A stretch of DNA of 32,552 nucleotides from Phycisphaerales bacterium (lineage in GTDB: Bacteria; Planctomycetota; Phycisphaerae; Phycisphaerales; SM1A02), in the NCBI GenBank assembly GCA_009692015.1, contig SIAB01000010.1:1-32552 (forward strand), in the 5' to 3' direction. Of the stretch, positions 1 through 32,552 are shown piece after piece (the first letter of the stretch is position 1; every line of letters begins with the position of its first letter). The notes beneath the pieces are model-generated. The model had not been told where the DNA came from and did no database searches. It saw only the letters and a list, made by a program, of their open reading frames with translations. A program made the position numbers and the translations under genes.

Positions 1-182
1 GCTGGAGTCGGTGCCGGTTGCGGTGGTGCACTCGGCTGGGAACTCGGGCTCACGCCGCGGTTTGCCGGCGACTGCGCAGTCGCTCTGGAGCCATTCACCA
101 CCACACACAATCCAAGCATCTGAATAACTGCAAGGATCGCAAGTGGAGGTGCAACGCGATTCAATCGACGGGGATGGGTCAA
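1..182 (-). CDS. gspD: Probable secretin GspD, N-terminal 60 codons (partial, runs off the window)
   Basis: An open frame of 60 codons starts at a TTG whose last two bases overlap the TGA stop of gspC (TTGA overlap), the same junction type used elsewhere in this operon. A GGAG Shine-Dalgarno lies 8 bases upstream. The encoded peptide is a typical Sec signal: a short basic n-region (PRRLNR), a hydrophobic core (residues about 11-29) and a likely cleavage site after the SRATA segment near residue 36. A Ser/Pro/Ala/Gln-rich segment follows up to the edge. In T2SS operons the gene after gspC is commonly the outer-membrane secretin gspD, which has a cleaved signal peptide. The identity is inferred from position and signal peptide only, because no secretin domain is visible in this stub. 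Confidence 0.55.
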   Translation of the reverse strand, partial: MTHPRRLNRVAPPLAILAVIQMLGLCVVVNGSRATAQSPANRGVSPSSQPSAPPQPAPTP

Positions 183-1270
183 GGCGAGTGCTCCAAGATT
201 TGATCGAGTCGGTATGAAACGAGTCTATTGATGCTTGATTGCCTGAATTCAGCGCGACAATACTGCTTGTCGCTCCCGCAGAAACTCCAATTCTGTTCGA
301 AGTCGGCCCCGCGTCGCCGCGTCGAGTCCAGAGGCATGTTGTGTCCGCGTGCTCGGGCGATCGCCAACAATACTTCGGTATGGGGGAGAGAAGAGATCTG
401 ATCAGGGATGAGTGGTGTGGGTGCTGCGGCAGCAGGTGCGGGGATCGGGATGGAAGCCGCGGGAGGGGTTGAAGGCGCAACCGAAGTTCGAGGAGATTCT
501 CGCCTCGCGGCGGGATCGTCCGGGTTTGGCTCATCCGATGATTCGTCGAGTGCCGGAGCGTTTGCCCGCGAGGGAACTTGGATTCCCGACTGCGCCGTAG
601 GAGCGGGAGGAGTCGCAGCTTTCCGAGCAGGCGGCAACTGCGGCGATGGAACCGCAGGAGCAACAAATGGGGTATCGACCACCTCGCTTTGGTCCGTTCT
701 GGTGATCGGTGAAACGCCCGAGGCAGGGGAAGTTGAGAGTTTCGACCAGTCAGTGGGAATCCAAACCGGAACGGAGTAGGAGCCGCCCAGATGTTCGATG
801 AGGACATTCGAGGGCGGAGCCACACCGATGACCTTGATTCCGCCCTTCTCGTCTCCGATGCGAATCGTCATGTTTTCTCCGAAGAAAATCAATCTGCCAA
901 GCATTCCCGTTGGTTTCGGTCCTGTGTAGGACGCGGGCGAAGCTGGCGGTGGCGGCGGTGGTGGCGGTGGGGAGGGTGCGGCTGGCGGCGGCGGCGGCGG
1001 AGTCGGCCGGGGCGGGGGGAGTGGCATCGTGAACAGACTTCGACCAGTAAAGCGGTCCATCGAGGTCTTTGCAAGTGCCGTGTGGCGATCGAGCGCGCGC
1101 GCGAGGGCGCTGTTGGCATCATCATCAGGAGGAGGCGTGAAGAGTGTGGTTGCGATCGGCAGCAGTTCGGCCGCAAAGATCCATCCGCCGATCGCAATGG
1201 CAATGCAACTCACGATCAGGGGACCAGGCCATCCCTTGCCAGCCTTGATTCCTGTGCGCTGTGCGTTCAC
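179..1270 (-). CDS. gspC: GspC-like inner-membrane T2SS protein with poly-proline linker
   Basis: Predicted 363 aa. The frame is open further upstream, but a GTG at 1270 overlaps the gspM TGA stop (GTGA) and has a GAGGTGG Shine-Dalgarno, so I start there. A short basic N-terminus and one membrane segment (about 18-38) precede a periplasmic helix ending in a 'GRSLF' motif (76-80), typical of GspC. Then come runs of six and nine prolines (about 91-109) and a compact beta-rich domain (121-170) resembling the GspC homology region, which contacts the secretin. A long Pro/Ala/Ser-rich stretch (about 180-290) leads to a C-terminal block (295-363) with two cysteines (331, 338) that I do not recognise. 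No PDZ domain is evident. In T2SS, GspC bridges the inner-membrane platform and the secretin; the gene directly precedes probable gspD. Confidence 0.7.
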   Translation of the reverse strand: MNAQRTGIKAGKGWPGPLIVSCIAIAIGGWIFAAELLPIATTLFTPPPDDDANSALARALDRHTALAKTSMDRFTGRSLFTMPLPPPRPTPPPPPPAAPSPPPPPPPPPASPASYTGPKPTGMLGRLIFFGENMTIRIGDEKGGIKVIGVAPPSNVLIEHLGGSYSVPVWIPTDWSKLSTSPASGVSPITRTDQSEVVDTPFVAPAVPSPQLPPARKAATPPAPTAQSGIQVPSRANAPALDESSDEPNPDDPAARRESPRTSVAPSTPPAASIPIPAPAAAAPTPLIPDQISSLPHTEVLLAIARARGHNMPLDSTRRRGADFEQNWSFCGSDKQYCRAEFRQSSINRLVSYRLDQILEHSP

Positions 1271-1878
1271 GACCCACCTCGCTGCCGCGAGTCGCGGCTC
1301 GCAATCGCCCACGCTTCCGCCGAGAGTCGAATACCAACCTTGTTCTTGTCCTCAAGCCAAGTGAGTTTGACGCTGTTGATCGAATCGATCGCAGAGTGTT
1401 CTTCAAAGTCGTTGAGGATCTGAGCGACCTCGTCAGCAGGGGCTTCGAATTGAATCTCGCCGCGCAACCGCTCAATTCGACGCCCCGCTCCAGCAACGGT
1501 TGTGAGCGCACTGCTGGGAAGTTTCCCTCCCGACATTGCCTCATATCCGTACGAGGTGATCCGATGTTTTTTCATCGTTTCGTTGACTGCCTGAGCGAGC
1601 GACTCAGACGCCCGAGATTCCGCATCTGGTAGCTCGACAGCGCCAAAGGCGACCACGGCGCTCTCAACATCTTTGGAAAGGGGTCCCTGTCTGGCTGCCC
1701 CGCGTTGAAGCAACGACTGCAGCCGATCCCCATCGGCCGTCCACTGCCGCGCGTAGCTCCAACAGTAGTCGTCGAGAAACACATACACGACGACCACCCC
1801 TGCAGCGACAATCGCGTTGCGCCACACGGGCGGCAACTTCTGGAATCGCGTCATAATGCTCGGCTTCGATTCGGTCAT
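1267..1878 (-). CDS. gspM: GspM-like inner-membrane assembly protein
   Basis: 203 aa, starting at an ATG that forms an ATGA overlap with the preceding gene's stop and has a strong GAGGAA Shine-Dalgarno. It has a short cytoplasmic N-terminus, a single membrane span (about 21-37) and a periplasmic part with a helical region followed by an alpha/beta domain of ferredoxin-like appearance ('RIERLRGEIQFEA ... LNDFE'). This architecture and its place between gspL and gspC fit GspM (equivalent to PilO), which forms a dimeric scaffold with GspL around the GspE motor. Sequence conservation in GspM is low, so the call rests mainly on topology, size and order. Confidence 0.65.
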   Translation of the reverse strand: MTESKPSIMTRFQKLPPVWRNAIVAAGVVVVYVFLDDYCWSYARQWTADGDRLQSLLQRGAARQGPLSKDVESAVVAFGAVELPDAESRASESLAQAVNETMKKHRITSYGYEAMSGGKLPSSALTTVAGAGRRIERLRGEIQFEAPADEVAQILNDFEEHSAIDSINSVKLTWLEDKNKVGIRLSAEAWAIASRDSRQRGGS

Positions 1879-3854
1879 TGCTTCCTCGCTTGTTCGAGCA
1901 ATCTATAAAACTCCGCTTTCAGACGAGCCTCGCTTGCTTCGTCGATTCCTGGAATGCCGCGCGCAATTGAAACTTTGCCGAGTGCCTCGCGTGCCTCGGT
2001 TTGGCTCATCGCGGCGATCTGCTCATTCGTGAGGGGGTCTGGAATGATCGGAGTCGCGCTCTCACTCCCGCCGCTGCCGCGACGCGTCGCGCCCGGAGCG
2101 ACTGTTCCACTCCCTGTTCCGCGACGTTTCGACGACTTCGAATCCTCTGGTCCGCCTTGTGCAATCGATTCCCGATCCGGCCCGCTCGCCGCATCCGAGC
2201 TCGATGTGATCGCTGGGCCCGCGGGAGTGGCGCCTGACGCGGCCGATCGCGCCACCGAGCTCGCTTGCGACTCAGAGATTTCACCCGCCGCGGTCTGCGT
2301 CGATTCCGACCCAGCCGCAATGGAGGGTTGCCTCGTTGTCGATTCAGCAACACCGTACCGCCGATCGCGCAAAGTGCGTCGCGCGAAATCCTGTGCCTCT
2401 GGAAAGTTTGGGATCAGCGTGGGGTTCGTGACTGTGGCCTTCATGTCGAAACTGATCACGCCGTTTTGATTGGGGGCATCCCAGTGCTTCTCAATGCGAC
2501 TGAATATTCGCGATTCAACGAGTTGTCGTTCCATCAGCAGAATCGCATCCGCAGCACTCGAACTGCCCTGCGGCTTGGCATTTCCGTGTAGGTCGAGCGC
2601 CGAGCCTTGATTGAGTGCGATCGACTCCAACTCAATTCCCTCTGGCGTCGTCGAGGAGAGATCGGCGAGCAACTTGCTCGTCGGCCACGCGTACTTCTCA
2701 ATTTCGCGGTACATCGCCGTCTGCTGATCCGAGCGGGTCAATGCGCGTTCGTACGCGTCGGAGTCGGGCAGCATCCAGTTCAGGTACAGCAGACGACTTC
2801 CAGAAAATGCGGGGGGAACGATTGCCGCAACGAGCAGCGCAGCGACTGCGAGGCGCGTCGCGATCCTTGGCGTGCTCGCTGCGCGCACCATGCGCGCGCG
2901 AAGATTCTCATCCGCCACGCGGGCGCGGGCCTTCAGCGTGGAGATTCGCGCGAGCGGACCGCTCAAGGCAATCGCGGTGCCGAGCAGCAATCCATAACGG
3001 GTCCACCAAATCGCGTCGGTTGGCAGCTTGTCGGCAAGCATCTCGAATGCGCTGACCCCGCTCGACAGCGGGGCGAGGAGTCCATCGGATTGCCCGTGCA
3101 AGGCGGCTTCAAGCGAACCCACCGCAGCATTCAGAGCGTGCTCTGGAACATTCGCCAGCAGCAGAGTCTCAATGGTGCTGCGCAGGATGGCCGCCTTCCA
3201 CTCGGCCTCATCGGTTCCATCTTCACGAACCGTGCGAAACGCGCCATGGATGCCATCTGAATACGCGATGGAAATCGCGCCAGTCGACCGTTCAAGGTGG
3301 ACGGCGAGAGACTCGGGCCCGCCGTCGGAGATCGATCCAGTCACAAGTGCCACGAGGGCAGCGATCGGCGGTGCAAAGGAGATGTCGAGTTGATCGACGA
3401 GGGAACTTGGAATGGCTGGTCCTGCGCTTGCCAGCGGCCACTCAACCATCAGCGCTGCGCGCTCTCGCTCTGGATCGCTCGTGGGAAGAAGTACAGCATT
3501 GGTGCGCCATCGCGCCGCACCTCCCACCAAGAGGTTTTCTACCTGTAGACGAAGAGCCATTTCAAGTTGATCCGCCGACGCGCTCGGCATCTTCATTGTT
3601 CTGCAAACGACATCGCTTCCGGCAAGCATCACGATCGTGCGTGCCGCGAGGTTTTGTTCGATCCACAAGCGCGCATCGACCAAGGCGGTTGAGCCGATGA
3701 TTTCCTTCGAGTCGAGCAATTCCACGCGGCCATTGCGCACGCGAGCCAAGAGCGCATCGCAACCAGCAACTTCGCCCTGCCTTTGGCGAAGAGACAGAAT
3801 TGCAACCCGATCGGGATCTGCGAGAAGTTTGGTGGAAGTCGGGGAGGGGCTCAT
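1875..3854 (-). CDS. gspL: GspL-like PilM/PilN fusion, T2SS assembly platform
   Basis: 659 aa, ATG overlapping the gspK TGA stop. Residues about 15-270 are an actin-like PilM/GspL cytoplasmic domain. One membrane span (about 334-350) follows, then a periplasmic PilN-like domain (about 360-480; 'LLADLSSTTPEGIELESIAL', later 'LDLHGNAK' and 'VESRIFSRIEKHW'). A Ser/Ala/Gly-rich linker (about 500-605) joins a short C-terminal helix region (607-659) with 'LTNEQIAAMSQTEAREALGK'. GspL recruits GspE to the membrane and in structure equals PilM fused to PilN. The low-complexity linker plus C-terminal helices make it clearly longer than the roughly 400 aa typical of proteobacterial GspL. Confidence 0.75.
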   Translation of the reverse strand: MSPSPTSTKLLADPDRVAILSLRQRQGEVAGCDALLARVRNGRVELLDSKEIIGSTALVDARLWIEQNLAARTIVMLAGSDVVCRTMKMPSASADQLEMALRLQVENLLVGGAARWRTNAVLLPTSDPERERAALMVEWPLASAGPAIPSSLVDQLDISFAPPIAALVALVTGSISDGGPESLAVHLERSTGAISIAYSDGIHGAFRTVREDGTDEAEWKAAILRSTIETLLLANVPEHALNAAVGSLEAALHGQSDGLLAPLSSGVSAFEMLADKLPTDAIWWTRYGLLLGTAIALSGPLARISTLKARARVADENLRARMVRAASTPRIATRLAVAALLVAAIVPPAFSGSRLLYLNWMLPDSDAYERALTRSDQQTAMYREIEKYAWPTSKLLADLSSTTPEGIELESIALNQGSALDLHGNAKPQGSSSAADAILLMERQLVESRIFSRIEKHWDAPNQNGVISFDMKATVTNPTLIPNFPEAQDFARRTLRDRRYGVAESTTRQPSIAAGSESTQTAAGEISESQASSVARSAASGATPAGPAITSSSDAASGPDRESIAQGGPEDSKSSKRRGTGSGTVAPGATRRGSGGSESATPIIPDPLTNEQIAAMSQTEAREALGKVSIARGIPGIDEASEARLKAEFYRLLEQARKQ

Positions 3855-5272
3855 GGTTCGCGGTAGCTGAGTATTTGTGCGGGCAGCATAGAACGATCAA
3901 CCGTAACCATGACTTCAGATTCTCCGCCGCTGATGAAGGATCGCCCACGACTGGTGATGGTGAAGACAAAACTCTGCACCCCGAGGTGCTTTGCGAGCGG
4001 CGCGAGCACTTGGGTTGTCATCCCCGGGATATCGAGGACCGCCGCCAAGCTTGTCAGGCCGGTCGGCTTTGCATCTCGACGGGAAAGGAGCGTGTCGACC
4101 AACTTTGGATTCAAGTCGAAGACTTCCCGCAGGACGGTGCCCGACACGGTGTTGATGTTGATTTTTCCAGGGCCCGGGCGTTTGAATTCACTCACAGAGC
4201 ACTCGTTCAAGACCCGACCAATGGCGGCGCTGTCGAGATTCCCTGCACCTCCTTGCGCACCAGCGCCACCCGTGGAACTGCGACCACCGCTCGAGCGCCC
4301 AGTGCGGCCACCCGCGGAGGTGGATCCGCCGCCACTCTTCCCACCCGCGCTCCCGGCGGCACCAGAACCAGTCGAACCTTGCGAAAGCGTTGTGAGCGGT
4401 ACAGAAAGGAGTTGCTCCAAACGAGCGTTTGGCGTCTTCGCGTATGCGATCAAGGCGTTTGCTTGCGTTTCCGTGAGCCCTGTTCGCTCACCAACCTCCT
4501 GCGTTGAGGCGGTCGCGAGGTTGAGGCGTGGCTCACCACTCGGCGCGAGCGCCGAGGATCGTGAGGCGGCAGTCAGGATCCCTGACCAACCTGGTTCAAG
4601 GACTCCATCTGGCTTGTCCTCTGGCCAAGTTTGGTCGCCATCATCTTCGTTGGAGTCGAGTCGTCCGTTCAGATTCCAATCTTCGGCGCGGGCGTACTCG
4701 GGCCAGACTCCGGCAACCAATTCGAGTTCGGCAATGCTGCGAAAATCTGCGTTACGCGGTTCGTAGGAGAGCCCGCGATTCTGGTAGAAAGTCTTTTCAA
4801 CTCCCAGCATGCTCGCCTCTTCGTTGGCATCTCGCCAATCCAAAATCGCGCCAACAACATCCGGCATCATGCCCCGGATGTTGAGCATTTCGGAAGTCGA
4901 GAGCAGGTTGATGTTGGCCTTCGAATGTTCATCGAGGGGACCCGCGAATTCTTGACCGTCGAGAAAGTGACGAATGTCATACGCCCCCGTTTCGACGGTG
5001 CCGGAGGAGTGATCCTGCAGGTCGAGGATCATGGCGAGGGCGTCCTCTGGATCGGGGTTCTGGGTGTGGTATTCCATGATGGCGATCATGACTTCGACGC
5101 CTGCGCGGGCGGCCCAACGAGCTTGAACCCGAGCCAGAGCATCGTTTCCGAGCACCGCCTGGCGGAATGAAAGAACCTGGAGCCCGCCCACGATTGCCGC
5201 TGCGATCGCCACCGCCCAGATCACGATGACCAGAACGGAACCGCGGCGGAGACTCGTGCGGCGCGAGTTCAA
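3851..5272 (-). CDS. gspK: GspK-like minor pseudopilin
   Basis: 473 aa starting at a TTG that overlaps the gspJ stop (TTGA). The N-terminus has the basic 'RRG' then 'SVLVIVIWAVAIAAAIVGG' hydrophobic helix; like other GspK proteins it lacks the Glu5 of ordinary pseudopilins. Three copies of a 'xNxNT/LxS'-type helix-hairpin-helix signature are visible: 'KANINLLST' (about 118-126), 'PRLNLATAS' (248-256) and 'GKININTVS' (369-377), each followed by a 'ILDWRD/LIAYAK/LLSRRD'-like helix. This marks the T2SSK family. A Gly/Ser-rich insertion (about 298-345) separates the second and third copies. GspK caps the pseudopilus tip in a complex with GspI and GspJ, whose genes lie directly upstream. Confidence 0.85.
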   Translation of the reverse strand: MNSRRTSLRRGSVLVIVIWAVAIAAAIVGGLQVLSFRQAVLGNDALARVQARWAARAGVEVMIAIMEYHTQNPDPEDALAMILDLQDHSSGTVETGAYDIRHFLDGQEFAGPLDEHSKANINLLSTSEMLNIRGMMPDVVGAILDWRDANEEASMLGVEKTFYQNRGLSYEPRNADFRSIAELELVAGVWPEYARAEDWNLNGRLDSNEDDGDQTWPEDKPDGVLEPGWSGILTAASRSSALAPSGEPRLNLATASTQEVGERTGLTETQANALIAYAKTPNARLEQLLSVPLTTLSQGSTGSGAAGSAGGKSGGGSTSAGGRTGRSSGGRSSTGGAGAQGGAGNLDSAAIGRVLNECSVSEFKRPGPGKININTVSGTVLREVFDLNPKLVDTLLSRRDAKPTGLTSLAAVLDIPGMTTQVLAPLAKHLGVQSFVFTITSRGRSFISGGESEVMVTVDRSMLPAQILSYREP

Positions 5273-6258
5273 TTGGGACGCGCCCCTGGGCCGCCGCCCG
5301 TTGGTCGTCCACTGCCGGGCGCGCCGCCACCTGCACCGCGACCTCCTAAACCCGCCGAGCCGCCACTGCTGCCGCCACGACCGCCGCCCCCTCCGCGGCC
5401 ACCACTGAATCCGCCGCCCTGCGGCATACCAATGTTGGCTGGCACACCTGCAGTCGGATCAACGGTGATTCCTCCCGATGCTGCGGTGCCCGCCGCGCTT
5501 CCACCACCAGCGGCTTCGTCGGCAGTCGCGACACCCCCCCCAGTGAGCTCTCCCGACTCCTCGGGGAGGGGCTCCTCGTATGGAGGCACGACGCGATCGA
5601 TTGGAACAATCGTCCGCAAGCTCATGAGTTCACGCGAATCTTCATACGGATCGGTGCCGTCAGGATCTCCCGCAGAAGTCACGGTGACGCGGAGCGCCCA
5701 TGGCAATCCATAAATGTCAGAATCCCACGTGTCGTACCAGTCCGATCCGTCATAGGCCTCGATGTACAGGCCGACTACTCCGTCCATCATCGGCATCGCC
5801 CGGCCGCCACCGCGCTCGTTGTCATCTGGAACCGAGTCCGTGCGAACCCAGAGTTCGCTTCCAAGATCGTCCTCAGCGACACGCACTTGAACCTCACACT
5901 CCAGGCCGTCGCCGCTGTAAGCCTTCTGGCGGACTGCGGAGAGTTTGGTGGCGTAGAGCAGTAACTCGCTTCTGGGGACTTCACCGATTGGAGTCTCCAT
6001 CATTCCGTCGCCGAGCAGGATTCTCGTGTGCAGCAAATTGTCGCTGCGAACAACCTGTTGCAGTTCTCGGCGAATTCGATCGAGAGCCGCGTTTGCCCGC
6101 AGGTGCGCGGTGAGTCGAACTTTGGAGGTTGCCCGCGCCCGTGCAAGTTGACCGAGGGATGTCCCGATCGTTCCGACCACGATCACAGCGACGATTCCCG
6201 CAACGATCAGCTCAACGAGGGTGAAGGCGCGATAGGTGACGGGCTTACTTCGGCGCAT
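5269..6258 (-). CDS. gspJ: GspJ-like minor pseudopilin with Gly-rich C-terminal tail
   Basis: 329 aa from the ATG at 6258, chosen because it places the prepilin leader 'MRRSKPVTYRA' directly before 'FTLVELIVAG' and has a GAGG Shine-Dalgarno; the longer open frame inside gspI would bury the leader. Glu5 is present. The globular part (about 55-225) is beta-rich and resembles the GspJ/PilW group ('ALDRIRRELQQVV', 'SELLLYATKL'). From about residue 240 to the end (329) the protein is almost entirely Gly with Ala, Ser, Pro and Arg. Gene overlaps are 14 bases with gspI and 4 bases with gspK. GspJ binds GspI and GspK at the pseudopilus tip. Confidence 0.72.
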   Translation of the reverse strand: MRRSKPVTYRAFTLVELIVAGIVAVIVVGTIGTSLGQLARARATSKVRLTAHLRANAALDRIRRELQQVVRSDNLLHTRILLGDGMMETPIGEVPRSELLLYATKLSAVRQKAYSGDGLECEVQVRVAEDDLGSELWVRTDSVPDDNERGGGRAMPMMDGVVGLYIEAYDGSDWYDTWDSDIYGLPWALRVTVTSAGDPDGTDPYEDSRELMSLRTIVPIDRVVPPYEEPLPEESGELTGGGVATADEAAGGGSAAGTAASGGITVDPTAGVPANIGMPQGGGFSGGRGGGGGRGGSSGGSAGLGGRGAGGGAPGSGRPTGGGPGARPN

Positions 6259-6706
6259 CGGTTGCCTCGCTCTTGGACTCGAAGTAGCCCTCGCGGTCGA
6301 AAGCCTCCGATGGTTGACGGGTTGGATTTGGCTCGTCTCCCAACCGAAGTGCGATGCGCGTGGCGCATCGGAACTCTCGCCCGACCGGATCGCGCACGAT
6401 CGCCAGCACATCGCAGGGTTCTCCCGGTTCTGCCTTCTCAATATCCACTTGATACTCAAAGTCATCCCAAGGCGCATCGCACATTCCAGTGCGGTCGTGC
6501 ATCTTGGGCCAGTCCTCCGGCCCTTCGACCAAGACGCTCGCCAGGAGTTCGTCGAGCAAGGCTGCGGCGAGGACGGCGCGTTCTCCCCGCTGTTGATCCA
6601 TCAGCGCGCGGGCTGCCAAGGAGACGATTGATCCGAGTCCAATGGCGAGGATCACTCCGGCGATCACGACTTCCATCAAGGCGAACGCACGGCGTGTTGG
6701 GGTCAC
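6245..6706 (-). CDS. gspI: GspI-like minor pseudopilin
   Basis: About 153 aa. Two adjacent GTG codons (6709 and 6706) could start it; 6706 is preferred because it overlaps the gspH stop as GTGA and lies 7 bases from a GAGGTG Shine-Dalgarno. The leader 'TPTRRA' precedes 'FALMEVVIAGVILAIGLGSIVSLA', with Glu5 kept and Met in place of Ile at +4, typical of GspI/PilV proteins. After the helix come a short domain with two cysteines and an acidic, Pro-containing tail. It lies between gspH and gspJ as expected for the minor pseudopilin that nucleates the tip complex. Confidence 0.72.
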   Translation of the reverse strand: MTPTRRAFALMEVVIAGVILAIGLGSIVSLAARALMDQQRGERAVLAAALLDELLASVLVEGPEDWPKMHDRTGMCDAPWDDFEYQVDIEKAEPGEPCDVLAIVRDPVGREFRCATRIALRLGDEPNPTRQPSEAFDREGYFESKSEATDAPK

Positions 6707-7278
6707 CACTGTTCACCTCGGCTGCCATACGCATCGAGATCCACTGCCTCGCGCCCACGATCGGCGGATTGCCCTGCATCGATACGTACGGGTACCACTG
6801 TGTTGGAGTCGAGTCGAAGCACCGTGTCGATCGATCCTGAAACGAAGTGCATTTCAATACTCGGGCGACCGCCACCCGGAACGGTCGCTGCGAGCCAGTC
6901 GGTCCCGGTGACATCATTTCCATCAATCGTAAGCTCGGCCAACTCCATTCCGCGCGGCAGCGCGACCGGCGAAATCTGGCGATCGGCGAACCATTCGAAG
7001 CGCGTTTGTTCGAAGTTTGAGCCGGAGCCCGTTAGATCTCGTTCGGAAGTCAAGAGTGCGATCCACCCAGTCTCGGGATCTTGCCAGAGCGCAATCTGTT
7101 GGGGCGAAGTCGCATCGCGGAAGGCGTACATCGACAGCAGGTCGACCATCTGCACAATCGCATTCTCGTGTTCAGCCTTGATCGACCGCGTGAGTCGCGG
7201 AACGATCAGCGCGCCGAGAACTGCGAGAATCACCACCGCGATGATGATCTCAATCAGGGTAAAGGCGCGGCGAGGCAA
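6703..7278 (-). CDS. gspH: GspH-like minor pseudopilin
   Basis: 191 aa from a TTG codon that directly gives the short leader 'MPRRA' before 'FTLIEIIIAVVILAVLGALIVPRL', five bases after the gspG stop; no better start exists in frame. Glu5 is present. The C-terminal domain is beta-rich with 'RFEWFADRQISPVALPRGMEL', similar to the GspH/FimT group. The gene order G-H-I-J-K supports the assignment. GspH is thought to link the pseudopilus body to the tip complex. Confidence 0.7.
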   Translation of the reverse strand: MPRRAFTLIEIIIAVVILAVLGALIVPRLTRSIKAEHENAIVQMVDLLSMYAFRDATSPQQIALWQDPETGWIALLTSERDLTGSGSNFEQTRFEWFADRQISPVALPRGMELAELTIDGNDVTGTDWLAATVPGGGRPSIEMHFVSGSIDTVLRLDSNTVVPVRIDAGQSADRGREAVDLDAYGSRGEQW

Positions 7279-7283
7279 AGTCG

Positions 7284-7727
7284 CTATTTCTCCCCGTTCA
7301 CGATGTCCTTGTTGTCGCCCTCGCCGCCAGGCTGTCCATCTGCCCCATAGGACATGAGATCAAACTCGAAGTTGACTTGCCCAGGAATGATGATGACATA
7401 GGCGTTCCCCCAAGGATCGAGCAATGCCTGCTTGTTTTCGAGGTATGGATCATCGCCATCGGTGAGTACATCGAGGTCAAAGTCTTCTGGGCATCGGCTC
7501 ATGCCCGCCTCGGTCATATAGAGCTTGACCTGCTGCGCCAGTGAAGCCGCTTCCGTCTTGGCGCGCTTGTCCTTGGCGCTGCCAATGAATTTTGTAAGCC
7601 GCGGAACGAAGACCGCCGCCATGATTGCGACAATCGTGACCGCAACGATGACTTCGATCAAACTGAAGGCGCGGCGCGCCAATCTGGGCCGGGAGGGGGA
7701 ACGGTGGAGTGGGTTGGTCGATGACAT
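7284..7727 (-). CDS. gspG: GspG major pseudopilin
   Basis: 147 aa, ATG start preceded by a GAGG-type Shine-Dalgarno. A 20-residue basic leader ends in 'LARRA' before 'FSLIEVIVAVTIVAIMAAVFVPRL', with Glu5 at residue 25. The C-terminal half carries the T2SSG signature 'LLDPWGNAY' (102-110) and 'LMSYGADGQPGGEGDNKDI' (124-142), the loop that binds calcium in characterised GspG proteins. GspG polymerises into the pseudopilus that pushes substrates through the secretin. The gene lies between gspF and gspH; the sequence is full length for the family. Confidence 0.9.
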   Translation of the reverse strand: MSSTNPLHRSPSRPRLARRAFSLIEVIVAVTIVAIMAAVFVPRLTKFIGSAKDKRAKTEAASLAQQVKLYMTEAGMSRCPEDFDLDVLTDGDDPYLENKQALLDPWGNAYVIIIPGQVNFEFDLMSYGADGQPGGEGDNKDIVNGEK

Positions 7728-7739
7728 GGATGCCTCGAA

Positions 7740-8990
7740 TCATCCGCCGATGGCGGATTGAAGTTGGAGAAGTGGTAGAAGGATGCCGAGCAGAACGAAC
7801 CCAGCGACAACCCCCATACTAATGAGGAGGATCGGCGGGAGCGCTTTCGTAAAAACTTTGAGTGATTGATTGACTTGTCGATCGAACGCATTTGCCGCGT
7901 GCATGAGCATGACTTCAAGACGCCCCGAGCGCTCGCCGATGTTGACAATCTGAATGAGAAGGGGAGGGAAGAATCCGGAGCGTTCCAACGGATCCGCGAG
8001 CGAGGATCCCGTGGTCACCAACTCTTGCACATCGTCGATTGCGGACATCATCGCCGCATTCCCAAGCGTGTCTCGCACGACGCGGAGCGCCTGAAGAATT
8101 GGGATACCCGCCGAAACCAGTGTCCCGAGCGTTCGCGTGAATCGGGCGACCGCGACATCGCGCAGCAGCACACCGAGAATCGGCACTCTCAGAAGCGTCA
8201 GGTCGAAGAGAAATCGATTCTTTGGTTGAGCAATCCAGTGTCGCCACCCGAGGATGGCGGCGACGACGGCGAGGATGATGGCCCACCACCACATGGCGAT
8301 GAACGCGGCGAGTCCAAGCAAGACACGCGTTGGGAAGGGGAGGACCATGCCAGCCTGACCCACGATCGGTGCCATCAGTCGGGGAAGAACGAAGGTCACG
8401 AGGACCACGATGCTCACTGAGATGAGTGCTGCAACGAGCATCGGATAGATCGTTGCGCCAACTACTTCTCGCTTGAGCTCGACTGATCGGTCAAGCAGAT
8501 CTGCGAGTTGGTGGAGCACTTCAGCATTGCGGCCAGAGGCATCAGCCGCTCGGAACATACCGATGGTCATCTCATCGAAGGGAAGTCCGTACTCCTTGGC
8601 AGCCTGATGCAAGGGAATTCCTGCCTCAATTCGCTCGATGAGGAAGTCCATGATGACCGGAAGCGCCCGACCAGCGGCCTGTCGTCGGACTGTTCGGAGT
8701 GCCTGCATCAGCGGAAGTCCGGCTTCGAGCGCCGTGGCAATCTCACGGATGAAATTTGTGAGGTCTGATTGCGAAATCGTTGGGCGCCCCGTCCGTGATC
8801 GAAGGGAGATGGAGAGTCGCTTGGAGAGTCCAGCGGATTGCCTGCTCCCCGGTGGCGCTGTGGCGTCTTCGATGGTCGTCGCAACGATGCCTTGCTGCGC
8901 CAGCATCCGAAGCGCATCGGCCCGGTCAGACGCCTGAATCACTCCGCCGCTGGCGGCTGTTCCGAGACCTTGATAGCGAAATGTCAGCAT
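7740..8990 (-). CDS. gspF: GspF inner-membrane platform protein
   Basis: 416 aa; the ATG has an ideal AGGAG Shine-Dalgarno 5 bases upstream that overlaps the gspE stop. Two tandem T2SSF domains are seen: residues about 75-200 ('DLTNFIREIATALEAGLPLM') and 280-405 ('VARFTRTLGTLVSAGIPILQ'). Membrane spans lie at about 178-203, 224-248 and 384-408. The N-terminal 45 residues are the usual GspF leader domain ('FRYQGLGTAASGGVIQASD'). GspF is the polytopic platform thought to transmit GspE ATPase motion to the pseudopilus. It is full length with no anomalies. Confidence 0.92.
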   Translation of the reverse strand: MLTFRYQGLGTAASGGVIQASDRADALRMLAQQGIVATTIEDATAPPGSRQSAGLSKRLSISLRSRTGRPTISQSDLTNFIREIATALEAGLPLMQALRTVRRQAAGRALPVIMDFLIERIEAGIPLHQAAKEYGLPFDEMTIGMFRAADASGRNAEVLHQLADLLDRSVELKREVVGATIYPMLVAALISVSIVVLVTFVLPRLMAPIVGQAGMVLPFPTRVLLGLAAFIAMWWWAIILAVVAAILGWRHWIAQPKNRFLFDLTLLRVPILGVLLRDVAVARFTRTLGTLVSAGIPILQALRVVRDTLGNAAMMSAIDDVQELVTTGSSLADPLERSGFFPPLLIQIVNIGERSGRLEVMLMHAANAFDRQVNQSLKVFTKALPPILLISMGVVAGFVLLGILLPLLQLQSAIGG

Positions 8991-8998
8991 GCGAACTC

Positions 8999-10639
8999 CT
9001 AGTTGCGGCCATCTTCAACATTTTGCGTTGCCCGAAGAACCTCAGAGACAGTGGTCCAACCCTCTTGGGCTTTCTTCATGCCATCCTGCCGCATGTTCGC
9101 AAAGTCAGAGTCGACACACTCTATGAGTTCTGACGCCGAGAGTCGCTTGGTAATCCCATTTCGAAGTGTTGGGTTGATTCGGATGAGTTCAAAGAATCCA
9201 AGACGGGATCGGAATCCAGACTTCTTGCATTCGTCGCAGCCGACCGTCCGCCACTCGCCCCCATCGAAGCCACTGAGTTCACTCGCCGTCAATCGAGACT
9301 TGGTGTCCTCCGAGAATGGAATCCGTGCCTTGCACGCATTGCAAAGCCGGCGCCCCAGCCGCTGGGCGATGAGTCCTTCAAGGACGCTCGCAACGAGGAA
9401 TGGTTCCGCCCCCATATCGATGAGTCGTCCAATGCTCGAGATCGCATCGTTCGTGTGCAATGTCGAAAGGATGAGATGGCCCGTGAGCGCAGATCGAATC
9501 GCGATGTCGACCGTCTCATTGTCTCGCACTTCGCCCACCAGGATGACATCGGGGTCTTGGCGCAGGATCGCGCGAAGGCCGATCGAGAATGTGAGCCCGC
9601 GCTTTGGATTGACCGGAATCTGGTTGACTCCGCTCAGTTCATATTCCACAGGGTCTTCGATGGTGATGATTTTCTTGCGCGGGTCGTAGAGTTTGCTCAA
9701 TGCCGCGTAGAGCGTGGTCGTCTTTCCCGAACCGGTTGGGCCAGTGACCAAGATCAATCCGTGCGGCTTCTCGATCAGACGATCCATTGTGGCGCGATGT
9801 CGTTCGCTCATTCCCAAACTCTGCAAATCGAGAGGCAGGTTGCTCTTGTCAAGGATTCGCATGACCACGCTCTCGCCGTAAATAGTGGGAATCGTTGAAA
9901 CGCGCAGGTCGACCTTGCGTCCCTCAAACCGCAGGGTGATGTGCCCGTCCTGCGGAACATAGCGTTCGGCGATGTTCATCATCGCCATGATCTTGACGCG
10001 CCCGATGAGTGCCGCCTGAAGATGCTTTGGTGGTGGGGGTTGCTCGATCAATACGCCGTCGATGCGGTACTTGATCTTCAGCTCATGCTCGAATGGCTCG
10101 ATGTGAATGTCGCTTGCTCGGCTCTGAATCGCCTCGAGAATGAAGAGGTTGACGAGGTTGATGAGTGTTGGTTGTTCCGCCATGCGGTGCACATCGGCGG
10201 CATCGATTGCATCCATGTTGTGGATTGACTCTTCTGCTGCGGGCTCCGCGCTCCCCGCCAATGACTCCGCGATTCGCGCGGCGGTCGTCCCATAGGCCCG
10301 GCGCATCAGCTCGCCGAATCCCTCTGCTTCGACGCCCACTCGCGTGACTGGTAGTTTCGAGATCGCGGCGATCTCATCGGCGGCTCCGACATCGAGAGGG
10401 TTGAACATCGCCACGATCAAGCGGCCGCGTTCGACTCGAATGGGGACCGCCCGCACGCGGACGGATACTTCTGCTGTGATGAGCGCGATTGCGTCAGGAT
10501 CCGCTTCGGGCGTTTTTTCCAACCACTGAAGACCGAGACTGCGACAGCGCTCGCGAATCTTGGCGGCTTCGCTCTCGGCACCCGTCGGAGAGAGGTCGGT
10601 GGTTGGGAGACCGATTTGAAGTTGGCTCGTGGGTGTCAT
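8999..10639 (-). CDS. gspE: GspE secretion ATPase
   Basis: 546 aa, ATG start. An N-terminal GspE-N/MshEN-type region (about 28-130) precedes the RecA-like ATPase: 'SDIHIEPFE' (176-184), Walker A 'GPTGSGKTT' (300-308, Lys306), Asp box 'TIEDPVEY' (326-333), Walker B 'DVILVGEVRD' (364-373) and His box 'TLHTNDA' (393-399). A tetracysteine zinc site is present as C433/C436 and C468/C471, which separates GspE/PilB types from PilT retraction ATPases. The protein hexamerises under GspL at the inner membrane and powers pseudopilus assembly. It is the second gene of the operon, 15 bases after the upstream reading frame. Confidence 0.93.
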   Translation of the reverse strand: MTPTSQLQIGLPTTDLSPTGAESEAAKIRERCRSLGLQWLEKTPEADPDAIALITAEVSVRVRAVPIRVERGRLIVAMFNPLDVGAADEIAAISKLPVTRVGVEAEGFGELMRRAYGTTAARIAESLAGSAEPAAEESIHNMDAIDAADVHRMAEQPTLINLVNLFILEAIQSRASDIHIEPFEHELKIKYRIDGVLIEQPPPPKHLQAALIGRVKIMAMMNIAERYVPQDGHITLRFEGRKVDLRVSTIPTIYGESVVMRILDKSNLPLDLQSLGMSERHRATMDRLIEKPHGLILVTGPTGSGKTTTLYAALSKLYDPRKKIITIEDPVEYELSGVNQIPVNPKRGLTFSIGLRAILRQDPDVILVGEVRDNETVDIAIRSALTGHLILSTLHTNDAISSIGRLIDMGAEPFLVASVLEGLIAQRLGRRLCNACKARIPFSEDTKSRLTASELSGFDGGEWRTVGCDECKKSGFRSRLGFFELIRINPTLRNGITKRLSASELIECVDSDFANMRQDGMKKAQEGWTTVSEVLRATQNVEDGRN

Positions 10640-10654
10640 CGCTTACTCGAGAGA

Positions 10655-12007
10655 TCAAGGATCCACGCCCGAAGCGCCGCGTGGTTCGCGCGCCTTGCTC
10701 GGGGCACTTTGGCGCGATATCGCCTTTGCATCGCCACCGTCTCCTCCGCGAGTCTCGCGCGGGCTGGCGGACTCACTGCCGAAGTCTGGTCGGTTCGATC
10801 CAGCCTTCTGCTCCGGCCGCGATCGCGCGGACTCTGCTGCAGCCTTCGCCGCGCCAGGAAGGAGTTCAGAGAGCTCTGCGCCGAGTATCGCAGCGATGTC
10901 GGCGCGCGCCTTCTCATCGGCCGCGTCGCGCTCCGCATAAAGTGACTGATAGGGACCGCCCGCGACTGGCTTTGGGGTCGTTGGTGAACCCTGATTCATC
11001 CGTCGGCGCGTCTCCTCCGTTTGTTTCTTGGGTTCCTCGGTACGCGTCGCGTTTGCGAATCGATCTTGCCAATCGGAATACCACGGGACATACGCAGTTT
11101 CAACCGCATTGATCTGAGTGATCTGCTCGGGGGAGAGTCCTGAGATTTCGCGAGCTGCTGCGAAGAATGGGATCAGTGGGCTTGGTCGATAGACGGTTGG
11201 GTAGGCGGTGGCGCGGGCAAGTGCGCGGAATGCGGCGCCCCATTTCTCGCCGTAGGCAGCCGCGAGCGAATCAATCGAGCGATCCTGCAGGTCGCGAAGT
11301 GCCACACGCGTTGCCACGATCAACTCCAGTTCTTTCAGTCCAGTTGCGAAATCATCGGCAACCATTGCCTCTTTGATCTTGTCTTGCGATTCGGTGAGTT
11401 GAGTCGAGCGAGCGAGCAGTGCCGCATCGAGCCCTGCCTCATAGTTCAAGAGTGCTTCCGTTGCAGCGAGCATGACCTCGGGCGGCACCTCGCTCTCTCG
11501 CGAGACCGTGCGCAGGTCGATGCTTTCGCCACTGAGAACTCCTCGGGGGAGTTCCTTCTCGCGGCGCATTGCCCGCTCGAGTCCGGGCCACCGTGCTTGC
11601 TGTTCGTCGCTCAGGACGCTTCGGAGATTCACCTCGAATCGCTGCTTGAGTCGGCGCTTCTCTTGTGCCCACTGATTGATCGGAACCATGAGCACGCCGA
11701 TGGCACCTTGTTCCCCGGCACTCAGAATCTTGTCTTTAAGATTCTTCATCTGGTCGCGCAGTCCGTCGACCCCCACTTTGAAATCTCCCGAGTAGTCATT
11801 CACGAGGCTCTCGACGGTCGGTTGTTGCCAATCTTCGAGCTCTAGGAATTCAACGAAGAGGGTGACATCGCGATTGAGGTAGTCAGGCTGAAAGGCCTCG
11901 ACAAATCCAGCTTGCAGTCCCATCTGGGCGTGGGTTGAATTGGTCGAGATCGCCACCAGCAGAGCGACTGCAGCAAAGAACGTACGCATGGGAAAAGATG
12001 GTGTCAT
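10655..12007 (-). CDS. Exported helical protein of unknown function, first gene of the T2SS operon
   Basis: 450 aa from the ATG at 12007, chosen for its GAAGGA Shine-Dalgarno and because it places a signal peptide at the N-terminus ('MRTFFAAVALLVAISTNSTHAQ', cleavage near residue 28 after the HA-Q segment); a second ATG six codons later is possible. The mature part is predicted highly helical and charged, with two 'LS-x-EQ' motifs ('VLSDEQQARW', 'GLSPEQITQI') reminiscent of the LTxxQ motif of Spy/CpxP-like periplasmic proteins. The last 90 residues or so are low-complexity and charged, probably disordered. I do not recognise a family. Being 15 bases from gspE on the same strand, it is probably co-transcribed with the secretion genes. 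A role as substrate or periplasmic accessory is a guess. Confidence 0.7.
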   Translation of the reverse strand: MTPSFPMRTFFAAVALLVAISTNSTHAQMGLQAGFVEAFQPDYLNRDVTLFVEFLELEDWQQPTVESLVNDYSGDFKVGVDGLRDQMKNLKDKILSAGEQGAIGVLMVPINQWAQEKRRLKQRFEVNLRSVLSDEQQARWPGLERAMRREKELPRGVLSGESIDLRTVSRESEVPPEVMLAATEALLNYEAGLDAALLARSTQLTESQDKIKEAMVADDFATGLKELELIVATRVALRDLQDRSIDSLAAAYGEKWGAAFRALARATAYPTVYRPSPLIPFFAAAREISGLSPEQITQINAVETAYVPWYSDWQDRFANATRTEEPKKQTEETRRRMNQGSPTTPKPVAGGPYQSLYAERDAADEKARADIAAILGAELSELLPGAAKAAAESARSRPEQKAGSNRPDFGSESASPRETRGGDGGDAKAISRQSAPSKAREPRGASGVDP

Positions 12008-12209
12008 GGTCTGAAATCCTTCTCGGATGATTGAGTGTCCCAACAGAACGGGTGGAGGTCGGGGATATGGCAGAAACTCGGCGTGTTTTTGGGGTAACTG
12101 AATGGCTGACGAGGGCGGATTCGACCGAGGCAAAGGCGAACAATGCCGCTTGGGCGATGCGTCCGATAATGCGGTCGCGATTCAGCATTAAGTGGAATCG
12201 TTATGACAG

Positions 12210-12911
12210 TCATTGCGCGGTAGTGGTTCTCTGTTCGATTCGCTTTTCGCTGATCGTCTGAACGATTCGGTCGACGAAGATTCCAGGTGTGTGGATCTGA
12301 TCTGGGTCAAGTTCTCCAGTGGGAACCAGTTGCTCAACTTCCGCGACGCAGACCTTGCCGCACGCCGCAACCATCGGGTTGAAATTTCTGGCAGTCTTGC
12401 GGAAAATCAAGTTCCCACTGTGGTCTCCCTTCCAAGCCTTCACCAGGGCCAGGTCCGCCCGAATCCCGCGTTCGAGCAGGAAGGTTTCGCCATCGAAGAC
12501 CTCATGCGGTTTACCATCGGCGACCGGTGTTGAGAGTCCCGTTCGCGTGTAAAAGGCAGGAATCCCCGCGCCGCCAGCACGAAGTCTCTCTGCCAAAGTT
12601 CCCTGTGGCGTGAACTCCACCTCCAGCTCTCCCGCCATGAACTGCCGTTCGAATTCAGCGTTCTCACCGACATAACTCGAAATCATGCGGCGCACCTGCC
12701 GCGTCCGCAGGAGGAGCCCGAGTCCCCAATCATCGATGCCAGCGTTGTTGCTGGCGATCGTGAGACGCCTCACACCACTATCGCGCAGGGCGATGATCAG
12801 ATTCTCTGGGATGCCGCAGAGACCGAAGCCGCCGACCGCGACAAGAAGTTCATCGCGAAGCAGCCCTTCCAAGGCGGATGAGCATGTTGAATAAACCTTG
12901 TTTACAGCCAT
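12210..12911 (-). CDS. 3-oxoacid (acetoacetate/succinyl-) CoA-transferase subunit A, orphan
   Basis: 233 aa from the ATG at 12911, which gives the family's usual N-terminus '[17 protein letters not shown]' and usual length; an upstream in-frame ATG at 12953 would overlap the divergent gene. The motif '[14 protein letters not shown]' and later '[14 protein letters not shown]' and '[22 protein letters not shown]' are diagnostic of the alpha subunit of SCOT/AtoD-type enzymes. These transfer CoA between succinate or acyl donors and acetoacetate. In this family the catalytic glutamate is in subunit B, which is usually adjacent; no subunit B gene is next to this one. The protein is intact, so the partner may be encoded elsewhere. 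Confidence 0.85.
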
Positions 12912-12937
12912 CGAAGGCGCAGTGTAGGCAACTGCAC

Positions 12938-12943
12938 TAGGCT
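12938..12943 (+). promoter_or_regulatory. Candidate -10 element (TAGGCT) for a leaderless MFS transcript
   Basis: TAGGCT ends 8 bases before the ATG at 12952, which has no clear Shine-Dalgarno. The spacing would put the transcript start at or next to the start codon. No convincing -35 is seen. Confidence 0.25.
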
Positions 12944-12951
12944 CGGTTGGC

Positions 12952-14169
12952 ATGCGATTGCTGTTGGCAATTCTGATCCTCCTCTCTGCAATGCCAGACA
13001 CCATGGCCGCACCGGTCGTCAAGGAGTTGTTCATGGATCGGTATGGGGCGAGTGCTGGTCTCGCTCAGATGTTCAACGGCATCAATCTGTTTGGAGCCTT
13101 CGCAGCATTGCCCTTGCTGTGGCTTGTTCGGCGCCGGGATTATTCCATGGAGATGGTGTTCTGGGGATCGATCGCTGATGCGCTGCTGCTTGGGGCGATG
13201 GCGTGTCCGCTTGGGCTGGAGTGGACACTCGTGGTTCGCGCGCTCGAAGGCGTGACCGATGTCATTGTCTTTGCGGCACTTTTTGACCTGGTTCGCAGAG
13301 CATCAAAGGATCATGTCGCGACGGGTATGGGGATTGCGTCGACACCCTTGCTGCTCGGTCTTGGCCTCGGCGCCATGTTTGGTGGTGTGGTTGTCCGACA
13401 ATCGCAGGGGGGGAGTTCTGCGCTCTGGCTCTTTGGGTTGTCCGCGGGTTTGAGCCTGCTCGTTGCGCTCATCATCCTGCTGACCCGCAGCACGATGCGA
13501 CGCAGCGCACTTGCGCACCGTCGAGTCGACACGTCAGAGCCTGTCGAGCGCGTGGCGGAATTGTCCGATCAGGATCCGATCTGGCCCTCGCTGGCGATGA
13601 CTTTTTCGGATCGAGCCACGGGAGGATTGATCACTGGAACACTGCCAATTGCACTCGCGCAGGTGCTCGGATACTCACCATTGGCGCGGGGATTGCTGGT
13701 TGGATTGCCGCTCCTACTCATGGCACTCGGGACTGGCCCTGCAGGGTGGTTGTGCGACCGCTTCGGAAGTCTGAGAGTTCGTGTCATCGCTGGAGTCGCA
13801 TATGCGGCGGGATTCGCGCTCCTCTCATCCGTTGGGGATCAGCCGCTGCCACTGGGCGCCGTGATGCTTGTGATTGGACTCTCGGCGAGCGCGCTCTTTT
13901 CGAGTTCGATGGCACTTGTGGTCCGCTCAGGGTCAGCGACGATGGCGCTGGGCGCATTCCGGGGTGCCGGAGATCTGGGCTTTCTGAGTGGAACAGCACT
14001 CTCGGTTCTGCTGCTCGCGTCACTCGGCGGAGAGGCGCCGACCTATGCCAACTACGCCGATGTGCTCATCATTTTCGCAGGCTTTCATCTGCTGACAACG
14101 GTCATCGCCGGTCTTGCCTTGCGATTGGCGCGGGCGCGAGGTGCACGACCGCACGGAACCAGCGGTTGA
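12952..14169 (+). CDS. Major facilitator superfamily transporter
   Basis: 405 aa with about 12 hydrophobic segments. Two halves of six spans are separated by a hydrophilic loop around residues 180-210 ('[21 protein letters not shown]'). Between spans 2 and 3 the MFS-like basic turn 'WLVRRRDY' is present, and the matching '[13 protein letters not shown]' motif A occurs in the second half (about 263-275), with the conserved Gly-x-x-x-Asp-Arg pattern. Substrate cannot be told from the sequence. It is divergent from the CoA-transferase gene and converges on the sigma factor gene with only 2 bases between the stop codons. Confidence 0.8.
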
Positions 14170-14171
14170 TG

Positions 14172-15242
14172 TCAATTCTGAAATCCGGCGATCGTCGGCA
14201 GTGAACGCGCGAGAGATGGGCTCATCGAAATCATCGCAAGACGGATTTTTTCAAGGGCCTTGTTCTGAATCTGTCGAACGCGTTCCTTGGTGACTCCGAC
14301 AATCAATCCGACCTGCTCCAGGGTGAGCGTTGCGGCGTGGATCGGGCGATCGAGTCCATAGCGATGGAAGATCACGGTCCGCTCGATCTCCGAGAGGCCA
14401 GCTCGATTGCTGTGAAAGAGGTCCTTGACTTCCTGCAGGTCGTCGTTCGCCCGCTTGGCGCGCAGGTCGCCGGCCTGATCAGCGCGCTCCAGTTCCGGAT
14501 CGAACTCGACCGGAAAGTGCTGTCGGTACTTTTGGGTCTTGAGCCCCAAGCGGCTGTATGCCTTGAGAATTGCACGGCAGCCGTAGGTCGAGAACTTGAA
14601 CCCGCGACCGAAGTCGAACTTGTCGACGGATCGCATGAGCGCCATGTTTCCCTCGCTCATCAAGTCTCCAAAGTCCAACTCGGCGGATCGCACGCGCTTG
14701 GACATGGCCAACACAAGACCCAGATTCGCTTCTGCAATCTGCTTTCGCACGCGTTCCGCCGTGGCGTGCCAAACCAGCATCTCCCGTGCTCGTGCGGTGG
14801 TGAGCTCGGTGCGCAGCGCGCGCCGCCGCAGGTCGGCGACCCGAAATCGCGCAAAATTGAGCTGTGCGAAGATGGTGCGCTCCTGGGCTGCTGTGAGAAC
14901 AACGGACTTGGAGGTCCGCGGCGTTCTGTCTCGGGTTGGGGCGAGCGGGCGTTCGTCGAGCAGGGGTCGGTACCACGAAACATCCGGAGGTGCAATCGCG
15001 GCGGGTTCGTCGAAGATCCGGCGCAGGGCACCAGCCCTGTGGAATTGGGGGTTATCGACAAACTCGACCTCGCTGGCCTGAAGAGCTTCGAGTGTCGCCC
15101 GTTCTCGCGGTGAGAAACTCCCCGCGGGCAGCCGAGTCGATCCAAACACGATGGACGATGCCGAGCGGCGAACTTTGAGCGGTTCGCAACTCTCGGGGTT
15201 TTGGCGCGTCGCGATGGGTCTGTTGGTTACTGACTTGGGCAT
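14172..15242 (-). CDS. Atypical sigma-70 family RNA polymerase sigma factor
   Basis: 356 aa from the ATG at 15242 (GGAG Shine-Dalgarno 7 bases upstream). An N-terminal stretch of about 115 residues has no recognised domain. Region 2 (about 165-235) reads 'ANLGLVLAMSKRV ... LDFGDLMSEGNMALMRSVDKFD' then 'GFKFSTYGCRAILKAYSR'. Region 4 (about 281-336) has 'LSEIERTVIFHRYGLD' and the helix-turn-helix 'TLEQVGLIVGVTKERVRQIQNKALEKIR', very close to RpoD region 4.2. Region 3 is reduced or missing. The 'FSTYATWWIRQ' segment of primary sigmas is replaced, losing the two tryptophans used in -10 melting. It is therefore probably an alternative sigma factor. It lies downstream of ndk on the same strand, 201 bases away. 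Confidence 0.85.
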   Translation of the reverse strand: MPKSVTNRPIATRQNPESCEPLKVRRSASSIVFGSTRLPAGSFSPRERATLEALQASEVEFVDNPQFHRAGALRRIFDEPAAIAPPDVSWYRPLLDERPLAPTRDRTPRTSKSVVLTAAQERTIFAQLNFARFRVADLRRRALRTELTTARAREMLVWHATAERVRKQIAEANLGLVLAMSKRVRSAELDFGDLMSEGNMALMRSVDKFDFGRGFKFSTYGCRAILKAYSRLGLKTQKYRQHFPVEFDPELERADQAGDLRAKRANDDLQEVKDLFHSNRAGLSEIERTVIFHRYGLDRPIHAATLTLEQVGLIVGVTKERVRQIQNKALEKIRLAMISMSPSLARSLPTIAGFQN

Positions 15243-15304
15243 TTCATTTCTCCATGGACGGAACAACACAGTGGTCCCACGAGGATTTGAATACGCTGTC
15301 TATA

Positions 15305-15323
15305 CGCGGCGGTTGCCACCGCG
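15305..15323 (-). other. GC-rich hairpin between ndk and the sigma gene
   Basis: On the minus strand CGCGGTGG-CAA-CCGCCGCG forms an 8-bp stem with one G-T wobble and a 3-base loop. It lies about 120 bases after the ndk stop and 63 bases before the sigma ATG. It is not followed by a T-run, so it is not a standard intrinsic terminator. It could be a leader structure of the sigma mRNA. The rest of 15243-15443 shows no gene or tRNA. Confidence 0.35.
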
Positions 15324-15443
15324 TTCGCAGCGTTTTCCGCAAGATTTGCGATGCCAAGTTTTCGTCCAATAACGGAACTTTTCGACTCGGCGCGGGACCT
15401 TCGGAGGAGGCGACGCGGCGCGCGTGGCACCCGTCCGACGGTC

Positions 15444-15914
15444 CTACTCGGTCTTTCCGCCTGTGGAATCATAAACCCAGGCATCCGTCGCTCGGGCGTA
15501 GCCGAGAACTTCACCGGTCTTGAAAAAGAGCGAGAGTTCGCGGGTCGCCGCTTCGGGGCTGTCTGAGCCGTGCACGAGATTGAACGAATTCGAGATGCCG
15601 AAGTCGCCTCGAATCGTTCCCGCTGCAGCCTTGGATCCAAATGTCGCGCCCATCAGGTTTCGGCAGACAGCGATCGCGCCGAGGCCGCGAAGCGCCAGGA
15701 CGACGACTGGTTCGCTGGTCATGAACCGAACGAGTCCAGGATAGAAAGGCTTTGTGGCGTGATCCTTGTAATGCTCGGCGGCAAGTTCGCCCGAGATTTT
15801 CATCATCTTCATCCCCACGACTTGCAATCCCTTTTGTTCGAATCGTGATGTGATGGATCCGATCAGCCCCCGCTGCACTGCGTCGGGCTTGAGAATGATG
15901 AGCGTTGTTTCCAT
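15444..15914 (-). CDS. ndk: Nucleoside diphosphate kinase
   Basis: 156 aa from the ATG at 15914, which has an AAAGGA Shine-Dalgarno; the longer open frame upstream is not needed. The N-terminus 'TLIILKPDAVQRGLIG' and the active-site motif 'NLVHGSDSPEAATREL' with the phosphohistidine are diagnostic. The enzyme moves the gamma-phosphate of ATP to NDPs and dNDPs to balance nucleotide pools. Compared with the usual 140 aa there is a short C-terminal extension ('YARATDAWVYDSTGGKTE'). It is divergent from the topoisomerase VI operon, sharing a 110-base intergenic region. Confidence 0.95.
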   Translation of the reverse strand: METTLIILKPDAVQRGLIGSITSRFEQKGLQVVGMKMMKISGELAAEHYKDHATKPFYPGLVRFMTSEPVVVLALRGLGAIAVCRNLMGATFGSKAAAGTIRGDFGISNSFNLVHGSDSPEAATRELSLFFKTGEVLGYARATDAWVYDSTGGKTE

Positions 15915-16024
15915 GTGGTTCCTTTCGTCGGTCGGTCGTGTGGGGGGGGAATCGTAGCGAGGAAGCGTATGGTCCGGGCGCATCGAGAAAGCGAGGATGT
16001 TGATCGAGTAGGATCCGAGTCGGC

Positions 16025-17836
16025 ATGGACGCCCCACCAGAGACAGAACCTAAGAAGCCAGCAGCTCGCCGCAAGGGGGCGACAGCCGAGGAGATGTCGG
16101 ATCGCCAACGCGAGATTTCGGTCAGCGAGTTCTTTGCGAAGAATCGCCACTTACTCGGCTTCGATAATCCGCGAAAGGCACTCCTAACAGCGGTGAAAGA
16201 GGCCGTGGACAATGCGCTCGACGCCTGCGAGGAAGCAGCGATCCTGCCAGACATTTATGTCGAACTGCTGCAGCGATCGGAGACTCGGTTCAAGGTCACC
16301 GTCCGCGACAACGGTCCTGGAATCGTTCGCAAGCAAATCGAAAACATCTTCGGACGATTGCTGTATGGATCAAAGTTCCATCGCCTGAAGATGAGTCGCG
16401 GACAGCAGGGGATCGGAATTTCTGCGGCTGGCATGTACGGATTGATGACAACTGGCCAGCCTGTGCTCGTCATTTCCAAGACGAGCAAGAAGAAACCTGC
16501 GGTTGAAGTGCTTTTGAAGATGGACACTTCCAAGAACCGTGCGGATGTGGTGAGCGAGACCGAGCATCCGGAGGATGACGGGCTGTTTTCGGATGGCCAC
16601 GGCACGCAAGTATCGATCGAACTGGAGGGGCGATACCAGTTGGGGCGACAGTCAGTAGACGAGTATCTCGATCAGACTGCCATCGCCAATCCGCACGCCT
16701 CGTTCACATTCGTCAATCCCAATAACGAACGGATCGAATTCAAGCGCGGGACAAGCGAGCTCCCACCGGAGTCGAAGGAAATCTTGCCGCACCCCAAGGG
16801 CATCGAACTTGGAACACTGATTCAGATGATCGAACGAACCGCGCGGACGCAAATCGGTGGGTTTCTGCAGGAGGAGTTCTCGCGGGTGTCGCCGTCAGTC
16901 TCGAAGGAGATTTGTCAGCGCGCGGGGATCACCCCGCGAACTTGGGTAACGCAGATCGGGCACAAGGAGGCGGAAGCGATTTACAAGGCGATTCAGGAGG
17001 TGCGAATCATGGCGCCGCCCACGGACTGTCTTGTTCCCATCGGAACGAAGGCACTCTTGTCAGGGTTGTTGAAAGAGTTGAAGGCAGAGTTTTTTACTGC
17101 GTGCACGCGTCCTGCGGATGTCTATCGGGGCAACCCGTTTCTGATTGAAGTGGGGCTCGCATTCGGTGGGGAATTGCCAAAGGACGAGCTGATTCGTGTG
17201 ATTCGTTTCGCCAATCGGGTGCCACTGCTCTATCAGCAATCCGCCTGCGCTTCGTTCAAAGCGGTGCTGGAGACGAGTTGGAAGAACTACGGGATTTCGC
17301 AGTCCCGTGGTTCGCTTCCAGATGGTCCCGTTGTGGTGATGGTGCACATGGCGAGTGTGTGGGTTCCCTTTACGAGTGAATCAAAGGAGGCGATTGCCGA
17401 CTACGACGAAATCCGCAAGGAAATGAAACTCGCGCTTCAGGAAGTTGGGCGAAAGCTTGGCATCTACTTGCGACGGCGTCAGCGGATGCGAAATGAGGGG
17501 GAGCGGCGGAGCATCTTTGAGCGGTACATCGGTGAAATCGCCCAGGCAACCGAGGCGATCACTGGTACTTCCGCGAAGAAAATCTACGAATCACTCATGC
17601 GGGTCGCGCAGAAGAAGACCGAGGAAGCAGACGCGATACTCGATGACGAAGGCAAACGGGTGAAGGACGCTGATCCATTCGGGCGGGACGATTCTGTGGT
17701 GATCCTTCCTGTCCGTTCAGCGCGCGCGGGGGAAGATGAGCGGAAGTCGCACCAAGAGGGTGGCGGCCAATCAAAGACGCTCTTTGGTGATGAGGATGGC
17801 ACCGGCGAAGCGAAGAGGTCACGGAAGAAGAACTAG
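16025..17836 (+). CDS. top6B: DNA topoisomerase VI subunit B (ATPase)
   Basis: 603 aa, ATG start. The GHKL (Bergerat) ATPase fold has the N-box 'EAVDNALDACEE' (59-70), G1 'DNGPGI' (95-100), the 'GRLLYGSKFH' segment (110-119) and G2 'GQQGIGIS' (126-133). A helix-two-turn-helix region (about 260-325, 'EEFSRVSPSVSKEICQRAGI') and a transducer domain (about 330-535) follow as in archaeal Top6B. A charged tail (540-603, ending 'AKRSRKKN') is extra. The B subunit dimerises on ATP binding and drives strand passage through the DNA break made by Top6A, encoded 12 bases downstream. All ATPase motifs are intact. This enzyme is typical of archaea and plants and patchy in bacteria; flanking genes here are bacterial. 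Confidence 0.95.
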   Translation: MDAPPETEPKKPAARRKGATAEEMSDRQREISVSEFFAKNRHLLGFDNPRKALLTAVKEAVDNALDACEEAAILPDIYVELLQRSETRFKVTVRDNGPGIVRKQIENIFGRLLYGSKFHRLKMSRGQQGIGISAAGMYGLMTTGQPVLVISKTSKKKPAVEVLLKMDTSKNRADVVSETEHPEDDGLFSDGHGTQVSIELEGRYQLGRQSVDEYLDQTAIANPHASFTFVNPNNERIEFKRGTSELPPESKEILPHPKGIELGTLIQMIERTARTQIGGFLQEEFSRVSPSVSKEICQRAGITPRTWVTQIGHKEAEAIYKAIQEVRIMAPPTDCLVPIGTKALLSGLLKELKAEFFTACTRPADVYRGNPFLIEVGLAFGGELPKDELIRVIRFANRVPLLYQQSACASFKAVLETSWKNYGISQSRGSLPDGPVVVMVHMASVWVPFTSESKEAIADYDEIRKEMKLALQEVGRKLGIYLRRRQRMRNEGERRSIFERYIGEIAQATEAITGTSAKKIYESLMRVAQKKTEEADAILDDEGKRVKDADPFGRDDSVVILPVRSARAGEDERKSHQEGGGQSKTLFGDEDGTGEAKRSRKKN

Positions 17837-17848
17837 ATAAGGCACTCT

Positions 17849-19006
17849 ATGGCAAAGAAGTCGAAGGAAAGTGAATCGATATCCGCAACACCAAAGCGTG
17901 CGGTTGGGAATCAGGCGACCCGTGACAAGACGCTCGAAAAGATTACGGAGCTGGGTCGATCCGTTGCGAAGGCGGCACTCGCGGAGTCCGATCCATTCGT
18001 CGATGTGCCCACCCGAACCATATCGAACACTTCGTACAACGAAACCCGTCGACTGCTCGAGATGGGGGACGCCACGATGCGGCGAAACCTCTTCAACACC
18101 GGGCAGGCTCGCAAGTTCATGCAGACCGTTCTGCTTTCCAAGGGGTGCAAAGACCTTCTCGAAGCGCGGAAAACGCTGAGTTTGCGCGGGATGTACTACA
18201 TGAGCTTGCACTCCATTCCTGGCACGAAGGAGAAGACCTTTGATGACCAGGAGGAGTCCGATGGGATCCTAGAAGATCTGGAGGTTTCGCTCTCCACACT
18301 GCGCGAGAACTTGCATCTCTTTGCCAAGAAGCGCGGGACGATGGTTGGAAACATCACCGTCGTGGACAACGGCGATCCAATCGATTGTCGAAGGATGGGA
18401 ACGGGGGGGTATGCGATCCCTTCGATTTGTGAACCAGGCGTTGTGCAGTTTGGAAAGTGTGAGGCAAAGTTCGTGCTGCATGTGGAGAAGGACACGGTCT
18501 GGAGTCGCTTCAACGAGGATCGCTTCTGGGAAAAGCACAACTGCATTCTGACTGAGGGCAGTGGGCAGCCACCGCGCGGTGTGCGGCGTTTGCTCTATCG
18601 ACTTCACAAGGAGCTTGGACTTCCGATCTACTGCCTTCTGGACTGTGATCCCTGGGGTCACTACATCTATTCGGTGATCAAGCAGGGGTCGATCAATCTG
18701 GCGTTCGAGAGCGAGCGGATGGCAATCCCCGATGCGAAGTACCTCGGGATCCGATCGGGGGATTTTGCGCGATGCGGTCTCTCAGACGATGTCAAGATTT
18801 CGCTCAACGATCGCGACATTGAGCGCGCCAAGCAAATTGCCGAGTATCCGTGGTTCGTGAAGAAAAAGCACTGGCAGAAGGAGATTCAATTGATGATTCG
18901 CAACGGCTTCAAGATGGAAGTCGAATCGCTCATCACCAAGGACATCTCGTATGTCAGTGAGGTCTATGTCCCGGAGCGATTGAAGGCGAAAGATTGGATC
19001 GACTGA
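17849..19006 (+). CDS. top6A: DNA topoisomerase VI subunit A (Spo11-like, DNA-cleaving)
   Basis: 385 aa, ATG with an AAGG Shine-Dalgarno, 12 bases after top6B. The winged-helix (CAP-like) domain carries 'KTLSLRGMYYMSL'; by homology with Spo11 the catalytic tyrosine is Tyr117. The Toprim domain has Glu213 in 'LHVEKDTVW' and the metal-binding pair Asp265/Asp267 in 'CLLDCDPWGHYIYSVIKQGS'. Subunit A makes 5'-linked double-strand breaks with two-base overhangs, through which the A2B2 enzyme passes a second duplex. The first 30 residues are charged and low-complexity. All key residues are present, so I expect an active enzyme. The two subunits almost certainly form an operon. Confidence 0.95.
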   Translation: MAKKSKESESISATPKRAVGNQATRDKTLEKITELGRSVAKAALAESDPFVDVPTRTISNTSYNETRRLLEMGDATMRRNLFNTGQARKFMQTVLLSKGCKDLLEARKTLSLRGMYYMSLHSIPGTKEKTFDDQEESDGILEDLEVSLSTLRENLHLFAKKRGTMVGNITVVDNGDPIDCRRMGTGGYAIPSICEPGVVQFGKCEAKFVLHVEKDTVWSRFNEDRFWEKHNCILTEGSGQPPRGVRRLLYRLHKELGLPIYCLLDCDPWGHYIYSVIKQGSINLAFESERMAIPDAKYLGIRSGDFARCGLSDDVKISLNDRDIERAKQIAEYPWFVKKKHWQKEIQLMIRNGFKMEVESLITKDISYVSEVYVPERLKAKDWID

Positions 19007-19039
19007 CGGCGCGGAACAGGGCCGGCGCGCTGATTCGAT

Positions 19040-19909
19040 TCACGAGGTGCTGGGAAGTGAAATCCGGAAGTCGCTCCCGCGACCAACTTCGCTGAAGAGG
19101 TGAATGGATCCTCCGTGCTCTTCGATGATTCGGCGGGCAACGGCGAGTCCCAATCCGCTCCCGCCCTTTTTGGATGTGATGTAAGGGCGGAAGATCTCCT
19201 CGCGCAGACCTTCGGGAATACCCGGTCCCGTGTCGATGACATGGATTGAGACTTCGCGGGGTAACCCAGGATTGGCGGGTTGGCCCTCAACACGCAGGAT
19301 CAGTTCCCGTCGCGCGGGTGGGGCGACGGAGTCCATGGCCTGCATTGCGTTGAGCATGAGGTTCAGCACCGCTTGCTTGAGCAGTCCCGCATCGACATTG
19401 GCGACAACTGGCTGTGGTGGGAGGTCGCTGCGTAGCAGCACACCGGTCAGTTCGGATTGCGGATGAACGAAATCGGAGAGTTCGTCGATGAGTACCCGCA
19501 AGTCGCAGGGTTGCCGATCGAGCTGGATCCTTCCCGCGAAGCGAAGGAAGTCCTCCAGGATGTCCTTGAGCCGCGCCGTTTCGCGGGCGAGGGTGTCGAC
19601 CCGCCGTACGATCCGCTGCGATTCCTCCTTGGGCAATTCGGCATCGAGGACAGCCTCTCGCAGCAACTGGGCGTTGAGCACGACGCTCGAGAGTGGGTTC
19701 TTGATTTCGTGCGCGAGCCCGCCGGTCAAGGCACCAAGTTCAGCGAGCCGTTCTGCGGCAACGGCCCTCCGCTCGGCGCGCTGCGCACGTTCGCTGCGCC
19801 GCCGAAAGAAGATGAGAAATGCCAGCGCGCAGGTCGAGACCCCGAGAATCACGCCGAGAGTAAAGGCAAGAGAGGAAATCACCAGGGCCGGCCATGCACT
19901 CCAACTCAA
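19040..19909 (-). CDS. Membrane-anchored sensor histidine kinase
   Basis: About 289 aa from a TTG at 19909 that overlaps the stop of the cold-shock gene (TTGA), matching other junctions here; the frame is also open to a TTG at 19960. An N-terminal hydrophobic region gives one or two membrane spans, with no sizeable extracytoplasmic sensor. The HisKA domain has 'GGLAHEIKNPLSSVVLNAQLL' with the phospho-acceptor His. The HATPase_c domain has N-box 'NLMLNAMQAMD', G1 'DTGPGIPE', F-box 'IFRPYITSK' and G2 'GGSGLGLAVAR'. It resembles the NtrB/AtoS/ZraS-like group. No response regulator lies beside it. It converges with top6A, 33 bases away. Confidence 0.88.
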   Translation of the reverse strand: MSWSAWPALVISSLAFTLGVILGVSTCALAFLIFFRRRSERAQRAERRAVAAERLAELGALTGGLAHEIKNPLSSVVLNAQLLREAVLDAELPKEESQRIVRRVDTLARETARLKDILEDFLRFAGRIQLDRQPCDLRVLIDELSDFVHPQSELTGVLLRSDLPPQPVVANVDAGLLKQAVLNLMLNAMQAMDSVAPPARRELILRVEGQPANPGLPREVSIHVIDTGPGIPEGLREEIFRPYITSKKGGSGLGLAVARRIIEEHGGSIHLFSEVGRGSDFRISLPSTS

Positions 19910-20160
19910 GCGGTTGGTGCGATCGCACGCGCGACCGCTCGTGCGTGAGATGCTGCCCAACCCTTGGTCCCGGACTGGGCGCTATAGATGACCTTTTCCC
20001 CGTCGCGCAAGGTTCGAAAGCCTTGCTCTTGATCAATCACACTGAAATGCACGAAAATATCTTGGCCCTGCGGTCCAACAATAAATCCGAATCCCTTGCG
20101 CGCATCGAACCACTTGACGATGCCTTCGGAATCTTGGATTTTCTGCTCGGTTTCAGACAT
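19906..20160 (-). CDS. Cold-shock domain protein (CspA family)
   Basis: 84 aa from the ATG at 20160, preceded by a strong GGAGGT Shine-Dalgarno. The OB-fold has 'GIVKWFDARKGFGFIVG' (RNP1 'KGFGFI') and 'DIFVHFSVI' (RNP2). About ten extra residues precede the core and a short Ala/Arg-rich tail ('HARAVARAIAPTA') follows it. Such proteins bind single-stranded RNA or DNA and keep mRNA unfolded. The stop codon overlaps the TTG of the histidine kinase gene, so the two are likely translated from one mRNA. The 20161-20316 stretch upstream should hold its promoter, but I see no clear one. Confidence 0.92.
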   Translation of the reverse strand: MSETEQKIQDSEGIVKWFDARKGFGFIVGPQGQDIFVHFSVIDQEQGFRTLRDGEKVIYSAQSGTKGWAASHARAVARAIAPTA

Positions 20161-20316
20161 TGCGTACCTCCACGAACCCGTTCCGAAATCTACGCGAACA
20201 CAACGACCAATCCACAGCATCATTGTGGGATCGCACAACCCAGTCGATCACAACCATTGTGCCTCAGAAAATGGGATCCTGCAACAAGGAGTCGGAAAAG
20301 GGATGCGTTTTTCTAC

Positions 20317-20348
20317 AAAAAAAGGCGACGCGATCTGATCGCGCCGCC
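20317..20348 (-). terminator. Intrinsic terminator after pnp
   Basis: Read on the minus strand, a 10-bp GC-rich stem (GGCGGCGCGA / TCGCGTCGCC, one G-T wobble) with loop TCAGA is followed directly by seven T residues. It begins 33 bases after the pnp stop codon. Confidence 0.85.
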
Positions 20349-20380
20349 TGTGTAGGTGCAAGGTCTGTTGTGGGCTGGAT

Positions 20381-22654
20381 TTAGCGGCGCCCGCGGCCAC
20401 CATGGCCACCATGACCACCATGACCGCCGCGTCCGCGGTCGCCACGGTCGTCCCGTCGACCATCTTCGCCTTGTGGTGCGCCTTCGCCCTCTGCTCCGAC
20501 GAGTGCTGGATCCGGTGGATCAAGGAGGGCCTTGCGGCTCAATTTGATTCGTCCCGTGTCGTCAACGCTGATGACTTTGACGCGCACGGAGTCGCCAATC
20601 TTGAGCACTTCGGTGACACTTCGCACATAGCCGTGAGCGAGTTCGCTGACATGCACCATGCCGTCAGTTCCCGGCGCCAATTCCACGAAGGCGCCGAATT
20701 CCTTGATCGAGACCACCCGTCCCTCGTAGATCGTGCCGACCTTGATCTCCGCGCCGAGCGCTTCGATTTCGGCGCGCGCTTGTGCGGCGTTGGCAGCATT
20801 GGAGCAGGCGATGAAGACCGTGCCGTCTTCTTCGATGTCGATCTGCGCTCCGGTGCGTTCTTGAATGCTGCGGATCATCTTGCCGCCCGGACCGATGACC
20901 TTTCCAATCTTTTCCGGATCGATCTTCACGATCGTGATCCGCGGAGCGAGCGGAGAGATATCGCCGCGTGGCTTCTCAAGGGTCTTTTCCATCTCGTCGA
21001 TGAGGAACAGTCGGCCTTCCTTCGCTTGAACGAAGATGGTCGTGATTTCTTCGATCGAGAGTCCGCGTGCCTTCAAATCCAACTGAATGCCCGTGATTCC
21101 ATCGCGGGTCCCAGAGACTTTGAAGTCCATCTCGCCGAAGAAGTCTTCTTCGCCGATGATGTCGGTGACATGGGTGACGCGACCATCGGCGCTGGTAAAG
21201 CGACCGACGGAAATGCCTGCGCAGGTCGCCTTGATCGGGACGCCCGCATCCATGAGCGCCAAGCATCCGCCGCAGACGCTGGCCATGCTCGACGAGCCAT
21301 TGCTCTCGGTGATTTCACTGGTGAGGCGAACGGTGTATGGGAAGTCCTCTGCGCTAGGGAGGATGGCGAGGAGTGAGCGCTCGGCAAGCGCGCCGTGTCC
21401 GATTTCGCGGCGACCGGGTCCGGTGATTCGACCAGCCTCGCCGGTACAGAATGGAGGGAAGTAATAGTGAAGGTAGAACTTCTTGGCATACTCGGGCATC
21501 AGGCCATCGACGATCTGCTCATCTTTGGTTGTGCCGAGCGTGCAGGTCACGATGGACTGCGTCTCGCCGCGCTGGAAGAACGCAGATCCGTGGGTGCGGG
21601 GCAAGAGCGCAACGCTCATATCGAGCGGGCGAATCTGTCGCAGAGGACGACCATCTGCGCGGACTCCCTTTTCAGCGACCAAGTAGTGGGTGATCTTCTT
21701 CTCGAGCAGACGCAATGATTCCTTCGCCTCGCGCGCCTTGCGCTCGGCCACAAGATGATCGCTGTAGCTCAGACCCGCGGGGATCTGAAAGTGCGAATCG
21801 ATCGTCCACTTCTTGACGCGATCCACCTCTGTGTTTCGAGCATGCTTGCCGTGAATCTGTCGCGCAGCGAGCAGGGGTTCGTAGGCCTTCTCCTTCACGA
21901 GAGCCATCACTTCGGCGGATGGCGCCGTGGACTCGCCGAGCCTCTTGGCAGGCGCGCCGCACTTGGTGTGAAGTTCATGAATGAGATCCAAGATCGGTCG
22001 AAGGCCGTTTTCGGTGCCAAAGCGAATCGCAGCGACCATGTCGGTTTCGCTGATTTCGGCAGCGCCAACCTCGATCATGTTGATTCCGTCGCAGTGACCG
22101 GAGAGCACCAGATCAAGATCGCTGAACTCCATCTGGGCTTGGGTTGGGTTGATGACAAAGTGCGGCTGATCATCGATAAAAATGCGACCGACACGCACCG
22201 TTGCAACCGGACCGTTGAACGGCGCATCGGAAATGTGCAGAGCTGCAGACGCGGCGGAGCAGCCAAGGACATCGGCGTCGTTCTGGCCATCGTGCGAGAG
22301 CACCAGAACCTGCAGTTGAACCTCGTCCACGAATCCTTCGGGGAAGAGTGGTCGGATCGGACGATCCATCATCCGCATCGTGAGGATTTCCTTCTCGCTC
22401 GGCGGACCTTCTTTCTTTCGAAAGCCGCCTGGATACTTCCCACCAGCCGGTGCCTTCTCGCGGTAGTCGCAGGTGAGCGGGAAAAAATCGATGCCCGCGC
22501 GCGGATTGGCTCGGACGGCGGTCGCGAGGACGACGGTTTCTCCGAAGGTTGCGAGGACCGCTCCGCTCGCCAACTTGGCGATCTTGCCCGTCTCGAGGCG
22601 GAGGATTCGTCCTCCGATTTCCCTCTCAACGGTGATGTGTGGTCGTGATGTCAT
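20381..22654 (-). CDS. pnp: Polyribonucleotide nucleotidyltransferase (PNPase)
   Basis: 757 aa, ATG with an AAAGG Shine-Dalgarno. Two RNase PH domains flank a helical linker. The first contains 'FFPLTCDYREKAPAGGKYPGGF' (62-83) and 'MMDRPIRPLFPEGF'; the second, catalytic one has 'GSAFFQRGETQSIVTCTLG'. A KH domain ('KVIGPGGKMIRSIQERTG') and an S1 domain ('GRVVSIKEFGAFVELAPGTDG') follow. The last 30 or so residues are a Gly/Arg/His-rich tail with GGH repeats, absent from E. coli PNPase (711 aa). It degrades RNA 3'-5' using phosphate. It is encoded after rpsO, with a long hairpin between them. Confidence 0.96.
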   Translation of the reverse strand: MTSRPHITVEREIGGRILRLETGKIAKLASGAVLATFGETVVLATAVRANPRAGIDFFPLTCDYREKAPAGGKYPGGFRKKEGPPSEKEILTMRMMDRPIRPLFPEGFVDEVQLQVLVLSHDGQNDADVLGCSAASAALHISDAPFNGPVATVRVGRIFIDDQPHFVINPTQAQMEFSDLDLVLSGHCDGINMIEVGAAEISETDMVAAIRFGTENGLRPILDLIHELHTKCGAPAKRLGESTAPSAEVMALVKEKAYEPLLAARQIHGKHARNTEVDRVKKWTIDSHFQIPAGLSYSDHLVAERKAREAKESLRLLEKKITHYLVAEKGVRADGRPLRQIRPLDMSVALLPRTHGSAFFQRGETQSIVTCTLGTTKDEQIVDGLMPEYAKKFYLHYYFPPFCTGEAGRITGPGRREIGHGALAERSLLAILPSAEDFPYTVRLTSEITESNGSSSMASVCGGCLALMDAGVPIKATCAGISVGRFTSADGRVTHVTDIIGEEDFFGEMDFKVSGTRDGITGIQLDLKARGLSIEEITTIFVQAKEGRLFLIDEMEKTLEKPRGDISPLAPRITIVKIDPEKIGKVIGPGGKMIRSIQERTGAQIDIEEDGTVFIACSNAANAAQARAEIEALGAEIKVGTIYEGRVVSIKEFGAFVELAPGTDGMVHVSELAHGYVRSVTEVLKIGDSVRVKVISVDDTGRIKLSRKALLDPPDPALVGAEGEGAPQGEDGRRDDRGDRGRGGHGGHGGHGGRGRR
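20397..20427 (-). repeat. Short tandem repeat encoding the PNPase GGH tail
   Basis: About three and a half copies of a 9-base unit (CCACCATGG/A on the plus strand) encode repeated Gly-His-Gly in the PNPase C-terminus. The slight variation between units at the third base suggests it is maintained at the protein level. Confidence 0.7.
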
Positions 22655-22723
22655 TTTGATGCCTTTCTAAACGAGGTGAGATCGTCGCGTGTGTTCAGGT
22701 GTTGAGGCGCGACCGGATGAAAA

Positions 22724-22791
22724 CCCCGATGAGGGCAGAGGCCAGTTCGCACCATGGTGGCGACTGCGAACGGGCGACTGCCCTCGCGGGG
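22724..22791 (-). promoter_or_regulatory. Long hairpin between rpsO and pnp (possible RNase III site or attenuator)
   Basis: Four nested inverted segments pair: 22724-22728 with 22787-22791 (CCCCG/CGGGG), 22731-22738 with 22778-22785 (GAGGGCAG/CTGCCCTC), 22741-22743 with 22773-22775, and 22745-22751 with 22765-22771 (GTTCGCA/TGCGAAC). That gives 23 base pairs with small internal loops, including AG/GA. It lies 10 bases after the rpsO stop and about 70 bases before the pnp ATG. On the minus strand it is followed by only four T residues, so it may terminate part of transcription. In E. coli a hairpin at the same place is cut by RNase III and mediates PNPase autoregulation; equivalence here is inference. 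Confidence 0.7.
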
Positions 22792-22800
22792 CGGGGAGAA

Positions 22801-23067
22801 TTACTTGCGTAATCCGAGTTTCTTGATGAGCGTTGCGTAACGCACGCGTTCGGTGTCGGCGAGGTATCGCAGGAGGCGATTGCGCTTGCTGACCATGAGG
22901 AGGAGTCCGCGGCGGCCGGCGTGATCCTTGGCGTGCGACTTGAAGTGACCTTGAAGCGAATTGATGCGCTCGGTCAGGATGGCGATTTGGACTTCTGTCG
23001 ATCCGCAGTCCTTGGCGTGGTGGCGGTTTGCCGCGATCACTGTTGCTTTGTCGATGGTTGAAATCAT
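22801..23067 (-). CDS. rpsO: 30S ribosomal protein S15
   Basis: 88 aa, full length for the family. Conserved blocks are '[26 protein letters not shown]', '[23 protein letters not shown]' and the C-terminal '[12 protein letters not shown]'. S15 is a primary binder of 16S rRNA that starts assembly of the small-subunit platform. The start codon has only a weak Shine-Dalgarno, which would fit translational control as seen for S15 in other bacteria. It is followed by pnp as in most bacteria. Confidence 0.97.
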
Positions 23068-23131
23068 GAGTTGCTTTCATTGGTCGTCCGTCTCGAACGA
23101 CTGTTCTTGGATCCTTGAATTTGAGTCCCGA

Positions 23132-23160
23132 AGGCTACCAAGCGAGGCGATTTCGGTCAA
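23132..23160 (-). promoter_or_regulatory. Predicted sigma-70-type promoter of rpsO-pnp
   Basis: On the minus strand TTGACC (23160-23155) is separated by exactly 17 bases from TAGCCT (23137-23132), with a TGG extended -10 directly upstream. Transcription would start about 60 bases before the rpsO ATG. Confidence 0.45.
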
Positions 23161-23244
23161 CGAGCGGGGTCCAAACAGGCCGATTGAAGCCGCTCATTGG
23201 ATGCCGACGGCGCGACATCTCCGGGGGGTGGAGCGATCCCGAAC

Positions 23245-23250
23245 TATCCT
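23245..23250 (+). promoter_or_regulatory. Candidate -10 element (TATCCT) for leaderless carboxylase mRNA
   Basis: TATCCT is followed by exactly six bases and then the ATG at 23257; there is no Shine-Dalgarno. The same TATCCT-N6-start arrangement occurs at 25566. No -35 is evident. Confidence 0.35.
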
Positions 23251-23256
23251 CCTCGG

Positions 23257-24894
23257 ATGAAGATCGCCTCCGATGGTCTGCGAGCCGCCACCGACGATTT
23301 TGTGGTGCTGTCTGCCAAGATTGAACAGGGTGGCGGTGCCAATGGAATTGAGCGCCAACATCGGCTCGGTCGGCTGACTGCTCGCGAGCGGGTGGGTCTG
23401 CTGCTTGACCCCGCGACACCGCAGTGCGAGTGTGGGCTCATGGCGGGGTGGAACATGTACCGCGAGTACGGCGGAGCACCCAGCGCCGGCGTTGTCACCA
23501 CGATCGGAGAGATCGCCGGAAGACTGTGCATGGTGATCGCCAATGACGCGACGGTCAAGGCAGGAGCGTTTTTCCCGATGACCTGCAAGAAGATAATCCG
23601 AGCGCAAGAGATTGCCCAGCGCGCGCGACTTCCGCTGGTGTATCTCGTTGATAGTGCAGGCGTGTTCTTGCCGCTTCAGGAGGATGTCTTTCCTGACACC
23701 GACGACTTTGGGCGCATCTTTCGCAACAACGCCGTGATTTCTGCGGCTGGCATCTCGCAGTATGCAGCGATCATGGGAAACTGCGTTGCAGGCGGTGGGT
23801 ACCTGCCCGTGCTGTGTGACACGCTCTTGATGACCGAGGGAAGTGGGCTGTATCTCGCTGGTCCCGCCCTCGTGAAGGCTGCGATTGGTCAAGAGGTCTC
23901 GAGCGAGGAACTCGGCGGCGCAACGATGCACGCCCAGATTTCTGGCACGATCGATTTCCACGAGAAGGACGATCCGACCTGCATTGCGCGCCTGCGACGA
24001 CTGATGTTGATGAACGCGTCTGCTCCCAAGGTGAGCGCGCCGCCTGTCGAGGCGGTCGATGCTGAGCGAGCGGCGGAGGAGGTCTATGGCATCTATCGCA
24101 ACGAGCCGAGCGCGCAGTACGACATGCGCGATCTCTTGAAGTGTGTTGTTGATCGCGGATCCGCCGACGAGTACCGCGCAGAGTTTGGTCCATCGCTGGT
24201 TTGTTTGTACGCGCGCATTGGCGGGTTTCCGGTTGGAATCGTCGCGAATCAGCGCAAGCTGAGTGAGCGGCACTTGTCACGCGGCAAGTCTGGACCGACA
24301 TCCACGCAATGCATGCCTGCCGTGATCTACGACGATAGCGCCGACAAGGCTGCGCGGTTCATCATGGATGTGAATCAGCGGAGGATTCCCCTCGTGTTCA
24401 TCCATGACACAACGGGATTCATGGTGGGGCGCGACAGTGAGCAAGCTGGGATCATCCGCAGCGGCGCGAAGATGGTGAATGCGATGAGCAACTCAATCGT
24501 TCCCAAGATTGTGCTGATCGCCGGGAACTCGTATGGCGCGGGGAACTATGCGATGTGTGGACGGGCGTTCGACCCCTTCATCACCCTGGCGTGGCCCGGC
24601 GCTAGGTGCGCGGTGATGGGAGCAGCACAGGCGGCCAACACGCTGCTGCAGATCGACCTTGCTTCGCGGGAACGCAAGGGTGAAGCGATCGATGATGCCA
24701 CCCGTGCGCAGTTGCTCGCGGCGATCACAGCGTCCTATCAAGAGCAGCAGGACATTCGGTACGCAGCGAGCCGTGGCTGGGTGGATCGCATCATTGAGCC
24801 GCATCACACCCGTGCCGAGTTGATTCTGGCACTCCGTGCCGCCGCGCAGGCACCGATCGCCGCGTCGTTTCAGACTGGCGTGCTTCAGACCTGA
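23257..24894 (+). CDS. Acyl-CoA carboxylase beta subunit (methylcrotonoyl-CoA carboxylase-like)
   Basis: 545 aa from the ATG at 23257; the frame is open to a TTG 60 bases earlier, but that adds a non-conserved extension. Both carboxyltransferase halves are present. The N-half has 'RLTARERVGLLLD', 'VVTTIGEIAGRLCMVIANDATVKAGAFFPMT' and 'VDSAGVFLPLQEDVFPD'. The C-half has 'DTTGFMVGRDSEQAGIIRSGAKMVNAMS' and 'GNSYGAGNYAMCGRAFDP'. The 'DSAGVFLPLQEDVFPD' and 'TGFMVGRDSE' segments resemble methylcrotonoyl-CoA carboxylase beta more than propionyl-CoA carboxylase. It would carboxylate an acyl-CoA using biotin loaded by a separate alpha subunit, not seen in the window. A role in leucine breakdown is likely but not proven. 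Confidence 0.9.
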   Translation: MKIASDGLRAATDDFVVLSAKIEQGGGANGIERQHRLGRLTARERVGLLLDPATPQCECGLMAGWNMYREYGGAPSAGVVTTIGEIAGRLCMVIANDATVKAGAFFPMTCKKIIRAQEIAQRARLPLVYLVDSAGVFLPLQEDVFPDTDDFGRIFRNNAVISAAGISQYAAIMGNCVAGGGYLPVLCDTLLMTEGSGLYLAGPALVKAAIGQEVSSEELGGATMHAQISGTIDFHEKDDPTCIARLRRLMLMNASAPKVSAPPVEAVDAERAAEEVYGIYRNEPSAQYDMRDLLKCVVDRGSADEYRAEFGPSLVCLYARIGGFPVGIVANQRKLSERHLSRGKSGPTSTQCMPAVIYDDSADKAARFIMDVNQRRIPLVFIHDTTGFMVGRDSEQAGIIRSGAKMVNAMSNSIVPKIVLIAGNSYGAGNYAMCGRAFDPFITLAWPGARCAVMGAAQAANTLLQIDLASRERKGEAIDDATRAQLLAAITASYQEQQDIRYAASRGWVDRIIEPHHTRAELILALRAAAQAPIAASFQTGVLQT

Positions 24895-24910
24895 TCTTGT
24901 GAGCGATCCG

Positions 24911-25558
24911 ATGACGACTCCCGCGCGAGCATCGATTGTCGTGGCGACGGGAAATCCGCACAAAGTGATTGAGATTCGCGAGATACTCGGAGAAGTGGGG
25001 ATTGAGGTGCTGTCCCTGAACGAAGTCGCATCTGGTGATCTTGCGGAACCGCAGGAGGATGGATCCACCTTCGCGGAAAATGCGCGGTTGAAGGCAGTTG
25101 GGTATGCGCGAGCGATTGGGCGAACCGTGCTGGCCGACGACTCGGGACTCTCGGTCGATGCGCTCGGGGGGAATCCAGGGATTCACAGCGCACGGTGGGC
25201 GGGTGTCGGTGGGACCCGCGCCGAGCGCGATGCGGCAAACAACGCAAAGTTGCAGCGCGAACTCGCCGCGCGGCCAAGCGCGTCGCGGGGCGCCCGGTTC
25301 ATTTGTGCGATGTGCCTCGCTGCAGCGGATGGTTCTGTGATCGCCGAGACGGTTGGCGAGTTCGTTGGTGTGATCGCAGATTCACCCCGTGGAGCAAATG
25401 GATTCGGCTATGACCCCTACTTCGTTGTCGATGCCAGTGGTCGCACGAGTGCGGAACTCTCGCCGTCTGAAAAGAACGCAAGAAGCCACCGCGGGTGCGC
25501 AGCGCGCGCGATGGCGGGGTTCTTGGCGAGACTGCGCGCGGAGCCCGACGCGAGTTGA
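24911..25558 (+). CDS. rdgB: dITP/XTP pyrophosphatase (RdgB/HAM1)
   Basis: 215 aa from the ATG at 24911; a GTG at 24899, four bases after the carboxylase stop, is an alternative that adds four residues. Family motifs are clear: 'VVATGNPHKVIEIREIL' at the N-terminus, 'EDGSTFAENARLKA', 'VLADDSGLSVDALGGNPGIHSARWAG', 'GFGYDPYF' and 'SHRG'. The enzyme removes non-canonical purine nucleotides (dITP, XTP) by hydrolysis to the monophosphate, preventing their use in DNA and RNA. The close spacing suggests co-transcription with the upstream carboxylase gene, although their functions are unrelated. Confidence 0.95.
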   Translation: MTTPARASIVVATGNPHKVIEIREILGEVGIEVLSLNEVASGDLAEPQEDGSTFAENARLKAVGYARAIGRTVLADDSGLSVDALGGNPGIHSARWAGVGGTRAERDAANNAKLQRELAARPSASRGARFICAMCLAAADGSVIAETVGEFVGVIADSPRGANGFGYDPYFVVDASGRTSAELSPSEKNARSHRGCAARAMAGFLARLRAEPDAS

Positions 25559-25565
25559 CCCTCCG

Positions 25566-25571
25566 TATCCT
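25566..25571 (+). promoter_or_regulatory. Candidate -10 element (TATCCT) for leaderless YkgJ-like mRNA
   Basis: TATCCT is followed by six bases and the GTG start at 25578, with no Shine-Dalgarno. It is the same arrangement as at 23245. Confidence 0.3.
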
Positions 25572-25577
25572 GATTGA

Positions 25578-26849
25578 GTGACGATCGCGCTTCCCATCTT
25601 GGCATTGGCGACGGCTGGCCAGCGATACACCTGTCATGGCTGCGGCAACTGTTGCCGAGATTTCACCGTGCAACTTCGCCAGGCGGATGTTCGGCGCCTT
25701 TCTGAGCAGGCGTGGGAGTCTCGACTCGGCGAGAACCCTGTCGTGCAGTTTCGAGGAAGGCAATACCTGCGCCAACGCGCGGATGGCGCGTGTGTCTTCT
25801 TGCTCGAGAATGGTCGATGTCGCATCCACGCAGAATTCGGATTTGAGTTGAAGCCGATCGCTTGCCAACTCTTTCCATACATGGTCGCGCCGGGGGAAAA
25901 CGCGAGCCAGATGGGAGTGAGTTTCGCCTGTCAAAGTGTGATTGAGAACAAGGGCAGACTCTTGAATGAGCAAGTTCCGGATGCACTTCGCATCGTCCTG
26001 CGCGGGCTGCCGGAGGTGATCAGCCCGGCGCGCGGTGCCTCGCTCGCGCGGGGTCGCAATGCGGAACCGAACGAGTTGCATGTGCTCAGCACTCGACTTG
26101 TGCACTGGCTGCGCGAGCCGATTCCGCTCGCAGTGCGTCTCGACGGGCTCGCGTGGATCGCGCAGACGCTTCGTATCGCTCGGCTGAACCGGGTTCGTGG
26201 CAAACGCTTCGAGGAGCTCATGTCTGTCCTCTTTGGCGCGCTCGCCGACGAACTGCCATTGCATCCGATCGCCATCCCGACGGCGCGGCAAACCGCGCTC
26301 TTTCAGAACGCGATCTTTTCGCGGACCGAAGATCCCAAGCCGATTGCCCAGGGTGCACCTCTGCGTGTGATTTCGATTCTGAGCCAATTGCGTCGCGGTC
26401 GTGCGTGGCGGCGGGGAAGCGGCGAGAGCGTGGTTCCGCCCGTTGGGGTTGGATGGCCGACCAAGGTGACATTCGGCGGAGTCTCTCGGGTCGGATCGCT
26501 GCGGCAATCATCCGATCATCTGGCCTGCGACGAATTGGTGACCCGGTGGCTGCACGCATCGATCGAGGGTGGGCGGGTGTGGGGATCGGGCTACTACGGA
26601 TGGTCCGCAGTTGAGGGTCTCGCGGCGCTGGCACTTTCTGCTGCGTGTGTTGGCTGGCTGGCGCGCCTGCACGCGGCGGGATCGGGTGAACGATTGGTGC
26701 GCCTCGTCGACCTCCAAGCGGCCATCGGTCGCGTCGATCGCACTGCCGGGCGCGCGGTTTGGCTTGGCGGATGGTCGGAGCGAATGCGACTGTCCTACTT
26801 GGTCGAGCAAGAAGGACTGCGCAGACTCATCGCCGCGCAGTACGCGTAG
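25578..26849 (+). CDS. YkgJ-family cysteine-cluster protein, long form
   Basis: 423 aa from a GTG 19 bases after rdgB. The N-terminal 120 residues carry the metal-binding pattern of the YkgJ/UPF0153 family: 'CHGCGNCC' (C19, C22, C25, C26), then 'CVFLLENGRCRIH' and 'KPIACQLFPY'. These proteins are thought to bind zinc or an iron-sulfur centre; no activity is established. The remaining 300 residues have no motif I recognise. They include Arg-rich segments and a mildly hydrophobic C-terminal part ('VEGLAALALSAACVGWLARLHA'). The protein is clearly longer than common 100-250 aa family members. Its last 23 bases overlap the convergent membrane protein gene. Confidence 0.75.
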   Translation: MTIALPILALATAGQRYTCHGCGNCCRDFTVQLRQADVRRLSEQAWESRLGENPVVQFRGRQYLRQRADGACVFLLENGRCRIHAEFGFELKPIACQLFPYMVAPGENASQMGVSFACQSVIENKGRLLNEQVPDALRIVLRGLPEVISPARGASLARGRNAEPNELHVLSTRLVHWLREPIPLAVRLDGLAWIAQTLRIARLNRVRGKRFEELMSVLFGALADELPLHPIAIPTARQTALFQNAIFSRTEDPKPIAQGAPLRVISILSQLRRGRAWRRGSGESVVPPVGVGWPTKVTFGGVSRVGSLRQSSDHLACDELVTRWLHASIEGGRVWGSGYYGWSAVEGLAALALSAACVGWLARLHAAGSGERLVRLVDLQAAIGRVDRTAGRAVWLGGWSERMRLSYLVEQEGLRRLIAAQYA

Positions 26850-27834
26850 TCGGGTCTGGCGCGAGGATCCGTCGTGTCATCCAAATGGAAAGTGGAATGC
26901 CGCCAAGCAGTGCTGCGATCGCTTCGCCGGCCGAATCGAGCATGGAGAGTTGGATGAAGGCTGCATCGATTCCACCCTCGAAACCCTTTGCTGAGAGCAG
27001 TTGCGCGAAGAGCGCGAATCCGGCCTCACGAAAGCCAAGTCGTCCAAGTGGTCCGAGGCTTGCAACGAGTCCTGCAGAGGCGAGGGCGAAACTCTCCGCG
27101 AAATCAAGGTCGAGTCCGAGGATCTGCGCGGCAAGAATGGTGCGCAGTCCGTTGCAGGCAAGATCAAGGCAGCGGATCGGCAGACAGATGAGCAGCGATC
27201 GACCATCGCCGATGATGCGTGCAGTCTCACGCAGGCGAGCGGGGACCAGGCGAAGTTTCGATCCCCTCCAGAGCAAGAGCGACAGAATCGTGATCAACGC
27301 CGCCGTCAGTCCAATCCAGCCCAACCCGAATGATCGCACGAACAGCGTCGCGCCGATGATCCCAGCAATCGGGAGCAGAAAGGTCACCAAGTCAAGAGCG
27401 AACCATGGGACAATCTCCATAAAGCGCAGACGGTCGACGCGCATGTGATAGGTGATGCGCGCGATCATCCCAAGTCGCAGCGGCGCGAAGTTCGCGAGCG
27501 TGCAAACCCAATTGACGCCGATCAGCGCTGCGGTGCCGGGCAGTGGCGGAACTCGCGGTGCGCCGGCCGCCGAAACCCTCGGACGAACTGGTTCGAGGGT
27601 CAGGCGGAAGAGAATTCCGTTGAGGAGGATGCTGGCGATGCTTGCAAGCACGATGCCGGCAACAAGCATCGGATCTGCCTCACGCACCCGAGACCAGTCT
27701 CCCTGCACGAAGGCAACTTGCACGCACCATCCGAGAATCACAAGCCCGACGAGGTAGCCGATCCCCTGCAGGATCTTGCTGCGCAGAGACATCTTTGGCA
27801 ACCCGTCTGGGGGGACTCTCAGAGTGCCATCCAT
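26827..27834 (-). CDS. YbhN/UPF0104-type multi-pass membrane protein (LPG synthase TM-domain family)
   Basis: 335 aa from the ATG at 27834; a GTG at 27855 is an alternative, neither with a strong Shine-Dalgarno. About eight hydrophobic segments are seen. The C-terminal signature 'GLVASLGPLGRLGFREAGFALFAQLL' matches the 'GGLGxREA' block of the lysylphosphatidylglycerol synthase transmembrane/AglD-like family, and 'GVNWVCTLANFAPLRLGMIAR' fits the family's earlier conserved block. These proteins are linked to lipid flipping or transfer; no aminoacyl-transferase domain is attached here. It is downstream of floA on the same strand (35 bases), so it is possibly part of the same operon. Confidence 0.65.
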   Translation of the reverse strand: MDGTLRVPPDGLPKMSLRSKILQGIGYLVGLVILGWCVQVAFVQGDWSRVREADPMLVAGIVLASIASILLNGILFRLTLEPVRPRVSAAGAPRVPPLPGTAALIGVNWVCTLANFAPLRLGMIARITYHMRVDRLRFMEIVPWFALDLVTFLLPIAGIIGATLFVRSFGLGWIGLTAALITILSLLLWRGSKLRLVPARLRETARIIGDGRSLLICLPIRCLDLACNGLRTILAAQILGLDLDFAESFALASAGLVASLGPLGRLGFREAGFALFAQLLSAKGFEGGIDAAFIQLSMLDSAGEAIAALLGGIPLSIWMTRRILAPDPTTRTARR

Positions 27835-27868
27835 GGCTTGTGACTCTTCTTCCACGCGTGGCTGGGGC

Positions 27869-28882
27869 TTAGGTCGGGTGCTTGCCGATCGCTGACCGCA
27901 TATCGGTGTCCGCATTCATGTTCTTCATTCGATAGAAGTCCATCACACCGAGATGACCGTTTCGGAAGGATTCGGCGATTGCCCTCGGAATCTCAGCTTC
28001 GGCCAGAATGACAATGGCACGGTTCTTCTGCGCCTCGGCGAGATGCTCTGCTTCTTGCGCGACGGCAAGTGCACGGCGTTGTTCAGCCTGAGCTTGGTAC
28101 CGCTTGGTATCGGCTTCGGCTTGCGCGGCCTGAAGCTGTGCCCCAATGTTCTCGCCGACATCGACATCGGCGATATCGATGGAGAGAATCTCGAAAGCGG
28201 TGCCGGAGTCGAGACCCTTCGCAAGCACGGTCTTGGAAATGCGATCGGGGTTTTCGAGCACACTCTTATGATCGAGTGCTGAACCGATTGTGGAGATGAT
28301 GCCCTCGCCGACACGGGCGATGATCGTCTCCTCGGTCGCGCCGCCGACGAGGCGAGAAATGTTTGTGCGCACGGTGACGCGAGCTTTGGCGCGGAGTTGG
28401 ATCCCATCCTTCGCGACCGCATCAATGGTCTGCTTTCCCGAGGCAGGATTCGGACAGTCGATCACCTTGGGCATGACCGAGGTGTTGACCGCGTCCACGA
28501 TGTCGCGTCCGGCGAGGTCGATGGCGACCGCACGATCCCAGGGGAGGTCGATACCAGCTTTCTCCGCAGCGATCATGGCCCGCACGACATTGGTCACCCT
28601 TCCCCCAGCGAGAAAGTGAGCCTCCATGTTCTGCGTGCTGATCTCGAGTCCGGTCTTCTTGGCACTGATCCGATTGAGGACGATCAGCGAAGGGTTGACC
28701 TTGCGAAGCCGCATCATGACGAGATCGAGCAAACTGACGGGCGCGCCGCTGAGCCAAGCTTGAAGCCAGAGTTGAACATATTGCCCAATGATGAGCAGCA
28801 AGACAAGTCCAATGACGGCGACGACGGCAAGCCCGATCCAAGCCCATGCTTCCATCGCCAGAATGAGTGGTGGAGTGATCAT
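27869..28882 (-). CDS. floA: Flotillin-like protein FloA
   Basis: 337 aa, close to B. subtilis FloA (331 aa). An N-terminal hydrophobic segment (about 14-34) anchors it in the membrane. Diagnostic FloA blocks are '[28 protein letters not shown]', '[32 protein letters not shown]', '[17 protein letters not shown]' and '[19 protein letters not shown]'. The coiled coil follows ('[21 protein letters not shown]'), then '[28 protein letters not shown]'. It scaffolds membrane microdomains. It sits 9 bases after an NfeD gene, the usual partner of flotillins. Confidence 0.95.
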
Positions 28883-28891
28883 CGCCTGATC

Positions 28892-29527
28892 TTACGGTGA
28901 ACGCGCCGGGTCATCGGGATGCGACTGAGGGACCTCGCGAACCCGAAGCTGTCCCTCGAGCGCGTCGATCACCTTCACGGCCGCGCCTTGAGCGATGAAT
29001 CCGCTCTCTGCGACTCCCTCGATCCGAGCGCCATCGATACGAATGAATCCAACAGGGCGCAGCGTGGTCGCGGCGACCCCCGAGTGACCGACCAGCAAGG
29101 CAAGCTGTTGGGCCGTCGAGCGCGCTGCAGAGCCGGTCGCGCCTATGGATGGATTGGTGCGCGCATCATCTCCCTCTTCAACAGGGTGTCGGGTTCCATC
29201 TGCGTCCTCCTTGAGAACCATGCGTCGTGCAAGGGGGGTCTTCGACCAGACCTTGAAAACGAGGACCAAGACGATTGGACTTCCCGCGCAGAGAATCGCG
29301 AGATACACCGCCCCCCAAGTCACATCGTAGGCAAACATCGAAGCGATCGAGGCAACTGCGCTGACGCCCGTCAAGACGGAGAGCACCCCAGCAGTCGGCA
29401 GGAAGAGCTCGAGGATGAGCAGCACGATTGCAAGTCCGAGCAGGCCAAGTGCGACGAAGAAGTAAATCTCTTCACGACCCCCCGGAGCGCTGGATTGTGC
29501 CAAGAGGATGGGGATCATCGCATTCAT
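28892..29527 (-). CDS. Short NfeD-like membrane protein (NfeD1a type)
   Basis: 211 aa; the ATG overlaps the stop of the upstream long NfeD gene (ATGA). Two membrane spans lie near 23-47 and 71-92, with the signature 'LLILELFLPTAGVLSVLTGVSAV' typical of NfeD transmembrane regions. A variable linker (about 100-135) leads to a C-terminal OB-fold ('AATTLRPVGFIRIDGARIEGVAESGFIAQGAAVKVID'). There is no protease domain. It is flanked by long NfeD and FloA, consistent with a role in flotillin microdomains. Confidence 0.88.
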   Translation of the reverse strand: MNAMIPILLAQSSAPGGREEIYFFVALGLLGLAIVLLILELFLPTAGVLSVLTGVSAVASIASMFAYDVTWGAVYLAILCAGSPIVLVLVFKVWSKTPLARRMVLKEDADGTRHPVEEGDDARTNPSIGATGSAARSTAQQLALLVGHSGVAATTLRPVGFIRIDGARIEGVAESGFIAQGAAVKVIDALEGQLRVREVPQSHPDDPARSP

Positions 29528-31224
29528 TCTCCCTGATTTGGCGATCGAGCGTTGTGGGGATCCGCCGCAGCGAAGTCGCTGAGGATGGGCTCAACTTCGA
29601 GTGTTGCGCCACGACGGGCGACAATCAGCACCCGCGTTCCAGCTTCGACGAACTCGCCACGCGTTCGCGCATCGAAGGGGACTTCACCGATTCGCACCCG
29701 ACCCGTCGGTCGAAGTGTCGTGAGCGCGATTGCCTCGGCGCCCACCTGTGGTTCGTCGATCATCACGGAGCGCGCTGCGGTACCAGCCGCGGATGCAACT
29801 GCCTGCAGGATCGCACGGTTGGCCAACGCCGATTTCGGGAGCCACTTCGACGCGAACCAAAGCAAAGAAGCTGAACCAAAGAGACCAGCGAGGGTGGATC
29901 CGATACCCATGAACAACTGCTGCTGACCAATGGTCGTGGAGAGATCGCGCGTGACGAAACTGGAGACCAACCCTGTTAGCACGAGGGCACCCCCGAGCAG
30001 CGCGATCCAACCACCCAGAGGCAGGATCACGATGTCCAGGGCGACGAGCGCGAGCCCGAGCACCACGGCGATCAGTTCCCACCACTGCGCCAAGCCCACG
30101 AACGCTGGAGCGCCGATCAAAAGCAGCAGCGCGGCTGCGGCGAGTGTTCCGAAGATTCCAAAGCCCGGGGTGATCGCCTCGAGCACGAAGCCCACCAGCA
30201 AGATCACGATGAGGGCAATTCGCACTGGCCATGAGGTGAGAAACCGCACCATCTGCTCAGACCAAGTCTCGTCGTATCGAACCAAGGTGGTTGCCCCGAA
30301 CCACGCCGAGAGTTCTGCATCGGTCGCGATCTCTCCCTTCGCCAGCCCAAGTGCGATCGCCTCCTCCGGGTGGAGCACGAGCAGCTGGTCTGACTTCACG
30401 ACTTGGTTCACCAGTTTCCAATGACCGCGGGCGCTCTGATCAAGGCGTTGTCTCGACGGGACAATCACGGGTTGGGGAGTCTCGAGCATGGCACGCGATT
30501 GGAATTGCGTGAAGAACGGGGTGATCGGATTTGTTGCATCCTCTTGACCAACGGGGAGAGGGGGCGAGGCGGTCGGCTGTCGCGGTGGATCCGCGCCAAA
30601 AATCGCCCGATACTCGTCGGCATCGACGATCACGCGCTTGTTTTCACTCTCATGTTCGAGCAGCCAGAGTTCGCTGCCGAGTCGCACGAATGATTGCACG
30701 AGATTTTCGTCGTATCCGCGCCGGCGCGCACTGTCCACGACCTCGGCGATGATCGGAGCCTCCATCTTTGCCCGTTCGGTCGCGGGCAGCGGGATCAGCC
30801 CCATGCCAGGGACAACCTGAATCGGCGCGGCGTCACCGAATGCCGAGGCGGGACCCACCAGGATCTCGCGGGTTGCCAGGGCGAGGATCGCACCCGCAGA
30901 GAATGCATGGGGATGGATCCACGCGACGGTGTTTGCTGGCATCTGTGTCTTGATGAAATTGCAGAGTTGCAATGTTGCGAGCAAGTCGCCGCCTGGAGTG
31001 TCGAACTCCAAGACGATCGCCTGAGCGCCGTTTGCAGCGGCGAGTTCGGATCGCCGAACGACGGAGAGCACGGTGAGGTCATCGATCGGTCCTCGAATCA
31101 GGATGATCGCGATCGACCCCGCTTGCCGCTCAGCTGGGACGGCAGCGTTGGGGCGCGAGGACTGCGTTCCCCCAGACAGAAGGAGGAGCCCGGTGAGCAT
31201 CCAAGTCCATTGCGCAATTGCCAC
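29524..31224 (-). CDS. NfeD1b-type membrane serine protease (ClpP/S49-like plus NfeD domain)
   Basis: 566 aa from the GTG at 31224, chosen because a GAGG lies just upstream and it gives a clean signal peptide; the frame extends to a TTG at 31245, but that lies next to the upstream terminator. After the signal, the ClpP-like domain (about 35-215) has 'IVLEFDTPGGDLLATLQL' (about 71-88), 'HPHAFSAGAILALATRE' with probable nucleophile Ser109, and a candidate Lys153 for the Ser-Lys dyad. A spacer of about 110 residues follows. Then come several membrane spans (about 330-430, 'FVLEAITPGFGIFG') and a C-terminal OB-fold ('TLRPTGRVRIGEVPFDAR'). Archaeal homologues cleave stomatin-type proteins. It heads the nfeD-nfeD-floA operon. 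Confidence 0.9.
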   Translation of the reverse strand: MAIAQWTWMLTGLLLLSGGTQSSRPNAAVPAERQAGSIAIILIRGPIDDLTVLSVVRRSELAAANGAQAIVLEFDTPGGDLLATLQLCNFIKTQMPANTVAWIHPHAFSAGAILALATREILVGPASAFGDAAPIQVVPGMGLIPLPATERAKMEAPIIAEVVDSARRRGYDENLVQSFVRLGSELWLLEHESENKRVIVDADEYRAIFGADPPRQPTASPPLPVGQEDATNPITPFFTQFQSRAMLETPQPVIVPSRQRLDQSARGHWKLVNQVVKSDQLLVLHPEEAIALGLAKGEIATDAELSAWFGATTLVRYDETWSEQMVRFLTSWPVRIALIVILLVGFVLEAITPGFGIFGTLAAAALLLLIGAPAFVGLAQWWELIAVVLGLALVALDIVILPLGGWIALLGGALVLTGLVSSFVTRDLSTTIGQQQLFMGIGSTLAGLFGSASLLWFASKWLPKSALANRAILQAVASAAGTAARSVMIDEPQVGAEAIALTTLRPTGRVRIGEVPFDARTRGEFVEAGTRVLIVARRGATLEVEPILSDFAAADPHNARSPNQGE

Positions 31225-31243
31225 GATGCCTCGATGGTAGACC

Positions 31244-31276
31244 AAAGAAAAACCCCAGCCTACTTCGGCTGGGGTT
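31244..31276 (-). terminator. Intrinsic terminator after the prepilin-like genes
   Basis: A perfect 10-bp inverted repeat (31251-31260 AACCCCAGCC and 31267-31276 GGCTGGGGTT, loop of six bases) is followed on the minus strand by TTTTTCTTT. It lies 36 bases after the stop of the gene at 31313 and 19 bases before the nfeD1 start. Confidence 0.92.
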
Positions 31277-31312
31277 AGGTGAAATCGAATACCGAGGTTC
31301 AGATAGCTCAGG

Positions 31313-32203
31313 TCAATCCCAAGCAGGGATGTGATTGGCAGGGAGTGGTCCCGAGCAAGTAACGATCATCTGGATCAGCGAGTCAGTGGCTGCCGCGGTG
31401 TCTTGGAGGTAGACATTGTCAAGCGTCCCAGCACCAATAATCTTGTCCAATCCTTCTGGAGTGAAGGTTCGACCGTATGTGACATGGTTGTCGTTGAAGC
31501 ACAAATTGCCCTCCCACTCAGTTCGCGAACCGTGAATGAGGAGCGTTTGTGAGGTGGTGTAGTCCGCGGGCGCGAGACTTCCATCCCTGACGCCTCTGTT
31601 TCCAAGGACGACTACCTTCGAATTGGCTGAATTACGCCACTCCTTCAGGCGGCGCGCAACTTTTGACAGCGGCATTGTTGCGTAGGAAACCGCCGAGCGC
31701 AGCCCAGTTGTGGTACTCGAAGCGATGATGAACTGGTTGCCAGTACCGCCTGCCACTGGCGGCGTATCACCATCCCAGTAGCAATCGTTTGCGGGGCTGT
31801 ACTGATTGAAGCGGTAGGTCGGGCACTGCGCAATCGAGACATTCTGTTCTGCGGGGCTGACTAGCAGAGTCATGGGAAAGAGATTTCGCGCAACGCACGC
31901 AGAGTAGAGGTGTTGATGGGAGTTCTTCGTCTCATCCTCCAAACCCCGGCCGGGGATCTGCTGACCTGCCGCGTACGCCAAGCGATTGATTTCGCCCGGC
32001 AATGGAAACACGCCGCTGGGGAGCTCATTGGCGTGAGTCAAAAAACCGGTATGGATTTGTTTGACTTGAGTCGCACACTTGATCTGGCGAGCATTCGCTC
32101 GTGCCTTGGCCAGGGCGGGCAGGAGGATGCCAAGCAGGAGTGCGATGATCGCCATCACCACCAGGAGTTCGATCAGGGTAAACGCTCGTTTCGTCTGTGT
32201 CAT
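31313..32203 (-). CDS. Prepilin-like protein with planctomycete-type N-terminal methylation domain
   Basis: 296 aa from the ATG at 32203, which gives the short leader 'MTQTKRA' before 'FTLIELLVVMAIIALLLGILLPALAKA', followed by 'RANARQIKCATQVKQIHTGFL'. Glu5 is intact. This N-terminus is characteristic of the large planctomycete/verrucomicrobial family of exported pilin-like proteins. The C-terminal part has 'HGSRTEWEGNLCFNDNHVTYG', similar to the H-x(8-9)-DGHV motif of DUF1559-like members. Function is unknown; it is presumably processed by prepilin peptidase and may form surface fibres or use the secretion system. It is paired with a paralogue upstream and ends at an intrinsic terminator. Confidence 0.88.
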   Translation of the reverse strand: MTQTKRAFTLIELLVVMAIIALLLGILLPALAKARANARQIKCATQVKQIHTGFLTHANELPSGVFPLPGEINRLAYAAGQQIPGRGLEDETKNSHQHLYSACVARNLFPMTLLVSPAEQNVSIAQCPTYRFNQYSPANDCYWDGDTPPVAGGTGNQFIIASSTTTGLRSAVSYATMPLSKVARRLKEWRNSANSKVVVLGNRGVRDGSLAPADYTTSQTLLIHGSRTEWEGNLCFNDNHVTYGRTFTPEGLDKIIGAGTLDNVYLQDTAAATDSLIQMIVTCSGPLPANHIPAWD

Positions 32204-32264
32204 AGTTGTTCCAGTCTCGTTCGATGAATGTAGAGAAGACATGATTGGGTCTCGCGGGGTGGTG

Positions 32265-32552
32265 TCAGTTGGGCACGATGGGCAAGTCGTAGATCACGGT
32301 TCCGCCGAATTCCGTTGGCGCTCCGAGGGTAATGCCGAGAATCGAGTCCCCCTCTCTTTGCGCGTTTGCCCCGCTCTGGGCAGCGCCTGAGGGGCAGATG
32401 AAGTCCATGCAGAAAATATTGTCCTTGTCCAAGGTTCCTGCACCACCGCAATCAAACTCGACCCGCGTTGGGAACATCGTGGTGACGAATTCGCCGTGGT
32501 TATCCGCGAAGCAGATGTTGCCGTCCCACTCCTTCTTTGATCCGTGGAGGAG
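32265..32552 (-). CDS. C-terminal part of a second prepilin-like paralogue (partial at window edge)
   Basis: An open frame of 95 codons enters from the right edge and stops at 32265, 61 bases before the next gene's ATG. Its start, 'LLHGSKKEWDGNICFADNHGEF', aligns with 'LLIHGSRTEWEGNLCFNDNH' of the neighbouring protein, and 'GAGTLDKDNIFC' aligns with 'GAGTLDNVYLQD'. It is therefore a paralogue, probably from a tandem duplication. The tail adds 'CPSGAAQSGANAQREGDS' and ends 'VIYDLPIVPN', unlike its neighbour. The N-terminal methylation motif is outside the window. Confidence 0.8.
   Translation of the reverse strand, partial: LLHGSKKEWDGNICFADNHGEFVTTMFPTRVEFDCGGAGTLDKDNIFCMDFICPSGAAQSGANAQREGDSILGITLGAPTEFGGTVIYDLPIVPN

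Follow-up and report, generated by a model that had tools for sequence, protein, structure and literature searches.

A DNA topoisomerase VI operon in a gyrase-bearing planctomycete: a candidate decatenase that pairs a rarer A subunit with a widely shared B subunit

Two solved archaeal enzymes offer the closest comparison for the locus described here. Topoisomerase VI (Topo VI) of M. mazei (2q2e, 9o0g) shares its cell with gyrase and is a preferential decatenase (PMC8837201); it also reportedly complements an E. coli parE temperature-sensitive mutant (unpublished data cited in PMC11302465). Topo VI of S. shibatae (2zbk; Saccharolobus, formerly Sulfolobus) comes from a host that is not known to have gyrase, as implied by PMC11302465. 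In bacteria, Allen and Maxwell (2024) have already reported Topo VI in Planctomycetota, for example in Pirellulales, and its occurrence in this phylum is therefore not new as such (PMC11302465). The planctomycetes listed there, like ours, have Topo VI beside gyrase and no topo IV, and the bacterial A and B subunits each fell into two clusters, which were read as transfers from archaea. Unlike the present analysis, the parts of that study considered here neither describe a single B that is shared by two A types nor test Topo VI against topo IV throughout the phylum.

The window analyzed here, a 32,552-nucleotide stretch of a Phycisphaerales contig (SIAB01000010.1), had been described in an earlier note as holding a complete two-gene Topo VI operon at 16025-19006, with the N-box, G1 and G2 intact in B, and Tyr117, Glu213 and Asp265/Asp267 intact in A. 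All of this was borne out. The features are as follows.

15444..15914, minus strand: ndk, divergent conserved neighbor of top6B (PF00334, 2.7e-51; start at 15914 inferred; synteny in relatives)
16025..17836, plus strand: top6B, ATPase subunit of DNA topoisomerase VI, 603 aa (profile matches, AlphaFold2 model)
16082..16729, plus strand: GHKL ATPase domain of B with N-box, G1 and G2, about residues 20-235 (limits approximate)
16730..17014, plus strand: H2TH region of B, about residues 236-330 (sub-threshold Pfam NFACT_N match at 245-326 and model helices; limits approximate)
17015..17503, plus strand: transducer and start of the stalk of B, residues 331-493 (PF09239 match 331-493)
17504..17632, plus strand: end of the stalk and C-terminal helical hairpin of B, residues 494-536 (change point, identities; A-binding predicted by homology)
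17849..19006, plus strand: top6A, DNA-cleaving subunit, 385 aa, of the rarer 'S-type' (profile matches, A tree)
18110..18319, plus strand: TP6A_N winged-helix cleavage domain with catalytic Tyr117 (domain match, residue check)
18470..18982, plus strand: Toprim domain with Glu213, Asp265 and Asp267 (domain match, residue check)
19040..19960, minus strand: sensor histidine kinase, convergent conserved neighbor (HisKA and HATPase_c; synteny)
20381..22654, minus strand: pnp, member of the conserved block (profile match, synteny)
22801..23067: rpsO (profile match)

Both reading frames are intact and are separated by 12 nt. B matches Pfam Topo-VIb_trans (1.7e-59) and NCBIfam PRK04184 (689 bits, cut-off 274), and A matches TOP6A-Spo11_Toprim (5.6e-59) and NF003333 (529 bits, cut-off 465). 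B carries the motifs EAVDNALDA (N-box, position 59), DNGPGI (95) and RGQQGIGI (125), and A retains the full catalytic set. Across 81 A–B pairs of the phylum, no variation was seen at the four A residues or at the eight GHKL-motif positions checked; 80 of the 81 have the transducer lysine Lys454, and position 428, the tenth B position looked at, is variable. B thus combines a GHKL ATPase, an H2TH region (the sub-threshold match plus the model) and a transducer, A combines a winged-helix tyrosine with a Toprim E...DxD, and the two are separate genes. Judged by its sequence, the pair is a canonical Topo VI in which every catalytic residue is present.

The best of five AlphaFold2 models of B (mean pLDDT 74.5) matches M. 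mazei Topo VI-B (9o0g_B, E 1.3e-54) and contains helices at 460-513 and 517-536. Similarity to M. mazei extends over the whole B architecture (505 bits, 48% identity) and all motifs. In contrast, the A subunits are only 32-33% identical, and in the window B model most of the part beyond residue 537 is of low confidence, with no Ig-like domain visible. The relationship to S. shibatae is the reverse: it provides the nearest solved A (269 bits, 41%), on the same side of the A tree, whereas its B is only 33% identical. Other relatives were considered and rejected. Spo11 with its Topo VIB-like partner (degenerate GHKL, no H2TH) does not correspond to a B with intact GHKL motifs and a Topo VI-B fold. 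Topoisomerase VIII is defined as borne on free or integrated plasmids (PMC11302465), whereas the neighbors here are housekeeping genes and B matches the Topo VI-B equivalog above cut-off. As for the MksG/Toprim defense nucleases, no MksBEF-like match was found in the 17 neighboring ORFs scanned, which include ndk, the histidine kinase, pnp and T2SS genes.

The earlier note also named ndk, rpsO, pnp and T2SS genes as flanks, took the genes for a bacterial resident pair, and proposed checks of synteny and base composition. All the flanks were located (T2SS E, F and K, with T2SS J under its cut-off). The block ndk–top6B–top6A–histidine kinase–pnp is common to four independent MAGs (L144-L147; A identity 87-91%), and genome G251, of the same family as the window genome, has the same order. 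Since this block recurs with intact homologs, a chimeric contig or pseudogenes, which would have undermined the note, are ruled out. The note was right on a bacterial resident pair; its synteny is conserved, and the same genome has gyrase. The GC minimum of the window does fall in the operon (bin 18001-19000, 0.545), but the difference is slight: the operon's other two bins are at 0.566 and 0.560, and all remaining bins lie between 0.559 and 0.645. The operon layout is not general in the phylum, the two genes being about 0.7 Mb apart in the single-contig genome G167. No RNA genes were found in the window, and no defense or mobile-element families among the 17 neighboring ORFs scanned with Pfam. 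A viral or plasmid origin was likewise rejected: B had no match among 50,697 phage records, and the only near-full-length plasmid matches were three haloarchaeal replicons (both subunits), besides two partial B matches. An IMG/VR contig (L224) carries an A 58% identical to that of the window.

In the window's own genome (85.8% complete), where the note had suggested looking for gyrA/B and parC/E, there is one PF00521 protein with a GyrA-box-like QGRGGIG and one PF00204 gene; gyrase is the only type IIA enzyme detected in this cell. Across the phylum, Topo VI is present in 136 of 294 genomes and its distribution is patchy: an rpoB tree of 79 chosen genomes shows 14 changes. A bare PF00521 count turned out to be too coarse a proxy for topo IV, because the extra copies are of two main classes, of which class 2 alone shows exclusion of Topo VI. 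Class 2 is a ParC-like paralog without a GyrA box, found in 49 of the 294 genomes at a threshold of at least 712 bits; this leaves out GyrA cross-hits and, with similar scores, partial matches in G191 (533 bits) and G281 (520 bits), both without Topo VI. It coincides with Topo VI in a single genome, G186, which has 6% contamination (Fisher p 7.6e-14). Among genomes at least 95% complete, class 2 occurs in 0 of 26 with Topo VI versus 23 of 42 without. In 35 genomes checked for PF00204, all 12 class-2 carriers have two such genes, the second (ParE-like) adjoining the class-2 gene in nine of them, and all 19 Topo VI genomes with neither ParC class have one. Thirteen independent pairs on the rpoB tree gave means of 9.6 in which Topo VI and class 2 changed in opposite directions, 0 in the same direction and 3.4 unchanged (median p 0.002). 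As the 80 rpoB genomes had been picked by hand to take in families that vary, the proportion of pairs that are informative is inflated.

This near-exclusion points to Topo IV's job for Topo VI and fits a Topo VI that stands in for Topo IV, with class 2 as the probable topo IV. The role beside gyrase, which the earlier note had called an open question, is therefore less open than it claimed. The likeness to topoisomerase IV (ParC/ParE) would lie in the presumed cellular role; unlike Topo VI, it is a type IIA enzyme with an unrelated A-subunit architecture, and its candidate class-2 form is almost never found beside Topo VI. A point against class 2 as topo IV is its annotation. The NCBIfam model that fits class 2 best is the general 'DNA topoisomerase (ATP-hydrolyzing)', which one of three tested proteins matches above cut-off, and not a topo IV model. 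NCBIfam gives the name 'DNA topoisomerase IV subunit A' to the Top6A family found here, and surveys of topo IV that rely on names may therefore include Topo VI by mistake.

Might Topo VI instead have a special task, such as repair or control of mobile elements, its near-absence from genomes with class 2 reflecting lineage habits rather than shared function? Class 3, a second and shorter ParC, was counted in 48 of the 294 genomes. Thirteen of these also have Topo VI, and on the rpoB tree the two are not associated (median p 1); both class-3 proteins tested match NF007209 above cut-off. Included in the count, made at E <=1e-120, are nine longer proteins with scores of 562-600 bits (open frames of about 860-1000 aa), perhaps a separate form; none of their nine genomes has Topo VI. 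Furthermore, 75 of the 294 genomes have neither Topo VI nor either class. Of these, 69 have a single PF00521 gene (27 of them at >=90% completeness), including G172 (98% complete), a genome of the window's own order that has one PF00204 gene and one GyrA-like gene. A cell can therefore do without a second type II enzyme. These genomes, and those with Topo VI beside class 3, are what a special task would lead one to expect. Against it, about 10 independent pairs repeat the exclusion while in none did the two move together, and the genes lie near ndk, pnp and rpsO in surroundings free of defense and mobile-element families among the ORFs scanned. We regard a special task as improbable.

The earlier note had proposed a phylogeny of both subunits. 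From 87 A and 91 B sequences of sufficient length, 81 pairs were formed, after setting aside 6 A and 10 B that lacked a full partner; quick A and B trees came first, then careful ones with 42 of these pairs, with archaeal sampling of only 5 A and 4 B sequences. A splits into two families while B is homogeneous. One branch of the A tree (100/99) separates the S-type and S. shibatae from the M-type, M. jannaschii, M. mazei and two haloarchaea, and a single clade of all A of the phylum is rejected (AU p 5.6e-7). Mean A identity is 56.0 within S, 62.1 within M and 33.1 between them; for B the corresponding values are 52.9, 54.9 and 51.5. The window A, nearest to Saccharolobus, is of the rarer S-type and belongs to another lineage than the A of most relatives, though their B is alike. 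In the careful B tree, the S-type forms one clade with 73/99 support. Topo VI has also moved sideways as a pair: G038 (family f42) groups with G251 (f1) in both the A and B trees, but not in the rpoB tree. The choice between old transfer and lineage-specific retention, as the note had framed it, is consequently too simple. The pair is resident, as the note held, but it is patchy in the phylum, has moved sideways, and has an A unlike that of most relatives.

The two types do differ within B, in a short stretch. A change point lies before residue 494 (bootstrap 5-95%, 486-494; 0 of 1000 permutations as strong). Over residues 494-540, S–M identity is 17.9% versus 50.8 for M–M and 35.1 for S–S, whereas over residues 20-478 it is within 2 points of M–M. 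At a 75% conservation cut, all five type-specific sites are in this tail (p 9e-9); at laxer cuts, 6 of 9 (60%) and 8 of 21 (50%) are, the rest lying elsewhere. Among nine control clade sets at the 0.75 cut, seven have 0-1 tail sites. The exceptions are f62 (4 genomes; 3 of 18) and an M set of 33 genomes (3 of 4), which is largely the S/M split over again. In M. mazei, the winged-helix domains of Top6A bind the C-terminal helical hairpin of Top6B beyond the stalk (PMC13040014). By analogy, B residues 494-536 would be the A-holding element.

Tentatively, we suggest that A and the A-binding B tail were replaced once, as a cassette, by a homolog one-third identical, and that the hybrid then spread sideways within the phylum, repeatedly trading places with class-2 topo IV. 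It is also quite conceivable, if short of probable, that a new A came alone and the B tail diverged quickly by co-adaptation. Of the two tails, S is not the nearer to S. shibatae (19.5%, against 27.5% for M), and since A and B are unlinked in G127, G167 and G287 among others, A can move alone. Co-adaptation accounts less well for so sharp a boundary, and because top6B precedes top6A, a single stalk crossover would transfer the tail together with A. A further reading is that the S-type pair entered the phylum as a ready-made operon, from an archaeon or another bacterial phylum, with no swap inside Planctomycetota. Pairs have moved as units between families, archaeal sampling is thin, and the AU test does not reject a union of S-type B with S. 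shibatae (p 0.40; branch 5.7). Yet B 20-478 of S and M carriers is about as alike between as within types, with M. mazei and S. shibatae B farther from both, so that separate import needs a donor with a B from this planctomycete lineage. In addition, the 80 named loci among the contig-scan matches listed, which include no archaea, are titled planctomycetes except L198, an uncultured bacterium; as they are ranked by similarity to the window, they say little about other phyla. We consider import of a complete operon unlikely.

Taken jointly, the data make it probable that the pair is a working A2B2 Topo VI, a chromosome decatenase beside gyrase, and a mosaic with an exchangeable module of A and B tail. 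Reasoning from the solved archaeal enzyme, ATP would close the B dimer on one duplex, force would then be transmitted through the transducer stalk to the A dimer, and its two tyrosines would open a second duplex for the first to pass through, while gyrase would maintain negative supercoiling of the chromosome. The motor would comprise B residues 1 to about 493 and belong to one planctomycete lineage, and the cutter A with the predicted A-holding part of B would be the exchangeable module, here the rarer S-type.

According to Allen and Maxwell, the role of bacterial Topo VI still needs further work (PMC11302465). The swapping of Topo VI with a likely form of topo IV in about 10 independent comparisons makes the decatenase substitute a testable hypothesis, for which sister lineages can be matched, among them the four families in the order of the window genome. 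Two A types on one B constitute a natural domain-swap experiment on how an ATPase motor couples to a DNA gate, a question that bears also on Spo11 and its B-like partner.

The two-gene Topo VI pair claimed by the earlier note is borne out, with both ORFs intact and separated by 12 nt:

16025-17836, top6B, the ATPase subunit (B), 603 aa
17849-19006, top6A, the DNA-cleaving subunit (A), 385 aa

Family matches, decisive here, identify both ORFs as Topo VI subunits. The active-site residues named in the earlier note were also recovered (Tyr117, Glu213, Asp265 and Asp267 in A; the GHKL motifs in B), and across 81 pairs from the phylum Planctomycetota the four catalytic A residues and eight GHKL-motif positions of B are invariant. 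The predicted model of B has a mean pLDDT of 74.5, and its top 16 PDB matches are all Topo VI-B structures.

The genome that holds the window is 1.74 Mb in 98 contigs and 85.8% complete; the window is its contig 78. In a scan of named genomes, 571 of 590 candidates were confirmed and the best 80 loci listed; the closest A proteins among the matches listed are 91, 89, 89 and 87% identical to that of the window and come from MAGs titled Phycisphaerales or, in two cases, Singulisphaera sp. GP187. These matches place the host in Planctomycetota, close to Phycisphaerales. In the four loci and in G251, a genome of the same family, the genes run ndk, top6B, top6A, histidine kinase, pnp. The pair is therefore an old resident of the lineage, in line with the bacterial residence proposed earlier, and a chimeric contig is ruled out. 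Several window ORFs have no Pfam match:

23194-24273, 359 aa, adjoining rpsO/pnp, with matches at the same neighbourhood in several relatives
1875-3854, 659 aa, within the T2SS region
10655-12133, 492 aa, within the T2SS region
25299-26507, 402 aa

Among 294 genomes sampled from the phylum, the Topo VI-B transducer was detected in 136 and Topo VI-A in 133. The two genes are not invariably adjacent: in single-contig genomes they lie ~0.5 Mb (G127), ~0.7 Mb (G167) and ~1.3 Mb (G287) apart. In six genomes, the window's not among them, PF09239 matches the B transducer in two pieces, which suggests an insertion (G167, G121, G205, G141, G076 and G110; loci L086, L088, L089, L107, L108 and L111).

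The A subunits fall into two families. Identity of A to that of the window is 49-75% in 42 other genomes (S-type, the rarer family, nearest Saccharolobus) and at most ~36% in the other 90 (M-type), with no intermediates. Over 81 pairs (39 S and 42 M, same-family pairs excluded), mean A identity is 56.0% within S, 62.1% within M and 33.1% between them; the B values are 52.9, 54.9 and 51.5%. Careful trees were built from 42 of these pairs. In the A tree, a branch (100/99) splits S-type and S. shibatae from M-type, M. jannaschii, M. mazei and two haloarchaea, and the AU test rejects grouping every A of the phylum in a single clade (p 5.6e-7). In the B trees, the phylum forms one group against archaeal references (careful tree, 81/86), and the S-type B sequences cluster together (quick tree, SH-aLRT 99; careful tree, 73/99). 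A constraint that puts S-type B and S. shibatae in one clade is, however, not rejected (p 0.40), in a row that contains a branch of 5.7 changes/site. An excerpt of PMC11302465 places bacterial A in two clusters and bacterial B in two.

Along B, S-M identity stays near within-type identity over residues 20-478 and then collapses; over residues 494-540 it is 17.9%, against 50.8% for M-M and 35.1% for S-S. The change point lies before residue 494 (bootstrap 486-494), and 0 of 1000 permutations were equally strong. With the conservation cut set at 70-80%, B has five type-specific sites (494, 498, 506, 528 and 532), every one of them in the tail (residues 494-540; p 9e-9 at the 75% cut); laxer cuts place 6 of 9 (60%) and 8 of 21 (50%) there. 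This concentration is mostly absent from control clades: seven of the nine sets have at most one tail site, and family f62 has 3 of 18; an M set of 33 genomes that nearly repeats the S/M split had 3 of 4. The predicted B model has helices at 460-513 and 517-536 in this region. In M. mazei, according to an excerpt of PMC13040014, the C-terminal helical hairpin of Top6B, past the stalk, is bound by Top6A winged-helix domains. From the boundary, the modelled helices and this binding, we propose that A forms an exchangeable cutter module with the stretch of B that grips it. Tail and A may have been acquired together in a single crossover, or the tail may have adapted once A had arrived; the S tail shows no greater closeness to S. 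shibatae.

The rpoB tree comprises 79 genomes, from 80 hand-chosen to include varying families (G133 had no rpoB match). On it, Topo VI presence requires 14 changes and the S label 11; the label requires 1 on the B tree, whose 81 genomes are not the same set. Quick A and B trees both join G038 (family f42) to G251 (f1), and the rpoB tree keeps them apart; pairs have therefore moved as units. An IMG/VR contig, L224 (IMGVR_UViG_3300037657_000197), carries a top6B-top6A pair at 3378-7152, its A 58% identical; it may be a wrongly assigned contig from a planctomycete, or a genuine viral carrier.

A search of the host genome for gyrA/B and parC/E, proposed in the earlier note, returned a single PF00521 gene, whose product has a GyrA-box-like motif, and a single PF00204 gene. 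A first indication came from PF00521 gene counts across the 294 genomes, which were negatively associated with Topo VI. Inspection of 35 genomes yielded 51 PF00521 proteins: 35, one per genome, with the GyrA-box-like motif, scored in a loosened form of the GyrA-box, and 16 without it. The latter comprise 12 of class 2 (open frames of ~800-900 aa), 3 of class 3 (~640 aa) and one (L269) in neither. Two of the class 3 proteins were compared with NCBIfam, and both hit NF007209, 'DNA topoisomerase IV subunit A'; the best model for class 2 is the general 'DNA topoisomerase (ATP-hydrolyzing)', not topo IV. We infer that class 2 is ParC, since the GyrA-box is absent and a second, parE-like PF00204 gene is present in 12 of 12 class-2 genomes of this set, adjoining the class-2 gene in 9. 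Class-2 proteins from distant families (L257-L259, L262-L268, L240) are 57-69% identical to L255. These ParC-like genes may have had a lateral spread of their own where Topo VI was lost.

Counted at 712 bits or more, class 2 occurs in 49 of the 294 genomes, G186 alone among them also having Topo VI. It is present in 1 and absent from 135 genomes with Topo VI, and present in 48 and absent from 110 without (p 7.6e-14); at completeness of at least 95% it occurs in 0 of 26 genomes with Topo VI versus 23 of 42 without. On the rpoB tree, 13 independent pairs gave means of 9.6 opposite, 0 same and 3.4 unchanged (median p 0.002). The share of informative pairs is inflated, because varying families were chosen by hand and few genomes lacking all three of Topo VI, class 2 and class 3 were included; the zero same-direction pairs are not due to this choice, because the sole genome with both was included. 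Class 3 (48 genomes, 13 with Topo VI) showed no association with Topo VI on the same tree. Topo VI, class 2 and class 3 all went undetected in 75 of the 294 genomes, of which 69 have one PF00521 gene, three have two and three have zero. Within the order to which the window belongs, Topo VI accompanies a lone PF00521 gene in families f1-f3, and f4 has class 2 in 4 of 4 genomes and Topo VI in none. The exception among f1-f3 is G172, a close relative (98% complete) in which Topo VI, class 2 and class 3 were not found; with one GyrA-like (PF00521) and one PF00204 gene, it apparently manages with gyrase alone.

Planctomycete families with Topo VI and gyrase and without topo IV were previously tabulated in PMC11302465, seen in excerpt. 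Among the open-access journal papers listed in our searches, no other title or abstract start described a single B shared by two A types in Planctomycetota, or tested Topo VI against topo IV across the phylum. The NCBIfam label for the Top6A family NF003333, matched by window top6A, is 'DNA topoisomerase IV subunit A', repeated in haloarchaeal records (L275, L276); surveys of topo IV that rely on names may be misled by it. According to an excerpt of PMC8837201, Topo VI of M. mazei acts preferentially as a decatenase, and unpublished data cited in the excerpted PMC11302465 have it complementing an E. coli parE ts mutant. Given this evidence and the near-exclusion of class 2, planctomycete Topo VI is likely to act as a decatenase.
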